From Alphaproteobacteria bacterium (lineage in GTDB: Bacteria; Pseudomonadota; Alphaproteobacteria; DSM-16000; Inquilinaceae): a stretch of 64,000 bases of DNA. A model generated the notes under the pieces. The model did no database searches and had not been told where the DNA came from. It saw only the letters and a program-made list of their open reading frames with translations. Below, piece after piece: positions 1 through 64,000 of this stretch (within the stretch, counting starts at the first letter, position 1; each line of letters opens with the position of its first letter). The position numbers were made by a program, and so were the translations under genes. Location of the stretch: assembly GCA_028277405.1 (NCBI GenBank), contig JANQGH010000093.1, forward strand, positions 1 through 64,000. Direction: 5' to 3'.

Positions 1-965
1 CCTTGGATCTGACCATCGACGGCGATCAGATGCGGCTCGATTTCTCGCGGTCCGCGCCGCCCTGCGCCGGGCCGCTGAACATCGCCCTTTCGACGGCGAC
101 GGCCGCTTGCTACGTCGCACTCAAGCATGTCTTCACCGATGTGCCCGCGAATGCCGGCTGCTTGCGGCCGATCGAATTCGTCATTCCCGAAACGACACTG
201 CTCGGCGTTTCCGCGCCCAAACCGGTCGCCGGCTATACCGAGACCATCCTACGCGTGATTGACGTGGTTTTTGGCGCCTTTGCGGAGGCCGCGCCGGAAC
301 GGGCCAACGGCAGCCCGTACGCCACGATCAACGCCCTGTCGCTGGCAGGTCATCGCCGGGACGGCAAACGCTGGGTGATGTTCTGCTTCTTTGGCGGCGG
401 CCTCGGCGGCAATCCCGATGGCGACGGCTTGAACCATGGCAACAATCCGATTTCGACGGCGACCATTCCGCCGGCGGAAATCCTGGAAAGCGCTTATCCC
501 GTGATGTTTACCCAATGGGCGTTGCGCCCCGACAGTGGTGGTGCCGGCGAACATCGCGGCGGCGTGGGCGCGATCTATGAAATCGAGGCGCTGGACGAGG
601 GCGGCGCGGACGTCTTCCTGCTGGGCGAACGCGGCAAGTTCCCGCCGTTTGGGGTCAATGGCGGCGGTCCGGCGGCCCTGAACCGCTTTTACTATCAGAC
701 CGATGCCGGCGAGGCCTCGCCACCGTTGGTCTCCAAGGTGACCGACGTGCATATCGGCAAGGGCAGGCGCATCCGCCTGGAATCGCCAGGCGGCGGCGGC
801 TATGGCGACCCGCGCCGGCGCGATCCGGACCGGGTCGCGCGCGACGTTCGGTTCGGCTACATCAGCCGCGAAACGGCGCTCGCTGAGTATGGCGTCGACA
901 TCGACGACACGGGCCACGTTAACCAGGCGGGCACCTCAGCCGCGCGGCAGGAGGCGGCTGAATAA
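1..965 (+). CDS. hyuB: N-methylhydantoinase/5-oxoprolinase beta subunit (HyuB), 5'-truncated by window edge
   Basis: This is the C-terminal part (about 320 residues) of a HyuB/HydB-family subunit. The frame is open from the first bases, so the true start lies upstream of the window. Family hallmarks are the glycine-rich GGGLGGNPDGDGLNHGNN stretch, RPDSGGAGEHRGGVG and SPGGGGYGDPRRRDP near the C-terminus. With HyuA this subunit performs ATP-dependent opening of hydantoin or 5-oxoproline-type rings in the cytoplasm. Its stop overlaps the HyuA start by one base (TAATG), indicating translational coupling. The substrate cannot be told from sequence. Confidence 0.9.
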   Translation, partial: LDLTIDGDQMRLDFSRSAPPCAGPLNIALSTATAACYVALKHVFTDVPANAGCLRPIEFVIPETTLLGVSAPKPVAGYTETILRVIDVVFGAFAEAAPERANGSPYATINALSLAGHRRDGKRWVMFCFFGGGLGGNPDGDGLNHGNNPISTATIPPAEILESAYPVMFTQWALRPDSGGAGEHRGGVGAIYEIEALDEGGADVFLLGERGKFPPFGVNGGGPAALNRFYYQTDAGEASPPLVSKVTDVHIGKGRRIRLESPGGGGYGDPRRRDPDRVARDVRFGYISRETALAEYGVDIDDTGHVNQAGTSAARQEAAE

Positions 966-3028
966 TGTTGAGACCCCAGGGTATGATGATCGGCGCCGAT
1001 GTCGGCGGCACCTTCACCGATCTGTTCTTTTTCAACGAGGCTGAAGGCCGTTTTCGCGTCGGCAAGGTGCCGTCGACGCGCGGTGACGAGGCGACGGGCT
1101 TTCTCAGCGGTTTGACCGACCGTGATTTGGGCGAGGTCGCCACCATCGTCCACGGCACGACCGTCGGCACCAACGCCCTGTTGGAGCGCAAGGGCGCCCG
1201 CATCGGCGTGATCACGACGCCGGGCTTTCGCGACACGCTGGAAATGCGCCGTCGCGACCGGCGCCGCACCTGGGGGCTGTGGGGCGACTTCGTGCCCATC
1301 GCCGACCGCGATCTCAGGGTCGAAGTCGCCGAACGCACCTTGGCCGACGGCTCGATCCGCGTGCCGATCGACCCCGATCAGGTCAGAAAGGCGGCGCAAA
1401 GCCTCGCCGCGGACGGCGCCGAGGCCTTGGCGATCATCTTCATCAACAGCTATGCCAACCCCGCCAACGAGCGGGCGGCGCTGGCGGCGGCCAGAGAGGT
1501 CTGGCCCAACGAGCACATCGAATGCTCGTCATCGATCCTGCACGAGATCCGCGAGTTCGAACGCGCCTCGACCACGGCGCTGAACGCCTATCTGCAGCCG
1601 CTGGTCGGCTCGTATCTCGGCAAGCTGGAAGGCCGGCTGAGGGACGAAGGCTTCGGCGGCGAGTTTCATATCGTGCAGTCCAACGGCGGCGTCATGTCCG
1701 TCGACACGGCGCGCACCTTGCCCGTGCGCACGGCGCTCAGCGGTCCGGCCGCCGGTGTCATCGCGGGCGGTGCGATCGCGCGCGCGGCCGGTTTCCCCAA
1801 CGTGATCACCTGCGATCTCGGCGGCACCTCGTTCGACGTCTCGCTGATCCTCGACGGCACCTCGGTCCTGGCGCCCCAGACCACGGTCGATTTCGGCCTG
1901 GTCATTCGCACGCCCATGGTCGAGATCACGACGATCGGCGCCGGCGGCGGCTCGATCGCCTCGGTCGATCGCGGCGGCCTGCTGCAGGTGGGGCCGGAGA
2001 GCGCCGGATCGGTGCCGGGCCCCGTCTGTTACGCCCAGGGCGGCGACCGGCCGACCTTGACCGATGCAAACGTGGTGCTGGGCCGGATCAACGCGGATAA
2101 CCCGATCGGCGGCAAGCTGGACCGGTTGGATGTCGACGCGGCCAAGGCAGCGATCGAGGCGCAGGTCGCCACGCCGCTGGGTTTGGGCGTCATGGAGGCG
2201 GCGGAGGCCATTGTCACGGTCGCCAACGCCAAGATGGCCGGCGCCATTCGCCTGGTCTCGATCGAACGCGGCCATGACCCGTCGGAGTTTGCGGCCATGC
2301 CGTTCGGCGGCGGCGGCGCGCTGCATGCCGGTGCCCTGATCAAGGATGTCGGTTTGGCCAAGGCACTGGTGCCGCGCTTCCCTGGCGTGACATCGGCCAT
2401 GGGCTGCGTCATCGCCGACATGCGCCATGACCAGGTGCAGACGGTGAACTGGGCCCTTGATGGGCTCGACTTCCAGGCGCTGGACCGGCTGATGGTCGAG
2501 ACGGCGTCGGAGGCGCGCGCGGTGATCGACAAGGCCGGCGTGGTCTTGGAGCGGGTCGACATCCTGTTCGAACTCGACATGCACTATATCGGCCAGACCC
2601 ATGCGGTGACCGTCGACGTGCCCGTGACCGTCGAGCAGGGAACGACCGGCGTCACGATGGACATCCTGCGTGAGGCGTTCGAGCGGTCGTACAAGAGCCA
2701 CTTTTCGCGCCTGTTGCCCGGCCTGCCGGTGCGCATCGTCTCGCTGCGCACGGCCGCGATCGGCCGACGTCCGCACTTTGATCTTGCGTCGCTCAAGCCA
2801 GGCGACGACGCCAGCGTGGAGAGCGCTGCCATCGGTTCTCGCCAGGTCTGGTTCGAGGGCGGTTGGCGCGAAACAACGATCTGGAAGCGGCTCAGCTTGC
2901 CCATCGGTGCCGCCATCGAGGGGCCGGCGATCCTGGAACAGCCGGATGCCACCATCGTCATTGATCCGGGCCTCGTCGGTGAGGTCGACAGCTACGGCAA
3001 TGTCGTCATCGGCCGGATAGAGGCATGA
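965..3028 (+). CDS. hyuA: Hydantoinase/5-oxoprolinase alpha subunit (HyuA)
   Basis: This 687-residue protein is of normal length for the ATP-binding alpha subunit. It opens with the actin-like phosphate motif GADVGGTFTD, followed by HGTTVGTNALLERKGA, TCDLGGTSFDVSL and EITTIGAGGGSIA, which are diagnostic for the Hydant_A_N/Hydantoinase_A family. It should phosphorylate or activate a cyclic amide carbonyl for hydrolysis together with HyuB. The ATG overlaps the HyuB stop, and the stop overlaps the following gene by four bases, so the four genes up to 5033 form one operon. The downstream hydrolase-fold and flavoprotein genes suggest catabolism of a hydantoin-like compound, but the substrate is unknown. 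Confidence 0.92.
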   Translation: MLRPQGMMIGADVGGTFTDLFFFNEAEGRFRVGKVPSTRGDEATGFLSGLTDRDLGEVATIVHGTTVGTNALLERKGARIGVITTPGFRDTLEMRRRDRRRTWGLWGDFVPIADRDLRVEVAERTLADGSIRVPIDPDQVRKAAQSLAADGAEALAIIFINSYANPANERAALAAAREVWPNEHIECSSSILHEIREFERASTTALNAYLQPLVGSYLGKLEGRLRDEGFGGEFHIVQSNGGVMSVDTARTLPVRTALSGPAAGVIAGGAIARAAGFPNVITCDLGGTSFDVSLILDGTSVLAPQTTVDFGLVIRTPMVEITTIGAGGGSIASVDRGGLLQVGPESAGSVPGPVCYAQGGDRPTLTDANVVLGRINADNPIGGKLDRLDVDAAKAAIEAQVATPLGLGVMEAAEAIVTVANAKMAGAIRLVSIERGHDPSEFAAMPFGGGGALHAGALIKDVGLAKALVPRFPGVTSAMGCVIADMRHDQVQTVNWALDGLDFQALDRLMVETASEARAVIDKAGVVLERVDILFELDMHYIGQTHAVTVDVPVTVEQGTTGVTMDILREAFERSYKSHFSRLLPGLPVRIVSLRTAAIGRRPHFDLASLKPGDDASVESAAIGSRQVWFEGGWRETTIWKRLSLPIGAAIEGPAILEQPDATIVIDPGLVGEVDSYGNVVIGRIEA

Positions 3029-3633
3029 CCGGCCCCGTACCGATGGCCCAAACGGCCCTGCTGATCGCCGACCTTCAAAACGACTTCATCCACCCCGACG
3101 GCGCCTATGGCCGGGCCGGCCAGACGGCGCCGGAGATCGCCGCAATCCTGGCACGGGTCAAGCCGCTGGCCGATTTGATTCGATCCAAGGGTGGTTGGAT
3201 CGTGTCGACCCATTTCACCCTGGTACCGGGCAGGGGCGGCGAGCCGGTCATCTCGCCGCATTTACAGCAACTCCGCCCATTCCTGGCCAAGGGCGACTTC
3301 GAGCCCGGCGCTTGGGGCCATCGCCTGGTCGACGAACTGCAGCCGGCGGACTTCACGGTGGAAAAGGTCGCCTATTCGGCCTTTTACATGAGCCGGCTGG
3401 AATGGGTGCTGCGCAAGGCCGACATCCGGCGGCTGATCGTCACCGGCATTGTCACCAATGGCGGCGTCGCCTCGACCGTGCGCGATGCCCATGTGCGCGA
3501 CTTCGAGACGGTGGTGCTGTCCGACGGCTGCGCGGCCTTTTCGCCGGAGGTCCATGAGACGGCCATCGCGGCGCTGAGGCCGGTGGCCCGCATCGCGACC
3601 GTTGAAGAGATGCTGGCCGAATTCGGCCCATGA
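3025..3633 (+). CDS. Isochorismatase-fold (cysteine hydrolase family) protein lacking the catalytic cysteine
   Basis: This 202-residue protein has the single-domain isochorismatase/nicotinamidase fold. The conserved Asp lies in LLIADLQNDF (Asp16) and a Lys in TVEKVAYSAF (Lys114). The nucleophile region reads GIVTNGGVASTVRDA, where family amidases have TN-x-C-V. The residue in the cysteine position (about 147) is Gly, read directly from GGC codons at 3460-3465. As I recall, Gly at this place is also found in true isochorismatases (EntB, PhzD), which use the Asp alone, so amidase activity is doubtful. It overlaps hyuA (GTGA-type) and the next gene (ATGA), so it belongs to the hyu operon. Confidence 0.85.
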   Translation: MTGPVPMAQTALLIADLQNDFIHPDGAYGRAGQTAPEIAAILARVKPLADLIRSKGGWIVSTHFTLVPGRGGEPVISPHLQQLRPFLAKGDFEPGAWGHRLVDELQPADFTVEKVAYSAFYMSRLEWVLRKADIRRLIVTGIVTNGGVASTVRDAHVRDFETVVLSDGCAAFSPEVHETAIAALRPVARIATVEEMLAEFGP

Positions 3634-5033
3634 CGATCCGTCCGGCGGTCGAAGCCAAGCCTGATTTCGACGCCGACCTGGTTATCATTGGCGCCGGCGC
3701 GGCCGGTCTCGTTGCATCATTGGCGGCCATAGAGGCCGGCGCGCGGCCGCTGGTCTTGGAACGGGACGCCGTGCCGCGCGGCAGCACCGCGCTGTCGGCC
3801 GGTCTGGTGCCGGCGGCCGGAACGCGCTTTCAGCGGGCGGCGGGCGTCTCCGACAGTGCCGCCGCCTTTGCCGCCGACATCCGTCGCAAGGCCCGCAACA
3901 CCAACGATCCGACCATGGTCGCGCTCATCGCGGGCGAGGCCGGGCCGACGGTGGAATGGCTCGCCGACCGGCACGGGGTGCCCTTCGACCTGGTCGACGA
4001 TTTCGACTATCCCGGCCATTCCGCGCGCCGTATGCACGGCACGCCCAGCCGCACGGGGGCCGCTCTGATCGACCATTTACGGCAGGCGGCCGAGGCGAGC
4101 GGCGTGGATATCGTGTGCAACCGCAAGGTTACCGGCCTATTCGCCGCCCAGGACGGCACGGTGACGGCCTTGGCCGCGGAGGCGCCGGACGGAAGTATCG
4201 ACATCATAGGTTGCCAAGCGCTCGTGCTGGCGTGCTGCGGCTATGGCGGCAACCCGGCCCTGTTGAAGCGTTATGCCCCCCAGATCGCCGATGCGCTCTA
4301 TTTCGGTCATGACGGCAATCAGGGCGATGCGCTTGAGTGGGGTCGCGCACTGGGCGCCGCGACACGTGATCTCGACGCCTATCAAGGGCATGGCGCCGTG
4401 GCGACGCCGCACAACATCCTGATCAGTTGGGCCGCGATCATGGAGGGCGGCTTTCAGGTCAACCGCGATGGCGCGCGCTTCTGGAACGAGGCGAGCGGCT
4501 ATTCCGAGGCCGCTGGCCATGTCATCGCGCAGCCCGACGGTGTCGCCTGGGTCATCTTCGATGAACGCATCGCCGCGATCGTCCGCCAGTTTGACGATTT
4601 TCGCCAGGCCGAGGCCCAGGGCGCGATCGTGCGATCCGAGACGCCGACCGCACTCGCCGGCGCGCTGGGATTGCCGGTCGGTCAACTGGCGGAAACGATA
4701 GCGGCCGTTGATGGCTACAAGGCCGGCGACTCGGTCGACCCGCTGGGCCGATCCTGGAACGGCTCGCGGCCGTTGGCGCCGCCCTATTGCGGCGTGAAGG
4801 TCACGGGTGCCCTGTTCCACACCCAGGGGGGCCTGGTGGTCGACGAAACCGCCCGCGCGATGCGATCGGACGGCACATGTTTACCCAACCTTTGGGCGGC
4901 CGGCGGCGCGGCGGCCGGCGTGTCAGGATCAGGCGATTCTGGCTATCTGTCGGGCAATGGCCTGCTGACTGCCACCGTCCTTGGCCGCCTGGCAGGCGCG
5001 AGAGCCGCTGAACTGGTGGGCACCGGTCGATGA
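3630..5033 (+). CDS. FAD-dependent oxidoreductase of the fumarate reductase/tricarballylate dehydrogenase type
   Basis: This 467-residue flavoprotein starts with a Rossmann FAD motif (DLVIIGAGAAGLVASLAA) and the ERD acidic end of the second strand. It has the SxxGLVPAAGT loop and ends with the family signature region (GGAAAGVSGSGDSGYLSGNGLL) that binds the flavin pyrophosphate. This matches FAD_binding_2 proteins related to fumarate reductase flavoproteins and 3-ketosteroid dehydrogenases. No signal peptide or heme motif is visible, so it is probably cytoplasmic. It is the last gene of the hyu operon (ATGA overlap with the preceding stop) and may introduce or reduce a C=C bond in the same substrate. 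Confidence 0.85.
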   Translation: MTIRPAVEAKPDFDADLVIIGAGAAGLVASLAAIEAGARPLVLERDAVPRGSTALSAGLVPAAGTRFQRAAGVSDSAAAFAADIRRKARNTNDPTMVALIAGEAGPTVEWLADRHGVPFDLVDDFDYPGHSARRMHGTPSRTGAALIDHLRQAAEASGVDIVCNRKVTGLFAAQDGTVTALAAEAPDGSIDIIGCQALVLACCGYGGNPALLKRYAPQIADALYFGHDGNQGDALEWGRALGAATRDLDAYQGHGAVATPHNILISWAAIMEGGFQVNRDGARFWNEASGYSEAAGHVIAQPDGVAWVIFDERIAAIVRQFDDFRQAEAQGAIVRSETPTALAGALGLPVGQLAETIAAVDGYKAGDSVDPLGRSWNGSRPLAPPYCGVKVTGALFHTQGGLVVDETARAMRSDGTCLPNLWAAGGAAAGVSGSGDSGYLSGNGLLTATVLGRLAGARAAELVGTGR

Positions 5034-5385
5034 AATAGGCGCAGTCCGGGTCGCTTGTGCCGCTCGCCGGTTATCGTGGCACGGCGGCCAGCGGCCGGCC
5101 TCGGTCAGTTCGGTCGGCAGATGGCGGTTTATCAGCTCCTTCGGCGTATCGTGCGCAGTGAGCATGTGCCGGATGTTGTGCTGCAGACGTGCCGTGACCT
5201 GTGCGTCACCAAGGCGATTGCGTGGGGGTGGGCGAGGCCGATTGAACCAGGACATTGCAGCCATACCGACGAGGCTGCGGCCAAGTGGCGTGAACTGAGT
5301 TAGCATGTTCGCCGTATGTGCTCATGGTGCCCGGATTGCCGACCCGGGCCCGGCCCATGTCCCTGCCTGATGACTGGTTGCTTCG
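5034..5385. other. Intergenic region with no supported gene
   Basis: This stretch of about 350 bases separates the hyu operon from the ABC exporter. Short open frames exist on both strands (for example 5055-5303 plus, and a minus-strand frame reaching 5306 that runs into the flavoprotein gene). None has a convincing ribosome binding site or recognisable family motif. It probably holds the exporter's promoter, but no clear -35/-10 pair or terminator was seen. Confidence 0.5.
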
Positions 5386-7229
<1,844 letters not shown>

Positions 7230-7233
<4 letters not shown>

Positions 7234-7691
7234 GCCCAGTACCTATCGAGATCTACGTCGATGCCGACGCCTGTCCGGTGAAGGCGGAGGTTTATCGGGT
7301 GGCGGAGCGCTACAGCCTCACCGTGCATGTGGTGACCAATGCGCCCATCGGCGTGCCCCGCGACCCGCGGATCCGCCTCACGCTGGTCGGCGACGGTTTC
7401 GACGCGGCGGATGATTGGATCGCCGAACGTGCGGGCAAGACCGACATCGTGATCACGGCGGACATCCCGCTGGCCGACCGCTGCCTGAAGTCGGGGGCGA
7501 CGGTGATCGGGCCGACGGGCAAGCCCTTCACCATGGCGTCCATCGGCGGTGCCATGGCCAGCCGCGCCCTGATGGCCGATCTGCGTGCCATGGGCGTGGC
7601 CACCGGCGGACCCAAGCCGCTGACCCAGCGGGACAAATCCGCCTTCCTGTCGGCGCTGGACAATGCGGTGGTGGCGATCCGCAGACGCTAG
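7230..7691 (+). CDS. YaiI/YqxD family protein (DUF188)
   Basis: This 153-residue protein begins with IEIYVDADACPVKAEVYRVAERY and contains VITADIPLADRCLKSGA and GPTGKPFT, the hallmarks of the conserved DUF188 (YaiI/YqxD, UPF0178) family. The fold resembles PIN/NYN nucleases with conserved acidic residues, but no activity is established to my knowledge. The start is a GTG overlapping the exporter stop, implying coupled translation. It is a common, widely distributed bacterial protein, presumably cytoplasmic. Confidence 0.9.
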
Positions 7692-7811
7692 TCTCCGCTT
7701 CAGAGGAAGCTGGCGAAAAGCCCGCCCCACGCAGAGAACCCTTTCTTTCTTCGCCAACGTTCCCAACTTGTTCAATGACACCGGGGGCACGGGCCGGCTG
7801 GGGGGCGGCCG

Positions 7812-7835
7812 GCCGTTGTGACAGCCGTTGTGACA
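7812..7835 (+). repeat. Perfect 12-bp tandem duplication in the leader of the cyclase gene
   Basis: GCCGTTGTGACA occurs twice, head to tail, at 7812-7823 and 7824-7835. The second copy ends 20 bases before the proposed GTG start of the cyclase. Each copy contains TTGTGACA, which resembles a CRP-like half-site, but the two copies are direct rather than inverted. It may be chance slippage or a binding site. Confidence 0.6.
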
Positions 7836-7855
7836 CGAGGGTTGGAGAGTTGGGT

Positions 7856-9502
7856 GTGGCAGAGGTAATCGAGGCGGAAAAGACGTCGGACGCCCCATCG
7901 GCGGCGACGCATGCGGGCTACCGGCTGACCATCGAGCCGTCCGGCCAGCGTATCCAGGCGGTGTTCAATGGCGAGACGGTGGCCGACAGCAGCCGGGTCC
8001 TGGTCATGCACGAGACCCGCCTGCGGCCGGTCTACTATTTCCCGCGCGACGATGTGCGGATGGATTTGCTGACGCGCACGGACCATCGCACCTACTGCCC
8101 GTTCAAGGGCAACGCCTCCTACTGGTCGCTGACCGTTGGCGACAAGACGGCCGAAAACGCGGTGTGGAGTTATGAGAATCCGTTCGACGAGGCGGAACTC
8201 GTCGGCAACTATGTCGCGTTCTATGCCCACCAGATCGACACCTGGCTCGTCGACGGCATCGAGACCGACCTGACCGCGCGGGAGATCGAGCCGGCGTCGG
8301 ACAATCCCTGGGTGCCATGGCTGGTCAAGGACGCCTGGAAGGCGGGGTCGACGAAGGAACTGGTGGCCCATCTGGCCGAGGCCCTGGTCGCCAACGGCCT
8401 GAACATCCATCGCCTGCGCCTGATGATCCAGACCCTGAACCCGCAACTCTTCGCGCTCGCCTATACCTGGCAGCAGGACGCCGACGAGGTGACGGAGTTT
8501 CAGGCCACCCATGCCGGCATCCAAAGCGATGCCTTCCGCGACAGCCCGCTGGCCGTGATCCTGAATGGCGAGGGCGGCGTCCGCCGGCGGCTGGACGTGC
8601 CCAACCCCCGCCTCGACTATCCGATCCTGCACGATCTGGTGGAGCAGGGGGCGACCGACTATGTCGCCATGCCGATGCGCTTTTCCGACGGCCAGATCAA
8701 CATCATCACCCTGGTCTCGCGCGAGCCGGGCGGCTTTTCGACCGAGTGTCTGGGCCACCTGCACGAGATCCTGCCGAACCTCAGCCGCCAGGTGGAGGCG
8801 CACGCCCAGCGCGTCTCCTCCCTCTCGCTGTTGCAGACCTATCTCGGCGGCCACACCGGCGAGCGGGTGATCAACGGCCTGGTCAAGCGCGGCGACGGCG
8901 AGAACATCCACGCCGTCATCATGTTCAGCGACCTGCGCGGCTCCACCATCCTGGCCGAGACCCTGTCGCGCGACGATTACCTGGCCGCCCTGAACCAGTA
9001 TTTCGAGGCCATGGCCGGCGCCGTCATCGACCATGGCGGCGAGGTCCTGAAATTCATCGGCGACGCCGTCCTAGCCATCTTCCCGATCGACGAGGACGCC
9101 GCCGAGACCGATGGCCATTCGCCCGCCTGCGCCAAGGCGCTGGAGGCGGTCTACGACGCCCAGCAGCGGATCGAGGCGGTGAACAAGGAACGGGTGGAGC
9201 GGGGCGAGCAAAAGCTGGCCGTCGGCATCGCGCTGCATCGCGGCGACCTGACCTACGGCAATGTCGGCAGCGAACGGCGCCTGGATTTCACCGTCATCGG
9301 CTCGGCCGTGAACGAGGCCTCGCGCATCGAGGATATGAGCAAGCTCCTGAAATCCCCGATCGTCATCTCCTCGGCCTTCGCCCGCAGCGTCCCCGGCGAC
9401 CTGATCTCGCTCGGCTTCCACGAACTGCGCGGCTTCCGCGACAAGCAGGAAATCTTCACCCTGCCACCGGCGCCGGCCCCAACCGACGACGCGTCGACTT
9501 AG
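7856..9502 (+). CDS. DUF427 domain fused to class III adenylate/guanylate cyclase
   Basis: The open frame extends further upstream, but GTG at 7856 has a GGAG at 7844-7847 and opens directly before the first recognisable domain (548 residues). Residues about 20-112 are a DUF427 domain (RVLVMHETRLRPVYYFPRDDV, TYCPFKGNASYW, WSYENPF). A middle region typical of alphaproteobacterial cyclases follows, then the class III catalytic domain. Its metal-binding Asp residues lie in MFSDLRGST (Asp359) and KFIGDAVLAIFP (Asp403), with GNVGSERRLDFTVIGSAVNEASRIE near the end. It should make cAMP (or cGMP) from the nucleotide triphosphate in the cytoplasm. DUF427 may be its sensory part. Confidence 0.88.
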   Translation: MAEVIEAEKTSDAPSAATHAGYRLTIEPSGQRIQAVFNGETVADSSRVLVMHETRLRPVYYFPRDDVRMDLLTRTDHRTYCPFKGNASYWSLTVGDKTAENAVWSYENPFDEAELVGNYVAFYAHQIDTWLVDGIETDLTAREIEPASDNPWVPWLVKDAWKAGSTKELVAHLAEALVANGLNIHRLRLMIQTLNPQLFALAYTWQQDADEVTEFQATHAGIQSDAFRDSPLAVILNGEGGVRRRLDVPNPRLDYPILHDLVEQGATDYVAMPMRFSDGQINIITLVSREPGGFSTECLGHLHEILPNLSRQVEAHAQRVSSLSLLQTYLGGHTGERVINGLVKRGDGENIHAVIMFSDLRGSTILAETLSRDDYLAALNQYFEAMAGAVIDHGGEVLKFIGDAVLAIFPIDEDAAETDGHSPACAKALEAVYDAQQRIEAVNKERVERGEQKLAVGIALHRGDLTYGNVGSERRLDFTVIGSAVNEASRIEDMSKLLKSPIVISSAFARSVPGDLISLGFHELRGFRDKQEIFTLPPAPAPTDDAST

Positions 9503-9618
9503 CTGCCGGCACCCGGCCGGCGCGGCGGGTCGGCTTGCCCGTCGGCGCGCGGCTGTTTGACCCGCATCAAGCCGCCGTAATGCCGGGTCGGCTGCAGACG
9601 GCGGATGACTGCACGGTG

Positions 9619-9924
9619 ATACCAACTTGCGATGATAATGACCCCTGTGATGGCGGCCAAATCGGTTCACGGCAAGGCGCCCAAACAAGCTTCAATGGGC
9701 GCAGCGCGATGCTTCAGCATCGGGCAAGCGGCGCCCAAGAGCTTTTGGGGCAGCCGTGGAGCGATTTGGCCCCACCGAAGGCCGCGTTGTCTTGTTCGCC
9801 GGCTGCCCAGGAAGCTCTCTTGGGGCGCGCCGCTTGTGGTATCTCCACACCACGGCGCAACACGCGCCTGACCAGCGATCAAGACAACGCGGTCACATGA
9901 GTCATTATCATCGCAAGTTGGTAT
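9619..9924. mobile_element. MITE-like element, 306 bp, with 24-bp perfect terminal inverted repeats
   Basis: The left end (9619-9642, beginning ATACCAACTTGCGATG) is the exact reverse complement of the right end (9901-9924, ending CATCGCAAGTTGGTAT). Similarity continues inward imperfectly for about 12 more bases. Inside are further dyads: 9725-9755 pairs with about 9801-9835, and a 13-bp perfect inverted pair lies at 9782-9794 and 9880-9892. There is no transposase gene, so it would be mobilised in trans. The TA within both termini fits, but does not prove, a TA target duplication as in IS630/mariner elements. It ends just before the ribosome binding site of the next gene. Confidence 0.85.
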
Positions 9925-9940
9925 AAGGCGGAGACGGCCG

Positions 9941-10324
9941 GTGTCCGACCCCCATCCCAACGTGGCGCTGATCGAGCGGCTCGACATCCACGACATCGCC
10001 GCGTCCAAGGACGTCTTTGCCGAGGACGCGGTCTTTCGCTACTTCAATCCGCTGCTGCCCGACCTCCAGGGCGACTATGTCGGCCTCACCGGCATTCGGG
10101 ATTTCTTTCAAAAGATCGGCGCCCTCAGCGAAGGCTCGTTCCGGATCGAGCCGGTCTCCGCAGAGGCGGTCGGCAACGAACTGGTCGTCGTCCACACCCG
10201 CAACAGCCTGACGTTCGACAACCAACCGATCACGATGGACGTGGTCGTGATCTGGCGCATCGTAAACGGCCGCATCACCGAGGTCTGGGACATTCCGTCG
10301 GTTTTTACAGTGATGCAGGGGTGA
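9941..10324 (+). CDS. SnoaL/NTF2-like protein
   Basis: This 127-residue protein has the NTF2-like pattern: an N-terminal helix, then FAEDAVFRYFNPLLPDLQGDYVGLTGIRDFFQKIG, followed by four beta strands ending in VVVIWRIVNGRITEVWDIPS. Such cone-fold domains act as small isomerases, hydrolases or ligand-binding proteins; no catalytic residue can be assigned. GTG at 9941 is preceded by a GGCGGAG stretch at suitable distance. The MITE-like element ends 16 bases upstream, so the gene's promoter may be supplied or altered by that insertion. Confidence 0.75.
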   Translation: MSDPHPNVALIERLDIHDIAASKDVFAEDAVFRYFNPLLPDLQGDYVGLTGIRDFFQKIGALSEGSFRIEPVSAEAVGNELVVVHTRNSLTFDNQPITMDVVVIWRIVNGRITEVWDIPSVFTVMQG

Positions 10325-10583
10325 GCCCGGGGAAAAGGGCTTGGCACAGCCAATGCTGGGTCGCGGCGCCGCAAATCGGCCAATCGGGATGCGCTTACAG
10401 GTAGCATCGGCGCGTGTTCCTTGGGGAAGACGGACCCTAATCAGCCAGCCGGATCAAGGTTTCGGGGGTGACGACGGTCAGGTCTTCATCGCTACGCCGA
10501 TGGACTGTCGTACGGCGTGACACGCATCATCCAATCGCCGTCGCCGTGGGTTCTCGTTCTCGCCTGATCCTGGTTGGCCAAGC
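10325..10583. other. Intergenic region, probable junction of the lower-GC islet
   Basis: This stretch follows the NTF2-like gene and precedes the 3' end of the peptidase gene. A weak hairpin (AGCCC/GGGCT) lies just after 10325. On the minus strand, about 28 codons ending at TAG 10437-10439 read like a protein C-terminus but lack a good start, which may be a gene remnant. Base composition drops from about 10430 onward. Confidence 0.4.
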
Positions 10584-11780
10584 CTATTCATCACGTGCGA
10601 ACGGGATAACTGAGCCGACGTCATCGTCAGACCGTGCCGGGCGTCTCAGCGTCGGAAGCCTCAATACGTCAGCTGACTGTGAGCTCATGTATCCTCGGGG
10701 CAGTCCGCACAGCGATTCCACATCTGACCCGTAGAGCCTGAAGTCACTGAGAAGGTCTTCTCGGCTTCGCACCTTTTCATCAACCAACAAGCGCACTGAT
10801 CGGTTCAAGAGGCGCGGATACTCTGGTTCGAGCACATCGTCCAGAGGCTCGGTTCGTCGCCAACCTCGTGCGCTGTAGTATTTCCAGAGTCTTCGCTGAT
10901 ACTCCTCGCTCAGCATATCGAGTTTTGCACAGCGCATGATCATCGCGCCGATAGACGACTTCCATCGCTCCTTGAGCGCGACAAAAGCATTTAGCGAGGG
11001 AGACCAAATCTCTGCGGAGAAGCTCTCGGCAGGCATTAGAAACGCCCCAGCAAAATCGAAGGCCTGGCGCTCTATCTCCTTGAATTCCACACTATTGGTC
11101 AGAGCATTGGCCTTGAGGCCCTGGTGCAGCACTAGGTGCCCGAGCTCGTGCGCAGCGTCCATGCGCGATCGCGCACAAGCGTCCTTGTCGCTCGCTATTA
11201 GCACATAGGGGCGATTGTCTGCCGCCGACCAGTTGGAAAGCCCGTCCATTTTGACGGTCCCGGTTTCCTCCTTGACTACGACAATTCCTGCATTCTCAAG
11301 GACCAAAAGAACATCGGTAATCGGGCCCGTTCCGAGCCCCCATAAGCTTCGGCACTCAATGGCCATCCGCTCGATGTCTTCGTCTCCGATCTGTCGGTGA
11401 TCCGCTACGTCCAGCTGCGGGACGCTAACGTCGGGAAGGTCCACCCATTCCTGGACGCCGAGTGCAACATCCTGCGCCCACCGAAGTCTGGCCCGTGTGC
11501 GTTTGCGTACGGACTGTGTGGTGCTAGCCATAGAACGGAAGAACATCGGCGCTGGGCCGTGAGCCGGCTGTGGCTTTAGGAAGTACGCGACCGGCACGTT
11601 GAGTGCCCGCGCAAGTGCATCCAGCGCATCTGGTTCAGGGGACTGTCCTCCGGCCTCCCAACGGGAGATGCTCGAACTCGTGCGGTTGATCAGCTCAGCG
11701 AGCGACACTTGTGTAAGGCCTCGGGAATCCCGAGCCTCCACCAGTCGCTCGGATGTGAACCCTGGTGTGCCACTGCGCAT
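10584..11780 (-). CDS. XRE-type HTH fused to ImmA/IrrE zinc metallopeptidase
   Basis: This 398-residue protein has an N-terminal Cro/C1 helix-turn-helix (RLVEARDSRGLTQVSLAELI, SSSISRWEAGGQSPEPDALD; about residues 10-65). A DUF955/ImmA-IrrE peptidase domain follows, with the zinc motif HELGH at 211-215. Such proteins cleave a partner repressor or act as regulator-antitoxins in phage, ICE and stress systems. It lies 29 bases downstream of an unknown gene on the same strand, likely co-transcribed. Codon usage is less GC-biased than in the neighbours, suggesting horizontal acquisition. Confidence 0.88.
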   Translation of the reverse strand: MRSGTPGFTSERLVEARDSRGLTQVSLAELINRTSSSISRWEAGGQSPEPDALDALARALNVPVAYFLKPQPAHGPAPMFFRSMASTTQSVRKRTRARLRWAQDVALGVQEWVDLPDVSVPQLDVADHRQIGDEDIERMAIECRSLWGLGTGPITDVLLVLENAGIVVVKEETGTVKMDGLSNWSAADNRPYVLIASDKDACARSRMDAAHELGHLVLHQGLKANALTNSVEFKEIERQAFDFAGAFLMPAESFSAEIWSPSLNAFVALKERWKSSIGAMIMRCAKLDMLSEEYQRRLWKYYSARGWRRTEPLDDVLEPEYPRLLNRSVRLLVDEKVRSREDLLSDFRLYGSDVESLCGLPRGYMSSQSADVLRLPTLRRPARSDDDVGSVIPFARDE

Positions 11781-11809
11781 GGTTCTTCTCCCTGCGCCCG
11801 TTGCTGGGA

Positions 11810-12475
11810 CTAATCCTTTGGAGCGCCGTTCGGCCTACTCTTCAGCCGCGGGACGGCGAGATCCTTCACTATGATAGGCGCTTCTGGTGGTGTGTGGGTT
11901 TTAGACGCGAGATCGTGGTAAAGGCCCAGCAGTTCGTGGATCGGTTTGAGGACCATCCACTTTGATAAGTCGCAATGCGGAACCCCCAGCCCGACGAACG
12001 CCGGTACGCTCGGGTCGCCACTGCGTCCGTGCGCCGTAACAACCATCATTCCGCACAACCGTCCCTTCGATGGCATCGGCACTACCCGCAGAAGGTCAAG
12101 TTGGACCGGGTCCAGCCATGCATTAAGCGCTGCCCACTCGCTCCGAAACCGTGTCGGACGGGGTGCCCCGCAATGTGATTGCACATTCCCCCGAATTAGG
12201 TGAATGCCGTCATGACTAACCAGGCTGTAGCGGCCGCCGGCAGGCTTCGTGTGCGGTGCGAAAACCGAGAGGCCCGCTTCATAGGCTGCTGCCCTGAATC
12301 CTTCCTCGCAACATGCATGGCGCGCCTGTCCGAGCATGTTGGCGCGCTCAGGTTCGGCATAGTGCTGACGCGTTATGCGCAGGGCCTTCGCAAAGGCAGC
12401 GTCCATTTGTTCCGCAAGGCTGCGGAAAAAGGTCTCAGGGTAGCTGGCCAAGATGCGGGCAATTGGATCGATCAT
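11810..12475 (-). CDS. Unknown protein paired with the ImmA/IrrE peptidase
   Basis: I do not recognise this 221-residue protein. It has an N-terminal helical stretch (IARILASYPETFFRSLAEQMDAAFAKALR), no signal peptide and no transmembrane segment. A beta-rich middle includes GRYSLVSHDGIHLIRGNVQSHCG, PTRFRSEWAALNAWLDPVQLDLLR and GLGVPHCDLSKWMVLKPIHELLGLYHDL. A GAGGA box lies five bases before its ATG. It is the first gene of a two-gene unit with the XRE-peptidase, so it is a candidate effector or substrate of that peptidase. Its composition is lower in GC than that of flanking genes. Confidence 0.75.
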   Translation of the reverse strand: MIDPIARILASYPETFFRSLAEQMDAAFAKALRITRQHYAEPERANMLGQARHACCEEGFRAAAYEAGLSVFAPHTKPAGGRYSLVSHDGIHLIRGNVQSHCGAPRPTRFRSEWAALNAWLDPVQLDLLRVVPMPSKGRLCGMMVVTAHGRSGDPSVPAFVGLGVPHCDLSKWMVLKPIHELLGLYHDLASKTHTPPEAPIIVKDLAVPRLKSRPNGAPKD

Positions 12476-12488
12476 CTGTCCTCACATC

Positions 12489-12538
12489 GCACTTGCGTTA
12501 TCTGGAAAATGACATAAAATTTTTGCGTTAACAAGTGC
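12489..12538. promoter_or_regulatory. Divergent promoter/operator region of the ImmA islet
   Basis: A sigma70-like pair TTGCGT (12493-12498) and TAAAAT (12515-12520), spaced 16, points toward the DUF2188 gene. GCACTTG (12489-12495) and CAAGTGC (12532-12538) are inverted repeats enclosing it. TTGCGTTA occurs directly repeated at 12493-12500 and 12523-12530. This symmetry between divergent genes is what an autoregulating XRE protein would bind, though binding itself is inferred. Confidence 0.5.
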
Positions 12539-12577
12539 CGACGACAGTCTTTTTCAATGTCAGTTAGGGAACCGAAA

Positions 12578-12826
12578 ATGAGCAAAGGTCGAGATCGCAT
12601 GGTCTATCGGCGCGAAGACGGCAAGTGGGCGAATAAGAGAAACGACGCCGATCGCGCCTCCAGCCTCCACGAGACCCAAAGCGATGCAGACCACTCTGCC
12701 AGGACGATGCTTCAAAATCAGGGTGGTGGCGAGCTTACTACGAAGGGCCTTAACGGGCGCATCAGGAGCAAGGACACCATTGCTCCGGGAAACGACCCAA
12801 ACCCCCCAAAGGACAGGGAGAACTGA
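12578..12826 (+). CDS. Small DUF2188-like protein
   Basis: This 82-residue protein starts at ATG 12578 rather than at 12557, because AGGGA at 12566-12570 is correctly spaced for the former. The core DRMVYRREDGKWANKRNDADRA...SDADHSARTMLQNQGGGELTTKGLNGRI resembles DUF2188: a dGkW strand, an A/R-rich helix, then a strand ending in a G-x-I hairpin. The basic, hydrophilic C-terminus is probably disordered. Function is unknown. It is divergent from the unknown/ImmA pair and shares their control region, so it may be part of the same islet. Confidence 0.7.
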   Translation: MSKGRDRMVYRREDGKWANKRNDADRASSLHETQSDADHSARTMLQNQGGGELTTKGLNGRIRSKDTIAPGNDPNPPKDREN

Positions 12827-13044
12827 GAGCTTAGCGGCGACCCAGCTAGTGTGATCGCCGTTTCGTCCGCTAGAAGCACATATCTTGAAGAAAGCGCGCC
12901 GGCGAAGTGCTATCCCGCGCTTTCTGCCGCGCCGTCCAGCCGACGGTGGAGTGTGTCGTACCCAAGCCGACTCACCTTTGGTGCGCCCCCGGACGAAGCC
13001 GGCAGAGCGGGAAGAAAGGCTTCAAGCAAAATCGGCTCCGGCCC

Positions 13045-14004
13045 TCACCCAATCTTCTCCGTCCCCACCCCCTCCTGCACCTTGTCCTGCGTCCGATGCT
13101 CAAAATCGCTCGCATCGTGCCGCTCGTGCAGTTGCTCCGACAGGTCGCCGGAGGTGCGGTTGACCATGCGGCCGCGTTTGACCGGCTCGCGAGCGTCGAT
13201 CTGTTCGGCCCAGCGCATGACATGGCGGTAGGACTTGGTGTCCAGGAACTCCGCGGCGTCATAGACCCGGCCGAGCGCGAGCGCGCCGTACCAGGGCCAG
13301 ATGGCCATGTCGGCGATGGTGTAGTCGGCACCGGCGATGTACTCGTGGTCGGTTAGGCGGCGGTCCATCACGTCGAGCTGGCGCTTGGTTTCCATCGTGT
13401 AGCGGTTGATCGGGTATTCCCACCGCTCCGGCGCGTAGCGGTAGAAATGGCCGAAGCCGCCGCCGAGATAGGGCGCGCTGCCCATCTGCCAGAACAGCCA
13501 GGACAGGCACTCCGCCCGCTCCGCCGGCTCGGTCGGCAGAAAGGCGCCGAACTTTTCCGCCAGATAGAGCAGGATGGCGCCGGACTCAAAGACGCGGATC
13601 GGCGTCTTGCCGCTGCGGTCCACCAGGGCCGGGATCTTTGAGTTCGGGTTGGCCTCGACAAAGCCGCTGGAGAACTGGTCGCCATCGCCGATCTTGATCA
13701 GCCAGGCGTCGTACTCCGCGCCCGTGATGCCCTTGGCCAACAGCTCCTCCAGCATCACGGTCACCTTCACGCCGTTGGGCGTGGCCAGCGAATAGAGCTG
13801 CAGCTTGTGCTTGCCGACCGGCAACTCCTGCTCATGGGTGTGGCCGGCGGTCGGGCGGTTGGTCTTGGAGAACTGGCCGCCATTTTCCTTGTCCCAGGCC
13901 CAGACCTTCGGCGGGGTGTAGGTGGCCCCGGAGCCAGTGTTGGGGGCGTCAGTGTTGGGGGCGTCGGTCTTGGGGGTGTCGGAGTCGGTGTTCGCGGCGC
14001 TCAT
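13045..14004 (-). CDS. Glutathione S-transferase, YghU type
   Basis: This protein of about 319 residues is of YghU/Ure2p-like GST class. A hydrophilic N-terminal extension with a small PNTDAPNT repeat is followed by YTPPKVWAWDKENGGQFSKTNRPTAG, the characteristic YghU lead-in. The thioredoxin-fold domain (LYSLATPNGVKVTVMLEE, NPNSKIPALVD, ESGAILLYLAEKFG) and a helical domain (YIAGADYTIADMAIWPWYG) follow. Members show glutathione-disulfide reductase and peroxidase activity. The start at MSAANTD (14004) is preferred over an ATG 18 bases upstream. No operon partner is evident. Confidence 0.9.
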   Translation of the reverse strand: MSAANTDSDTPKTDAPNTDAPNTGSGATYTPPKVWAWDKENGGQFSKTNRPTAGHTHEQELPVGKHKLQLYSLATPNGVKVTVMLEELLAKGITGAEYDAWLIKIGDGDQFSSGFVEANPNSKIPALVDRSGKTPIRVFESGAILLYLAEKFGAFLPTEPAERAECLSWLFWQMGSAPYLGGGFGHFYRYAPERWEYPINRYTMETKRQLDVMDRRLTDHEYIAGADYTIADMAIWPWYGALALGRVYDAAEFLDTKSYRHVMRWAEQIDAREPVKRGRMVNRTSGDLSEQLHERHDASDFEHRTQDKVQEGVGTEKIG

Positions 14005-14132
14005 GGCGGTTCGGCCTCGCAAAGGTGGGTGTTGCGCGCCGGGTGGACAGCGCGGCGGGGGTGCTGTTCAGGTAGGATGCGAGCACCCGATTGCCAATGG
14101 TTGGCGGGCGGGCGAGGGTGGTCGGGCAGGGC

Positions 14133-14645
14133 CTAAACCCGGGTCAGCACCACCGTTACCGTGCCGCCCGAAGGCCCAGGCCCTTGGTAGCGCACCGCAT
14201 CCGGCCCGTCCGGCGTATAGCTGAAGGCCCCCTCGGCCACCACCATGGTCAGCGTGCCGTTGCGCCAGACGCCTTGGCCGGGCAGCAAGGGGCCGCCGGG
14301 GCCGAGCCGATGATTGACCCGCGCGCCGGTCGCATCGACGTCGCGGATCTCGACCTGGATCGCCTGGCCGTCCGGCGCGATGCCGCGAAAGGTGCCGGCA
14401 TAGGCGAAGGGATCGACGACCGTCGCCAGGGTTGGGTTGGAACCGGCCGGCGCGCCTGGCCCCAGTTCCGGCGCGGGTGCCGCGCTCACGACCGGCGAAA
14501 GCGGCTGTACGGTGGGCGAGGGGGCGGGCGGCGTCGCCGGCGGGGGCGGCGGCTCGTCGGGGTTCGCGGGTTCGTCGACCGCGCCCGTCTGGCACGCGGC
14601 CAGCAGCACGGTGCCCAGGGTCAGGACTGCAAAACGCCTCATCAT
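14133..14645 (-). CDS. Small proline-rich lipoprotein
   Basis: This protein of about 170 residues has a lipoprotein signal peptide (MMRRFAVLTLGTVLLAAC) with lipobox LLAAC, so it should be anchored by its cysteine to the cell envelope. A Pro/Ala-rich linker (residues about 25-65) is followed by a compact beta domain (FAYAGTFRGIAPDGQAIQVEI... GVWRNGTLTMVVAEGAFSY). It resembles small envelope proteins of unknown function. The exact start is uncertain because no clear ribosome binding site precedes any of the ATGs. A second lipoprotein gene lies just upstream on the same strand. Confidence 0.7.
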   Translation of the reverse strand: MMRRFAVLTLGTVLLAACQTGAVDEPANPDEPPPPPATPPAPSPTVQPLSPVVSAAPAPELGPGAPAGSNPTLATVVDPFAYAGTFRGIAPDGQAIQVEIRDVDATGARVNHRLGPGGPLLPGQGVWRNGTLTMVVAEGAFSYTPDGPDAVRYQGPGPSGGTVTVVLTRV

Positions 14646-14721
14646 CACGCTGGCACCCATGTTTTTCGGATGTGGTGCCATGACTATAGCCGCCTACGCT
14701 GCGCCTGTGCAGGGCCCGTGT

Positions 14722-15057
14722 TTACTGGAAATAGCCGCCGATGATCTCGCCATCCTCGTTCAATTCGGCGAAGAACCGGCTGTAGTCGGGGCGATATTCC
14801 AACGTCGTCGGCGTCATCGGCATGACCAGCTGGATGTCGGGATAGGCGACCGCGAAATCGTCCGGCGTTGGCCCCGTGGCGATGAAGTCCTCGAACTCGG
14901 CCACGTCAAAGCCCGCCGGCGGCGGAATGACCTGGTCGCCGGACTGGGGATAGCCGATTTCGGGCATGACGGTGTCCCCGACGCCGCTTTGCTGGCACGC
15001 GGCGAGAAGCAGGGAGCCGGCCAGCAGGCCGGTCAGACCGATGGCTGAAACACGCAT
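14722..15057 (-). CDS. Small lipoprotein of unknown function
   Basis: This 111-residue protein starts at ATG 15057, preceded by a strong GAGGAG box; the longer upstream frame is not needed. The signal peptide MRVSAIGLTGLLAGSLLLAAC ends in lipobox LLAAC, indicating lipidation and envelope location. The mature part is acidic (DFIATGPTPDDFAVAYPDIQLV, SRFFAELNEDGEIIGGYF) with no known motif. It sits head to tail with the proline-rich lipoprotein and may be co-transcribed. Confidence 0.75.
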   Translation of the reverse strand: MRVSAIGLTGLLAGSLLLAACQQSGVGDTVMPEIGYPQSGDQVIPPPAGFDVAEFEDFIATGPTPDDFAVAYPDIQLVMPMTPTTLEYRPDYSRFFAELNEDGEIIGGYFQ

Positions 15058-15323
15058 GGAATAGAACTCCTCAATACTTATTGAAGAGATTTGGGAAGCG
15101 AACCCGGCGGAGATGCGGTCGGTTTCGGACATTCCTGTGGCAGCGGGCCTCTGCATTCGACTGCCCCCGCCACCGTTCGCTGCCTCCGAAAGCGAAAAGG
15201 CCGGACCCCAGCCTTTGGCGACACTTCATTTCGATTCACCGTAGCGGCGCGACCTTTCTGTTCGTTAGGAAACAAAATGCCAATTATGTCAATGAATTTA
15301 TAATGATAGCCGGTTTGATCACA

Positions 15324-15352
15324 TTGACAGACGGAATGTTCCGCTGAACAAT
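15324..15352 (+). promoter_or_regulatory. Candidate sigma70-type promoter of the first Opp-type operon
   Basis: TTGACA (15324-15329) and AACAAT (15347-15352) are spaced by 17 bases and lie 57 bases before the binding-protein start. The spacer contains GGAA-TG-TTCC, and GTTCA-C-TGAAC lies nearer the gene. Either may be an operator. The region is clearly AT-richer than its surroundings. Confidence 0.45.
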
Positions 15353-15408
15353 CCTGATGCAGAATAAAACTACCCAAACCGTTCACTGAACAGACTGGAG
15401 GCCCTTTC

Positions 15409-16986
15409 ATGTCACGTCCAATTCCGTTGGCTTTTGGCTCCGCTTGTGCGCTCGCGGCCCTCATGATCGCGGCGCCGGCCATGGCCCAGAGCAACGTCGT
15501 CACCATGAACACGGTGCAGATCTTCGGCACCATCGATCCGGCCAAGATCAACGACTACACCGAATACATGGCGGCGGTTAATCTCTATGACGGCCTGGTT
15601 ACCGTCGACGAGGGCGGCAACATCCAGCCGCAACTGGCCGAGAGCTGGGAGGTGTCGGACGATTCCTCCGTCTTCACCTTCCATCTGAACCCGAACGCGA
15701 CCTTTCAGGACGGGTCGCCGGTAACGGCGCAAGACGTGGTCTACACGGTCGACCGCCTGCTCTCGATCAACCAGGGTCCGGCCTATCTGTTCGCCGACGT
15801 GCTGGAGCCGGGCAGTGTCGCGGCGACGGATGACCACACGGTGGTCTTCACCTTGTCGCAGACCTTCTCGCCGTTCCTCGCCACGATGCCGGCGGTCTTC
15901 ATCGTCAACGCCGATCTGGTTGAAGAGAATGCCGGCGACGACGAGGGCCAGACCTATCTGGCGACCAACGTCGCCGGCGCCGGCCCCTACATGCTGGACA
16001 GTTGGGATCGTGGCAGCCGCATGACCCTGACCCGCGACGAGAATTATTACGGCGGCTGGCATGACGGCGCCATCGACGAGGTCCGCTGGATTGTCACCAA
16101 TGACGAGGCGACCGTGCGTTCGCTTGCCGCGTCGGGCGAGCTGACCATGACCAGCCAGTATCAGGCGACGGAAACCTACGACGCGATCGCCGCGATGGAC
16201 GGGTTCTATCTCGCCGAGGAGGACACGGCGGTCGCATTCTACTACAAGCTCAACACCCAGATCCCGCCGACGGACGACGTGCATATCCGCCGCGCCATCG
16301 CTTGCGCCACGGACTATGACCTGATCCGCGAGGTGATCCTGCCGGGTGGCGTACTGTCGACGCCGCTGCCGCCTCTGTTCGCCGAGTTCCACAATAACGA
16401 CATCCCGGCGCCGACTTTCGACCTGGAGTGCGCGCGCGAGGAAATCGCCCAGAGCCAGTATGCCGGCAGCGGGCCGATCCCGATCGTGCATTCCTACGTC
16501 GCCGGCACGGCGTTTGAGGAGGAAATCGCGCTCCTGTTCCAGGCGACGATGGAGGAGCTGGGCTTCGAGGTCACCTTGCAGCCGGAACCGTGGAACCGCA
16601 TTACGGAGCTGGCCGGTGAGATCGACACGACGCCGAACCTGACCCAGGTCTTCTTCGGGCCGACCTACCCGTCGCCTGATTCCATGTTCTACACCCAGTA
16701 TCACTCCAACGCCGCCGGCACCTGGGCGTCGATGGAATGGGTGCTGAACGATCAGGTCGACAGCCTGATCGACGCCGCGCGTGCAACTGCCGACGTGAGC
16801 GAGCAGGCCGAGATCTATCGCGAGCTGCAGGCCCTGCTGGTCGAGATCCAGCCGGACACGTTCCTGCTCACCCAACGTGTGCGGCACGCGATGAGCGACT
16901 GTCTGACCGGCTTCCAGGCCATCCCGATGCAAAGCTTCGATTACGACATGTATCGCTACACCTGGACCTGCGATCCGAACGGTTGA
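15409..16986 (+). CDS. Opp/Dpp-type ABC transporter substrate-binding protein
   Basis: This 525-residue periplasmic binding protein (SBP family 5) has an N-terminal signal peptide ending AMAQ. Family features are LAESWEVSDDSSVFTFHLNPNATFQDGSPVTAQDVVYTVDR in the early part and TWASMEWVLNDQVDSLIDAARATAD near the end. A GGAGG box precedes the ATG. It is the first gene of a complete A-B-C-D-F transporter operon that continues into a HyuA-like gene and two DUF917 genes, so its ligand may be the substrate of those enzymes rather than a peptide. Confidence 0.92.
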   Translation: MSRPIPLAFGSACALAALMIAAPAMAQSNVVTMNTVQIFGTIDPAKINDYTEYMAAVNLYDGLVTVDEGGNIQPQLAESWEVSDDSSVFTFHLNPNATFQDGSPVTAQDVVYTVDRLLSINQGPAYLFADVLEPGSVAATDDHTVVFTLSQTFSPFLATMPAVFIVNADLVEENAGDDEGQTYLATNVAGAGPYMLDSWDRGSRMTLTRDENYYGGWHDGAIDEVRWIVTNDEATVRSLAASGELTMTSQYQATETYDAIAAMDGFYLAEEDTAVAFYYKLNTQIPPTDDVHIRRAIACATDYDLIREVILPGGVLSTPLPPLFAEFHNNDIPAPTFDLECAREEIAQSQYAGSGPIPIVHSYVAGTAFEEEIALLFQATMEELGFEVTLQPEPWNRITELAGEIDTTPNLTQVFFGPTYPSPDSMFYTQYHSNAAGTWASMEWVLNDQVDSLIDAARATADVSEQAEIYRELQALLVEIQPDTFLLTQRVRHAMSDCLTGFQAIPMQSFDYDMYRYTWTCDPNG

Positions 16987-17001
16987 TCTGACGCGGAAGC
17001 A

Positions 17002-17027
17002 GCCCCGACCCGTTTGAGGGTCGGGGC
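17002..17027 (+). terminator. Strong hairpin after the binding-protein gene (attenuator/mRNA stabiliser)
   Basis: GCCCCGACCC (17002-17011) pairs perfectly with GGGTCGGGGC (17018-17027) across a six-base loop. No T-run follows, so it is more likely to protect the upstream message or partly attenuate than to end the operon. Confidence 0.6.
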
Positions 17028-17047
17028 GTCCTTCAGGCACTATCGCC

Positions 17048-18070
17048 GTGGAGTTTCTTTACTTTCTGGCCCGCCGGCTTTTGTGGTCGATCCTGGTGCT
17101 GGTCGGTCTGTCGATCATCATCTTCACGATCGCCCGCGTCGTGCCCGGCGACCCGGCGCGCATCGCGCTGGGCCCCCTGGCAACGCAGGAACAGGTGGCG
17201 GCGCTGCAGGCCGAAATGGGCCTCGACCAGCCCATTCACAGCCAATATCTGGGCTATGTCGGTGGCCTGTTGCAGGGCGATCTCGGCCAGTCGCTCTTGA
17301 CTCAGCGCTCGGTCAACGAGGACATCGGCGACACCTTTGCCGCCACCTTCGAACTGGTCGTCGCCACGGTGATCGTCTCGATGATTATCGGCGTGCCGGC
17401 GGGTGTCATGGCGGCGCGCAACAAGGATGGCTGGCTGGATAATTCCAGCCGTTTCATCGCGCTGCTGGGCGTGGTGACGCCGGCCTTCTTCCTGGCGATC
17501 CTGCTACAGATCCTGGCTGGATACGTCCTGCAGATCTTGCCGGTGACCAACAGGATGCCTGCCGGCATCGATTTTCAGGCCAACATCACCGGTCTCATGG
17601 TGATCGACACGATGCTGCACGGCCGCTTCGATCTGACGGTCGAGGCGCTGCGCCATCTCTTGCTGCCGACCATCGCGTTGTCGGCCGCCACGATCGGCCA
17701 GATCATGCGCATCACGCGCTCGTCCATGATCGACGTCTCGCGGCAGGACTATATCGAGGCCTCGCGCGCCTTCGGTATTCCGGCGCGGATCCGAACCTTC
17801 AAATACATGCTGCGCCCGTCCTTCGTGCCGCCGCTGACCATCCTGGGTCTTGAATTCGCCTCCCTGATCGGCAACGCCTTCGTCGTCGAGATGGTCTTCG
17901 GCTGGCCGGGCATGGCCAGTTATGGCGTGCGCACGATCCTGCAAAAGGACCTGAACGCCGTCATGGGCGTTGTCATGGTTTCCGGCCTGTTCTTCGTCTT
18001 CGTGAACCTGTTGATCGACGTGCTGGTCGGCTATGTCGACCCGCGCGTGCGCATTCGGGGAACGCGCTGA
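17048..18070 (+). CDS. Opp/Dpp-type ABC permease (DppB type)
   Basis: This 340-residue inner-membrane permease starts at GTG 17048 with MEFLYFLARRLLWSILVLVGLS. The first membrane segment and R-VPGDPAR loop are typical of DppB/OppB. The coupling (EAA) loop IEASRAFGIPARIRTFKYMLRPSFVPPLTILG contacts the ATPases. Six membrane segments are apparent. Its stop overlaps the next permease start (TGATG), so the pair is translationally coupled and forms the channel heterodimer. Confidence 0.93.
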   Translation: MEFLYFLARRLLWSILVLVGLSIIIFTIARVVPGDPARIALGPLATQEQVAALQAEMGLDQPIHSQYLGYVGGLLQGDLGQSLLTQRSVNEDIGDTFAATFELVVATVIVSMIIGVPAGVMAARNKDGWLDNSSRFIALLGVVTPAFFLAILLQILAGYVLQILPVTNRMPAGIDFQANITGLMVIDTMLHGRFDLTVEALRHLLLPTIALSAATIGQIMRITRSSMIDVSRQDYIEASRAFGIPARIRTFKYMLRPSFVPPLTILGLEFASLIGNAFVVEMVFGWPGMASYGVRTILQKDLNAVMGVVMVSGLFFVFVNLLIDVLVGYVDPRVRIRGTR

Positions 18071-18981
18071 TGGCCGTCCTCAACAACGGCTCGGCGCCGG
18101 CAAGCGTGGAGGAGGCGGTCCCGGCCGCCACCATCTCCAACGCCTACAAGAACTGGTACCGGTTCAGCCGAAACCCCACGGCTGTGATCGGCGCCGTCAT
18201 CGTCCTGATCGTGATCTCTTGCGCCCTGTTCGCGCCCTGGATCGCACCCTATCCGGAGCAGGTCGACAACTTCGTCGATTTCCGTGCCCGGCACCTGCCG
18301 CCCTCTTGGGAACACTGGTTCGGCACCGACAATGTCGGGCGCGACGTGCTGACACGGGTGATCTACGGCTACCGTATCTCGCTCCTTCTGGTCGTGGTGG
18401 TGCTGGGCCTGTCGATCCCGTTCGGCGTCATGCTGGGCCTGATGGCCGGCTATTTCGGCGGCTGGGTCGAGATCGTGATCATGCGGCTCACCGATATCGC
18501 GCTTGCCATCCCGCCGCTGGTCATGGCGCTGGCCATCACCGCCGTTCTGTCGCCGAACCTGATGAACGCCATGATCGCCATCTCGGTGCTGTGGTGGACC
18601 TGGCATACGCGCCTGATCTACTCGATCACCCGCACGCTGAAGACCCAGGAGTTTGTCGAGGCGGCTGAGATCCTGGGCGCCAGCAAGTTTCACATCCTGT
18701 TCAGGGAGCTGTTGCCCAACTGCGTCTCGGCGATTTCGGTCAAGGCGACGCTGGATGCCGGCTTTGTCATCCTGATCGGCGCCTCGCTCAGCTTCCTCGG
18801 CCTCGGCGTACAGCCGCCGACGCCGGATCTCGGCACCATGGTCGCCACGGGGGCAGACTATCTGCCGGATCGGTGGTGGCAGTCCGTCATGCCGGGCATG
18901 GCCATTCTGGTTGCGATCCTGGGCTTCAACCTGCTCGGCGACGGGCTGCGCGATATGTTCGATGTGGAGGATGTGCGATGA
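18070..18981 (+). CDS. Opp/Dpp-type ABC permease (DppC type)
   Basis: This 303-residue permease has the DppC N-terminal segment with an OppC_N-like motif, then EHWFGTDNVGRDVLTRVIYG. The EAA loop is VEAAEILGASKFHILFRELLPNCVSAISVKATLD, and GASLSFLGLGVQPPTPDLGTM is a hallmark of the family. It partners the preceding DppB-type permease. The downstream ATPase gene starts within its last codons (18978). Confidence 0.93.
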   Translation: MAVLNNGSAPASVEEAVPAATISNAYKNWYRFSRNPTAVIGAVIVLIVISCALFAPWIAPYPEQVDNFVDFRARHLPPSWEHWFGTDNVGRDVLTRVIYGYRISLLLVVVVLGLSIPFGVMLGLMAGYFGGWVEIVIMRLTDIALAIPPLVMALAITAVLSPNLMNAMIAISVLWWTWHTRLIYSITRTLKTQEFVEAAEILGASKFHILFRELLPNCVSAISVKATLDAGFVILIGASLSFLGLGVQPPTPDLGTMVATGADYLPDRWWQSVMPGMAILVAILGFNLLGDGLRDMFDVEDVR

Positions 18982-19973
18982 ACGCGCCTCTGCTTGACGT
19001 CGCCGGCCTGTCGGTCGATTTCGCGACCTACGGCCGCCAGGCCCGCGTGCTGGACGGGGTCTCGCTGCAGGTGCGCGCCGGCCAGCACGCCGCCCTGGTC
19101 GGCGAGACGGGCTGCGGCAAAAGCGTCACCTTGCGCGCGATCATGGGCATCCTGAAGAGCCCTCCGGCCAGCATCGCGGCCGGGTCGATCGGCTTCGACG
19201 GTGCCGACCTCCTGACCATGCCGGCGCGCCAGCGCGACGCCTTGAAGGGCACCGCAATGTCCATGGTCTTCCAGGACCCGATGACGGCGCTGAACCCGGT
19301 CTTCACGATCGGCGACCAGCTTGCCACCATCATCAAATACGCCGACCGGCGCATGGGCGTGCGCCGGGACAAGCAGGGCCGCAAACAGCGCGTCATCGAG
19401 GTGCTCGACCAGGTGCGCATGCCGGACCCGGAGCGCATCTTCGGCGCCTATCCCATCATGCTGTCCGGCGGCATGCGCCAGCGCGTTCTGATCGCCATGG
19501 CGCTGTTGAACGAGCCGCGCTTGCTGATCGCCGACGAGCCTGGCACGGCGCTGGACGTCACCACGCAGGCCGAGATACTGGCCCTGCTGAACGATCTCGT
19601 CGCCGCCCGCTCGCTGGCCCTGCTGATGATCACCCATAATCTCGGCGTCGTGCGCGAGATGGCGGACTATGTCTACGTCATGTATGCCGGCACGATCGTC
19701 GAGCATGGGCCGACCGAGGCCCTGTTCGAACGGCCCAGCCATCCCTACACGCAGGCCCTGATCGAATGTGTGCCGAAACTGTCCGGAACGTCGACCTTCA
19801 AGGGCATCGACGGCACCATTCCGGACTATGTGGACCCACCCGTCGGCTGCCGTTTTCGGCCAAGGTGCCCGCACCGGCATGACGCCTGCTTCGAACGGCC
19901 GCCGAACGTTACCGTGGGCGCCAACCATGTCGCCGCATGCTGGCTGCGCCAGCCGGCCGAGGAGGTGGCATGA
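18978..19973 (+). CDS. Opp/Dpp-type ABC ATPase (DppD type)
   Basis: This ATPase of about 331 residues starts at ATG 18978 (MNAPLLDVAGLSVDF), overlapping the permease stop by four bases. Motifs are Walker A GETGCGKSV, Q-loop VFQDPMTALNPV, signature LSGGMRQRV, Walker B LLIADEPGTALD and H-loop ITHN. The C-terminal oligopeptide-transporter extension (VGCRFRPRCPHRHDAC) has the cysteine pattern that binds an iron-sulfur cluster in related ATPases. It forms a heterodimer with the next gene product. Confidence 0.93.
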   Translation: MNAPLLDVAGLSVDFATYGRQARVLDGVSLQVRAGQHAALVGETGCGKSVTLRAIMGILKSPPASIAAGSIGFDGADLLTMPARQRDALKGTAMSMVFQDPMTALNPVFTIGDQLATIIKYADRRMGVRRDKQGRKQRVIEVLDQVRMPDPERIFGAYPIMLSGGMRQRVLIAMALLNEPRLLIADEPGTALDVTTQAEILALLNDLVAARSLALLMITHNLGVVREMADYVYVMYAGTIVEHGPTEALFERPSHPYTQALIECVPKLSGTSTFKGIDGTIPDYVDPPVGCRFRPRCPHRHDACFERPPNVTVGANHVAACWLRQPAEEVA

Positions 19974-21001
19974 TCGAGGCGCCCCTTCTTGAGGTCAGCG
20001 GCCTGACCAAGCACTTCCCCATCCGCGGCGGCATCATCCAGCAGCGGGTCGGCGCGGTACGCGCCGTCAACGATGTCAGCTTCGCGATCCGCAAGGGCGA
20101 GGTCTTCGGCCTTGCGGGCGAGAGCGGCTCCGGCAAATCGACCATAGCCCGCATGGTCGTCGGGCTCTATCGGCCCACCGCCGGTACCGTCCATTTCGAC
20201 GGAAGCGACGTCAGCGGCCTGATCGGCGGCCGCGACTATCGCAAGCAAGTCCAAATGGTGTTTCAGAACCCCGGCTCGTCTCTGAACCCGCGCCGCACCA
20301 TCGCCCAGTCTGTCGCCGTGCCGCTGATCTTCCATGACTATCCGAAGGCAAAGATCGCCGACCGTGTGGCAGAGTTGCTGGAGATGGTCGAGCTGCCCCG
20401 CAACTTCGCCATCCGCTATCCGCACGAGCTGTCCGGCGGCCAGAAACAGCGTGTCGCCATCGCAAGGGCACTGGCGGTCGAACCGCGCCTGATCGTGCTC
20501 GACGAGCCGACCTCGGCCCTCGACGTCTCGGTACAGGCCAAGATCATCGATCTGCTGGCGGGGCTGGCAGGCGAACTGGGCCTGACCTTCCTGTTCATCT
20601 CCCACGATCTCAGCCTGATGCGCAATTTCTGCAGTCGGGTCGGCATTCTTTACCTTGGCCGCCTTGCTGAAACCGGCTCGACCATCGACGTCTTCGGCTC
20701 GCCGGCCCACCCTTATACCCAGGCCCTGATCGGTGCCGTGCCGGTGGTGTCGGACGAAGAGGCGGCGCTGAAGCCGTCGATCCCGGCCCTGTCCGGCGAA
20801 ATCCCCAGCCCGTCGCGCATCCCCAAGGGTTGCAGCTTTCACACGCGCTGCCCGTTCGCGTTCGAGCCGTGCCGGCAGATCGACCCAGAGTTCACCATCG
20901 TTGGCCAGGGCCACGAGGCCCGGTGCCACTTGCTTGAAGAACGGACGGCGACCGCCGCAACCGTTCCGGTTTCCCCAGTTGAGAGGAGTGCCCACCCGTG
21001 A
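19970..21001 (+). CDS. Opp/Dpp-type ABC ATPase (DppF type)
   Basis: This 343-residue ATPase starts at ATG 19970 (ATGA overlap). Motifs are Walker A GESGSGKST, Q-loop VFQNPGSSLNPR, signature LSGGQKQRV, Walker B LIVLDEPTSALD and H-loop ISHD. The C-terminal GCSFHTRCPFAFEPC domain is typical of DppF/OppF. It completes the transporter. The following HyuA-like gene starts with a GTG overlapping its stop, tying transport directly to catabolism. Confidence 0.93.
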   Translation: MIEAPLLEVSGLTKHFPIRGGIIQQRVGAVRAVNDVSFAIRKGEVFGLAGESGSGKSTIARMVVGLYRPTAGTVHFDGSDVSGLIGGRDYRKQVQMVFQNPGSSLNPRRTIAQSVAVPLIFHDYPKAKIADRVAELLEMVELPRNFAIRYPHELSGGQKQRVAIARALAVEPRLIVLDEPTSALDVSVQAKIIDLLAGLAGELGLTFLFISHDLSLMRNFCSRVGILYLGRLAETGSTIDVFGSPAHPYTQALIGAVPVVSDEEAALKPSIPALSGEIPSPSRIPKGCSFHTRCPFAFEPCRQIDPEFTIVGQGHEARCHLLEERTATAATVPVSPVERSAHP

Positions 21002-22542
21002 TCCGCATCGGTGTAGACGTCGGCGGAACCAATACCGACGCCGTCGTCATGGACGGCCAAAAGGTCGTGGCCGGCGTGAAGGCCGCGACCACACAGGACG
21101 TGCTGACCGGCGTCAACAACGCGCTGAAATCGGTGCTGGCGGAAAGCGGTGTCGCGCCAGCCGCCGTCGATGTCGTCATGATCGGCACGACCCATTTCAC
21201 CAACGCCGTGGTCCAGCGCCGCGACCTGGCCCAGACCGCCGCCGTGCGCCTTGGGCTGCCGGCCACCGCCTCGCTGCCGCCCATGGTCGACTGGCCGGAG
21301 GATCTGCGCGACGCCATCGGCAACCACCGCTATCTGGCCCATGGCGGGCACGAGTTCGACGGTAGGCCGATCTCGGCCCTGGACGAGGACGAGCTGCGCG
21401 GCATCGGCGCGGACATCAAGGCGAAGGGCGTAGGCTCCATCGCCATCTCCTCTGTCTTCAGCCCGGTCAATACCGAGGTCGAACAACAGGCCGGCGAAAT
21501 CCTGAGCGCGGCCGTGCCCGACGCGCACATCACGCTGTCCAGCGATATCGGCCGCATCGGCCTGTTGGAGCGCGAGAACGCGGCGATCATGAATGCCTGC
21601 CTGCGCGACCTGTCGGCCCATGTCATCGCGGCGTTCAAATCCGCGCTGGCCGATTGCGGCATCACCAGCCGGTTCTTCCTGACCCAGAATGACGGCACCT
21701 TGATGGATGCCGCCTTTGCCGAGCGCTTCCCGGTGCTGACCTTCGCCAGCGGCCCGACCAATTCCATGCGCGGCGCGGCGTTCCTGTCCGGCGTCGATGA
21801 GGCCATCGTGGTCGATATCGGCGGCACCACCAGCGATGTCGGCGCCCTGCACAAAGGTTTCCCCAGGCCGGCGACGGTTGCGGTCGAGGTCGGCGGCGTG
21901 CGCACCAACTTCCGTATGCCCGACGTGTTCTCAATCGGCCTTGGCGGGGGCTCGCTGGTGGTCGATCAGGACGGCAGCGTGACCGTCGGCCCTCGCTCGG
22001 TCGGCTATCGGCTGACGGAGGAAGCACTGTGCTTCGGCGGCGAGACACTTACGGCCACTGACATCGTCGTTGCTGCCGGCAAGGCCGACATCGGCGACCG
22101 CGCCAAGACCAGCCATCTCGACGCCGATCTGGTCGCCCGCACCCGGACCGAAGTGCAGCGCATGCTGGAACTCTCGGTCGAACGCTCCCGCCTGTCGCCG
22201 GAGCCTTTGCCGGTGATCGTGGTCGGCGGCGGCAGCATCCTGGCCGGCGACAAGATCGGCACGCTGGAGGTGCTGAAGCCGGCCCACTACGCCGTCGCCA
22301 ACGCGGTCGGCGCCGCCATCGCCCAAGTCAGCGGCGAGATCGACCGGGTGTACTCGCTGGCCAAAATGGGCCGCTCCGACGCGCTGGACGACGCCAAGCG
22401 CCAGGCGACCGACGCCGCCGTATCGGCCGGTGCCACGCCGGACAGCATCGAGATCGTCGATGTCGAGGACGTGCCGCTGGCCTATTTGCCCGGCAACGCC
22501 ACTCGCGTACGTGTGAAGGCGGTCGGAGAGTTGCGTGTCTGA
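20998..22542 (+). CDS. HyuA-like hydantoinase/oxoprolinase family protein (short form)
   Basis: This 514-residue protein starts with IRIGVDVGGTNTDAVVMDG and contains IGTTHFTNAVVQRRDLAQT and VVDIGGTTSDVGALHKGFPRP, matching the two actin-like ATPase motifs of HyuA. It is about 170 residues shorter than the HyuA at the start of this window, lacking the usual C-terminal region. No HyuB gene accompanies it. Instead two DUF917 proteins follow, a pairing I know from other genomes. It probably acts on a cyclic ureide or thiohydantoin brought in by the upstream transporter. Confidence 0.88.
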   Translation: MIRIGVDVGGTNTDAVVMDGQKVVAGVKAATTQDVLTGVNNALKSVLAESGVAPAAVDVVMIGTTHFTNAVVQRRDLAQTAAVRLGLPATASLPPMVDWPEDLRDAIGNHRYLAHGGHEFDGRPISALDEDELRGIGADIKAKGVGSIAISSVFSPVNTEVEQQAGEILSAAVPDAHITLSSDIGRIGLLERENAAIMNACLRDLSAHVIAAFKSALADCGITSRFFLTQNDGTLMDAAFAERFPVLTFASGPTNSMRGAAFLSGVDEAIVVDIGGTTSDVGALHKGFPRPATVAVEVGGVRTNFRMPDVFSIGLGGGSLVVDQDGSVTVGPRSVGYRLTEEALCFGGETLTATDIVVAAGKADIGDRAKTSHLDADLVARTRTEVQRMLELSVERSRLSPEPLPVIVVGGGSILAGDKIGTLEVLKPAHYAVANAVGAAIAQVSGEIDRVYSLAKMGRSDALDDAKRQATDAAVSAGATPDSIEIVDVEDVPLAYLPGNATRVRVKAVGELRV

Positions 22543-23620
22543 CGGATACCCCCTTACCGAGGCCGATCTTCCGGCGCTTACCCTTGGCGCAGCCCTCCTG
22601 GGCACGGGCGGGGGCGGCAACCCCTATATCGGCATGCTGCGCACCCGCGAACTCATGCGCGCCGGCGCCACGGTTGACGTGCGGCCGCTGGAGTCGTTCG
22701 GCGATGACGAGCACATAGGCTCCGTCGGCGGCATCGGCGCGCCGGTGGTCGGTGTCGAAAAGGTCGAGGAAGGCGAGGAGTGCCTGCGCGCCCTCCGCGC
22801 GGTCGAAGAAGCGTCCGGCGTGAAGGTCGCTGCCCTTATCTCCGCCGAGATCGGCGGCGCCAACGCCATGGAGCCGGTACTGACCGCTGCGCAAGCCGGG
22901 TTGCCGGTGGCCGATGGCGACGGCATGGGGCGCGCCTTCCCCGAGGTCCAGATGACCAGCTTCTTCATCTATGGCCAGGCGCCGGAACCCGCCGCCATCG
23001 CCGACGACAAGGGCAACTGCATCGTCTTTAAGGACATGGTCGACATGTATTGGCTGGAGCGGTTCGCCCGCACCGCCGCGGTCGATATGGGCGCCGGTGC
23101 CGGCTTCGCCACCGCCCCGATGTCGGCGGGCTTTTTGAAGCGCTACGCCGTGCCCGGCACTGTCACCCAGGCGCTCGACATCGGCCGCGCCATAGAGAAG
23201 GCGCGCGCCAGCCGCCGGGACGTGCTGGGCAAGGTGGCCGATGCCGCCGGTGGCAGGATCATCTACACCGGCAAGATCGGCGATGTACGCCGTGAGCTGA
23301 AGGGCGGCTTTGCCATGGGGCATGTCGAACTCTCCGGCGTCGCCGATCATGCGGGTGAGGCGGGCCGCATCGCCATCCAGAACGAAAACCTGATCTTCTG
23401 GCGCGACGGCGCGGTCGAGATCACGGTGCCGGACCTGATCATGATCCTGGAACTGGACACGGCGGAGCCGATCACCACGGAACTGCTGCGTTATGGCCAG
23501 CGCGTCGCGGTCCTGGCCATGCCGGCCCACCCGCTCATGAAATCGCCGGAAGCACTGAAAGTCGTCGGCCCGCAAGCCTTCGGCTATGCCGACATCGCCT
23601 ACAAGCCCTTCGCGGCATAA
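22535..23620 (+). CDS. DUF917 family protein, copy 1
   Basis: This 361-residue protein starts at GTG 22535, overlapping the HyuA-like gene by eight bases. Hallmarks are LGAALLGTGGGGNPYIG, PVADGDGMGRAFPEVQM and VPDLIMILELDTAEPITTE. DUF917 was, as I recall, renamed S-Me-THD after a zinc-dependent S-methyl thiohydantoin desulfurase, which would fit the hydantoinase neighbour. That link is from memory and the activity of this copy is unproven. It is cytoplasmic, with no signal peptide. Confidence 0.88.
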   Translation: MSDGYPLTEADLPALTLGAALLGTGGGGNPYIGMLRTRELMRAGATVDVRPLESFGDDEHIGSVGGIGAPVVGVEKVEEGEECLRALRAVEEASGVKVAALISAEIGGANAMEPVLTAAQAGLPVADGDGMGRAFPEVQMTSFFIYGQAPEPAAIADDKGNCIVFKDMVDMYWLERFARTAAVDMGAGAGFATAPMSAGFLKRYAVPGTVTQALDIGRAIEKARASRRDVLGKVADAAGGRIIYTGKIGDVRRELKGGFAMGHVELSGVADHAGEAGRIAIQNENLIFWRDGAVEITVPDLIMILELDTAEPITTELLRYGQRVAVLAMPAHPLMKSPEALKVVGPQAFGYADIAYKPFAA

Positions 23621-23642
23621 CAAGACCCAAGAGGAAACCACC

Positions 23643-24728
23643 ATGCGCCTCATCGATATCGACGACCTGGACGACATCGCCGTCGGCGGCGCCATCCTCG
23701 GCACGGGCGGCGGTGGTGACCCGCATATCGGCAAGCTGATGGCCAAGGAGGCGATCCGGCGCAACAGCCCGGTGCGCCTGGTCGATGTCGACCAGGTGCC
23801 GGAGGATGGCTGGGTCGTGCCGGTTTGCATGATGGGCGCGCCGACCGTGATGACCGAAAAGTTGCCCCAGGGCGACGAGATCGTCATCGCATTCCGCAAG
23901 CTGGAACAGCTCATGGGCGTTACCTTCTCGGCCGTGCTGTGCGGCGAGGCCGGCGGCCTGAACTCCACCACGCCCTTCATCGTCGCCGCCGAGACCGGCC
24001 TGCCGCTGGTCGATGGCGACGGCATGGGCCGCGCCTTTCCCGAACTGCAGATGGTCACCTTCACCCTGCACGGCGTCCACGCCACGCCCATGGTCCTGGC
24101 CGATGACAAGGGCAACTCCATCGTGCTCGACACGGTCAGCAATCAGTGGACCGAGCGTCTGGCCCGGGCCGCGACGGTGGAGATGGGCGGCTCCGCCCTG
24201 CTCGCCTTCTACCCCATGTCCGGCAAGACCGCCCGCCACGCCATCGTGCGCGGCACCCTGGGCCTTGCCGCCGATCTCGGCCGCACGCTGCGCCGCAGCC
24301 GCGCCAAGCTGGCCGACCCGGTGATGACCATGCAGGACCGCCTGGGCGCGCTGCCCCTGTTCAAGGGCCGCGTCTTGGACGTGGAGCGCCGCACGGTCGG
24401 CGGCTTCGCCCGCGGCGAGGCCACGCTGGAGGGCGTCGACGCCCATGCCGGCCAGACCCTGCGCCTCGCTTTCCAAAACGAATTCCTGATCGCCGAACGC
24501 GACGGCGAGCCGGTCGTCACCACGCCGGACCTGATCATGCTGCTAGACATCGACACCGGCGACCCGATCACGACCGAGTCCCTTCGCTTCGGCCTCCGCG
24601 TCGCCGCGCTCGCCATGAAATGCGACGACCAATGGCGCAGCCCCGAAGGCCTTGAACTCGTCGGCCCGCGCTACTTTGGCTATGATCTGGACTACCGGCC
24701 GGTGGAGGAGACGTTGGTACCTGGCTGA
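23643..24728 (+). CDS. DUF917 family protein, copy 2
   Basis: This protein is also 361 residues and a diverged paralogue of the preceding gene. The shared signatures are GGAILGTGGGGDPHIGK, PLVDGDGMGRAFPELQM and TPDLIMLLDIDTGDPITTE. The ATG at 23643 follows AAGAGGAAACCACC. The two copies presumably form a heteromeric enzyme or act on related substrates. It is the last gene of the operon that began at 15409, and it converges on the Doc toxin gene only 14 bases away. Confidence 0.88.
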   Translation: MRLIDIDDLDDIAVGGAILGTGGGGDPHIGKLMAKEAIRRNSPVRLVDVDQVPEDGWVVPVCMMGAPTVMTEKLPQGDEIVIAFRKLEQLMGVTFSAVLCGEAGGLNSTTPFIVAAETGLPLVDGDGMGRAFPELQMVTFTLHGVHATPMVLADDKGNSIVLDTVSNQWTERLARAATVEMGGSALLAFYPMSGKTARHAIVRGTLGLAADLGRTLRRSRAKLADPVMTMQDRLGALPLFKGRVLDVERRTVGGFARGEATLEGVDAHAGQTLRLAFQNEFLIAERDGEPVVTTPDLIMLLDIDTGDPITTESLRFGLRVAALAMKCDDQWRSPEGLELVGPRYFGYDLDYRPVEETLVPG

Positions 24729-24742
24729 ACTCATCGGTTCGG

Positions 24743-25150
24743 TTATCGCGAAGGTTCCGACGGTTCGTTGCTGGTGTGGCCTCGAATGAAGTCGGCCAGA
24801 TCCTCAACGGTCTTCGTATGCTCGACCACGGCCATGGCGATGTCGAATGACGCTTTTTCAGGCGCGTCGAACCAGACGCCGTTCATATCGAGAAAAACCG
24901 TCATCGCCTGCCAGGCCAGGCGCTTGTTTCCGTCCACCAGCGCGTGACGGCTGGATACGCTTTCGAAGATCAGGGCTGCTAGTTCCGCCGCATCCGCATC
25001 GGGCTTGTAGCCGAACGCGTTGCGGACGCGGTCGAATCCCGCTTGCAGATCTTCCTTGGAAACGATCTGCAACTCTTGGCCGATTTCGCCGAAATACTCC
25101 GCGAAATCGTCCAGGATTGCTTGATTGTCCGGCCAGACGTACGTGCTCAC
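24743..25150 (-). CDS. doc: Doc-type toxin (Fic/Doc family, death-on-curing)
   Basis: This 135-residue protein has the Fic/Doc motif HALVDGNKRLA (H-x-x-x-D-G-N-K-R). It is of the short form typical of Doc, which phosphorylates elongation factor Tu rather than AMPylating. The GTG start overlaps the antitoxin stop by four bases (GTGA), the standard layout of toxin-antitoxin pairs. The upstream part (QAILDDFAEYFGEIGQELQIVSKEDLQAGF) is helical. It is cytoplasmic. Position 3 of the motif is Leu instead of the more usual Phe/Ile, a mild variation. Confidence 0.88.
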   Translation of the reverse strand: MSTYVWPDNQAILDDFAEYFGEIGQELQIVSKEDLQAGFDRVRNAFGYKPDADAAELAALIFESVSSRHALVDGNKRLAWQAMTVFLDMNGVWFDAPEKASFDIAMAVVEHTKTVEDLADFIRGHTSNEPSEPSR

Positions 25151-25362
25151 CGCCCGAGCAGTTCGAGCGTGCGGGCAAAGCGATTGCGCATCCGCTTGGC
25201 GGAGGCCCGTGTCGCCTCGTAGTTGTTGTCGACCTTGGTCAAGGTGACTTGAACCGTCGACCCGATGTCGGCCTCAAGCTCGGCCAGGTCGCTGCGATGT
25301 ATGGGCACCATCGCGCCGTTTCCGAAGCGCTTGATCGTGCGGATGACGGTTTTTTCGGCCAT
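25147..25362 (-). CDS. Antitoxin of the Doc system (AbrB/MazE-like N-terminus)
   Basis: This 71-residue protein starts at ATG 25362 (MAEKTVIRTIKRFGNGAMVPI). The N-terminal part resembles the swapped-hairpin AbrB/SpoVT DNA-binding domain. The basic C-terminal helix (ATRASAKRMRNRFARTLELLGR) would wrap the toxin. Doc is classically paired with Phd, but AbrB-type partners are also common. It lies directly upstream of doc with a four-base overlap, and a palindrome sits 24 bases before its start. Confidence 0.8.
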   Translation of the reverse strand: MAEKTVIRTIKRFGNGAMVPIHRSDLAELEADIGSTVQVTLTKVDNNYEATRASAKRMRNRFARTLELLGR

Positions 25363-25385
25363 GGCGGCGATCCCTATATGAGTGT

Positions 25386-25407
25386 CGTATATACTGGCAT
25401 ATATACG
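25386..25407. promoter_or_regulatory. Palindromic operator of the toxin-antitoxin operon
   Basis: CGTATATA (25386-25393) and TATATACG (25400-25407) are perfect inverted arms separated by six bases, immediately upstream of the antitoxin. AbrB-like antitoxins bind such AT-rich palindromes to autoregulate. The site also lies between divergent genes, 120 bases before frmA. Confidence 0.65.
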
Positions 25408-25526
25408 GGAGGTCAAGGTGCCGACCTCTCGGACACGAAATGCCAAACAGGCGCCGGCTACCTTGACTTGACTGGACGGCCCCCGATACTGGCGCCCGCA
25501 ATTCATAGCGTTGGGGGAGGGGTCTG

Positions 25527-26639
<1,113 letters not shown>

Positions 26640-26647
26640 GACCTTTC

Positions 26648-27478
26648 ATGCTTGAAACGGTGGCCAAGCACGCCTGCTTCGGCGGCGTGCAAGGCATCTA
26701 CGCCCATGACAGTGCCAGCACCGGCACGCGCATGGAGTTCTCGGTCTTCGTACCGCGGCACAATCAACAGCGCGCGTGTGCCGTCGTCTATTACCTGTCG
26801 GGCCTGACCTGCACGTGGGAGAACGCGACGGTCAAGGCCGGCTTTCAGCGGGTGGCGGCCGCGCTGGGCCTGATCGTCGTCGCGCCGGACACCTCGCCAC
26901 GCGGCGAGGGCGTGCCGGATGACGACGCCTATGATCTGGGCCAGGGCGCCGGCTTCTATCTCGATGCGACCCAGGCCCCCTGGAACCAGCATTTCCGCAT
27001 GGAAAGCTACATCGCCCAGGAACTGCCGGCGCTAATCGACGAAAACTTCCCGAACACCAGCAAGCGCGGGATCATGGGCCATTCCATGGGCGGGCACGGT
27101 GCGCTCACCCTGGCCATGCGCCACCCCGATCTCTTTCAAACCGTCTCCGCCCTGTCGCCGATCGTGGCACCGGCCGCGGTGCCCTGGGGCCGGAAGGCGT
27201 TCGCTGCCTATCTCGGCCCGGATGAAAGCACCTGGCGCGGGCACGATGCCTGCGCCCTCATTGCCGATCTTGGCTGGCACGGCGACATTTTCATCGATGT
27301 GGGCGCCGATGACGGCTTTCTCGACGAACAACTCCAGCCGCAGCGCTTCAAACAGGCCTGTGCGGCGGTCGGCGTCGATCTTACCCTGCGGCTGCAGCCC
27401 GGTTACGACCACTCCTACTATTTCGTCGCCAGCATGATGGATGACCATCTCGCCTGGCATGCCGACCGGTTGATCTGA
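26648..27478 (+). CDS. frmB: S-formylglutathione hydrolase
   Basis: This 276-residue alpha/beta hydrolase of the esterase D family releases formate and glutathione from S-formylglutathione. The nucleophile elbow is GHSMGGHGAL. YYLSGLTCTWEN and APDTSPRGEGVPDD(D)AYDLGQGAGFYLDATQAPW are diagnostic, and the catalytic His lies in PGYDHSYYF. It follows frmA directly. Its presence suggests the cell produces formaldehyde, for example by demethylation in a catabolic route. Confidence 0.96.
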   Translation: MLETVAKHACFGGVQGIYAHDSASTGTRMEFSVFVPRHNQQRACAVVYYLSGLTCTWENATVKAGFQRVAAALGLIVVAPDTSPRGEGVPDDDAYDLGQGAGFYLDATQAPWNQHFRMESYIAQELPALIDENFPNTSKRGIMGHSMGGHGALTLAMRHPDLFQTVSALSPIVAPAAVPWGRKAFAAYLGPDESTWRGHDACALIADLGWHGDIFIDVGADDGFLDEQLQPQRFKQACAAVGVDLTLRLQPGYDHSYYFVASMMDDHLAWHADRLI

Positions 27479-27491
27479 GCGTACGACGCCG

Positions 27492-28436
27492 ATGACCAGC
27501 AGGTTTCTGGTTCGAAAGCTGCTGCGTTTGCTGTTGACCCTGTGGGCGGCCGTCACCTTGGTATTCGTCGTGCTGCGCCTGTCCGGCGACCCGATCGTGG
27601 CCCTGGTGCCCGCCGACCTGCCCGACGCGATCATCGACCAGTATCGGGAACGGCTGGGGCTTACGGGGTCGATCCTTGAGCAGTATGGCGCCTATCTCTC
27701 CGGCGTGCTGCGTGGCGATTTCGGCTATTCCTTCCGCACGGCCGGCCCGGCCTGGGATGTGGTGGCATCGCGCGTGTCGGCGACCCTGTTGCTGGGCGGC
27801 GCGGCCATGGCGCTCGCCATCCTGGTCGGCATCCCGGCCGGGATCGCGGCCGCCCATTGGCACAATCGCGCCGGCGACCGGGTGATCATGACCGGTGCCG
27901 TGTTCGGTTACGCCATGCCGAACTTCTTCTTCGGCATTCTGCTGATCCTGCTGTTCACGCTGAACCTGCAATGGCTGCCGTCCGGCGGGATGGGCGGTTT
28001 CAGCCATCTGATCATGCCGACGCTCACCCTCGGCCTGGCTTCCGCCGGGGCCTTTGCCCGCTTCACCCGCTCGTCCCTGCTGGAGGTGCTGGGCGCCGGC
28101 TACATGCGCACGGCCCGCGCCAAGGGGCTGTCGCTCAGGCGCCAGATGCTTGTGCATGCGCTGCGCGGCGCCCTGGTGCCGCTGACCACGCTACTGGGCT
28201 TCACCATCGGCGCGCTTATCGCCGGGGCCGTGGTCACGGAGACGGTCTTTGCCTGGCCCGGCGTTGGCCGATTGCTGGTTGTCTCGGTATCCGAACGCGA
28301 CTTGGCCGTGGTCCAACTGATCGTAATTCTGGCCGCCGCGACCATGGCGTTTGCCAATCTGGCCGTCGATCTCGCCTATGGCTGGCTCGACCCCCGCATC
28401 GGTCAGGAACGGCGCAGCCAGCGGGCCGGCCCGTGA
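27492..28436 (+). CDS. Opp/Dpp-type ABC permease (DppB type), orphan set
   Basis: This 314-residue permease shows FLVRKLLRLLLTLWAAVTLVFVVLRLSGDP at its start and the EAA loop YMRTARAKGLSLRRQMLVHALRGALVPLTTLLG. Six membrane segments are apparent. It begins 13 bases after frmB and is coupled to a DppC-type permease, but no binding-protein or ATPase gene follows. The nearest unassigned family-5 binding protein is at 32822-34399 on the opposite strand. ATPases would have to come from another operon. Confidence 0.92.
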   Translation: MTSRFLVRKLLRLLLTLWAAVTLVFVVLRLSGDPIVALVPADLPDAIIDQYRERLGLTGSILEQYGAYLSGVLRGDFGYSFRTAGPAWDVVASRVSATLLLGGAAMALAILVGIPAGIAAAHWHNRAGDRVIMTGAVFGYAMPNFFFGILLILLFTLNLQWLPSGGMGGFSHLIMPTLTLGLASAGAFARFTRSSLLEVLGAGYMRTARAKGLSLRRQMLVHALRGALVPLTTLLGFTIGALIAGAVVTETVFAWPGVGRLLVVSVSERDLAVVQLIVILAAATMAFANLAVDLAYGWLDPRIGQERRSQRAGP

Positions 28437-29263
28437 GCCGTCGGCGGTCGCTGGGCACGACGGTTGCGCTGGTCGTGCTGGTGCTGGTGGTCGGCGTGGC
28501 GTTGTTCGGCGATTTCCTGACCGCCTATCCCTATGACCAGTCGAACCTGCTGGCGCGCAACGAGCCGCCGGTGTTTCTCGGCGGCACTTGGGAGCATCCG
28601 CTGGGCACCGACCGGCTGGGCCGGGACATGGTCGCCAGGCTGGTCGTCGCCATCCGCATTTCGATCGGTATCGCCGCCGTCGGCACGCTGATCTCGATGA
28701 TGATCGGCACCTCGCTGGGCCTCTTGGCGGCGCGCCGCGGCAAGGCGGCGGACGACGCGGTGATGGGTCTGGTCGACCTTCAGGCCGCGTTGCCCTTCAT
28801 CATCATCGCGCTGGCCATCCTGGCCTTCTTCGGCCGATCGCTGACCATCTTCATCATGCTGATCGGGCTTTACGGCTGGGAGGTGTATGCCAGGCAGGTG
28901 CGCGGTGCGGCGCTGGCCGCCCGCAACCAGCCCTATATTGAGGCGGCACGGGCCGTTGGCATCACCACGGGCACGATCTATCGACGGCACATCCTGCCCA
29001 ACATCTCCAATGTCATCATCGTCCAGGCGACATTGAACTTTCCGCAGGCGATCCTGCTGGAAACGGGCCTCAGTTTCCTGGGCCTCGGCATCCAGCCGCC
29101 GCTGACCAGCCTCGGCCAACTGCTGGGCGAGGGCAGGGACAGTCTGGCCAGTTCCTGGTGGGTCGCGGTCATTCCCGGCACGGTCATCTTCCTGACCACA
29201 CTGGCGGTCAGTCTGCTGGGTGACGCGCTGCGCGACCGGCTGGACCCGACGCTGCGACGATAG
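28433..29263 (+). CDS. Opp/Dpp-type ABC permease (DppC type), orphan set
   Basis: This 276-residue permease starts at GTG 28433, overlapping the preceding stop by four bases. It has HPLGTDRLGRDMVARLVVA near the N-terminus, the EAA loop IEAARAVGITTGTIYRRHILPNISNVIIVQATLN and ETGLSFLGLGIQPPLTSLGQL. It is the last gene of the plus-strand run and converges with the SDR gene eight bases further on. It should pair with the DppB-type permease to form the channel. Confidence 0.92.
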   Translation: MSRRRSLGTTVALVVLVLVVGVALFGDFLTAYPYDQSNLLARNEPPVFLGGTWEHPLGTDRLGRDMVARLVVAIRISIGIAAVGTLISMMIGTSLGLLAARRGKAADDAVMGLVDLQAALPFIIIALAILAFFGRSLTIFIMLIGLYGWEVYARQVRGAALAARNQPYIEAARAVGITTGTIYRRHILPNISNVIIVQATLNFPQAILLETGLSFLGLGIQPPLTSLGQLLGEGRDSLASSWWVAVIPGTVIFLTTLAVSLLGDALRDRLDPTLRR

Positions 29264-29271
29264 AGCGGCGA

Positions 29272-30078
29272 TCAGATCTCGCGGCCGAAACTGTCGCCGG
29301 GCATCTGGGTCGATAGTCCATCGTCGACGAGGATCTCCGCCCCGTTAATCATCTTCGAGGCGTCGGATGCCAGGAACACCGCCGCACCGACCAAGTCCTC
29401 GGGATGCAGCAGGCGGTTGCGCGGACTGCGCGTGGCGAACGCCTTTTCCGCGCGCTCCCTGGAGCCGAGTTTCTTCAGCGCACTGGCAAGCGAGGCGTCC
29501 GTCAGAACGTAACCCGGATGGATCGCGTTAACCCTGACATTCGAGCCCATGGCAATGCAGGACGCCGCGGCCTGAACGGTCAGCGCGCGAACGGCGCCTT
29601 TACTCGTGCCGTAGGCGGGACCGCTCCTAGCGCCGAAAGAGCCGACAATCGAACCGATATTGATGATCGACCCGGGACGGGTGCCCATGGCCTTGACCGC
29701 GACCTTGATGCCCAGAAACGTGCCATCGAGGTTTACCGCATGAAGCTTGCGCCACTCTTCGAGCGGGATATCGGCGATCGTGTAGCTGTCGCTGGCAAAC
29801 AGACCGGCGCAGTTCACCAGCACGTCGAGCGGGCCCAGGCGCCGTTCCACCTCACAAAGCGCGTCGCGCCATGACGCCTCGCTCGTGACGTCAAGCCGGC
29901 AGGAAACAGCCTCGTTGTCGCCGGCTCGAATGTCGGCCGCCACGGCCTCTGCTGCCTCGGCCTTGATGTCGCAAACGGCGATCCTGCTGTCCTCGCGCGC
30001 AAGACCCTTTGCGATCGCGGCGCCGATTTCGCCGCCGCCCCCGGTGACTATGCTGGCCTTTCCATCTAATTGACCCAT
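29272..30078 (-). CDS. Short-chain dehydrogenase/reductase
   Basis: This 268-residue classical SDR has a cofactor motif GGGGEIGAAIAKGLA, the NAG-type motif VNCAGL, a catalytic Ser region (IGSIVGSFG) and Y-x-x-x-K in YGTSKGAV. The C-terminal LASDASKMINGAEILVDDG is typical. The Asp at the end of the second strand (VCDIKAE) favours NAD. It is the last gene of the minus-strand operon with the FAD oxidoreductase, AEC carrier and binding protein. The substrate is unknown. Confidence 0.9.
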   Translation of the reverse strand: MGQLDGKASIVTGGGGEIGAAIAKGLAREDSRIAVCDIKAEAAEAVAADIRAGDNEAVSCRLDVTSEASWRDALCEVERRLGPLDVLVNCAGLFASDSYTIADIPLEEWRKLHAVNLDGTFLGIKVAVKAMGTRPGSIINIGSIVGSFGARSGPAYGTSKGAVRALTVQAAASCIAMGSNVRVNAIHPGYVLTDASLASALKKLGSRERAEKAFATRSPRNRLLHPEDLVGAAVFLASDASKMINGAEILVDDGLSTQMPGDSFGREI

Positions 30079-30089
30079 GTGGTGCGCGC

Positions 30090-31337
30090 CTAGATCAGGC
30101 CTCCCAACTCTTCAATACGCGGCCTTAGTCGATCAATCGAAAGCTCCGAGTGAGCGGCCGCAATGCCAGATGCAAAGCCGGTCGCGAACGCCGTGCCCAT
30201 CACCCGGATGGAGCTATAGGCCCTGGGATCAGCGCCGATCGTACGCCCGGCAAGATAGAGGTTGGAAAGCCCCTCTGCCTTCAAACAGCCGAGCGGAATA
30301 TGGGCGAACCCATCCCCGCCGATCGGCGTAAAGGTCGGCCGTCCGATGACCGAGTGGTCCTCCATGGGCCAGGCGGCGCGGGCGACACCATCTGCGCGCG
30401 TGCGGCCCGCCAGCAGATCGGCCTCGGTGATCCTGTCCTCGGCGTCGACATGCCAACTTTCGCGGATGCCGACCTGTGGTCCCGTCTGCACTAAGAAGGC
30501 GTTTCGGCAGGCCGGCTGACTGTTTCGCAGCACGGCCACGTAGTCTTGCGCCGCTGCACGCGCGTACCGCTCGGCCGCTGACAGCATCGCCGATGTGGCG
30601 CCATCGGCTGGGTAGTCGATGACCATCCACCAGATATCGGTGCTGTTCGGGATCGGTGCAAAAAAACCGGCGCCGGTGCGATTGGTCGGATTGGCACCTG
30701 ACTTGTTGTAGTCGGCCAAGGCGGCCGCGAGCCTGTCGCGATCGATAACGGTTCCATCGGCCAGTCCGCCGATGCGGATCGGCGACGAGAAGGGCTGCAG
30801 TGTGCCTGCCCCGTCGCCGACCTTTCGAGGTACGCCGGCGAGGCTCGCCACATGGGCGTCGCCCGTGGCATCGACGAAGCAGCCGGCCGTGACGTCGACA
30901 CGCCCCTCGTGGCAATGCAGGACGATTTGATTCAACCGCCCGGCCGATGTCACCGCGTCCACAGCCTTGGCGTGAAACAGAACCTCGACACCGGCTGCCG
31001 CCAGGCTTCGGTCCAGCGCCAGCTTCAGGCTTTCGGGCTCCAGATAGACCAGCCAATGTCCGGTCCTGGGGTTCTGCCTGGGCGCGGTCGTGACGCCAAG
31101 CTTCTCGATCTCGCTTAAGACAAGGTCGCTGGCGCCGCCCGTCGCCGCGACCGGTCTGGACACACCACCGCGCTGATAGAGCCCGCAAAAGGACAAGACG
31201 TTGGCATTCGTCGCCGCCCCGCCGAGGAACCCGTACTTCTCGACCAGCAGCGTCTTGGAACCTGATTTCGCGGCACCAATGGTCGCGCTGACCCCGCCGA
31301 TTCCACCGCCGGCAACAACGACATCATAGTGATCCAT
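30090..31337 (-). CDS. FAD-dependent oxidoreductase (FAD_oxidored family)
   Basis: This 415-residue flavoprotein begins with DHYDVVVAGGGIGGVSATIGAAKSGSKTLLVEKYGFLGG, the standard FAD-binding start of this family. CFVDATGDAHVASLAGVP forms the second FAD contact, and GCLKAEGLSNLYLAGRTIGADPRAYSSIRVMGTAFATG closes the flavin site. It is cytoplasmic. It lies 11 bases upstream of the SDR gene on the same strand; the two oxidoreductases may act in sequence. The substrate cannot be inferred. Confidence 0.9.
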   Translation of the reverse strand: MDHYDVVVAGGGIGGVSATIGAAKSGSKTLLVEKYGFLGGAATNANVLSFCGLYQRGGVSRPVAATGGASDLVLSEIEKLGVTTAPRQNPRTGHWLVYLEPESLKLALDRSLAAAGVEVLFHAKAVDAVTSAGRLNQIVLHCHEGRVDVTAGCFVDATGDAHVASLAGVPRKVGDGAGTLQPFSSPIRIGGLADGTVIDRDRLAAALADYNKSGANPTNRTGAGFFAPIPNSTDIWWMVIDYPADGATSAMLSAAERYARAAAQDYVAVLRNSQPACRNAFLVQTGPQVGIRESWHVDAEDRITEADLLAGRTRADGVARAAWPMEDHSVIGRPTFTPIGGDGFAHIPLGCLKAEGLSNLYLAGRTIGADPRAYSSIRVMGTAFATGFASGIAAAHSELSIDRLRPRIEELGGLI

Positions 31338-31379
31338 CGGTGTCTGCGGCCGCTCAGCGCCCGCGAAGGGACGTCATGG

Positions 31380-31832
31380 TCAACGTCTTACCTTCTTGCG
31401 GCTGTGATAGGTCAGCGCCAGCGCAATGCAATGGCGCAACGGGGCCTCCGGGAGAGGGCTGCTCGTGTCCAAGAGAATGCTGCGGTTGCCGCCATAGGTC
31501 AGCTCGGTCGGATAAAGCTCACGGAACGTCTCGACCAGATCCGTGTGGCAGGTGAAGTATAGCGCGTATTGGTCTGGCGCGCCGCGCACGGCATCAATCC
31601 TGATGGTGCTGCCGCTTTTTGTCTTCGGCGTCAGAAAACTCGGCTGGCCCCACTTCAAGGTCTCCTGCAGAGGTCCGACCCCTTCGGTCTTCGCGGCCAC
31701 ATCAAAGATAAGCGCGCGTAGATCCGTCAGCCTGCGCCGCACCGACGGCGCGAAGCCGGCGAACGTGGCTGCCACCGCTTCGTCTTGGAATTCGGGAATC
31801 ACACCATCAACCGTCGTGGCTTCGCTCGACAT
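31380..31832 (-). CDS. DUF1801 domain protein
   Basis: This 150-residue protein starts at ATG 31832, overlapping the AEC carrier stop (TGATG). Family signs are LRALIFDVAAKTEGVGPLQETLKWGQPSF near the middle and YFTCHTDLVETFRELYP. DUF1801 (YdhG/YjbR-related fold) has no firmly assigned biochemical role. It appears to be a passenger gene of the minus-strand operon. Confidence 0.82.
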   Translation of the reverse strand: MSSEATTVDGVIPEFQDEAVAATFAGFAPSVRRRLTDLRALIFDVAAKTEGVGPLQETLKWGQPSFLTPKTKSGSTIRIDAVRGAPDQYALYFTCHTDLVETFRELYPTELTYGGNRSILLDTSSPLPEAPLRHCIALALTYHSRKKVRR

Positions 31833-32737
31833 CAGCCCGCGCCCATGACCAGCCACCATAATGGCACGGTCGCCATGGAAAGAGGAATGCCGATGCCAAT
31901 CAAAAGGGCGACCAGTTCGGGTTCCAACTCGTGGTTCATGGCGATGATGCTGGCGCCCAGGCTCGGCGGCATCGCCATCTCGAAAATGGCCACCTGCGCG
32001 TCGGTATTGGCCAGTTGGCCAAGCGCGGCGTAGATCACCAGGATGACCAGTGGCGCCAGCGCCAGGCGATAGGCCAGGCCCGCGCCCAGGGGCGCGATCC
32101 GGTCGCCGATCCGTTCAAAGCGGATGGCAAAGCCGACGGCGGCTAGCGCGACCGGAGTCAAGGTCAGGGCGAAAGCCTCGAAGATCTGGTCAAGCCAGTC
32201 GGGCCGGGCCAGGTCGTTGGTCGCCAGTGCGATGATGATGGCAATGAAAGGCGGGAACGTCCCGATCCGGCGCAAAACCGCACGCCCGTCAAAGCGGTCG
32301 CCGGCACATACGGTCGCGACGGTGATGCCGATGGTCGATAGCGCGAGATACGAGCCCGCCAGATCGATGAACAGGCCCAGGCCCAGCCGGTTGGACCCGA
32401 AATAGGCGTCGATCATCGGCAGGCCGACAAAGGAGGTATTGCCCCATCCCGCAACGAGGATCAGCGCCCCCGTCCGTTGGCGCGACCAGCCCAGCGCTTG
32501 CGACAAGGGCACGAAGACGGCGATGGCCAGCAAGGCGCCGATCCATGGGGTCGCCGCCGCCAGCAGCCATTCGAGGTTGACCGAGATATCGTGGACGCTG
32601 TGTAAGGCGGCGGCGGGCAGGGCCACGTAAATGACCCAGCCGCCGAACACCTTGGGCGCGGTTTCGGGCAGTTGCCCGCTGAGCCGAAGCCCGACGCCGA
32701 CCGCCAGGCAAACCAGGATCAGCGCGACGTGTTCCAT
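31832..32737 (-). CDS. AEC family transporter (auxin efflux carrier-like)
   Basis: This 301-residue integral membrane protein of about ten segments contains the AEC pattern: LPAAALHSVHD in the first discontinuous helix region, GWGNTSFVGLPMIDAYFG in the middle and MAMPPSLGASIIAMNHELEPELVALLIGIGIPLS near the end. Bacterial AEC carriers move organic acids such as malate or malonate. It is in the LacI-controlled minus-strand operon, downstream of a family-5 binding protein. Confidence 0.9.
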   Translation of the reverse strand: MEHVALILVCLAVGVGLRLSGQLPETAPKVFGGWVIYVALPAAALHSVHDISVNLEWLLAAATPWIGALLAIAVFVPLSQALGWSRQRTGALILVAGWGNTSFVGLPMIDAYFGSNRLGLGLFIDLAGSYLALSTIGITVATVCAGDRFDGRAVLRRIGTFPPFIAIIIALATNDLARPDWLDQIFEAFALTLTPVALAAVGFAIRFERIGDRIAPLGAGLAYRLALAPLVILVIYAALGQLANTDAQVAIFEMAMPPSLGASIIAMNHELEPELVALLIGIGIPLSMATVPLWWLVMGAG

Positions 32738-32776
32738 CGCTCGATCGGGCGCTTAGTCAGGTTTGCCGGCGAGGGT

Positions 32777-32804
32777 GGGGCGCCGATCCCTTGGCCGGCG
32801 CCCC
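32777..32804 (-). terminator. Hairpin between binding-protein and AEC genes
   Basis: GGGGCGCCG (32777-32785) and CGGCGCCCC (32796-32804) form a 9-bp perfect stem with a ten-base loop, just after the binding-protein stop on the minus strand. There is no T-tract, so it more likely stabilises the binding-protein message than terminates. Confidence 0.55.
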
Positions 32805-32821
32805 GGTAAACACGGCTAAGG

Positions 32822-34399
32822 TCAGCCCTGATCGACGCTCAAATGGCCCGGCCCCAACGGCATCCGCACGCTGTTGATCGGCGTCCAGTCCAGATCGTCC
32901 TGCGCCACCCAGCTTGCCAGGTTGCGCCACAGGATGATGGCCGGCGTCACCTCCTCCCAGATATCGACCATCTGGCGGAAAAGAGCGACGCGAGTTTCCG
33001 GATCTGTCTCGGCCAGATATTGCCGGCCCAGCTCCACATACTCCTCCGGCGGCGACCAGGTGCGGTCGCGCTCACGCGTCGCGCGGGCTGAGTTTGGCCC
33101 CCAGAAACCCCAGATCGCGCGGGTCGGTGTGCCGTCGAACTCGGTGGTCATCGACATGTTCGCCATGCCGAACGGGTGCTGCAAGGCCAAGGCCCAGCTG
33201 TCGACCACGTTAACGGTAGCGTTGATGCCCATGGCCCGCCATTGCTCGGCCAGATACTCCACGGCCAGGTCGAAGTTCGGGAAGGCGCCCCTGGTGACGT
33301 TGATGACGATCTCTTCGCCGTCATAGTCCGACTGCGCCAGATACTCCGCCGCCGCGTCCGGGTCGTACCCAAACCGCGACTGGACGTCCGGGTCGTAAAA
33401 GATCGTGAATTCCGGGAAGTTGAACGGCGCCGGCGCGAATGTCGCATCGCCCCACAGCGCCTGGACCAAGGCATCGCGATCGATCGCCGAGTTCATGGCG
33501 TAGCGCAAATTGGCGTCGGTCAGCGGGTTGTCGCCGAACTCCGGAATGTCCAGCGTGTTGTAGGCCAGCATGACATAGTTGGCGATCGGCCTGGTGACGT
33601 AGTTCAGCCCGTCATAGCCCTGAACGGTCTCGACCTCGTCGGCCGGCACGTTGACCATGAAATCGAACTCGTCCGCCACCATGCCCGCCAGCCGGGCGGA
33701 AAACTCCGGCACGATGCGGAACTCAAGGCTGGCCGCCGGCGGCGTGCCGCCCCAGTAATCGTCGAACGCCTCCAGCCTGATATGGTCGCTGGCGTCGAAC
33801 GAGGTGACTTGGTAGGGGCCCGTGCCAATCGGTTCCTGGCCGAACTGTTCGGGGCCGACCTCCAGGTAATAGTCGCGCGGCACGATGTAGCCCAGCGGGG
33901 TGATGAAGCGGTAGGGCAGGTTGGGGTCCGGTGCGGACAGTTCGATCTCGACCGTATGGTCGTCGATGGCTTCGACGCGTTCGAAGCCGTCGGTGTAGCG
34001 GGTACCGGCGGGCACCAGCGCATCCTCGCCCCAAATCCGCTCGGCCGACAGGCTGAAGGCGACATCGTCCGCCGTCATCGGCTCGCCATTGTGGAACAGC
34101 ACGTCGTCACGCAGGTTGAACCGCCAGACCGTGTCGGACGTCTGCTCCCAGCTCTCGGCCAGGGCCGGGACCAGCTCGCCGCCTTCCGGGTCTTCCAGAA
34201 AGTTTCGGCCGACAAGCTGATCATAGAAGTTCAGATGGATGCGGTTGCCGTTGGTCGAATTGCCGTCGATCGGCTCCATGGTGCGGAAAAGCCCGTCGAC
34301 CGCGATGACCAGATCCGGTCGCGAGTCTTGGGCCATCGCGGGTCCGGCAACCAGGGCGCAGGCTGTCACCAGCGCCACCGGCGTCCAATACTTGCTCAT
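32822..34399 (-). CDS. Opp/Dpp-type ABC substrate-binding protein, dispersed set
   Basis: This 525-residue protein starts at ATG 34399 with a signal peptide ending GPAMAQ. Family 5 features include LAESWEQTSDTVWRFNLRDDVLFHNGEPMTADDVAFSLS and GTGPYQVTSFDASDHIRLEAFDDYWGG. It is periplasmic. No permease genes follow it in its own operon; the convergent orphan permeases at 27492-29263 are the obvious partners. The neighbouring LacI regulator and PrpD enzyme suggest an inducible catabolic substrate. Confidence 0.9.
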   Translation of the reverse strand: MSKYWTPVALVTACALVAGPAMAQDSRPDLVIAVDGLFRTMEPIDGNSTNGNRIHLNFYDQLVGRNFLEDPEGGELVPALAESWEQTSDTVWRFNLRDDVLFHNGEPMTADDVAFSLSAERIWGEDALVPAGTRYTDGFERVEAIDDHTVEIELSAPDPNLPYRFITPLGYIVPRDYYLEVGPEQFGQEPIGTGPYQVTSFDASDHIRLEAFDDYWGGTPPAASLEFRIVPEFSARLAGMVADEFDFMVNVPADEVETVQGYDGLNYVTRPIANYVMLAYNTLDIPEFGDNPLTDANLRYAMNSAIDRDALVQALWGDATFAPAPFNFPEFTIFYDPDVQSRFGYDPDAAAEYLAQSDYDGEEIVINVTRGAFPNFDLAVEYLAEQWRAMGINATVNVVDSWALALQHPFGMANMSMTTEFDGTPTRAIWGFWGPNSARATRERDRTWSPPEEYVELGRQYLAETDPETRVALFRQMVDIWEEVTPAIILWRNLASWVAQDDLDWTPINSVRMPLGPGHLSVDQG

Positions 34400-34464
34400 G
34401 AGTGTCGTTCCCCCTTTTGATGCTCTCAACGCAGTCTCATGCAGCACCCATGCTGGCAGATCGA

Positions 34465-35862
34465 TTATGCCGCGACAACAGCACCGCCGGTTGAAAGACG
34501 GTTCAAGGCCGCATTGAGCGCCTGCAGCCCGTCCTTCTCCCCAATGCGCCGCAATTCAGCCGCGATTGTCGTTCCCTCATTCCCCAAGAGGTCGTGCAGC
34601 TTGGCCGTCAGTCCCGCTGATCGCTCGGCTTCGCTCACGCCGTCCCATGGCCCTTCGAAGCCTGCCTCGATTTCCGACCCATCCGTGCGGCGAATGCTGA
34701 CATGGCCGGGAAAGACGCCGCGGTCCTGATGGATGGCCTCGAGGTCGGCATCGCCCTCGATTGTGCAGCGGTCGATAAGTTTCAACACGATCGGGTCGTT
34801 AAGCGCGGGCGGTTCGAAATCGTCGAGCACACAGCGGCCCCGCGCCAACGCGGACGCCACGGCATAGGCCAGGCTGAACCGGGCGGCCAGATGATTGACG
34901 ATTTTCTTCGTCGACAGCGACTGGGCGCTGGAGGTCTTCACGCGGATCCGGACTTCGTCGATGTCATCGATCGCGGTTTGATCCCGTAAGGCCAATGCAG
35001 CCCGAATGACGGCCTGGCAGCCGAAATTGGCCGGATAGCGCTTGATGGCGTAGGACCTGACGGCGCGTTCCGGCAGCGTCTCGGCCAGGATCTCCGGCCG
35101 GGCCGTGTCGAAGCCATAGCTGGCCAGCCAGCCGCGATGGCCGGTGATCGGCGATGCCGGACCGGTCGCGCCGGCCTCGGCCAACAGGATGCTTTGTACG
35201 GCGTGCTGGGCGCCCAGGCCGATGGCGACATCCTTGTCGTCGCTGTAGCTGCCGTTCAGCGGCGACATGGCCGCCAGCAGCCCGGCGGGCAGGGCGGCGG
35301 CGGCAATGGCAACCGCATGGGCGGTTTGGCCCCGGCTCAGGCCAAGGAGGTATCCGCCACCCAGCGCGGCCGCGATCGGCGCGCCCAGCGACGTGGTGCG
35401 AAAGCCGACCGTGCCGGCGCGATGGCCCCGCCCCAGCGCGCGCAGCAGCACCAAGTTGGCGACGAAGGCGATGTTCAGGGCCTGCACCAGGCGCGGCCCG
35501 GCAATCCCCCGATCCTGTGCGAGTGCGATCAGGGCGGGCACGATGACGACGGCGGCATGGCCGTTGTTGCGGCCGTCGATCATCACCTCCTGATAATCCA
35601 GGGCTTCTGCCGCCGTGCCGTTCAAGAAGGCGGCCTGCATCGGCGTCGTCGCGCCGGCGCCGGCCCAAACATGCGCGACCCCGTTTGGCAACGGGCTCAT
35701 CGCCGCCGCATCGAGGCCGGCCGCGCCGACGCGGCGTTGCCGAGCGCCTGCCGCGACGGCGACCGTATCGATCACAAGATCGATCACAAGTCCCGCATCG
35801 TCGTCCTCGAGCGGAGTGCCGGCTTCGTCGAGCAGCCGGTTGATCCAGGCTTGATCACTCAT
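34465..35862 (-). CDS. MmgE/PrpD family protein
   Basis: This 465-residue protein matches the MmgE/PrpD fold: an all-alpha N-terminal domain (WAGAGATTPMQAAFLNGTAAEALDY and the DGRNNGHAAVVIVPALIALAQ stretch) and a C-terminal lid domain (IKRYPANFGCQAVI). PrpD is 2-methylcitrate dehydratase, but the superfamily also includes cis-aconitate decarboxylase and other hydroxy-acid or cyclic-imide enzymes, so the reaction is open. Its start overlaps the LacI-type regulator stop (ATGA), so regulator and enzyme are co-expressed. Confidence 0.88.
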   Translation of the reverse strand: MSDQAWINRLLDEAGTPLEDDDAGLVIDLVIDTVAVAAGARQRRVGAAGLDAAAMSPLPNGVAHVWAGAGATTPMQAAFLNGTAAEALDYQEVMIDGRNNGHAAVVIVPALIALAQDRGIAGPRLVQALNIAFVANLVLLRALGRGHRAGTVGFRTTSLGAPIAAALGGGYLLGLSRGQTAHAVAIAAAALPAGLLAAMSPLNGSYSDDKDVAIGLGAQHAVQSILLAEAGATGPASPITGHRGWLASYGFDTARPEILAETLPERAVRSYAIKRYPANFGCQAVIRAALALRDQTAIDDIDEVRIRVKTSSAQSLSTKKIVNHLAARFSLAYAVASALARGRCVLDDFEPPALNDPIVLKLIDRCTIEGDADLEAIHQDRGVFPGHVSIRRTDGSEIEAGFEGPWDGVSEAERSAGLTAKLHDLLGNEGTTIAAELRRIGEKDGLQALNAALNRLSTGGAVVAA

Positions 35863-36881
35863 CGTGGCGTGCCCTGATCGCCGCCGTCGGATTGGCGCAC
35901 CACCAGTTCCGGCTGCCAGACCTCCTGAAGGCCGCGGGGCGAGGCCCCCTCAATGACCTGGAGCAGCAGCTCCGCGAGATGCCGACCGGCCCGCCGGACC
36001 GGGGCCGCGAAGGTGGTCAGTGGTGGCGACGAAAACTGAGCCAGGGGTTGGTCGTCGCAGCCGATAACCGCGACATCCTTGGCCACGACCAGGCCCCTTT
36101 CCTGCAGCCGTTCCATAGCGCCGATCGCGATCATGTCGTTGCCGCAGATGAGGGCCGTCGGCGGATCGGAGAGCGCCAGCAGCCGGTCGACGCCCTGCCG
36201 GCCCGCCTCTCGGTCCAGTCCCCCGTCAACGACCAGATCGTCGTGCGGCGGCAGGCCAAGGTCTCGATGCGCACGGTCGTACCCTTGCCGACAATGATGA
36301 CTGTACATCAGATGCGCGGGCGTATTGATCAAGCCAATACGCCGGTGGCCGAAGCCGGCAAGGCGCCGGACGGCCTCTTCGCCGACGACCCGGTGATCGA
36401 TGTCGATCCAGGCGAAGGGCTGTTCGGCGTTGCTGCGCCCCATGGTCGCAAACGGTGTGCCTTGCTGTTGAAGCAAGGCGATGCGTGGGTCGTCGGCTTC
36501 GGTCCGGGCGAAGATCAGCCCGTCGACCCGCCGCCCGCCGACCAGGCGGCGAATGCGCTCCAACTCGTCCTTCTTGTCGTGTGCGGCGGTGACCAGCAGG
36601 TGAAAGGGCGTGCCGGTCAGCGCCTCGTCGATGCCCGTCAGCAATTCAAGGAAAAACGGATCGGCGAACTGCGACTGCGGCGGCGTCAGGATGACGCCGA
36701 TGGCCTCGGCCCTGCGCGATCGCAGGCGGCGTGCCACCGCGCTGGCTTCATAGCCGAACTTCTCCGCCGCCTCGAAAACCCGTTTGCGCGTTTCTTCCTT
36801 GACGTCGTGATAGCCGTTCAAAGCTCGCGAGACAGTGCTGGTGGAAAGGCCGAGCTCGCGGGCCAGACTTCTAAGGTCCAC
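35859..36881 (-). CDS. LacI-family transcriptional regulator
   Basis: This regulator has an N-terminal helix-turn-helix with hinge (LRSLARELGLSTSTVSRALNGYHDVKEETRKRV) and a periplasmic-binding-protein-like effector domain (EAIGVILTPPQSQFADPFFLELL, FGHRRIGLINTP, ALICGNDMIAIGAME). GTG at 36881 is preferred over the more upstream ATGs because AGGA precedes it at seven bases and it gives the usual length of 340 residues. It probably controls its own operon (to 29272) and the divergent GH31 gene through the palindrome at 36952-36986. Confidence 0.9.
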   Translation of the reverse strand: MDLRSLARELGLSTSTVSRALNGYHDVKEETRKRVFEAAEKFGYEASAVARRLRSRRAEAIGVILTPPQSQFADPFFLELLTGIDEALTGTPFHLLVTAAHDKKDELERIRRLVGGRRVDGLIFARTEADDPRIALLQQQGTPFATMGRSNAEQPFAWIDIDHRVVGEEAVRRLAGFGHRRIGLINTPAHLMYSHHCRQGYDRAHRDLGLPPHDDLVVDGGLDREAGRQGVDRLLALSDPPTALICGNDMIAIGAMERLQERGLVVAKDVAVIGCDDQPLAQFSSPPLTTFAAPVRRAGRHLAELLLQVIEGASPRGLQEVWQPELVVRQSDGGDQGTPR

Positions 36882-36951
36882 GGTCCGATCCTCTCGCGGC
36901 AACACAGAAACAGGCGACATAATGTTGCGAAATCGGCTCGATATTGACAAT

Positions 36952-36986
36952 CAAAATCGTTTCTGTGACCATCAAAAACGATTTTG
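36952..36986. promoter_or_regulatory. Candidate LacI-type operator between divergent genes
   Basis: CAAAATCGTTT (36952-36962) and AAACGATTTTG (36976-36986) are a perfect 11-bp inverted pair separated by 13 bases. Each half carries the A-rich/CG/T-rich core favoured by LacI-family proteins. TTGACA at 36944-36949 adjoins the left half and could be a -35 box, but no good -10 follows. The regulator gene starts about 70 bases away. Confidence 0.6.
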
Positions 36987-37160
36987 TACCGATGGGTCGG
37001 GCTAGGCGACGATGTCGATTCGCATACACCTGATCATTCGGGCCCATCGTGATCAGCCTAGCCCCATTGCCGACGCGGGTCGATGGTGTGGCGGCCGGTG
37101 CGACTTCGATGGCTTGCCGATCCCGCCGAGAGGCTTTTCCTTGCGCTTGGAGCCACCGTA

Positions 37161-39491
37161 GTGCCCTTGATGAATGAATTCCTCGGCTATGATGCGGCGC
37201 TTTCGGCCGAGAGCATCGTTCGGGCCGCCGACGGGCTGAGGTTCGAGGTTCGCACGCAAAGCGCCAGAAGCTTGCCGGGGTCGCTCGAGGTCGTCGCCGA
37301 TGGCGTCGTGCGATTGCGCATCGGCCATTCGTCGGACGCGCATCCCGTTCCGGACCTTTCTATTCCGCCGAAAGTGGCGGCCTCGGAAGCGTCCATTTTG
37401 TCCGACGCTGGCAAGGCAGAGTTGGCAGGCGGCGGCTTAAAGGTCGCGCTCGCAACGGCGCCTTGGTCGATCGCGATTGCCCGGTCCGACGGCACGGTCT
37501 TGTGGCGGTCCAGCATCGATGATGTCGACCAGAAGGGGCGCCAGCGGGTCCTGCCGCTCGGCATCGAGGGTGATCCGGTCGAGCGGATCACGGCCGCGTT
37601 CGAGGTCGAGCCGCATGAGCGGTTCTATGGGCTCGGCGAGAAGTTTTGTGCCGTCGACAAGTTCGGCCTGTCGATCGTCTCGTCGAACTCCAACGCCGGC
37701 GGCGCCACCTCGGAACAGGCGTACAAGAACGTCCCCTTCTTCGTCTCTAGCCGCGGGTACGGCGTCTTCTTCAACACCACAACGACGGTTCGTCACGACG
37801 TGGCCAACCCGTCGCTTTCGATCCTGTCTTACGTCGCCACGGTCGAAGGTGCCGTCCTGGACATGTTCCTGATCGACGGGCCGGACCCGAAGACGGTGCT
37901 GGCGCGCTATTCGGACCTGACGGGACACGCCACGGTGCCGCCCTTGTGGAGTTTCGGGCTTTGGGTCTCGCGGTTCTACTTCGAACGTTGGCAGACCCTG
38001 GAAGAGGCGTGCGACGGCTTTCGTGCCCGTGGCATCCCGATCGACGTCGTGAACCCCGATGTCTATTGGATGGGCGGCGACCGCCTGTCGGACATGCAAT
38101 GGGACGAGACGCGCTTTCCCGACGCGGCCGATCATGTCGCGGCCCTGCGCGCCAAGGACATCCGCGTCTGCCTATGGGAATACCCTTACCTGTCGCAATC
38201 CTCGCCGCTCTATGACGAGGCCTGGGCGAAGGGTTACTTGGCCAAGATGCCGGACGGTGGCCCCTGCCTTGTGCAAACGACGTTGCCGGTGCCGACCCAT
38301 CACCTCGACGGCTTTCGCGGCGTCGGGTCCCTGATCTCGATTTTCGAACAGCCGCTGGTCGCGCCCGGCGCCCTGATCGACTTCACCAACCCCGACGCCA
38401 TACGCTGGTGGCAGGATCTGCATCGCGACCGGCTGCGCGACGGTATCGCCGTCTTCAAGTGCGACTTTGGCGAAGACATCCCCGACGAGGCCTTGTTCCA
38501 TGACGGCCGGACTGGCCGGGAGGTCCATAACATCTATCCCTTGCTCTATCAGCAGGCCGTCGCCGACGTGGTCGAGCAGGAGACGGGCGAGCGCATGGTC
38601 TGGGGCCGCTCGGGATGGGCCGGCGGCCAGCGTTTCCCGGTGCACTGGGGCGGCGACCCTGTCACCACCTTCAGCGCCATGGCCGGCACATTGCGCGCAG
38701 GGCTCAGCTACGGGCTTTCCGGCGTCCCGTTCTGGAGCCATGACATCGGCGGTTTTGCCGGGCCCGCACCGTCGATCGAGCTGTTCGTGCGCTGGGCGCA
38801 GTTCGGCCTGCTCAGTTCCCACGCGCGGACCCATGGCTGTACGCCGAGAGAGCCGTGGGAGTTCGGCAACGAGGCCGAAGACATCTTCAAACGGTACGCC
38901 CTGCTGCGCTATCGCCTGCTGGCCTATCTGCATACGCTTGCGGTCGAGGCGGCGGCGACGGGAACGCCGCTGATGCGGGCGATGGTGCTGGAGTATCCGG
39001 ACGATCGAACCGGGCAACGCGTCGACTCCCAATACCTGCTCGGCCCCGACCTGCTCATCGCCCCGGTCATGAACCCTGAGGGAAATGTCAGTATCTATCT
39101 GCCTGCCGGAACCTGGCTCGATTGGTGGACGGGCGAAGCGGTGGACGGGCCACGCTGGGTTGAGCGCCGTGCGCTCGACCTTTCGATCATGCCGGTCTAT
39201 TTGCGCGCCGGCGGCATGGTTCCGTTGATCGAAGCCGTCGATCGGACGGCCGGCGCGGACTGGTCGTCGGTTACGCTGGTAATCAATCCCGCGGCGGAGA
39301 GCGAACGACACTTTTCCTTTCCCAATGGGACCGCCTTGACGGCGCGCATCGTGCGGTCGGACGGCACCGTACGCCTCGAACTTGAGGGCGATCGCCGATC
39401 GATCTCCATTCTTCGGCCTGGCGATACCTCCAAGATCGATCCGATTGAGTTGGAACCTGACGGACAACCGGCCGTCGCACCGTTGGCGTAG
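37161..39491 (+). CDS. Glycoside hydrolase family 31 (alpha-xylosidase/alpha-glucosidase)
   Basis: The reading frame is open from ATG 37083, but GTG 37161 has a GGAG eight bases upstream and gives 776 residues, near the length of E. coli YicI. The N-terminal beta domain is followed by the catalytic barrel with YGLGEKF, WMGGDRLSDMQWDETRFPD, the nucleophile Asp435 in FKCDFGED and acid/base Asp499 in HWGGD. GVPFWSHDIGGF is a GH31 signature. No signal peptide is visible, so it acts on imported glycosides, cleaving terminal alpha-xylosyl or alpha-glucosyl units. It is divergent from the LacI regulator. Confidence 0.9.
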   Translation: MPLMNEFLGYDAALSAESIVRAADGLRFEVRTQSARSLPGSLEVVADGVVRLRIGHSSDAHPVPDLSIPPKVAASEASILSDAGKAELAGGGLKVALATAPWSIAIARSDGTVLWRSSIDDVDQKGRQRVLPLGIEGDPVERITAAFEVEPHERFYGLGEKFCAVDKFGLSIVSSNSNAGGATSEQAYKNVPFFVSSRGYGVFFNTTTTVRHDVANPSLSILSYVATVEGAVLDMFLIDGPDPKTVLARYSDLTGHATVPPLWSFGLWVSRFYFERWQTLEEACDGFRARGIPIDVVNPDVYWMGGDRLSDMQWDETRFPDAADHVAALRAKDIRVCLWEYPYLSQSSPLYDEAWAKGYLAKMPDGGPCLVQTTLPVPTHHLDGFRGVGSLISIFEQPLVAPGALIDFTNPDAIRWWQDLHRDRLRDGIAVFKCDFGEDIPDEALFHDGRTGREVHNIYPLLYQQAVADVVEQETGERMVWGRSGWAGGQRFPVHWGGDPVTTFSAMAGTLRAGLSYGLSGVPFWSHDIGGFAGPAPSIELFVRWAQFGLLSSHARTHGCTPREPWEFGNEAEDIFKRYALLRYRLLAYLHTLAVEAAATGTPLMRAMVLEYPDDRTGQRVDSQYLLGPDLLIAPVMNPEGNVSIYLPAGTWLDWWTGEAVDGPRWVERRALDLSIMPVYLRAGGMVPLIEAVDRTAGADWSSVTLVINPAAESERHFSFPNGTALTARIVRSDGTVRLELEGDRRSISILRPGDTSKIDPIELEPDGQPAVAPLA

Positions 39492-39537
39492 CTTTTTCGC
39501 TCAATCGGGTTATCATCCCTCCCACATTGTGCGTGGT

Positions 39538-39558
39538 CGTTCTCGCATGATGAGAACG
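39538..39558. promoter_or_regulatory. Operator A of the vitamin B6 locus
   Basis: CGTTCTC (39538-39544) and GAGAACG (39552-39558) form a perfect dyad around GCATGAT. The core TTCTCGCATGATGAGAA (39540-39556) matches the core at 46620-46636 in 13 of 17 positions, including all of TTCTCGC and TGAGAA. It lies about 115 bases before the binding-protein start at 39672. The regulator is unknown. Confidence 0.7.
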
Positions 39559-39671
39559 TCTATGCATGGCTGTTGAGACACCGGGTCATGGAAATGCCGG
39601 GCGACCCTTGGCCAAATGGGTCTAAGGTGGCTCGGCATTGAAGAGCGTCGTTTCGAACAGGGGAGATCGAC

Positions 39672-41285
39672 ATGGCAACTGAGTTCAGCCTTTCACGCCG
39701 GCACCTGCTATTGTCCGGCACGGCCATCACCGCGGCGACCCTTCTTGGCCGCCAGCGCCTTGCCGGCGCCCAGCCGGCGCGCGACGGCGGGACATTGATC
39801 GCCGCCGCCGACACCGAGCCGCGCAACCTGAACCCGGCCATTGTGGCCTCCAACGGTGTCTTCTACGTCGCCAGCAAGGTGATCGAGCCGCTGGCGGAAA
39901 TGGACTACGAAACGGGCCTGCGGCCGCTGCTGGCGATCGATTGGCAGGGCTCCGACGACGGGCTGACCTTTACGGTGCAGTTGCGCCCGAACGTTACCTG
40001 GCATGATGGCACGCCGTTCACCTCCGCCGACGTCGCCTTCTCCGCGATGGAGGTTTGGAAGCCGCTGCAGAATCTCGGCCGGGTCGTGTTCCGCAACTTG
40101 GAAAGCGTCGACACGCCGGACGATGGGACCGCCGTCTTCAACTTCTCCGAACCGACCCCGCCGCAACTGATCGAAAACGCCATGCCGGCGCTGACCAGCG
40201 TCATTCCGAAACATCTCTATGAGGGCACGGACATCGCCGAAAACCCGCACAATCAGGATCTGGTTGGCACGGGTCCGTTCCGGTTCGGCGAGCACCGGCC
40301 CGGCGAGTTCTATCGGCTGCACCGCAACGAAGACTATTGGGCGGAAACGCTGCCCTATCTCGACGAGATCGTCTTCCGCGTGTTCCCGGATCGTGGCGCC
40401 ATCGCCGCCGGATTGGAAACCGGCGACATCCAGGTCTCGGCCTTTTCGGCCGTGCCGCTGGTGGAGCTGGAGCGCATGGCCGCCATTGACGGCGTCTCCG
40501 TCATACCGGGCGGTTATGAGGGCATCACCTACCAGATCACCTTGGAAATCAATCATCGGCGGCCGGAACTGGCGGACCCGCGCGTTCGCCAGGCGATCCG
40601 CCAGGCGCTCGACCCCAGCTTCATCGTCGACACGGTCTTTTTGGGCTACGCCACGGCCGCGACCGGCCCGGTGCCGCAGACCGCGACCGACTTCTACACC
40701 GACGACGTTCAGATGTACGAAACCGACACCGATGCGGCCGAGGCCCTGTTGGACGAGGCCGGCTATCCGCGCGGGGATGACGGCAACCGCTTCAGCCTGC
40801 GCCTGCGGCCGGCCCCCTGGTTTGCGCAGACAAGGGCGACCGGCGACTATGTCCGCCAAGCCCTGCGCGGCATCGGCATCGATGTCGAGATCGTCTCCGC
40901 CGATCCGGCCGGGCACATCAATGCGGTCTATACGGAGCACGATTTCGACCTTGCGGTCGGCTCGCCGGTCTACCGCAACGATCCGGCGATTTCGACCACG
41001 ATCCTGTTCCAGGGCGGCCTGCCGGCCGGCGTTCCGTTCGCGAACCAGTACGGCTACGACAACCCGCAGATGAACGAGATCATCTCGTCGGCGTCGGAGA
41101 CGATCGACACGGCGGAGCGGGTCGGTCTCTACAACGACTTCCAGCGCCTGGCGTCGGAGGATCTGCCCATCATCAACCTGGTGGAGTTCACCTTCATCAC
41201 AGTGGCGCGCGACGATGTGCAGAACATCGCCAACAACCCGCGCTGGGCGACTTCGTCCTGGGCGGACACGTGGATAAGTGACTGA
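39672..41285 (+). CDS. Opp/Dpp-type ABC substrate-binding protein with Tat-like signal
   Basis: This 537-residue family-5 binding protein has a twin-arginine signal (FSLSRRHLLLSGTAITAATLL) and A-x-A-type cleavage, so it may be exported folded. The body has LLAIDWQGSDDGLTFTVQLRPNVTWHDGTPFTSADVAFS and VGTGPFRFGEHRPGEFYRLHRNEDYW. It heads an operon of two permeases, two ATPases and a pyridoxine oxidase-like enzyme, with operator A upstream. This suggests the ligand is a B6 vitamer or conjugate rather than a peptide; that is inference. Confidence 0.9.
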   Translation: MATEFSLSRRHLLLSGTAITAATLLGRQRLAGAQPARDGGTLIAAADTEPRNLNPAIVASNGVFYVASKVIEPLAEMDYETGLRPLLAIDWQGSDDGLTFTVQLRPNVTWHDGTPFTSADVAFSAMEVWKPLQNLGRVVFRNLESVDTPDDGTAVFNFSEPTPPQLIENAMPALTSVIPKHLYEGTDIAENPHNQDLVGTGPFRFGEHRPGEFYRLHRNEDYWAETLPYLDEIVFRVFPDRGAIAAGLETGDIQVSAFSAVPLVELERMAAIDGVSVIPGGYEGITYQITLEINHRRPELADPRVRQAIRQALDPSFIVDTVFLGYATAATGPVPQTATDFYTDDVQMYETDTDAAEALLDEAGYPRGDDGNRFSLRLRPAPWFAQTRATGDYVRQALRGIGIDVEIVSADPAGHINAVYTEHDFDLAVGSPVYRNDPAISTTILFQGGLPAGVPFANQYGYDNPQMNEIISSASETIDTAERVGLYNDFQRLASEDLPIINLVEFTFITVARDDVQNIANNPRWATSSWADTWISD

Positions 41286-41304
41286 GGGCAAGCGCCGCTG
41301 AGAA

Positions 41305-42303
41305 ATGGGCCGCACCTGGACGCTGATCCGGCGGCGTTTGCTGCAAGCGATACCGGTGATCCTGATCGTTTCGATCGGGATCTTCGGCTTGTTGGAGCTG
41401 GCGGGCGGCGATGCGGTTGACGCCTATCTGGCGGTAACCGGCGGCGGCGATCCGGCGTTCGCCGAACGGCTGCGCCAACAATGGGGCCTGGATGCGGGCC
41501 TGTGGGTCCGCTTCCTGGCGTACGTTGAGTCCCTGGTCACGCTCGACTTCGGCTGGTCGGTGGTGATGTCCAAGCCGGTCAGCGTCGCCATCCTCGAACG
41601 CCTCCCGAACACGGCCTTGATGATGGGCGCGGCGATCGCGTTCTCGGCCTGCCTCGGCACCTTGCTCGGCGGCATCGCCGCGTTGCGCAAGGGCACAGCC
41701 GCCGACGCCGGCATCACAGTCGGCGCCTTGGTCTTGAATGCCATGCCCAGCTTCTGGATTGGTTTGATCGCGATCGTCGTGTTCGCGGTCAAGCTGGCCT
41801 GGTTTCCTCTCGGGGGCATCGCGTCGTTCGACCGTCCGGATTTGGCGATCGGCCGCGTGCTCGACGTCGCCTGGCATCTGGTCCTGCCGGTAACGGTCTT
41901 GGGGCTGGCCTACATGGCGCTCTATGTCCGGCTGATGCGCAGCGCCATGATCGAGACCGCGGCCAGCGATTGGGTGCGCGCGGCGCGGGCGCGGGGGCTT
42001 CCCCGATTGCGCATCGTGCGCAGACACATGGCGCGGCCCGCCCTGTTACCGGTGGTGACGATGCTGGGCTTGCAGGCTGGAAACCTGCTGGGCGGCAGCG
42101 TCGTTGTCGAGACCGTGTTCGCCATTCCGGGGCTGGGCAGCCTGGCCTACGACGCGGTGTCCCAGCGCGATCTGCCGCTGATCGCCGGCATCCTGCTGGT
42201 CGGAACGTTGATGGTTATCGTCGTGAACCTGCTGGTCGACATCACCTACGCAAGGCTGGATCCGCGCGTGACCGACGATCGCGTTCGGGCGGGCGGCGCA
42301 TGA
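41305..42303 (+). CDS. Opp/Dpp-type ABC permease (DppB type)
   Basis: This 332-residue permease shows RRRLLQAIPVILIVSIGIFGLLELAGGD at its start and the EAA loop WVRAARARGLPRLRIVRRHMARPALLPVVTMLG. VVETVFAIPGLGSLAYDAVSQRDLPLI is characteristic. It follows the binding protein by 19 bases and overlaps the next permease by four (ATGA). It is part of the transporter linked to the B6 oxidase gene. Confidence 0.92.
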   Translation: MGRTWTLIRRRLLQAIPVILIVSIGIFGLLELAGGDAVDAYLAVTGGGDPAFAERLRQQWGLDAGLWVRFLAYVESLVTLDFGWSVVMSKPVSVAILERLPNTALMMGAAIAFSACLGTLLGGIAALRKGTAADAGITVGALVLNAMPSFWIGLIAIVVFAVKLAWFPLGGIASFDRPDLAIGRVLDVAWHLVLPVTVLGLAYMALYVRLMRSAMIETAASDWVRAARARGLPRLRIVRRHMARPALLPVVTMLGLQAGNLLGGSVVVETVFAIPGLGSLAYDAVSQRDLPLIAGILLVGTLMVIVVNLLVDITYARLDPRVTDDRVRAGGA

Positions 42304-43115
42304 TGCGGCACTGGTCGATCGGCGGGGTGATCGGCGCGGCAGTGTTGGCCGTGCTGGTCCTGGTGGCGATCGCAGCACCTTGGCTGGCGCCGGGTGACCC
42401 GTTGGACATTGTCGGGCGGCCCTTGCTGCCGCCCTTCACCGATCCGCGCTTTCCACTTGGTACTGACCAGCTAGGCCGAAACGTCTTTGCCGGCCTCGTC
42501 CACGGCACACGCGTCTCCTTGCTGGTCGGGCTTGCAGCTGCGGCCGCCGCCATCGGCGTCGGGATTCTGGTCGGCACGGTTGCCGGTTTTCTCGGCGGCT
42601 GGACCGACGAAGGGCTGATGCGCGTGACCGAGGCGTTCCAGACCATCCCGACATTCCTGTTGGCACTGGCCATGGTCAGCGCGCTTGGCGCCTCAACGGT
42701 CAATGTGGTCCTGGCGATCGCCATCTCGTCCTGGCCGGCGACCGCGCGCCTGGTGCGGGCCGAGATCCTGTCCCTGAAGTCACGCGACTATGTCGACGCC
42801 GCCCGCCTTGCCGGCATGTCGCGCCTGGGCATCGCCTTTCGCGAGGTGTTGCCAGGCGCGGTGCAGCCGGTCCTGGCCCTGATCGGCATCACGGTCGGCG
42901 TCGCCATTCTCGTGGAGTCATCCCTCGCGTTTCTGGGCCTCAGTGACCCCAACCAGGTAAGCTGGGGCGGCATGGTCGCGAACGGCCGCGCCGTCCTGCG
43001 CACCGCCCCCTATCTGGTCGCCATACCGGGCGCGGCCGTGGCCGTGGCCGTTCTGTCCGTCAGCCTGGTCGGCGACGCAATGGGCCGCCGCCTGCTGGTC
43101 AGCCGAGAGCGCTGA
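42300..43115 (+). CDS. Opp/Dpp-type ABC permease (DppC type)
   Basis: This 271-residue permease starts at ATG 42300, within the preceding stop; a second ATG follows immediately. DPRFPLGTDQLGRNVFAGLVHGTR and the EAA loop YVDAARLAGMSRLGIAFREVLPGAVQPVLALIG identify it, followed by ESSLAFLGLSDPNQVSWGGM. It pairs with the DppB-type permease. The ATPase gene begins three bases after its stop. Confidence 0.92.
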   Translation: MMRHWSIGGVIGAAVLAVLVLVAIAAPWLAPGDPLDIVGRPLLPPFTDPRFPLGTDQLGRNVFAGLVHGTRVSLLVGLAAAAAAIGVGILVGTVAGFLGGWTDEGLMRVTEAFQTIPTFLLALAMVSALGASTVNVVLAIAISSWPATARLVRAEILSLKSRDYVDAARLAGMSRLGIAFREVLPGAVQPVLALIGITVGVAILVESSLAFLGLSDPNQVSWGGMVANGRAVLRTAPYLVAIPGAAVAVAVLSVSLVGDAMGRRLLVSRER

Positions 43116-43118
43116 GCC

Positions 43119-44093
43119 ATGCTCAAGGTCCGCGATCTCGCCATACGGTTCGCCGGCCGTTCGGCCTCGGAAGCCGGCACGCTCGCCGTAGACGGCATCG
43201 ACTTGGATCTCGATCGCGCCCAAGTGCTGGCCCTGATCGGCGAAAGCGGTTCAGGCAAATCGGCGACGATGCTGGCGCTCGCGGGGCTACTGCCGAAATC
43301 AGCAAAAACCACCGGGTCCGTGCTGTTGGACGACCGATCCATCCTGCACCTTGACGAACGCGAGAAATCGACCGTGCGGGGCCGCCGCATCGGCATGATC
43401 TTTCAGGATCCGGGCGGTAGCCTGAACCCCGTACTGACCGTCGGCGACCAGATCGACGAGGTGGTGCGCACCCATCGCCGCCTCGACCGGCGCGCGGCCA
43501 GAGCCGAAACCGTATCGTTGTTGAGCCGCGTCGGTATCGGTGACCCGGCCGCACGGGCGCGCGCCTATCCTCATCAGCTGTCCGGCGGCTTGAAACAGCG
43601 TGTCGCCATTGCGGCCGCCCTGGCCGCCCAACCGACGGTGATCCTCGCCGATGAACCGACCACCGCGCTCGACGCGACAGTACAGGCCCAGATCCTGGAC
43701 CTGCTGGTCAACCTCGTGCAGGTGGAGCACGTGGCCCTGCTGCTGGTGACCCACGATCTGGCCGTGGCGGCTGCCGTGGCTGATCGCATCGCGGTCATGT
43801 ATGCCGGCAAGATCGTCGAACGGCGCGGGCCAGAACAACTGGTCACAGACCCGGGCCATCCGTATAGCCGGGCGTTGGGCCAAGCGGCGCTGCCTTTTGT
43901 GGCGGCGGGCGATGGCCGGCACGCCGCGCTTCCCGAACTGCCGGGCCGGATGGCGGAGGCGGGCGGCACGGCATGCGCCTTCGCGCCCCGATGCCCGCTG
44001 GCGATCGATCGCTGCCGAGCGCAAGTGCCGCCGGTTGTGCCCTTCGGTGATGGCGAAGCCGCCTGCTTTCGGGCCGGCGAGACGGCCCAATGA
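43119..44093 (+). CDS. Opp/Dpp-type ABC ATPase (DppD type)
   Basis: This 324-residue ATPase has Walker A GESGSGKSA, Q-loop IFQDPGGSLNPV, signature LSGGLKQRV, Walker B VILADEPTTALD and H-loop VTHD. The C-terminal extension has CAFAPRCPLAIDRC. It overlaps the next ATPase gene by four bases. In Walker A the final Thr is Ala, but the preceding Ser is present, as in some DppD proteins. Confidence 0.92.
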   Translation: MLKVRDLAIRFAGRSASEAGTLAVDGIDLDLDRAQVLALIGESGSGKSATMLALAGLLPKSAKTTGSVLLDDRSILHLDEREKSTVRGRRIGMIFQDPGGSLNPVLTVGDQIDEVVRTHRRLDRRAARAETVSLLSRVGIGDPAARARAYPHQLSGGLKQRVAIAAALAAQPTVILADEPTTALDATVQAQILDLLVNLVQVEHVALLLVTHDLAVAAAVADRIAVMYAGKIVERRGPEQLVTDPGHPYSRALGQAALPFVAAGDGRHAALPELPGRMAEAGGTACAFAPRCPLAIDRCRAQVPPVVPFGDGEAACFRAGETAQ

Positions 44094-45037
44094 GCGTGCT
44101 GGCCATCGAAGACGCGCACCGGCAATTCGCCAGCGGCGGCGGGATTGTTACGGCCTTGGACGGCGTCAGTCTGGCCCTTGATCGCGGCGAAATAGTCGGT
44201 CTTGTGGGCGAGTCCGGCTGCGGCAAGAGCACGCTGGCACGGATTGCGGCCGGGCTCGATCGACCGGATGACGGCAAGGCGACCTTTGGCAGCCGGCCGA
44301 TGGCGCCCGCCGGCCGACAGATCGACGCCGATACCCGCCGGCGGGTGCAACTGGTGTTTCAAGACCCGCTGGCCTCGTTCAATCCGCGCCGTACTGTCGG
44401 GCGTTCCATCGCCCTGCCTTTGCGCTTGAACCGAATGCTGTCTGGCGGTCAAGAGCGCTCGGTCGTTGCCGAGCTGATGGACCAGGTCGGCCTCGATCCC
44501 GCGCTGATGGACCGCAAGCCCCATCAGCTTTCGGGCGGCCAGTTGCAGCGCGCGGCGATCGCGCGGGCCCTCGGTCTGAACCCGGACGTGCTGATCTGCG
44601 ACGAGCCGGTCGCTTCTTTGGACGTGTCGGTGCGCGCGCAGATCCTGAACCTGCTGCTGGCTCTCTGCCGCGACCGCAACATCGGCATCCTGTTCGTGTC
44701 TCACGATCTGGGCGTGGTGCGGCGCATCGCCGACCGGGTGGTGGTGATGTATCTCGGGCGCGTCGTCGAGCAGGGGTCGAACGAGGCGGTGTGGTCGGCG
44801 CCGCGCCACCCCTATACACGGGCGCTGGCGGCGTCGGTCCCGACCGGAGCGGCCTCCTGGCGGTTGGACCAGGGGCGGGTGCGGCTGGCAGGCGAACCGC
44901 CAAGCCCGTTCGATGTGCCGACGGGCTGCCGGTTTCATCCGCGCTGTCCGATCGCCATCGATCGGTGCCGGCAAGACGATCCGGTGCTGAGACCGATCAG
45001 CCAGGACATCGACGCGGCCTGTCACCTGGCGGAGTAG
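44090..45037 (+). CDS. Opp/Dpp-type ABC ATPase (DppF type)
   Basis: This 315-residue ATPase has Walker A GESGCGKST, Q-loop VFQDPLASFNPR, signature LSGGQLQRA, Walker B VLICDEPVASLD and H-loop VSHD. The C-terminal oligopeptide domain contains GCRFHPRCPIAIDRC. It is the fifth transporter gene, and its stop lies only seven bases before the pyridoxine oxidase-like gene, so transport and oxidation are one transcription unit. Confidence 0.92.
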   Translation: MSVLAIEDAHRQFASGGGIVTALDGVSLALDRGEIVGLVGESGCGKSTLARIAAGLDRPDDGKATFGSRPMAPAGRQIDADTRRRVQLVFQDPLASFNPRRTVGRSIALPLRLNRMLSGGQERSVVAELMDQVGLDPALMDRKPHQLSGGQLQRAAIARALGLNPDVLICDEPVASLDVSVRAQILNLLLALCRDRNIGILFVSHDLGVVRRIADRVVVMYLGRVVEQGSNEAVWSAPRHPYTRALAASVPTGAASWRLDQGRVRLAGEPPSPFDVPTGCRFHPRCPIAIDRCRQDDPVLRPISQDIDAACHLAE

Positions 45038-45044
45038 GGGGCCA

Positions 45045-46568
45045 ATGACCCAACATTTCGACATCTTGATCGTGGGCGCCGGCAGCGCCGGTAGCGTTTT
45101 GGCCTCCCGCCTTTCGGAGGATTCCAGCCTCTCCATTGGCCTGATCGAGGCAGGTGGCTGGCCGGATGACCCGGACATCGCCAAGCCCGCGATGTGGCCG
45201 TTGCTTCAAGGGCGGTCTTATGACTGGTGCCACGAGACGGCTCCCCAGCCGCACACGGCGGACCGCAAGCACCCTTGGCCGCGCGGCCGGCTGGTCGGCG
45301 GGTCAAGCTGCCTGCACGCCATGGCGCATGTTCGCGGCCATCCGAACGACTTCGATGCTTGGGTGGCCGCCGGAGGCGACGGTTGGTCGTTCGACGCGCT
45401 GCTGCCCTATTTCAAACGATCGGAGCGCTTTTCGGGCGGCGCTGACGACTATCATGGCGCCGACGGTCCGTTGGACGTTCTGCTGCCTGCTATCGGCCTG
45501 AACCCGGTGACCCAAGCCTACATAGCGGCCTCCGAGGCGATCGGCATCGAACCCAGCGGCGACCATAATGGCGCGCGCATCGAAGGCGCGGTACCCAACA
45601 GCCTGACGGTGCGGGATGGCGAACGCCTGAGTGTCGCCGACGCCTATCTGCCGTCAGATGTTATCGGTCGGACCAATCTGACGATCCTGACGAACGTCCT
45701 CGTGGATCGATTGCACATTGAGAGGAACCGCGCCACCGGTCTGATGGCGCACACGGAACGCGCCAGTGAGGTCATCACGGCGGACCGTATCGTCCTGTCC
45801 GCCGGTGCCGTTGCCAGCCCCATGATCCTCATGCGCTCGGGTATTGGCGATCCGGTTGATTTGGCGCGCCAAGACATAGCTTGCGCCATCGACAACCCAG
45901 CTGTTGGCGACAATTTGCACGACCATCTGCTGGCCGCCGGCAATGTCTATCGTGCCCGGCGCGCTGTACCGCCCTCGAACTACCAGCTCTCGGAATCGCT
46001 GCTCTATCATGGCGGCGGCGGATCGGGCCCGCCCCGCGTCGTGGTCGCCTGCGTCGTCGTGCCCGTGGTCACCGAGGAGTTCACCGCACCCGAAGTCGGC
46101 GGTGCCTACACGCTGATGTTCGGCGTCTGCCATCCGCGCAGCCGGGGACGTCTCACCCTTACAAGCGCGGACCCGCGCGCGAAGCCGGTGATCGATCCCG
46201 CCTATCTGTCGGAACCGGAGGATCGGTCAACGTTCCGCGAGGCGCTCGATCTAGCGCGCTCTGTCGGCCATGCGGCGCCAATGGATGACTGGCGGGCGGA
46301 GGAACTGCTGCCAGGCCCCTCGATGCAGGAGCCTTCCGCGATCGACCAGTTCATTGCCAGGGCCGCCATGACCCATCATCATCCGGTTGGTACCTGCCGC
46401 ATGGGGCCGGTGGGCGATGGCGTGGTCGACGGCAGTTTGAAGCTGCACGGCTTGGACAATGTCTTCGTTGTCGATGCCTCGGTCATCCCGACCATCACCA
46501 GCGGCCCGATCAACGCGGCGATCGTGGCGATGGCGGAACGCGCGGCCGATGTGTTGAAGGCGTCCTGA
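45045..46568 (+). CDS. GMC oxidoreductase, probable pyridoxine 4-oxidase
   Basis: This 507-residue flavoenzyme opens with ILIVGAGSAGSVLASRLSED (FAD) and has the GMC signature WPRGRLVGGSSCLHAM. The catalytic His cluster THHHPVGTCRMG lies near residues 443-454. Stretches such as DPDIAKPAMWPLLQGRSYDW and AYTLMFGVCHPRSRGRLTL match what I remember of Mesorhizobium loti pyridoxine 4-oxidase far better than choline dehydrogenases. That enzyme oxidises pyridoxine to pyridoxal with O2. Neighbouring genes encode three further enzymes of the same pathway, supporting the call. It is cytoplasmic, the last gene of the transporter operon. Confidence 0.82.
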   Translation: MTQHFDILIVGAGSAGSVLASRLSEDSSLSIGLIEAGGWPDDPDIAKPAMWPLLQGRSYDWCHETAPQPHTADRKHPWPRGRLVGGSSCLHAMAHVRGHPNDFDAWVAAGGDGWSFDALLPYFKRSERFSGGADDYHGADGPLDVLLPAIGLNPVTQAYIAASEAIGIEPSGDHNGARIEGAVPNSLTVRDGERLSVADAYLPSDVIGRTNLTILTNVLVDRLHIERNRATGLMAHTERASEVITADRIVLSAGAVASPMILMRSGIGDPVDLARQDIACAIDNPAVGDNLHDHLLAAGNVYRARRAVPPSNYQLSESLLYHGGGGSGPPRVVVACVVVPVVTEEFTAPEVGGAYTLMFGVCHPRSRGRLTLTSADPRAKPVIDPAYLSEPEDRSTFREALDLARSVGHAAPMDDWRAEELLPGPSMQEPSAIDQFIARAAMTHHHPVGTCRMGPVGDGVVDGSLKLHGLDNVFVVDASVIPTITSGPINAAIVAMAERAADVLKAS

Positions 46569-46616
46569 TCGGACGGACATTGCGTCGGGCGGCGTCTGTC
46601 ATTACCATATGAAAAA

Positions 46617-46639
46617 CTATTCTCGCTAAGTGAGAATAG
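46617..46639. promoter_or_regulatory. Operator B of the vitamin B6 locus
   Basis: CTATTCTC (46617-46624) and GAGAATAG (46632-46639) form a perfect 8-bp dyad around GCTAAGT. The core TTCTCGCTAAGTGAGAA (46620-46636) shares TTCTCGC and TGAGAA with operator A. It ends 14 bases before the aldolase-family gene start, overlapping its likely transcription start, which fits a repressor site. Confidence 0.72.
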
Positions 46640-46653
46640 AACAAGGGGGCATC

Positions 46654-47400
46654 ATGGTAACGGTTCGGGGGCGGGCATCCCAAACGCAGAGCGGGGAGAT
46701 CGCGACGGGCCTGCGCACCCTGGCGCTCGGCCATCGCATCTTGCACCGCGAACATCATGCCGACATGACCCTGGGGCACTTGTCGTGGCGTGATCCGTTC
46801 GGCCGCGGCATCTGGCTGAAACGCGCTCAGATCGGCCTCGACGAGGTCACCGAGACCGACTTCATGCTGCTCGATTTCGATGGCGCCGTGATCGATGGTG
46901 AGGGCGAACTGCACCTGGAATGGCCGATCCATACGGAACTGATGAAGCACCGGCCGGAAATCCATGCCGTCGCCCACACGCATCCTAAGCACGCGACTCT
47001 GTTTTCCTGCACCGAGAGCGTCTTGCGGCCCCTTACGAATGAAGGGGTCTGGTTCGACATTCCTCCAGGCCGTTTCGTCGCCACCAGCGATCTGATCGAC
47101 ACGGTCGCCCTCGGGGCCGGCCATGCCGAGGCGATGGGCGAGGCCGACGCGGTCTTCCTGCGCAACCACGGCGTCAGCTTCGTCGGCCGGTCCATTCAGG
47201 AGCTTTGCCTGGTCGGCATCTTCCTGGAAAAGGCCTGCCGGGCGCAGCTCACCCTGGCGCAAAGCGGCCTCAGCTTCGCCTGGCCCTCCTGCGGCGAGGT
47301 GCGGCGCAAGAAGGCCAACATCTACACGCCCAACGCCATCGCCAACTTCTGGGACTATTACGTGCGCAAGGTCACCGACAAGCCGGAGGCACGGCCATGA
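46654..47400 (+). CDS. Class II aldolase/adducin-fold protein, candidate HMPDC decarboxylase
   Basis: This protein of about 248 residues starts at ATG 46654 after AAGGGGG. The fold is marked by LALGHRILHREHHADMTLGHLSWR, the metal ligands in AVAHTHPKHATLFS and the third His in LRNHGVSFVG. In M. loti the B6 intermediate 3-hydroxy-2-methylpyridine-4,5-dicarboxylate is decarboxylated by a member of this superfamily. This gene overlaps pyridoxamine-pyruvate transaminase by four bases, which makes that role plausible. I could not recall the M. loti sequence well enough to confirm it; other aldolase-like reactions remain possible. Confidence 0.7.
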   Translation: MVTVRGRASQTQSGEIATGLRTLALGHRILHREHHADMTLGHLSWRDPFGRGIWLKRAQIGLDEVTETDFMLLDFDGAVIDGEGELHLEWPIHTELMKHRPEIHAVAHTHPKHATLFSCTESVLRPLTNEGVWFDIPPGRFVATSDLIDTVALGAGHAEAMGEADAVFLRNHGVSFVGRSIQELCLVGIFLEKACRAQLTLAQSGLSFAWPSCGEVRRKKANIYTPNAIANFWDYYVRKVTDKPEARP

Positions 47401-48578
47401 GCCGCCAAGACGTCAAGATCCCGACCATCACGCTCAGCGCCGGTCCGGTCGATGCCTATCCGGCCGTGCTGCGGGCCTTGGGCCGCACCGTCACCTACGA
47501 TTTCGACCCCTATTTCCAGGGCGTGTTCGAACGTACCGCGCGCAAGGCCGCGCAGGCGCTGAACACCGATCAGCCGCCGCTGATCTTGCAAGGCGAACCG
47601 GTGCTGGCGCTGGAGGCCGCCGCCGCCTCGCTGATCGGGCCGGAGGATGTGGTGCTCAACCTGGCCTCCGGCGAATACGGCAAGGGCTTCGGCTATTGGG
47701 CGGCGCGCTATTGCAAGGAAGTGGTCGAGATCGAGGTGCCGTACAATGACGCGATCGCGCCGGACCAGGTGCGCGACGTGCTGGAACAGCGGCCCGACAT
47801 CGCTGTGCTTTCGGTCTGCCATCACGACACGCCGTCCGGCACGATTAACCCGGTCAACGAGATTGGCGCCCTCTGCCGCCAGCACGATGTCCTGATGATC
47901 GTCGATGCCGTCTCGTCCTGGGGCGGCATGGATGTCGATCCCATCACCAGCCACTCGGACGTTTTCATCACGGGGCCGAACAAGTGCCTGGGCGGCACGC
48001 CGGGCCTGTCGGTGGTCCATGTCAGCGATCGGGCTTGGGATCACATCGACGCCAACCCGAACGCACCCTTCGCCTCGATGCTCAGCATGACCGATTGGCG
48101 CAAGGCCTGGAGCGCGGATGAGAAGTTCCCCTTCACGCCATCGGTCGCCGAGGTCAACGGGCTGGAGGCCGCGCTCGACCTCTACCTGGAGGAAGGCCCG
48201 GAGACGGTTTGGGAGCGTCATGCCTTGACCGCCCGCGCCTGCCGCGAGGGCATGAAGGCGATGGGGCTGACCCTGTGGCCGGCGCGGGAGGAGATCGCCG
48301 CCGACACCTGCACGACGATCCGCGTGCCCGAAGGGTTGGAGGATGAGGCCATCCGCCAGGCATCGCGCGATCTTTATGGCGTCGTCTTCTCCGCCGGCCG
48401 GGGCTCCCTTGTCGGCAAGCTGATCCGTATCGGCCATATGGGCCCGGTCGCCGAGCCGGTTTACGCCACGGTCGCGATCACGGCCCTGGGCGGCGCGATC
48501 AACCATCTCGGCGGCAGCGCGGATATCGGCGCCGGCATCAATGCGGCGCTTGCCGTCATCAACGCAGCCAGGGTCTAA
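47397..48578 (+). CDS. ppaT: Pyridoxamine-pyruvate transaminase
   Basis: This 393-residue class V aminotransferase starts at ATG 47397 (ATGA overlap). It converts pyridoxamine and pyruvate to pyridoxal and alanine. Segments such as SAGPVDAYPAVLRALGRTV, NLASGEYGKGFGYWAARY, SVCHHDTPSGTINPV and LIRIGHMGPVAEPVYA match the characterised M. loti enzyme as I remember it. The aldimine Lys is in ITGPNKCLGGTPG (Lys196, near Lys197 of M. loti). Related alanine-glyoxylate aminotransferases lack several of these segments. It sits with pyridoxal dehydrogenase downstream, so pyridoxal is passed on directly. Confidence 0.9.
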   Translation: MSRQDVKIPTITLSAGPVDAYPAVLRALGRTVTYDFDPYFQGVFERTARKAAQALNTDQPPLILQGEPVLALEAAAASLIGPEDVVLNLASGEYGKGFGYWAARYCKEVVEIEVPYNDAIAPDQVRDVLEQRPDIAVLSVCHHDTPSGTINPVNEIGALCRQHDVLMIVDAVSSWGGMDVDPITSHSDVFITGPNKCLGGTPGLSVVHVSDRAWDHIDANPNAPFASMLSMTDWRKAWSADEKFPFTPSVAEVNGLEAALDLYLEEGPETVWERHALTARACREGMKAMGLTLWPAREEIAADTCTTIRVPEGLEDEAIRQASRDLYGVVFSAGRGSLVGKLIRIGHMGPVAEPVYATVAITALGGAINHLGGSADIGAGINAALAVINAARV

Positions 48579-49352
<774 letters not shown>

Positions 49353-49356
49353 GGCG

Positions 49357-50175
49357 CTAGCTGTAGTGGGCCGGCGCCGTCTTATAGGTCCCGAACTGCT
49401 CCAGATCGTGACTGACGAAGATCTCCGCCTCGTGCTTTAGGGCGATGTCCTTCAGCTTGCGGATCGACTGGACGGCCGCCACCGGGTCGAGGTGAAAGCT
49501 GGAGATGATCTCTTCATCGAAGCCCTTGCGGGTGTAGGCGGCGTCCGCCGTGAACAGCATCGGCTTGCGGCCGGAAAGCTCGACCAGCAGGGAATAGTGG
49601 CCAGCCGTGTGGCCGGGCGTTTCGATCAGATGCAGGCCCTTGGCGATTTCCTGCTGTCCGGTCAGCAATTCGACCTTCGGCGTCCAGACGTCCATTTCCG
49701 GGTCCGGCGGCAGGTCCTTGCCCTCGCGCTTGGCCTTTTCACGCAGCATGTCCGGGTGGAAGCTCATGTCCGAATAGCCCAGGATCTCGAAGGGTTGCGG
49801 GCACTTACATTGGCCGAATTCTGCCGCGTGGCAAACCGTGCACGCCTCCTTCAAATGCTTGTTGCCGCCGCAATGGTCGAAATGATAGTGCGAGTTGATG
49901 ACATAGTTGATGTCCTGGGTGCGATAGCCCGCCTTTTCGATCGCGCCTTGGATGGTCTGTTCCTTGGTTTGCTGGGGCTTTTCGAACGGCAGCACGGCCA
50001 TGACATGGTCGTAGTCGTAGCCCGTGTCGAACAGGTAGAGCCCGTCGGCATGGTCGATCAGCACGGAATACACCGGAAACCGCACCTCGCCTGCCGGCCC
50101 GCGGTTCCAATAGACGTGGAAGCCGTCGATCACCAGCGTGCCGCCATCCAGAATGTAGACCTTGGTGTCTTTCAT
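49357..50175 (-). CDS. 4-pyridoxolactonase (metallo-beta-lactamase fold)
   Basis: This 272-residue protein starts at ATG 50175 after GGGAGG; longer upstream frames are shadows. It has the metallo-beta-lactamase zinc motif NSHYHFDHCGG, downstream zinc ligands in ETPGHTAGHYSLL and TADAAYT. The segments KVYILDGGTLVIDGFHVYWNRG and DTGYDYDHVMAVLPFEKP match M. loti 4-pyridoxolactonase as I remember it, which hydrolyses 4-pyridoxolactone to 4-pyridoxic acid. N-acyl-homoserine lactonases are relatives but lack those segments. It is the last gene of an operon whose first four genes are a BMP-type ABC transporter. Confidence 0.9.
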   Translation of the reverse strand: MKDTKVYILDGGTLVIDGFHVYWNRGPAGEVRFPVYSVLIDHADGLYLFDTGYDYDHVMAVLPFEKPQQTKEQTIQGAIEKAGYRTQDINYVINSHYHFDHCGGNKHLKEACTVCHAAEFGQCKCPQPFEILGYSDMSFHPDMLREKAKREGKDLPPDPEMDVWTPKVELLTGQQEIAKGLHLIETPGHTAGHYSLLVELSGRKPMLFTADAAYTRKGFDEEIISSFHLDPVAAVQSIRKLKDIALKHEAEIFVSHDLEQFGTYKTAPAHYS

Positions 50176-50207
50176 CTCTTTCGCCTCCCTTATCGGTGTG
50201 TCGAAGT

Positions 50208-51143
50208 CTAACGCTGTCCGCGCACATAGGGCAGCCCTAGCGCCGCCGGCAGGGCCGAACGCCTGGCAAAGATCACCAGCACGAGCATGACCATGGCAAA
50301 GGGCAGCATCTGCACAACATCCGTCGGCACGTTCACGCCGCCCACTTGCAGGGCCGTGGTCAGCGACAGGCTGACGCCGAACAGCAGCGCGCCATAGAGC
50401 ACCCAAGTCGGGTGCCCGCGCGCCAGCATGGCCAGCACGATGGCGATGAAGCCGGCCCCACCGGTCATGAACGGAATGAAGATGCCGGCCCCGATCATCG
50501 ACATATAGGCGCCACCCAGCCCGGCCATCATGCCGGTGAACAGCACGGCCAGCGTCCGGGTCGTCGTGACCGAAACGCCGGCGGCGTCCAGCGCGGCCGG
50601 CTTGTCGCCGGCGGCCTGCAGGTTGAGGCCGACATTCGTGCGCCGGAAGACCCAGACCAGTACGAAGACGGCGATGATGGCCAGATAGACGCTGGGGTGC
50701 CGGTCGAAGATACCGGGACCGATGATGGGGATCTGGGACAGCAGCGGGATGGGCAGCGTGTCGACCGCCGGCAGGCGCGGATAGGTGCGGCTGAACTGGA
50801 CATGGTGCAGCAGGGCGGTGATGCCGTCCGCGCCCAAGGTCAGCGCGATGCCGATCACGATCTGGTTCAGCCCCAACCGCACGCACAGCAGTGCCATCAG
50901 CAAGGCCAGGATCAAGCCGCCGGCCGCACCGCCGAGAAAGCCCAACCACAGCGACCCGCTCAGGAAGGCGACGTAAAAGCCGGTATAGGCGCCGAGCAGC
51001 ATCATGCCCTCGATGCCGATGTTCAAGACGCCGGCCTTTTCCGAGACTTGCTCGCCCAGCCCGGCCAGCAGAAGCGGGATGCCGGCAGCGATGGCGCCGG
51101 CGACCAGCGAGATCAGAAAGGCATCGCTCAACAGGCCCGACAT
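50208..51143 (-). CDS. BMP-type ABC transporter permease (COG1079 type)
   Basis: This 311-residue permease of the simple-sugar/nucleoside branch shows LLLAGLGEQVSEKAGVLNIGIEGMMLLGAYTGF, the family signature. VCVRLGLNQIVIGIALTLGADGITALL-type helices follow, and TGGAGFIAIVLAMLARGHPTW lies in the coupling region. It forms the channel with the preceding permease (gap of seven bases). Its stop lies 32 bases before 4-pyridoxolactonase on the same strand, suggesting the imported compound is a B6 vitamer. Confidence 0.9.
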   Translation of the reverse strand: MSGLLSDAFLISLVAGAIAAGIPLLLAGLGEQVSEKAGVLNIGIEGMMLLGAYTGFYVAFLSGSLWLGFLGGAAGGLILALLMALLCVRLGLNQIVIGIALTLGADGITALLHHVQFSRTYPRLPAVDTLPIPLLSQIPIIGPGIFDRHPSVYLAIIAVFVLVWVFRRTNVGLNLQAAGDKPAALDAAGVSVTTTRTLAVLFTGMMAGLGGAYMSMIGAGIFIPFMTGGAGFIAIVLAMLARGHPTWVLYGALLFGVSLSLTTALQVGGVNVPTDVVQMLPFAMVMLVLVIFARRSALPAALGLPYVRGQR

Positions 51144-51150
51144 GGCGCGC

Positions 51151-52251
51151 TCAGGCCCGCCGCGCCAGCGCGCGCCGATGGCTCAGCCATTCGGTCAAGG
51201 CCATGAAGATCAAGATCAGCGCGACCAGCACCAGGACGAAATAGTTCGGCAAGTCTGCGCGACGCGAGGCGGTTTCCCCGCCGATCGACAGCATGGCGAA
51301 GAAGAAGGTAAAGCCGATCACCGCGATGCCGTTGAACCGGGCCAGGAAAACCAGCGGGATGATGGCCAGCCCATAGCCCGGATTCCAATCCGCCCGCACA
51401 TTGCCCCAGACACCCAGGATTTCGACCGAGCCCGCCAGGCCGGCAAGCCCGGCGCTGAGGCCAAAGGTCACGACCGTCAGCAAGGGCACCGACAGGCCGG
51501 CATGCAGTGCGGCCTTGGGGTTGGCGCCGACGGTTTGCAGGCGCAGGCCAAAAGCGGTTCTGGTCATCACCCAATGAACCACCAGGATCACCACCACCGC
51601 GATCACGACACCGATATTGATCGTGGTGCCGAACAGCCGTGGCAGGCGGTCATCGGTCACCAGCGTCATGGTCTGCGGCACGGTGGTGTTGGGGTCGTTG
51701 AACGGGATCTTGATCAGCACGTTGGCCAGGCTGACGCCCAGAAAGCTCATCATCAGCGTCGTGACGATCTCATTCACGCCCTGATAGGCCTTTAGGAGGG
51801 CAGGGATCAGAGACCAGACCGCGCCGACCAGGAAACCGGCAATCATGCCGACCGGCAGCACGATCCAGGCGGGCGCGGATTGGATCATCCAGGCGGACAA
51901 GGCGGCGGTGATGACGGCCGCCAGCAGAAACTGGCCATCGATGCCCAGGTTCCACAGACCCGCACGGAACGCGACGATCAGGCTGGCGCCCAGCAGGATC
52001 AGCGGGGCGCAGCGCGTGATCGTCTCCTGCAGGCCGATCCAGGAGATCAGCCCGCGCCGCACGATATTGACGTAGAACGAGATCGGGTCGCGGCCCAGCA
52101 ACAGCAGGATGGCCGCCCCGACGATCAGCGCAAGCAGGATCGGCACCAAGGCCAGCACGATGCGGACCAGCCATTCCGGCATGCCGGTGCCTTGGCCCGA
52201 CAAGCCGGCGGAAGTCGGTGTCGGATCGTTTGTGCCAGCGTCCGCCGTCAT
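51151..52251 (-). CDS. BMP-type ABC transporter permease (COG4603 type)
   Basis: This 366-residue permease has a hydrophilic N-terminal leader, then VRIVLALVPILLALIVGAAILLLL and SWIGLQETITRCAPLILLGASLIVAFRAGLWNLGIDGQF. The latter stretch, with NLGIDGQ, is diagnostic for this branch. VNEIVTTLMMSFLGVSLANVLI and a TVGANPKAALHAG coupling loop follow. It starts within the last codons of the ATPase gene (four-base overlap). It partners the COG1079-type permease. Confidence 0.9.
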   Translation of the reverse strand: MTADAGTNDPTPTSAGLSGQGTGMPEWLVRIVLALVPILLALIVGAAILLLLGRDPISFYVNIVRRGLISWIGLQETITRCAPLILLGASLIVAFRAGLWNLGIDGQFLLAAVITAALSAWMIQSAPAWIVLPVGMIAGFLVGAVWSLIPALLKAYQGVNEIVTTLMMSFLGVSLANVLIKIPFNDPNTTVPQTMTLVTDDRLPRLFGTTINIGVVIAVVVILVVHWVMTRTAFGLRLQTVGANPKAALHAGLSVPLLTVVTFGLSAGLAGLAGSVEILGVWGNVRADWNPGYGLAIIPLVFLARFNGIAVIGFTFFFAMLSIGGETASRRADLPNYFVLVLVALILIFMALTEWLSHRRALARRA

Positions 52252-53837
52252 GCCGCCGCGCCGACGCCGATCATCAGCTCGCCCACCCGTCTTTGGGCGT
52301 CGCGATCATTGTCCACAATGCCGACCATCCGGCCTTGCAGCATGACGCCGATGCGATCGGACAGTTCCAGGATTTCATCCAGATCGGTCGAGATCAGGAC
52401 CGTCGCCACGCCCTGGTCGGCCTGTTCGCGGATTGCGCGACGGGCGAACTGGATGTTGTTGGCGTCCAGGCCATAGGTCGGCTTGTTGTAGATGACCGCG
52501 ATCGGCGCGTTGTCCAATTCGCGCGCCAGCAGCGCCTTTTGGATGTTGCCGCCGGACAGGCGGCCGATGGGCGTTTGCGGCCCTGGCGTGCGCACGTCAT
52601 GGCGGTCGATCAGGGTGCGCGCGTGGCGCTCGACCTCGCGCCTGCGGATGGTTCCGTTGCGCCAAAACGGCTCGTCGCCGATGCGCTTCAGCAGCAGATT
52701 GAGGCCGACTTGGAAATTGCCGACCGTGCCTTCGCCCAGTCGGTCGTCCGTGACGTAGCGAAGGCCGGCGCGCTGCCGCTGAACTACCGAGAGGCCGCTG
52801 ATCGGCTCGCCCTTCAGGCTCAGCGATCCGGCGGCGATCCTGCGCTGACCGGCCAGGGCCTCGGCCAGTTGCTTCTGGCCGTTGCCGTCGACGCCGGCGA
52901 TGCCGAAGACCTCGCCGGCCCGGACCTGAAACGCCACGCCGGTCACGGTGGGCTCGCCCGGCCCGGCGGCCGCGGCCAATCCGTCTACCGAGAGAATAAC
53001 CGGCCCCTCAACCAATCGGCTTTTGTCTCGGCCGGCCAACTCGTCGGCGCCTTCGGACGATGCCGTCCCGAACATGAGATCAACGATTTGCGTGATGGCT
53101 TGGTCCTCACCAAGCGCCGCGAGCTGATCGGGCGTCAGTTCGCCGACCTTGCGGCCGAGTTTCAGCACGGTCACGCGGTCGCCAAAGCGAACCGCCTCGT
53201 TCAGCTTGTGGGTGATGAACAGGATGGCGATGCCGGCGTCGCGCAGCCGGCCGATGACCTGGCCCAGATCCTCCACGCCCTTCGGCGTCAGCATCGCTGT
53301 CGCCTCGTCCAGGATCAGCACCTGCTCGCCGCGCCACAGCGCCTTGACGATCTCGACCTGCTGCTGTTGCCCGAGTGACAGGTCGCCGAGCGTCGCATCC
53401 TCCGGCAGCGATATGCCCAGCATCTGGCTGATCTCGGCCAGCCGCCGCCGCGTCGCGGCCCTGTTCATGCGCTGGTGCCAGGGCGCGCCCAGCATCAGGT
53501 TTTCCAGAACCGTGAGGGTCGGGACCAGCGTCGGATGCTGGTAGACCGTGCCGATGCCAAGCTCCAAGGCACGTCTTGGACTGGAAATCGCCGTGGCCTC
53601 GCCCCGTACCCGCATGCCGCCTGCGTCCGGCTGCAACATGCCGGACAGCATGGCGATCAAGGTCGACTTGCCCGCGCCGTTCTCGCCAAGCAGGGCCTGC
53701 ACTTCGCCGGGGTAGATCGACAGCGAAACGTCATCGTTGGCGACAACGCCGGGGAAGCGCTTTGTCACGCCGTCGACAACGACGATCGGCTCTTTGGCAC
53801 CGGTTTCAGCCGTGGCCGCTTGCAACGAGTTGGTCAT
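52248..53837 (-). CDS. BMP-type ABC transporter ATPase with two nucleotide-binding domains
   Basis: This 529-residue protein carries two ATPase domains in tandem, as usual for COG3845. The first has Walker A GENGAGKST, signature LSLGQQQQV and Walker B VLILDEATAMLTPKG. The second is degenerate as in the family, with GVDGNGQKQLAEAL at the Walker A place, signature LSGGNIQKA and IAVIYNKPTYGLD at Walker B. It energises both permeases from the cytoplasm. It is separated from the binding-protein gene upstream by a terminator-like hairpin, so it is probably made in smaller amounts. Confidence 0.92.
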   Translation of the reverse strand: MTNSLQAATAETGAKEPIVVVDGVTKRFPGVVANDDVSLSIYPGEVQALLGENGAGKSTLIAMLSGMLQPDAGGMRVRGEATAISSPRRALELGIGTVYQHPTLVPTLTVLENLMLGAPWHQRMNRAATRRRLAEISQMLGISLPEDATLGDLSLGQQQQVEIVKALWRGEQVLILDEATAMLTPKGVEDLGQVIGRLRDAGIAILFITHKLNEAVRFGDRVTVLKLGRKVGELTPDQLAALGEDQAITQIVDLMFGTASSEGADELAGRDKSRLVEGPVILSVDGLAAAAGPGEPTVTGVAFQVRAGEVFGIAGVDGNGQKQLAEALAGQRRIAAGSLSLKGEPISGLSVVQRQRAGLRYVTDDRLGEGTVGNFQVGLNLLLKRIGDEPFWRNGTIRRREVERHARTLIDRHDVRTPGPQTPIGRLSGGNIQKALLARELDNAPIAVIYNKPTYGLDANNIQFARRAIREQADQGVATVLISTDLDEILELSDRIGVMLQGRMVGIVDNDRDAQRRVGELMIGVGAAA

Positions 53838-53860
53838 CGGCGAAACCGGACTCTAACGAC

Positions 53861-53896
53861 ATAAAAATGGCCGGGACGAGCTTAGCCGTCCCGGCC
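53861..53896 (-). terminator. Intrinsic terminator/attenuator between binding protein and ATPase
   Basis: GGCCGGGACG and CGTCCCGGCC (53869-53878 and 53887-53896) form a perfect 10-bp stem with an eight-base loop. In the minus direction it is followed by ATTTTTAT. This is a classical intrinsic terminator shape lying inside the operon, so it likely lets through only part of transcription. Confidence 0.8.
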
Positions 53897-53910
53897 TCTC
53901 AAGCGAAACG

Positions 53911-54957
53911 CTACTCGCTCGCGTCGACCGTGGTCATCAGCGCGCGAACCTCTTGCGCGTCAAAGATCGCGGGGACGTCGACCGCGCCGTCGATGATTGC
54001 CTGGCGGACCTCCATCAGTTCGGTCCAGGTTGCTGGCGGGATGTACTCGGTCTGCAGCAGCACGACGGAGTTGTCCTCCAGCCCGATCTCGTAGCCTACG
54101 GCACCGAAATCGCCATTGTTCAGATCGTCGATCATCGCCGTGTAGACGGGCTCCAGATCCCAGACAACGGATGACAGCAGGAAGCCGGTGTCGATCGAGG
54201 ACTTGTCGCCGATCACGTCGATGAACCAGGCCTGCTCGCCGTCCACGGCCGGTGTTGTCTCGATCGCCTGCAGCATGCCGAAGGTCGAGCCGTTGCCCTG
54301 GCCGAAGATGATGTCCGCGCCCGCCGCGATGACGGATTCGGTCACGCGGCGACCGCCGGCGGCATCGGCATACGCGGCCGGGCCGATCACCGCATAGATG
54401 ATGTCGATGTCCGGGTTGGCGGCCCGCGCGCCGAGCGCGAAGCCGGCCGACTGGCTGTTCCAGGACGGCGGTTCGCCCGATACCACGATGCCGACCGTAT
54501 CCGTACGCGACATGTTTGCCGCGAGGATGCCGGCCAGATAGGCGCCGTCGTGACCGCTTAGAGTGTAGTCGGCGATCAGGCCGGGCTCGACGGCCTCCGG
54601 CGTGTCGACGATGGCAACCGCCACACCGGTCTCGTGCGCGACTTCGGGGGCAGCCGTGTTGTAGCCGGAGGCGTGAGCGATGATCAGGTCCGCGCCTTCG
54701 CCCGCCAGTTCGCGCAAGGTCGGGCGGACGTCGCCATAGCCGAGGCCTTCGGCAGTGATGACCTCGACACCCATGGCCTCGCCCGCAGCCCGTGCCGCGT
54801 CGACGCCCTGCTGGTTCCAGCCAAAATCCGTGCCTTGCTCCGGCGTCATAACGGCGATGATTTCGACCTGCGCCTGGGCCGGCCCGGTCGCGATGGTCAG
54901 CGCGCCAACCGCCGCCATGGTCGTCAGAAAGGTGTTTCGAACTGCTCGATAAGCCAT
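53911..54957 (-). CDS. BMP-family ABC substrate-binding protein (candidate vitamin B6 receptor)
   Basis: This 348-residue protein starts at ATG 54957 (AGGGGG box) with a signal peptide ending GPAQAQ. The BMP/Med family is seen in MTPEQGTDFGWNQQGVDAARAAGEAMG, DLIIAHASGYNTAAPEVAHE, NMSRTDTVGIVVSGEPPSWNSQSAGFALGAR and IIFGQGNGSTFGMLQAI. Known members bind nucleosides and related compounds. Because 4-pyridoxolactonase ends this operon and the operon faces other B6 genes, a B6 vitamer is the likely ligand; that is inferred from context only. Confidence 0.88.
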   Translation of the reverse strand: MAYRAVRNTFLTTMAAVGALTIATGPAQAQVEIIAVMTPEQGTDFGWNQQGVDAARAAGEAMGVEVITAEGLGYGDVRPTLRELAGEGADLIIAHASGYNTAAPEVAHETGVAVAIVDTPEAVEPGLIADYTLSGHDGAYLAGILAANMSRTDTVGIVVSGEPPSWNSQSAGFALGARAANPDIDIIYAVIGPAAYADAAGGRRVTESVIAAGADIIFGQGNGSTFGMLQAIETTPAVDGEQAWFIDVIGDKSSIDTGFLLSSVVWDLEPVYTAMIDDLNNGDFGAVGYEIGLEDNSVVLLQTEYIPPATWTELMEVRQAIIDGAVDVPAIFDAQEVRALMTTVDASE

Positions 54958-55066
54958 GATACCCCCTCTTGTCCTGTGGCACGGCGCCTCTTCTGACCGG
55001 ACGCCCCACGTTTGATGTGACCGCCATGATGATAACCCGAGGCGGACGCATCGATTTCCACAATGT

Positions 55067-55086
55067 GAAAACGCATTTGCGTTTTC
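55067..55086. promoter_or_regulatory. 20-bp palindrome upstream of the BMP transporter operon
   Basis: GAAAACGCA (55067-55075) and TGCGTTTTC (55078-55086) are perfect 9-bp arms with TT between, 110 bases before the binding-protein start. An overlapping stretch, TTTCCACAATGTGAAAA (55055-55071), weakly resembles operators A and B. It is probably an operator; the regulator is unknown. Confidence 0.6.
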
Positions 55087-55164
55087 TGGTAAAACCGTAC
55101 CGGCCCGTTCGCGGCAATGCAACGCTTTCGATGGCCGCACGCGGTGGCGCCGTTAGGTCTCACG

Positions 55165-55650
55165 TTAGACGAACTGGCAGTCTGCACGCGTATCGCCTAG
55201 CCGGCAACGCAGCGTGATTGTCCGGTCGGCGGTTCGCAGGCGGTCCACTGAAGGCTCTGTCCAGAGCGTTCGGTCCGGGCCCGGGCGCCCACAGATCAGG
55301 CGTTCGACCGCCATATGGTCGCCGACCTCATTCAGGATAGCCACGTCGCCGGTTGCGCTTCGGACCAATAGGGCCTGCGTGGCTTCGCCGCCCGGCGGGA
55401 TCGGTCCGATGGAGACCTCGAACCAGTGGGCGAGCAGGAACTGGCAGACAAGCGGCGCGGAATCGGAGCTGTTGACGATCGTCAGATCCGTTGATGTCCA
55501 ACCACCATTGGAGGCCGATGCAGGCGCGGTTGACAGCAGGCCGATCACGACAACCAGGCCGACCAGAGCGGCCGCCAGGCTAAAGCCGCATGCGTGACGC
55601 CTGTTCGCTGAGCTGTTGGGCGGCGGTCTTGACAATGTCCAGGATCTCAT
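55165..55650 (-). CDS. Small secreted protein of unknown function
   Basis: This protein of up to about 161 residues has a hydrophobic export segment (FSLAAALVGLVVVIGLLSTAPASAS) followed by a mature part rich in beta strands (WTSTDLTIVNSSDSAPLVCQFLLAHWFEVSIGPIPP-type text, ending RCRLGDTRADCQF). Four cysteines in the mature part could form disulfides in the periplasm. The start is uncertain: ATG 55650 implies a 71-base overlap with the regulator gene, and no good internal start was seen. I recognise no family. It lies downstream of the IclR gene on the same strand. Confidence 0.55.
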   Translation of the reverse strand: MRSWTLSRPPPNSSANRRHACGFSLAAALVGLVVVIGLLSTAPASASNGGWTSTDLTIVNSSDSAPLVCQFLLAHWFEVSIGPIPPGGEATQALLVRSATGDVAILNEVGDHMAVERLICGRPGPDRTLWTEPSVDRLRTADRTITLRCRLGDTRADCQFV

Positions 55651-56341
55651 GGCGTCGCTTGTCGTCGATGTTTTGTGCAAGGCCCGCTACGGTTAGCGCG
55701 CCGACCACGTCCTTGCCGTCCGCCACTGGCGCTGCGGCCGCCCAGATGCCTTGGTCGACTTCGCCGTGGCTGACACTCCAGCCTCTCGTCCGGATTGTGG
55801 CCAGCTCCTGATCCAGTTCGGCGCGGTCGGTGTCATCGTCCGCCGGCAAGGTCCGGAAATAGTGCTCCAGCTCCTGCTGGTTCAAGGCGGAGAGCAGGAT
55901 CTTGGCCGCCGCGCCGCGATGCAACGGCATGGCCCGTCCGACATCGAAGGACAGACGCACCGGGTGGGGGCTTTCGGACCGCGCGACGCATACGGCACTC
56001 TGCGCCACGCGCCTGAGCAGCAGACTGGTCTCGCCGCAGGCTTCGGTGATGGCGCGCAGGATCGGCATGGCCTTCTCCGCCAGCGGGTGCGCGGCAAGCG
56101 CGGCCCGTGCCAGGGGTAAGGCGCGAACGGACACGACGTAGGTGTTCGACGGCCCTTCCTCCAGCAAGCCGACCTCACGCAACAGCGAGATGTAGCGATA
56201 GGCCGTCGAAAGGGGCACGTCGGCCGACATGGCCAACTGCTCCGCCGTCGCCGACGGACGGCTTTCGTCGAAGCTCATCAGCAGGCGCAACACCTTGCGT
56301 GAGCTTCCTGTTCCTGACGTTTTTTGACCGGCACGTGCCAC
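55580..56341 (-). CDS. IclR-family transcriptional regulator
   Basis: This protein of about 253 residues has a winged helix-turn-helix (KVLRLLMSFDESRPSATAEQLAMSADVPLSTAYRYISLLREVGLLEE) and an effector domain with FDVGRAMPLHRGAAAKILLSAL and GEVDQGIWAAAAPV, typical of IclR. GTG 56341 is chosen over GTG 56347 because the GGGAG box is then at a normal distance. It is divergent from the bicupin/TRAP operon and is the obvious candidate regulator of that operon, responding to an aromatic or heteroaromatic acid. Confidence 0.9.
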   Translation of the reverse strand: MARAGQKTSGTGSSRKVLRLLMSFDESRPSATAEQLAMSADVPLSTAYRYISLLREVGLLEEGPSNTYVVSVRALPLARAALAAHPLAEKAMPILRAITEACGETSLLLRRVAQSAVCVARSESPHPVRLSFDVGRAMPLHRGAAAKILLSALNQQELEHYFRTLPADDDTDRAELDQELATIRTRGWSVSHGEVDQGIWAAAAPVADGKDVVGALTVAGLAQNIDDKRRHEILDIVKTAAQQLSEQASRMRL

Positions 56342-56511
56342 AGGCACCTCCCAAATCCCTCTGTCAAATCTCCACCCCTCTCGTCATCGCTTTCAGGCGT
56401 GAATCGTGATCGCCGCTTTGCCGGCTGACGAGCAAGGGTTGAATTACATCGCTGACTAGACTATCGGATCGTTATCGATCTTCTCATATAATGGTAAACA
56501 CATCTCACAGT

Positions 56512-56540
56512 TTGACAACGCAAAACCCGGTCCATACTGT
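56512..56540 (+). promoter_or_regulatory. Candidate sigma70-type promoter of the bicupin operon
   Basis: TTGACA (56512-56517) and TACTGT (56535-56540) are spaced by 17 bases, about 110 bases before the dioxygenase start. A TATAAT (56487-56492) also lies upstream. The region between the divergent IclR and bicupin genes is AT-rich compared with its surroundings. Confidence 0.5.
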
Positions 56541-56652
56541 TTGGCCTGGAATGCCCGCCATGAGCCCGCCCGGGAGATGTCGGGAAAGTCATTCACATCG
56601 GCATGCCCCAGGGTGTGCGGTGAGAACCAGCGTTGATCGAGGAGATCGGACC

Positions 56653-57807
56653 ATGGCTGACACCACAGTCATAGACAAGACGGACAGCAATCGCGAGGCG
56701 GCGCTTGGCGCCCTTTACGACGATGTTTTCAACGCTCACATGTTTCCGTTCTGGGCGACCACGACGGATGTCGCGCACGACGAAGTCAAGCAGCTGATGG
56801 CCACCAAGCGGGCGGTGCCGTACCTTTGGCGCTACCGCGATCAGATCGAACCGCTGCTGCAGCGCTCGGCGGAACTGGTGACCATGGATGATTCCGAGCG
56901 CCGCTCGCTCGTCCTGGTCAACCCCGGTCTGGCGCCGACGCGCGCGACCGTCTCGACGCTTTACACCGCCTATCGGCTGAACGACCCGCACGAGGTGATG
57001 CCGCCGCACCGGCACTCGCCCAACGCCATCCGTTTTGGCCTGACGGGCGAGATGAACTTCACCGGTGTGGAGGGCGAGGATATCACCTTCGGCCCAGGCG
57101 ACCTGGTGTTGACCCCGCACGATACCTGGCACAATCACGGCAATACGGGCGACGAGCCGGCGGTCAACCTGTCCGTCTTGGACCTGCCCTTGGTCGAGAT
57201 CTTGAACGCGATCTATTTCGACCACGATTACAAGGAGGTGAAGGACGGCAAGATGGTCGCGGCCAAGCAGCAGAGCGCGCGCTTTCCGTCCGACTATTCC
57301 GCCCGCATTTACGAGTCCGGCGGCTATACGCCCCGCTTCGTCAGCCATTATCGCGGCACGGGCGCGGCGTCGCCGATGTATCTCTATCGCTGGGCGCCGA
57401 TGCGCGAGATTCTGGACAAGCACAAGGATTGGGACGGCGACCCGTACGAGGCGCTGATGGTTGAATACACCGATCCGACGACCGGCGGCCCCGTCTACAA
57501 GACCGTGACGTTCTTCGCCCAGATGCTGCGGCCTGGCGAGAAAACGCAGCCCTTGAAACAGACGGCCAGCCTGCTTGTCGCGCCCTTCGAGGGCAGCGGG
57601 TACTCGATCGTAGGCGACCAGCGTTTCGATTGGCAGCAATTCGACACGCTGGCGGTGCCGGGCGGCGAGTGGTGCCAGCATGTCAACGGCTCGGACACCG
57701 ATCCGGCAATTCTGTTCGTCGCCAGCGACGAGCCGACATTGAAAAAGCTGGGCTTTTACAAGAAATGGGGCCGCGACGGCTCGGGCGATACGGTTTCGCT
57801 CGTCTAA
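56653..57807 (+). CDS. Gentisate 1,2-dioxygenase-like bicupin ring-cleaving dioxygenase
   Basis: This 384-residue protein starts at ATG 56653 after GGAG; an ATG at 56491 lies too far upstream of any homology. The first cupin has the iron-binding set MPPHRHSPNAIRFGLTGE and TPHDTWHNHGN, and a second degenerate cupin follows (LKQTASLLVAPFEGSGYSIV, VPGGEWCQHVNGS). Relatives cleave gentisate, salicylate or 1-hydroxy-2-naphthoate between the hydroxylated and carboxylated carbons. Here it heads an operon with an FHMPC dehydrogenase homologue, RidA and GST. An ortho-hydroxy pyridine carboxylate is therefore a possible substrate, though an ordinary aromatic acid is not excluded. Confidence 0.85.
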   Translation: MADTTVIDKTDSNREAALGALYDDVFNAHMFPFWATTTDVAHDEVKQLMATKRAVPYLWRYRDQIEPLLQRSAELVTMDDSERRSLVLVNPGLAPTRATVSTLYTAYRLNDPHEVMPPHRHSPNAIRFGLTGEMNFTGVEGEDITFGPGDLVLTPHDTWHNHGNTGDEPAVNLSVLDLPLVEILNAIYFDHDYKEVKDGKMVAAKQQSARFPSDYSARIYESGGYTPRFVSHYRGTGAASPMYLYRWAPMREILDKHKDWDGDPYEALMVEYTDPTTGGPVYKTVTFFAQMLRPGEKTQPLKQTASLLVAPFEGSGYSIVGDQRFDWQQFDTLAVPGGEWCQHVNGSDTDPAILFVASDEPTLKKLGFYKKWGRDGSGDTVSLV

Positions 57808-57877
57808 CGACAAGAATGCGATGACAGTGGGGGCGCTCGGCGGGACCGAGACGCCCTGACGACAAGGAGGCTTTGAA

Positions 57878-58801
57878 ATGACCATTGCGGCGGTAATTGG
57901 ATTGGGCACCATGGGGCCCGGTATCGCGGCCACGCTGGCGCGCGGCGGCATGAAGATCCGGGTCTACGACACCAGTGCCGAGGCGCTGGAAAAGGCGCCG
58001 GGCATGGTCGCCATGGCCTTCGGCGTGCTGGACCGGTTGGGCATGCCCGACAAGGGCTCCGCCGACGACATCTCGTACCACACCGACCTGGCCGAGGCGG
58101 TGGACGGTGTCGGCTTGGTCGTCGAAACCGTGCCGGAGAAGCTGGAGATCAAGGCCGCCGTCTTCGCCGAACTCGACAAGATCGTCTCCGCGGACTGTGT
58201 GTTGGCCTCCAACACGTCCGGCATCCCGATCACCAAGCTGCAAGAGGGCAATTCCAACCCGGGCCGGGTCATCGGCATGCACTGGTCGAACCCGCCGATG
58301 ATCATCCCGATGATCGAGGTCATCGCCGGCGGCCAGACCGATCAGGGCACCGTCGACTGGATGTGCGATACCATCAAGGGGCTGAGCCTGCTGCCCGTCG
58401 TGGTGAAGAAGGATGTCGCCGGCTTCGTCGAAAACCGCATCCTCTACGCGATCATGCGCGAGTCGGTGGATCTGGTCGAACAGGGCGTGATCGATGCCGA
58501 AGGGCTGGATACCTGCGTCCAGTGGGGCATCGGCTATAAGCTCGCGATCATCGGCCCGATGGCGCTATTGGACATGGCCGGCCTCGACATCTATCAGGCC
58601 GTCGGCAGCTATTTGAATGCCGAGCTGTGCAACCGGCCGGACGTCTCGCCCTACATCACCGACCGCACCAAGGCCGGCAATCTGGGCCAGAAGACCGGGT
58701 CGGGCATCTTCTCGTACACCCCGGACGACATCCAGCGGCTGCGCGGCGAACGTGCCGCCGCCTTCGTCGCCGTGCGCAAGGCGCTGGAAGGCAAGTCCTG
58801 A
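57878..58801 (+). CDS. 3-hydroxyacyl-CoA dehydrogenase-fold enzyme, probable FHMPC dehydrogenase
   Basis: This 307-residue NAD-dependent protein has GLGTMGPGIAATLARGG at its start, NTSGIPITKLQEGNSNPGRVIGMHWSNPP with the catalytic His135, and a C-terminal helical domain (VVVKKDVAGFVENRILYA, CVQWGIGYKLAIIGPMALLDM). These match the M. loti 5-formyl-3-hydroxy-2-methylpyridine-4-carboxylate dehydrogenase, which I recall as a member of this fold, better than fatty-acid oxidation enzymes. That enzyme makes the dicarboxylic pyridine in B6 degradation. A strong AAGGAGG box precedes the ATG. A generic hydroxyacid dehydrogenase role remains possible. Confidence 0.78.
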   Translation: MTIAAVIGLGTMGPGIAATLARGGMKIRVYDTSAEALEKAPGMVAMAFGVLDRLGMPDKGSADDISYHTDLAEAVDGVGLVVETVPEKLEIKAAVFAELDKIVSADCVLASNTSGIPITKLQEGNSNPGRVIGMHWSNPPMIIPMIEVIAGGQTDQGTVDWMCDTIKGLSLLPVVVKKDVAGFVENRILYAIMRESVDLVEQGVIDAEGLDTCVQWGIGYKLAIIGPMALLDMAGLDIYQAVGSYLNAELCNRPDVSPYITDRTKAGNLGQKTGSGIFSYTPDDIQRLRGERAAAFVAVRKALEGKS

Positions 58802-58850
58802 TCGCGCGCCATTGATCCCGCAGATTCAACACATCTAGGAGAGCGCCGGC

Positions 58851-59978
58851 ATGGCCGATGCGCGCAATACCAAGCTTGTCGGTCATGTCGACTGTCCGGG
58901 CGGCGGCCAGGTTTGGGTCGAAGGCACGACCCTCTATATCGGCCATATGCGCCACCCATCCGGCACATCGATCGTCGATGTGTCCGATCCCACGAAGCCG
59001 AAGCCGCTGGCGCGGATCGACATGCCCACCGGTTGGCATTCCCACAAGGTGCGGGTCGCCAACGACGTCATGCTGGTCAATCACGAGCGGTTGGGACAGG
59101 ACGGGGAGGTCGAACTCGGCGGCGGCCTGGGCATCTACGACGTCTCCAAACCGTCCGACCCGAAGCTGATCACCAAATGGCGGACGGGGGGCAGGGGCGT
59201 GCACCGTTTCGACTTCGACGGCCGCTACGCCTATATCTCGCCGACGGCCGACGGCTATGTCGGCAATTTCTGCATGATCCTGGACCTGGCTGACCCCAGC
59301 AATCCCACGGAGGTTGGCCGCTGGTGGATTCCCGGCCAATGGCAGGCCGGCGGCGAGGACTATCCGTGGAACGATTGGGTGCCGCCGCGCTGTCACCATC
59401 CGCTGCGCCACGGCAACCGGCTTTATGTCAGCTATTGGCATCACGGCCTGTTCATCCTCGATATCGAGGATATGTCCCAGCCGAAGCTGGTCGGCCAGCT
59501 CAATACAAGCCCGGCCTATCCCCACCCGACCCACACCTGCCTGCGCATCCCAGACCCGCTGAGGGGGCGTCAGATCATGGTCGTGGCGGATGAGGACGTG
59601 GCCAAGCTGTGGCCCTCGCCGCCGGCCTTCGCCTGGGTTTTCGACATCACCGAGGAGCGGCTGCCACTGCCGATCAGCACTATCAACGTGCCCGGCATCG
59701 ACCCGGACGGATCGCCCCAGCCGCCCATGACCGGTTGCCACCAGCCGTCGGAGCGGTTCAGCGGCACCATCATCCCGTTCGCCTGGTTTGCCCAGGGGCT
59801 GCGCCTGTTCGATATCGCCGATCCCTATCAACCGAAGGAGGTCGGCCACTACCAGCCGGACCCGCCCAACGGCGCTGAACGCTCGTCCTCCAACGATGTC
59901 ACCATCGACGAGCGCGGCCTGATCTATCTGATCGACCGCCAGCGCGGCGTCGACATCATCGAAACCAGCGTCTTTTGA
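58851..59978 (+). CDS. LVIVD-repeat beta-propeller protein, His-rich
   Basis: This 375-residue protein consists of LVIVD-type beta-propeller repeats (GTSIVDVSDPTKPKPLARI, LGIYDVSKPSDPKLI, CMILDLADPSNPTEVGRWW, LFILDIEDMSQPKLVGQ, LRLFDIADPYQPKEVGHY). Conserved-looking histidines lie in TGWHSHKV, RGVHRFD, RCHHPLRHG, SYWHHG, HPTHTC and GCHQPS, reminiscent of metal-binding propellers such as selenium-binding protein/methanethiol oxidase. No signal peptide is visible. It lies between the dehydrogenase and RidA genes of the catabolic operon, so it may be an enzyme of that route. Function is not established. Confidence 0.8.
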   Translation: MADARNTKLVGHVDCPGGGQVWVEGTTLYIGHMRHPSGTSIVDVSDPTKPKPLARIDMPTGWHSHKVRVANDVMLVNHERLGQDGEVELGGGLGIYDVSKPSDPKLITKWRTGGRGVHRFDFDGRYAYISPTADGYVGNFCMILDLADPSNPTEVGRWWIPGQWQAGGEDYPWNDWVPPRCHHPLRHGNRLYVSYWHHGLFILDIEDMSQPKLVGQLNTSPAYPHPTHTCLRIPDPLRGRQIMVVADEDVAKLWPSPPAFAWVFDITEERLPLPISTINVPGIDPDGSPQPPMTGCHQPSERFSGTIIPFAWFAQGLRLFDIADPYQPKEVGHYQPDPPNGAERSSSNDVTIDERGLIYLIDRQRGVDIIETSVF

Positions 59979-59992
59979 CGGGAGTGCCTCCC

Positions 59993-60391
59993 ATGTCCGA
60001 CAGCGGCAAACGCGCCGACAAGTACCCGATCGGCAAGCGCAATCCGAACCTGCCGTTTCACCCAGCCGTGCGCGCCGGCGACTTCATCTACGTCTCCGGT
60101 CAGGTCGCCAAGGACGAAAACGGCGTCATGTGCGGCGGCACGATCGAGGAGCAGACGAAATGGACGCTGGAGGCGATCCGCCGGGTGCTGGCCGAGGAAA
60201 ACGCGGATCTCGCCGACGTGGTCAAGATCACCACCTATCTCGAGGATGCGCGCGATTTCGGCCGGTACAACGGCGTGTTCAAACAGTACTTTCCCGACGG
60301 CAATGTCTCGCGCACGACGGTCGAGGCGCGGGCGGTGATCACCACCAGCATCGAGATGGATGCGGTCGCCTACAAGCCGCTCAAGGACTGA
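59993..60391 (+). CDS. RidA/YjgF family enamine-imine deaminase
   Basis: This 132-residue protein starts at ATG 59993 after GGGAG. The RidA fold is seen in FHPAVRAGDFIYVSGQVAKDENG, EEQTKWTLEAIRRVLAEENADLADVVKITTYLEDARDFGRYNGVFKQYFPDG and the conserved Arg in RTTVEARAVI. RidA proteins hydrolyse reactive enamines and imines. Within an operon that may open a pyridine ring, such a step is expected, because ring cleavage next to nitrogen gives an enamine-like product. Confidence 0.9.
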   Translation: MSDSGKRADKYPIGKRNPNLPFHPAVRAGDFIYVSGQVAKDENGVMCGGTIEEQTKWTLEAIRRVLAEENADLADVVKITTYLEDARDFGRYNGVFKQYFPDGNVSRTTVEARAVITTSIEMDAVAYKPLKD

Positions 60392-60420
60392 CCGCAGATC
60401 TCACTCTAGGAGCCACCCCC

Positions 60421-61023
60421 ATGATCCGCCTTCTCGGCCGCAAAACGTCCGGCAACGTGCAAAAGGTCCTGTTCCTGTTGGAAGAACTGGGCCTGGCCTA
60501 CGAACGCGAGGATTACGGCCGCCAATTCGAAAACACCCAGACGGACGCCTATCTGGCCATGAACCCGACGGCCAAGGTGCCGACCTTGGTCGATGGCGAT
60601 CTGGTGATCTGGGAATCGAACACGATCCTGCGTTATCTGGCCGCGAAGACGGGCAGCGCTCTCTATCCCGCCGACCCGGCCGCGCGCACGCAGGTCGAAC
60701 GCTGGATGGACTGGCAGCTGGCCTCGCTGAACCCGCCTTATCTGGCCGTGTTCAAGGGCAGCCGGCTGGACCCGGCGGAACGAGGCGCCGGCTTCGACGC
60801 CAGCGCGAAGGATCTGGCGGCCCAGTTGACCATCCTGGACGGGGCGCTGGCCGACAGGGACTGGCTCGCCGGCGATGCTGTCTCGCTGGCCGAGTACTGC
60901 TTGGGCCCGATCATCCCGCGCTGCCTGAACTTCCCGATCGACCTGCCGGCGCTCGACCATCTGCGCGCCTGGCAGCAAAGGGTTGCCGCGCTGCCGGCCT
61001 ATTCGCGGGCGGTGCCGACCTAG
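60421..61023 (+). CDS. Glutathione S-transferase family protein
   Basis: This 200-residue GST starts at ATG 60421 (MIRLLGRKTSGNVQKVLFLLEELGL). The thioredoxin-like domain has MNPTAKVPTLVDGDLVIWESNTILRYLA (cis-Pro and the glutathione Glu-Ser pair), and the C-terminal helical domain has WLAGDAVSLAEYCLG. It is cytoplasmic. In gentisate pathways a GST-fold maleylpyruvate isomerase follows the bicupin enzyme. This one could likewise isomerise the ring-cleavage product, but it is not close enough to that class to call. Confidence 0.88.
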   Translation: MIRLLGRKTSGNVQKVLFLLEELGLAYEREDYGRQFENTQTDAYLAMNPTAKVPTLVDGDLVIWESNTILRYLAAKTGSALYPADPAARTQVERWMDWQLASLNPPYLAVFKGSRLDPAERGAGFDASAKDLAAQLTILDGALADRDWLAGDAVSLAEYCLGPIIPRCLNFPIDLPALDHLRAWQQRVAALPAYSRAVPT

Positions 61024-61030
61024 GCGCGCA

Positions 61031-61555
61031 ATGACCGTCCAGCCGGCCACGAGACACGGTTTTCTGGGCGTGGGCCGTGCGGCCCTGCGCTGGGCACTCG
61101 GCCTCTTGTTGATCGCCATGGTGCTGCTGAACGTGGCCAATGCCGCCGGCCGCTATCTGTTCGGGCACGCGATCACCGGGGCCGATGAGGTTCTGGTCTT
61201 CTCCATGGTCTGGCTGGTGTTCGCCGGCGTGGTGCTGGTGACGGCGGAGGGGCGCCATCTGCGGCTCGACTTGGCCGCGACGCTGTTCGCGGGCCGGTTC
61301 GGCGCCGCCCGCGCGCTGCTGATCAACCTGATCATCGCCGCGCTCTGCTTTTACGTCGCCTTGCAGTCCTGGGAAATCATCGGCCGCTTGGGCCAGATCG
61401 GCCAGCGCAGCATGGCGCTGGGCATTCCCATGGTCGTGCCGCACGCCGCCATCGCCATTGGCCTCGCGGCGACCGCCCTGGTCGCGTTGCTGCTCGCCTT
61501 TGGCCAGGTACGCCGCTTGTTTGGGCCCAATAGCGGCGGGGACCGTGAGATTTGA
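61031..61555 (+). CDS. TRAP transporter small permease (DctQ type)
   Basis: This 174-residue protein has four membrane segments and the DctQ signature around VANAAGRYLFGHAITGADEVLVFSMVWLVFAGVVL, with RRLF-type basic loops. ATG 61031 lies seven bases after the GST stop. It overlaps the large permease start by four bases. TRAP carriers use sodium-coupled uptake of carboxylates, fitting an acid such as pyridoxate or an aromatic acid. Confidence 0.9.
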   Translation: MTVQPATRHGFLGVGRAALRWALGLLLIAMVLLNVANAAGRYLFGHAITGADEVLVFSMVWLVFAGVVLVTAEGRHLRLDLAATLFAGRFGAARALLINLIIAALCFYVALQSWEIIGRLGQIGQRSMALGIPMVVPHAAIAIGLAATALVALLLAFGQVRRLFGPNSGGDREI

Positions 61556-62823
61556 CCTGGACCTTGCTGGCCTTGCCCGTGGCGCTGTTCGTCTTCGGCG
61601 TCCCGGTCTTCGCCGTCCTGCTGGCCGGCGCGACGGTCACGCTGCTGCTGTTCATGCCCATGCCGGCCATGGTGCTGCCGCAGATCATGTTCGGCGGCGT
61701 CGACAAGTTCGCGCTGTTGGCCGTGCCCTTCTTCATCTTCGCGGGCGAGCTGATGGGGCGCGGCGGCATCGCCGACCGGCTGGTCGACTGGGTGCTGTCC
61801 CTGACCGGCCATGTGCGCGGCAGCCTAGGCATGGCCACCGTCGGTACCGCGACCTTGATGGGCGCCGTTTCCGGCTCCAGCCCCGCCACGGTCGCCGCCA
61901 CCGGCCGCACGCTGTACCCCAAGCTGATCGAGAAGGGCTATGGCAAGAGGTTCTCGCTCGGCCTGATCGCCTCCAGTGGCTCCATCGCCATCGTCGTGCC
62001 GCCCTCCATCGCCATGATCCTCTACGGCGCCAGCGGCGAACAGTCGATCCCGCGCCTGTTCCAGGCCGGCCTGCTCCCGGGCCTGCTGATCGCCGCCCTG
62101 ATGATGGGCTATATCCTGATCTGGGCCGCACGCACCCACGCGGCACCTCAGCAGGGCTTCCGGTTCAAGCTGTTCCTGCGCGCCACCAAGCGCGCCTGGG
62201 CTGCCCTGCTCATGCCGGCCTTGATCCTGATCGGCATCTACGCCGGCTGGTTCTCGCCGACGGAGGCCGGCGGCGTCGCCTGCCTCTACGCCATGCTGGT
62301 GGCCCTGTTCGTCTACCGCACGCTGAACCTGCGCGGCATCATCGAGGCAGCGGCCGAGGCGGCCTATCTCACCGCCCAGATCCTGGTCATCGTCGCGGCC
62401 GCCGGCGTCTTCTCCTACATCCTGACCGTCAACGGCATTCCGCAGGGGCTGGTCGGCGCCATCGTCGAGATGGACCTGACGCCGGTCAGCTTCCTGATCG
62501 CCATCAACATCCTGCTGCTATTGCTCGGCTGCGTGCTGGACCCGACCTCCGCCATCCTCGTGCTGACGCCGATCCTGATGCCGGTCATCGCGCATCTCGG
62601 TATCGACCCGATCCATTTCGGCATCATCATGACGGTGAACTTGTCGATCGGCATGTTCACCCCGCCCTTCGGCCTCAACATCTTCGTCGCCCAGTCGGTG
62701 ATCTCGTCCGATCTCGGCGCAATCTATCGTGGCATCCTGCCGTTCCTGGCCGTTCAGATCGCGGCGCTTGCGATCATCACCTACGTGCCGGCCGTTTCGC
62801 TGGCGCTGTCCTGGATTTGGTAA
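61552..62823 (+). CDS. TRAP transporter large permease (DctM type)
   Basis: This 423-residue permease of about 12 segments begins at a TTG that overlaps the DctQ stop. It has FFIFAGELMGRGGIADRLVDW, GTATLMGAVSGSSPATVAATGRTLYPKLIEKGYGKRFSLGLIASSGSIAIVVPPSI and the C-terminal TPPFGLNIFVAQSV, all strong DctM signatures. It forms the transport channel with DctQ and is fed by the periplasmic protein encoded next. Confidence 0.93.
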   Translation: MTWTLLALPVALFVFGVPVFAVLLAGATVTLLLFMPMPAMVLPQIMFGGVDKFALLAVPFFIFAGELMGRGGIADRLVDWVLSLTGHVRGSLGMATVGTATLMGAVSGSSPATVAATGRTLYPKLIEKGYGKRFSLGLIASSGSIAIVVPPSIAMILYGASGEQSIPRLFQAGLLPGLLIAALMMGYILIWAARTHAAPQQGFRFKLFLRATKRAWAALLMPALILIGIYAGWFSPTEAGGVACLYAMLVALFVYRTLNLRGIIEAAAEAAYLTAQILVIVAAAGVFSYILTVNGIPQGLVGAIVEMDLTPVSFLIAINILLLLLGCVLDPTSAILVLTPILMPVIAHLGIDPIHFGIIMTVNLSIGMFTPPFGLNIFVAQSVISSDLGAIYRGILPFLAVQIAALAIITYVPAVSLALSWIW

Positions 62824-62842
62824 TCAAGCAGGGAGAAAGACA

Positions 62843-63853
62843 ATGAAGGCTCTCACCAACCTGACCATCGGTTCCACGCTCGTCCTCGCCGCGCTGGCCA
62901 CCCCGCTTACCGCTGAAGCGCAGACGACCATGAAGCTCGCCAGCGCCACTATCAACGACGTCCAGCACCAATGGCAGCAGGTTTTCGCCGAGGAACTGGC
63001 CGAACGCGTCGGCGACGCCGTCACGGTCGAGATCTATCCGGCCAGCCAGCTCGGCACCATCCCCCGCATGCTGGAAGGCGTGCTCTTGGGCACGATCGAA
63101 AGCTTCATCACCCCGACCGCCTTCCTGGTCGGCACCGACCCGCGCTTTCAGGTCTTCGGCGCGCCGGGCCTGTTCGAGGACGGCGCCCAGGTCGGCGCCG
63201 TGCTGCACGACCCGGACTATCGCGACCATATCGAGACTATGGCCCTGGACAGCGGCCTGCGCGTCATCGGCGCGATCTACAACTCGCCGATCCTGATCCT
63301 CTCCGTCGAGCCGACCGAGACCCTGGCCGATTTCGAAGGCCTGCGCGTGCGCACCTTCGCCACGCCCTTGCAAATGGCCCCGATGGAGGCCCTGGGCGCC
63401 AGCCCGCTGCCCTTAGCCCTGTCAGAAGTCGTGCCCGCCCTGCAGTCCGGCGCCATCGACGCAATGCTCGCCGGCATGCCGATCCTGACGGCGTTCCAGT
63501 ACTACGACGTCGCCGAATACGTCACTGACCTCAACTTCGCCACCGTGGTCTCGGTCAACGTCATCAACGAGGCCTGGTTCCAGTCCCAGACGCCCGAGGT
63601 CCAGGCCGCGATCCTCGAATCCGGCCGTGCGGCCGAACAAGAGGTCCTGCAATGGGGCATCGACAATGTCGGCCGCTCCAACCAGGTCTGGCTCGACAAT
63701 GGCGGCCAGATCCTGGACCTGTCCGACAGCGACATGGCCGAAATGCGCGCCATGTTCGCGCAAATCGCGGCGGAGATCATGGCGGCGGACCCGGCCGTGG
63801 AGGCGGAGTATCAGCGGCTGTTGGGCGTGGTGGAGGCGCATCCTGGGGGGTGA
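62843..63853 (+). CDS. TRAP transporter substrate-binding protein (DctP type)
   Basis: This 336-residue protein starts at ATG 62843 after GGGAGAAAG, with a signal peptide ending LTAEAQ. DctP features are VTVEIYPASQLGTIPRMLEGVLLGTIESFITPTAFLVG, LADFEGLRVRTFATPLQMAPMEALGASPLPLALSEVVPALQSGAIDAML. The conserved Arg in LRVRTF binds the ligand carboxylate, so the substrate is an acid. It is the last gene of the IclR-linked operon and precedes a terminator-like hairpin. Confidence 0.92.
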   Translation: MKALTNLTIGSTLVLAALATPLTAEAQTTMKLASATINDVQHQWQQVFAEELAERVGDAVTVEIYPASQLGTIPRMLEGVLLGTIESFITPTAFLVGTDPRFQVFGAPGLFEDGAQVGAVLHDPDYRDHIETMALDSGLRVIGAIYNSPILILSVEPTETLADFEGLRVRTFATPLQMAPMEALGASPLPLALSEVVPALQSGAIDAMLAGMPILTAFQYYDVAEYVTDLNFATVVSVNVINEAWFQSQTPEVQAAILESGRAAEQEVLQWGIDNVGRSNQVWLDNGGQILDLSDSDMAEMRAMFAQIAAEIMAADPAVEAEYQRLLGVVEAHPGG

Positions 63854-63873
63854 CGCAGGTTCAGCCCCGTTTT
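63847..63873 (+). terminator. Probable terminator of the bicupin/TRAP operon
   Basis: GGGGTGA (63847-63853) can pair with TCA-G-CCCC (63861-63868, one bulged base) across a seven-base loop, followed by GTTTT (63869-63873). The stop codon lies within the stem. Beyond it, to 64000, no gene is seen. Confidence 0.5.
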
Positions 63874-64000
63874 ACTTGATTCACCGGCATTTTGCTCGCG
63901 AAAGGCCAAATGCTTCCAACTGTCATCTGACCCGACTGTTGTCATGGCGTTTGGCGGCATGCGGGAGGCTGCTATCTGGAACATACGGCAACAGTGGCCC

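Follow-up and report, generated by a model that had tools for sequence, protein, structure and literature searches.

Non-coding repeat families of the sort considered here measure about 100-200 bp in bacteria according to the relevant part of a review, and most of the families in its table are confined to one genus or a few (PMC2229807). Among those outlined in such sources, the repeat unit of pneumococcus (RUP) has IS630-Spn1 as its proposed mover (PMC3049150, PMC2229807), and for the cyanobacterial MITE Nezha this role has been proposed for ISNpu3-like elements (PMC3049150). In Alphaproteobacteria, the sections devoted to them describe the CIR repeats of Caulobacter, Brucella and other members of the class (PMC2229807) and the palindromic repeats RIME of Rhizobium and Bru-RS of Brucella (PMC2573895, PMC2267715). 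A literature search that included PMC10969869 and PMC3733652, and that had most subscription journals outside its scope, returned no description of the element family reported below.

The locus lies in a 64,000-nucleotide stretch of DNA, analysed as a whole and hereafter called the window. It comprises the following features.

9620-9923, no strand: the window copy of the element, read as an IS630-type MITE, TACC...GGTA, 304 bp
9617-9619: left target triplet TGA, of TNA type, differing from the right triplet
9924-9926: right target triplet TAA
9619-9655, plus strand: left terminal inverted repeat (TIR), 5' side of the outer stem, perfect over 24 bp and at 89% over 37 bp
9888-9924, minus strand: right TIR, 3' side of the outer stem, from the repeat finder
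9655-9771: inner arm A, a hairpin, from dyads and DNA fold, helices 3 to 6 of the covariation analysis
9704-9729, plus strand: arm A tip, GCGCGATGC-n-GCATCGGGCAAGC, the search motif for relatives
9782-9892: inner arm B, a hairpin resembling inverted arm A, covarying helices 8 to 10
9680-9699: extra palindromic insert, arm A 5' side, missing in short copies, edges approximate
9734-9749: extra palindromic insert, arm A 3' side, CCCAAGAGCTTTTGGG, edges approximate
9806-9825: extra palindromic insert in arm B, present too in copies L002 and L003, edges approximate
9941-10324, plus strand: SnoaL_2/NTF2-like gene, the downstream neighbour outside the element, 17 bp after it

The first-pass annotation had described a foldable, MITE-like element of 306 bp at 9619-9924 with 24-bp perfect inverted ends, nested dyads and no transposase. 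The ends are indeed exact reverse complements over 24 bp (9619-9642 against 9901-9924), with the repeat finder extending them to 37-nt arms at 89% identity, and three inner dyads are found (9655-9673/9753-9771, 9782-9802/9872-9892 and 9738-9756/9800-9818). Four open reading frames of at least 80 aa overlap the element (8317-9900 on the plus strand; 9071-9688, 9667-10008 and 9908-10225 on the minus strand), and all of them run into its flanks, in agreement with an element that encodes no gene. The element is thus real, and only its span has to be trimmed, as the first and last base (9619 A and 9924 T) are part of the target triplets, leaving 304 bp for the element proper. Upstream, a reading frame with DUF427 and guanylate-cyclase domains ends at 9502; downstream, the SnoaL_2 gene starts with GTG at 9941. 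The element contains one promoter-like match, directed away from the SnoaL/NTF2-like gene, and one terminator-like match facing it (chance expectation 0.4), and at this locus it is probably a folded leader or spacer before that gene and no more. Further downstream, the translation of 10584-11780 (minus strand) gives the impression of a helix-turn-helix protein with a metallopeptidase part (ImmA/IrrE-like).

A search of the window's whole genome (G000) returned 34 matches, many of them single ends. Eleven are full-length copies of 263-306 bp in the alignment (L001-L011, the window copy included), two are truncated by contig ends (L012, L013), and the remnants comprise C42, cut down to ~55 bp by an internal deletion, solitary ends (C66, C2), a core remnant (C84) and additional single end matches (C28, C66, C68). 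The sequence is hence not the one-off intergenic region that the annotation had kept in view as the alternative. One of the other copies shares 94-95% identity with the window copy, the rest 75-84%. Two palindromic inserts in arm A of the window copy and a third in arm B follow a similar scheme, CCC..AGCT..GGG, and occupy the places of short internal-loop stretches; L002 shares all of them, L003 just the one in arm B. A match to the palindromic insert with 3 mismatches is located at window position 44520. Four copies in a MAG titled Rhodospirillales (G023; L222, L228, L231, L232) carry a nearly identical GC-rich palindromic insert of ~41 bp in the arm A tip loop, i.e. palindromes within the tip of a palindrome.

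In the window's bacterial family, 10 of 17 genomes match, its own included, mostly via the arm A tip. Relatives further afield were sought with this tip, written as GCGCGATGC-N(2-6)-GCATCGGGCAAGC, and in the genome contig collection the pattern occurs in at least 115 stretches. Among the matches listed, the titles name Inquilinus, Tistlia, Thalassospira, Rhizobium, Xaviernesmea, Neorhizobium, Hoeflea and Roseibium, further Pelagibius, Anderseniella, Kiloniellales, Rhodospirillales, Hyphomicrobiales and other Alphaproteobacteria, the remainder being only Proteobacteria or Pseudomonadota plus one Cyanobacteria and one Anaerolineae title. The latter two are L138 (RFIF01000265.1, Cyanobacteria) and L155 (JANQQD010000267.1, Anaerolineae), and the title or binning of L155 is probably wrong. 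One viral contig was matched, too. Exact tips are present in 8 of 385 genomes drawn evenly from the class, the window's genome among them, and in 1 of 398 in a draw from the phylum with many genomes of the same class, that one again being the window's; an exact 33-base subterminal piece had no match in the genome contig collection. Of the 117 tip occurrences among the matches listed, 77 lie inside inverted repeats scoring at least 13, which mostly span 259-278 bp; the remaining 40, a good many of which are close to the end of a contig, do not enter later counts. Elements of similar size and three-stem architecture are found in Inquilinus, Rhizobium, Neorhizobium, Hoeflea, Thalassospira, Kiloniellales and others. 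A plasmid search with an Inquilinus-group element gave no match; with the Neorhizobium element, one Agrobacterium plasmid was matched in two places. One of these, L271 (NZ_CP045856.1, Agrobacterium sp. MA01 plasmid), is 80% identical to the Neorhizobium element and is intergenic by the annotation, upstream of a helix-turn-helix regulator. Spread of the family by plasmids is conceivable.

Three end types are found on the same core, TACCAA..TTGGTA with TNA, GAGC..GCTC with TA, and GCCCGC..GCGGGC with TA. The 77 cross-genome elements among the matches listed divide into 22 of the first, 35 of the second and 10 of the third type, with 10 in no class, counts that are not independent since several elements come from one genome, and assignment to the second or third class demanded TA on at least one side. 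All copies in G000 (11 of 11) and in G023/G024 (20 of 20) have the first type, while 13 of the 20 Inquilinus-group copies have the third and 7 fall in no class.

The flanks record how these elements were inserted. Identical triplets flank 8 of the 11 first-type copies in G000, 15 of 20 in G023/G024 and 12 of 22 across genomes, and TA is present on both sides of 32 of the 45 cross-genome elements of classes 2 and 3 and of 7 of the 13 assigned Inquilinus-group copies, TA on at least one side being preselected in these two sets. The context is often C-TNA-G or C-TA-G, giving a duplication of 3 or 2 bp. Flanks that do not fit occur in each sample, as expected for old insertions, and the window copy, with its unequal TGA and TAA, belongs here, so that the target duplication the annotation had asked after is seen in the family and not in this copy. 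A comparable division applies to the empty site. For an Inquilinus-group copy in G001 (L070), the same locus lacks the element in G002, G003, G005 and G006, where TAGCGCAG is uninterrupted, preceded by C (CTAG) in three genomes and by G in G003; the flanks are directly adjacent in G002, G003 and G005, and the duplication around the G001 copy now reads TA/TG. Among the matches listed, G004 gave none to these flanks. For the window copy, no empty site was found in the 17 family genomes, where the matches listed cover the cyclase-side flank only. By codon usage, 1 of 11 insertions in G000 and 10 of 55 across genomes (only elements flanked by at least 700 bp on both sides) fall within one coding frame, as against 61% (151/246) and 57% (709/1240) of random positions. 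Open-frame lengths at the insertion sites are uninformative as a gene test in GC-rich DNA, and codon-usage scoring was used instead.

The element also folds strongly. Folded as DNA, the window element reaches -110.6 kcal/mol (shuffles: mean -59.5, sd 4.9; z -10.4; 0 of 100 as low), which bears out the foldability noted at first pass. The consensus of 43 elements (42 cross-genome elements and the shorter sister copy L006) consists of an outer stem and two arms, with changes on both sides in 59 of 73 pairs. In this alignment, 88.1% of structure cells are paired against 33-43% in slid versions, and cells with changes on both sides number 796, compared to 167-253 after sliding, with 0 of 500 shuffles reaching the observed values; as the structure comes from these very sequences, the slid control is biased in its favour, and the tip (helix 6) is invariant because it served as search key. 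The covariation shows that the three-stem fold has been kept from Rhizobium to Inquilinus. Arm B aligned to the reverse complement of arm A beats letter shuffles (z 4.5 to 7.6), and the relative orientation of the arms is not certain because each is near-palindromic.

The end stem and the arms differ in how they change. Private changes were scored in three copy sets of 11, 17 and 18 sequences, after removal of L219, L231, L233, L242 and L258, whose alignment showed a deletion, a rearrangement or the wrong orientation. With mixed cases set aside (4 in the ends, 9 in the arms), 14 changes in the end stem are mirrored and 16 one-sided, against 4 and 58 in the arms (Fisher p 1.5e-5, neighbouring changes not being independent). 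Counted per copy, the ends show 12 mirrored and 15 one-sided, the arms 4 and 34 (p 0.003, from few events). The G023/G024 copies and most Inquilinus-group copies were chosen by a TIR pattern at both ends, a choice biased towards similar ends. The G000 set was retrieved by similarity over the whole element, without end-based selection, and by itself has 6 mirrored and 5 one-sided changes in the ends, as against 0 mirrored and 20 one-sided in the arms. Left and right ends are 0.92-0.98 identical over 24 nt in the MITEs, as compared to 0.63-0.67 in four IS630 elements, where MITEs in no class were omitted and the cross-genome set and the IS630 elements were picked by inverted repeat. A transposase requirement alone would not mirror bases that vary from copy to copy, and general palindrome correction would be expected in the arms too. 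The counts would be compatible with copying or repair linked to the folded state of the ends.

Template switching corrects quasi-palindromes, and the symmetry of arms and ends might be nothing but a functionless mutational by-product of this process. Mirrored changes do occur, and palindromic inserts pile up in the arms, both of which speak for this explanation. However, correction, if general, would be expected to be at least equal in the shorter inner hairpins, and the counts for arms and ends given above show the opposite. We regard the by-product explanation as doubtful, with the reservation that it could still operate at a step linked to transposition.

Selection for an RNA, i.e. a structured non-coding RNA or riboswitch-like leader that is repeated by chance and whose fold is kept for RNA function, would likewise produce strong covariation, and the fold is also very stable as RNA: L006 forms the outer stem and two arms with z -13.7 against 200 shuffles. 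Wobble mismatches argue against it. With pairs predicted from both strands, column types of GT and AC number 5 and 6 in G000, 5 and 9 in G023/G024, 20 and 12 in the Inquilinus set, which alone leans to GT, and 42 and 41 across genomes, in total 72 and 68, so that one-sided changes show no preference for G-T over A-C and selection on RNA is without support. A plus-strand bias (86 GT and 32 AC cells) obtained from a single-strand structure was discarded, being gone with pairs common to both strands. In Rfam searches of four loci, no match to the element reached the gathering score, the sole hit at that level being a tRNA outside it; below threshold, L064 matched microRNA precursor families at 36.6 of 100 and 34.2 of 55 bits. 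That the element is mobile is shown, moreover, by target duplications, by empty sites and by the presence of copies at unrelated loci, and we consider an RNA function very unlikely.

A transposase with matching ends was sought in nine genomes, seven of which have IS630-family (DDE_3) matches; G006 and G018, both carrying copies, have none. The DDE_3/NF033545 proteins sit in elements with TACC.. or GAGC.. ends, and the NCBIfam IS630 transposase model is the best match for all five pieces tested, with those from L287 and L282 under its cut-off, as expected for fragments. G000 holds an IS630 element of 1053 bp with TCTAGAGC ends (L272), G024 one of 1095 bp with GGCTAGAGC ends (L273), and G022 one of 1159 bp with broken frames, TAA-TACCAA...TTGGTA-TAA (L287), i.e. 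with TAA on both sides, like the TNA of the window type. A decayed 3' fragment in G000 (L282), ending in ..CAACCTGGTA-TAAG, has a window-type end; its other end was looked for and not found. The window TIR agrees with five IS630 ends at 18-21 of 28 bases (L282 20/28; four G022 ends 18-21), against a mean of 9.9 over 328 TACC-starting 28-mers, of which seven reach 18; these seven we take to be the two window-copy ends and the five IS ends themselves, left in the background. The two ends of L275 (G017) reach only 13/28. In G022, the Xaviernesmea MITE end agrees with IS ends of its own genome at 15-19. For the second type, the L278 end (G001) scores 19-20/28 against three MITE ends of other genomes, with 1-2 of 1128 background words equally good, and 16 against a fourth, and L272 and L273 reach only 11-16/28 against four class-2 MITE ends. 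Third-type (GCCCGC) ends were not encountered on any IS630 element; the IS630 of G001 has CTAGAGC ends. Judged from these end comparisons, the assignment to IS630 has good support for the window type and fair support for the second, while for the third, the Inquilinus type to which the empty sites belong, it would be conjectural. The partner that the annotation had suggested looking for is hence represented by IS630-family elements with similar ends, and no intact one with exactly the window's TIR was found. As the only IS630-family element seen in G000 with a window-type end is the 3' fragment, the window family is probably stranded now.

The G001 IS630 with CTAGAGC ends occurs at nine places (L278, L280, L284, L286, L288, L290, L292-L294), each no more than 20 bases from the edge of a contig, which points to recent multiplication of this insertion sequence. 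Pairs of MITE ends 0.7-2 kb apart were absent among the matches listed for G000, G008, G023, G006 and G001, and one inward pair 4.0 kb apart was found in G023 (C338).

An IS5-family transposase, which we take to be of IS427/IS1031 type, might instead move the element or its third end type. IS5 elements of the same genomes insert at C-TA-G or C-TAA-G as well, and G006, rich in third-type copies and without a DDE_3 match, has four near-identical copies of one IS5-family element at C-TAA-G sites. The shared CTNAG target first drew attention to this family, which was set aside because its ends (GAGTCCGTTTGG.., GGCTCAGGACTC..) do not look like those of the MITEs, in contrast to the match between IS630 ends and the window type; we give the IS5 explanation little credence. 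An IS5 fragment beside a MITE end in Hoeflea (L207), considered as a partner, was rejected, having an IS5-like end on its other side. The two similar inverted hairpin arms also recall a REPIN/BIME-like pair moved by a RAYT (Y1 HUH) transposase, a scarcely credible origin for an element with long TIRs, a 2-3 bp target duplication and ends matching DDE transposons.

Based on the copies within the genome, the target duplications, the empty sites of a relative and the IS630-like ends, the MITE reading of the first pass is supported: the element is repeated, mostly intergenic and inserted at TNA or TA, with a relative whose sites are empty in other genomes. We propose, at a probability of roughly three in four for the reading as a whole, that it is an IS630-type MITE whose fold is constrained at the level of DNA and whose ends are re-copied from each other. 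An IS630-family (Tc1/mariner-like DDE) transposase, supplied in trans, would bind the element ends, excise the element and reinsert it at TA or TNA. The constraint would act on DNA, e.g. on a folded single strand or a cruciform that joins both ends, and each end may serve as the template for the other at about the time of transposition or repair, which would account for mirrored changes being frequent in the ends and rare in the arms. More tentatively, and with the odds against it, a single ancient folded core could have crossed the Alphaproteobacteria with ends of different IS630 subgroups (TACC/TNA, GAGC/TA and the third type), the ends being copied mutually during movement as a folded single strand. 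If true, this would provide an element without coding capacity with a self-correcting way to keep its ends matched through drift or a switch of transposase.

Of the described systems, RUP is the clear functional parallel. By the accounts in parts of PMC3049150 and PMC2229807, it is likewise non-coding and repeated, with a TA insertion site, IS630-like TIRs and a tight fold in which the TIRs are paired. However, RUP is a 107-bp element of S. pneumoniae with TIRs of 9 bp according to the latter source's entry, whereas the present family measures about 260-305 bp, has two internal arms and ends paired over 24-37 bp, and extends over several alphaproteobacterial groups with three end types on one fold; it is not RUP itself. 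Nezha, compared by its description in a section of PMC3049150, resembles it as a MITE with TIRs matching an IS of the host. CIR, as characterised in the respective part of PMC2229807, shares the alphaproteobacterial intergenic location and the two hairpin arms with a linker, but by that description is ~110 bp long with unpaired ends and a conserved GANTC, unlike the 304-bp element with paired ends, in whose family GANTC is not enriched (present in 23 of 43 elements, at 26 sites in all, where shuffling gives a mean of 36). RIME and Bru-RS are also intergenic repeats of Alphaproteobacteria in the excerpted descriptions (PMC2573895, PMC2267715), Bru-RS being given there as 103-105 bp (PMC2267715). 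CIR, RIME and Bru-RS differ from the present family in the features compared, and a relationship with RIME or Bru-RS is conceivable.

In conclusion, the element is of a kind already known, an IS630-type MITE like the pneumococcal RUP, and what is new is a variant with alphaproteobacterial spread and a conserved fold. A fold conserved despite sequence change points to a DNA shape that matters, and a larger family across several groups, in which one covarying three-stem fold is combined with three or more end types, represents a natural collection from which to learn what a transposon without genes must retain. The mirrored ends of the MITEs, as opposed to the unmirrored ends of the IS630 elements measured, further raise the testable question of whether a folded strand copies one end from the other during transposition or repair.

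Follow-up and report, generated by a model that had tools for sequence, protein, structure and literature searches.

How does a bacterium equipped with the upper genes of vitamin B6 degradation open the pyridine ring when the enzymes that do so in the textbook route are missing from the same stretch of DNA? Among the catabolic pathways of cofactors, that of B6 has been called the best understood, and a second way to break the ring, degradation pathway II, comes from Pseudomonas IA and Arthrobacter Cr-7 (PMC3538738). Of the two B6 routes described, the one with known genes opens the ring by the flavoenzyme MHPCO. Pathway II instead goes via 5-pyridoxolactone and 5-pyridoxate and uses another oxygenase. 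An earlier note on the 64,000-nucleotide stretch analysed here (the window) had observed, correctly, that neither MHPCO nor AAMS hydrolase lies in it, and had put forward an alternative B6 ring opening. That idea is now supported by genomic absence, by co-occurrence and by replacement at the same locus. Judged from the sequence, the window quite likely holds a cluster for B6 catabolism in which ring opening falls to an alternative module, whose bicupin dioxygenase would cleave 3-hydroxy-2-methylpyridine-4,5-dicarboxylate (HMPDC) at C3-C4.

Results

The operon in question adjoins B6-degradation genes at 45045-54957, which either pass curated score thresholds or match B6 enzymes of solved structure. 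The forward strand carries pyridoxine 4-oxidase (PNO, a GMC protein; 45045..46568, 527 bits to 4ha6), a class II aldolase-type protein (46630..47400), pyridoxamine-pyruvate transaminase (PPAT; 47397..48578, NF046070, 626 bits against a cut-off of 600) and pyridoxal 4-dehydrogenase (an SDR; 48609..49352, NF047923, 412 bits against 325). On the reverse strand lie 4-pyridoxolactonase (49357..50175, NF047925, 452 bits against 325) and the B6 ABC transporter, comprising permease 1 (50208..51143, NF047928, 539 against 465), permease 2 (51151..52251, NF047929, 507 against 400), the ATPase (52248..53837, NF047930, 758 against 670) and the substrate-binding protein (53911..54957, NF047927, 467 against 400). 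The aldolase-type gene was considered as an HMPDC decarboxylase and rejected, with 61 bits to mlr6791 (2z7b) compared with 527 bits for the true orthologue.

The proposed ring-opening operon follows on the forward strand at 56653-63853. Its first five genes (56653-61023), which the earlier note had already placed in one operon, are all intact and on one strand, with intergenic gaps of 14-70 bp, and the family assignments made there hold. They encode a bicupin dioxygenase with the gentisate/salicylate 1,2-dioxygenase fold, the proposed ring opener (56653..57807; profile, PDB and residue comparison); a homologue of the HMPDC-forming 5-formyl-3-hydroxy-2-methylpyridine-4-carboxylate (FHMPC) 5-dehydrogenase, FHMPC-DH (57878..58801; NF042925, 4om8); an LVIVD propeller protein, a candidate metal hydrolase for the ring-opened product (58851..59978; Pfam LVIVD); a RidA-family imine/enamine deaminase (59993..60391; Pfam Ribonuc_L-PSP); and a weakly MaiA-like glutathione S-transferase (GST; 60421..61023; profile matches and linkage to the bicupin). 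Profile matches identify the remaining genes as TRAP transporter components DctQ (61031..61555), DctM (61552..62823) and the substrate-binding DctP (62843..63853), and a divergent gene on the reverse strand (55580..56347) as an IclR-type regulator, the place of which is taken by a GntR/FCD regulator in most other bicupin clusters. Inspection of the ORFs on the 12 kb of contig that remain downstream revealed no B6-related genes.

The canonical ring-opening enzymes also escaped detection in the rest of the host genome. The search that the earlier note had proposed, extended to the HMPDC decarboxylase (HMPDdc), gave no match to MHPCO at a threshold of 1e-10, to HMPDdc at 1e-15 or to AAMS hydrolase at 1e-25. 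FAD monooxygenases encoded elsewhere were rejected as MHPCO candidates, given that the best of 27 PF01494 matches looked like other hydroxylases by inspection and that the direct search was empty. Cleavage by a bicupin requires a carboxylate beside the hydroxyl, and HMPDdc would remove that carboxylate, so its absence fits cleavage of HMPDC itself.

The clearest picture of the exchange comes from Mesorhizobium. Among 146 genomes, FHMPC-DH is present in 56, of which 34 carry MHPCO and 22 the bicupin, with none carrying both and none carrying neither. At one fixed locus, the bicupin, LVIVD, RidA and GST genes stand in place of the HMPDC decarboxylase, MHPCO and AAMS hydrolase genes of M. loti MAFF303099, the strain from which the solved structures of FHMPC-DH, MHPCO, AAMS hydrolase and HMPDC decarboxylase come. 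Canonical and alternative clusters are 92-97% identical over the B6 ABC-PDLA-PPAT part, 85% in FHMPC-DH, 81% in 4-pyridoxate dehydrogenase and 54% in PNO. From general background and its position, we take the GMC gene adjoining FHMPC-DH in MAFF303099 to be 4-pyridoxate dehydrogenase (mlr6792). Because the Mesorhizobium genomes are related, the 34/22 split may represent one or a few exchanges.

The module also recurs far beyond this genus: B6 clusters in Alpha-, Beta- and Gammaproteobacteria contain it, and its carriers include many soil and marine bacteria. Beside 70 close bicupin homologues, LVIVD is found in all 70 cases, FHMPC-DH in 62, GST in 60 and RidA in 59; GST and RidA are absent from ~15% of loci, some of which end at contig ends. 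Ten more distant bicupins (51-58%) lack all four of these neighbours. The B6 binding protein lies near 56 of the 70 within the flanks fetched, and 4-pyridoxolactonase occurs in 15/15 bicupin genomes tested. To the question of whether the two clusters co-occur in other genomes, raised by the earlier note, the answer is that they stand together in most of the 70 loci and in several classes.

We propose that the upper route would proceed as known, from pyridoxine or pyridoxamine through pyridoxal, 4-pyridoxolactone, 4-pyridoxate and FHMPC to HMPDC, which would then be neither decarboxylated at C4 nor opened by MHPCO. The Fe(II) bicupin would bind the C3-hydroxyl and C4-carboxylate of HMPDC, much as salicylate dioxygenase binds salicylate, and with O2 would cleave the bond between C3(OH) and C4(COOH). 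This cleavage is predicted to give the ketimine HOOC-C(CH3)=N-CH=C(COOH)-CO-COOH. The LVIVD protein would probably hydrolyse it to pyruvate and aminomethylene-oxaloacetate, an enamine from which RidA would free ammonia, and GST may aid isomerisation or further breakdown.

The FHMPC-DH homologue in the window scores 485 bits to NF042925, just under the cut-off of 500, which homologues in other bicupin clusters exceed, and reaches 374 bits to PDB 4om8, with the next PDB family at 139 bits. HMPDC is probably made, because most loci have FHMPC-DH next to the bicupin, with a score above its cut-off or slightly below it. The step before it was taken for granted in the earlier note, but the host genome holds no orthologue of the 4-pyridoxate dehydrogenase that would oxidise 4-pyridoxate to FHMPC, only generic GMC proteins at 43-47%; a plasmid search for FHMPC-DH gave no match. 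Of 30 other bicupin genomes, 24 have such an orthologue (57-82%), in most cases next to the bicupin, and six lack one; on the FHMPC-DH tree two changes are needed to place the genomes without it, which may or may not form one lineage. That 7 of the 31 genomes tested, host included, have the bicupin cluster and lack this dehydrogenase could mean that the bicupin opens the B6 ring earlier, on 4-pyridoxate or FHMPC, with FHMPC-DH then acting on a ring-opened compound. The chemistry would allow it, since 4-pyridoxate bears the same 3-OH/4-COOH pair and FHMPC too has a hydroxyl beside a carboxylate. However, retention of 4-pyridoxate dehydrogenase in the 24 genomes and the close linkage of FHMPC-DH, which argues that HMPDC is made, render earlier action unlikely.

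It is more doubtful still, and in our view very improbable, that the substrate of the operon is some other hydroxypyridine or aromatic acid, the B6 genes being mere neighbours. The operon does have its own divergent IclR regulator and TRAP transporter, and distant bicupin relatives are found outside B6 clusters. Against this, linkage to B6 genes recurs across classes, and in Mesorhizobium the module is an exact swap for the canonical ring-opening genes, with FHMPC-DH never left without one or the other.

The best NCBIfam match of the bicupin is 5-aminosalicylate dioxygenase MabB (NF049978), yet the score is 216 bits against a cut-off of 650; for gentisate dioxygenase (TIGR02272) it is 209 bits, below the cut-off of 442. 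The best PDB matches are gentisate and salicylate dioxygenases, and together with the profile scores they make the protein gentisate-type. In a residue comparison made against PMC11264262 and PMC10306065, all catalytic residues are kept, with the Fe ligands H119, H121 and H160 and residues R83, R127 and H162 invariant in 64 homologues. The fold, three-His iron site and R83/R127/H162 are those of gentisate 1,2-dioxygenase (Silicibacter, E. coli) and of the salicylate 1,2-dioxygenase of Pseudaminobacter salicylatoxidans, but identity is only ~27-31% and the pocket differs. Gentisate 1,2-dioxygenase has conserved substrate-pocket residues Gln108, Trp172 and Asp174 (PMC11264262), and these gentisate/salicylate dioxygenase positions read R108, N172 and S174 (Q108R, W172N, D174S) in 64/64 bicupin homologues. 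The altered pocket is not HMPDC-specific, because the ten distant bicupins outside B6 clusters share it. An ordinary gentisate or salicylate dioxygenase pathway, with the bicupin and a MaiA-like isomerase, would suit the fold, the catalytic residues and the weak MaiA likeness of GST, but is barely credible given scores far under curated cut-offs, replacement of all three pocket residues, including Asp174, to which the gentisate 5-OH binds, and linkage to B6 genes.

For the LVIVD protein, the nearest PDB relative by both sequence (E 6e-10) and fold (E 6.6e-18, TM about 0.7) is the Sphingobium TCM1 phosphotriesterase, or haloalkylphosphorus hydrolase (5hrm), at 18-20% identity and with a different substrate class. 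Its homologues share many invariant His, Asp and Glu residues. In RidA, R108 and E122, which we take to be the catalytic Arg and Glu of active RidA, are at least 97% conserved among 60 homologues.

Discussion

Compared with B6 degradation pathway I (Pseudomonas MA-1 and M. loti MAFF303099), the route proposed here has like upper-pathway and transporter genes, occupies the same Mesorhizobium locus, and shares FHMPC-DH with it, as well as 4-pyridoxate dehydrogenase in most genomes. It differs in that the bicupin, LVIVD, RidA and GST replace HMPDC 4-decarboxylase, the flavin-dependent MHPCO and AAMS hydrolase. In the open-licence literature, no paper came to light that describes a cupin taking part in B6 degradation. 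If true, the cupin route would be a third B6 ring-opening chemistry, present in many Alphaproteobacteria and in 22 of 56 FHMPC-DH-bearing Mesorhizobium species genomes, and the single Mesorhizobium locus would amount to a natural experiment in pathway-module swapping. Functions would be gained for an LVIVD family and a RidA/GST pair, and annotations of the bicupin as gentisate dioxygenase-like would need correcting.

On a more detailed version of this reading our judgement is evenly balanced. The bicupin would open a hydroxypyridine dicarboxylate (HMPDC, at C3-C4), as the first cupin dioxygenase to do so, and the LVIVD protein would be a metal hydrolase of a new type with the ketimine as its substrate, so that B6 would yield pyruvate and a short keto acid rather than acetate and succinic semialdehyde. 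Lineages that lack 4-pyridoxate dehydrogenase, the host included, would rely on FHMPC-DH or another enzyme for both oxidations, and in the class sampled this route, not the textbook one, would accompany FHMPC-DH. P. salicylatoxidans DSM 6986 has its own copy of the bicupin in a B6 cluster (L062).

The degradation of vitamin B6 has been described as two routes (PMC3538738), and in 2025 a paper on the breakdown of riboflavin still counted B6 among the few cofactors whose catabolism is well characterised (PMC12746152). In the open-licence papers that we searched, neither a cupin nor an LVIVD protein is reported to take part in B6 degradation. The genes analysed here make it very probable that a bicupin module (bicupin, LVIVD protein, RidA and GST) provides an alternative way to open the B6 ring, and its exchange with the canonical genes, which encode the 3-hydroxy-2-methylpyridine-4,5-dicarboxylate (HMPDC) decarboxylase, the flavin ring-opener MHPCO and the AAMS hydrolase, is strongly supported. 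Specific cleavage of HMPDC is the predicted activity of the bicupin, and a likely one.

In the window, the operon spans 56653-63853 (+); the five genes claimed in the earlier note are in place and co-directional, and TRAP transporter genes extend the operon beyond them. Family searches agree with the families named there: a gentisate-type bicupin, a homologue of FHMPC dehydrogenase (FHMPC-DH, the enzyme making HMPDC), an LVIVD propeller, RidA and GST. To the left (45045-54957), the genes for pyridoxamine-pyruvate transaminase (PPAT), pyridoxal 4-dehydrogenase and 4-pyridoxolactonase each exceed curated cut-offs, as do all four parts of a putative B6 ABC transporter, and pyridoxine 4-oxidase (PNO) scores 527 bits against the solved enzyme, so that the B6 setting of the operon is solid. 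Between PNO and PPAT lies a class II aldolase/decarboxylase-type gene (46630-47400, +), distant from the HMPDC decarboxylase and found in none of the other bicupin loci, whose product may act on a ring-opened product.

Within Mesorhizobium, FHMPC-DH occurs in 56 of 146 genomes. The MHPCO known from M. loti MAFF303099 occurs in 34 of the 146 and the bicupin in 22, two sets that do not overlap and together make up the 56, a split that does not represent 56 independent events because the genomes are related. At the MAFF303099 locus (L145), FHMPC-DH is 100% identical to the PDB structure 4om8 and neighbours the crystallised MHPCO, AAMS hydrolase and HMPDC decarboxylase. The canonical and alternative Mesorhizobium clusters are syntenic, with PNO at one end, and have in common a 4-pyridoxate dehydrogenase-type GMC enzyme, FHMPC-DH, a NitT-type ABC transporter, a B6 ABC transporter, 4-pyridoxolactonase and PPAT. 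The stretch from PNO to FHMPC-DH holds AAMS hydrolase, MHPCO, two small genes and the decarboxylase in canonical clusters, and the bicupin, LVIVD, RidA and GST in alternative ones. Protein identity between types is similar to that within types across the transporter-lactonase-transaminase part and lower at FHMPC-DH (85%), the GMC enzyme (81%) and PNO (54%), as would be expected if one cluster end had been exchanged as a block. In an arbitrarily rooted tree of FHMPC-DH, a supported clade of bicupin-type sequences encloses a single clade of the canonical Mesorhizobium ones; hence, the canonical type may be derived in this genus. The transporter after FHMPC-DH is variable: the window and several genomes have a TRAP transporter, and Mesorhizobium has a NitT-type ABC transporter, in canonical and alternative clusters alike (loci L143-L162 and the bicupin loci).

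The genome search proposed in the earlier note matched neither MHPCO (1e-10) nor AAMS hydrolase (1e-25, run without a positive-control genome) in the window's own genome (97.7% complete), and HMPDC decarboxylase had no match at 1e-15. Across 30 other bicupin genomes, the top MHPCO relatives showed 37% identity, apart from a 49% fragment interrupted by a stop, and the top decarboxylase relatives at most 42%. The fragment, with its internal stop (L164, in the Skermanella stibiiresistens genome of bicupin locus L040), may be what is left of the canonical route in this bicupin carrier. Among 385 alphaproteobacterial genomes, MHPCO relatives reached at most 50% identity; FHMPC-DH was present in six at 1e-100, the window's own included, and adjoins the bicupin in all six.

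Co-occurrence with B6 genes in other genomes, implied by the earlier note, is borne out by a survey that took one genome for each prokaryote species and found 80 bicupin loci. Seventy of these bicupins share at least 60% identity with that of the window; LVIVD occurs at all 70 of their loci, FHMPC-DH at 62, GST at 60, RidA at 59 and the B6 transporter binding protein at 56, counted within flanks that contig ends often cut. The ten more distant bicupins lack LVIVD, FHMPC-DH, GST and RidA altogether. Most hosts belong to the Alphaproteobacteria, and some are Beta- and Gammaproteobacteria bins. The bicupin usually follows a GMC oxidoreductase and a GntR/FCD regulator, and a single 4-pyridoxolactonase exceeds the cut-off in 15 of 15 bicupin genomes tested.

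In HMPDC, C3 bears a hydroxyl and C4 a carboxylate, the two groups that salicylate-type bicupins chelate together, and this carboxylate is exactly what the canonical decarboxylase removes; absence of the decarboxylase is therefore a requirement of the bicupin route. The bicupin would cleave HMPDC at C3-C4 to a ketimine, which would fall apart into pyruvate and an aminomethylene acid. Going by family knowledge, RidA would release ammonia, which fits its conserved Arg and Glu. The LVIVD protein, the most constant partner of the bicupin, has a propeller metal hydrolase as its nearest solved relative in sequence and fold, which suggests, again by family analogy, that it may hydrolyse the ring-opened product.

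The predicted bicupin model (pLDDT 89) best matches gentisate and salicylate dioxygenases, and across 64 homologues the iron ligands H119, H121 and H160 and the catalytic R83, R127 and H162 do not vary. The known enzymes of these two kinds conserve Gln108, Trp172 and Asp174 (PMC11264262), the last of which binds the 5-OH of gentisate (PMC10306065). In contrast, all 64 homologues have Arg, Asn and Ser at these positions, as do distant bicupins outside B6 clusters. At position 108, arginine takes over from a residue in contact with the carboxylate of the substrate, a change that would fit a dicarboxylate, HMPDC for example.

The main misfit of the B6 route in the window's own organism is the absence of 4-pyridoxate dehydrogenase. 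This GMC enzyme is readily recognised, at 57-82% identity, in 24 of the 30 other bicupin genomes, but no orthologue was found genome-wide in the window's own genome or those of loci L042, L044, L047, L049, L057 and L058, all seven of which have the bicupin cluster; on the FHMPC-DH tree, two changes are needed to explain this. Either FHMPC comes from another GMC enzyme or FHMPC-DH itself in these genomes, or the bicupin takes an earlier intermediate.

Distant bicupins L104, L106, L109, L111 and L113 (56-58%), without LVIVD or FHMPC-DH, lie near a molybdopterin hydroxylase and a luciferase-like monooxygenase, in some with a TauD dioxygenase, and possibly belong to another heteroaromatic pathway. 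Strain DSM 6986 of Pseudaminobacter salicylatoxidans, the species source of the crystallised salicylate 1,2-dioxygenase, has the present bicupin as a second one, inside a B6 cluster (locus L062).
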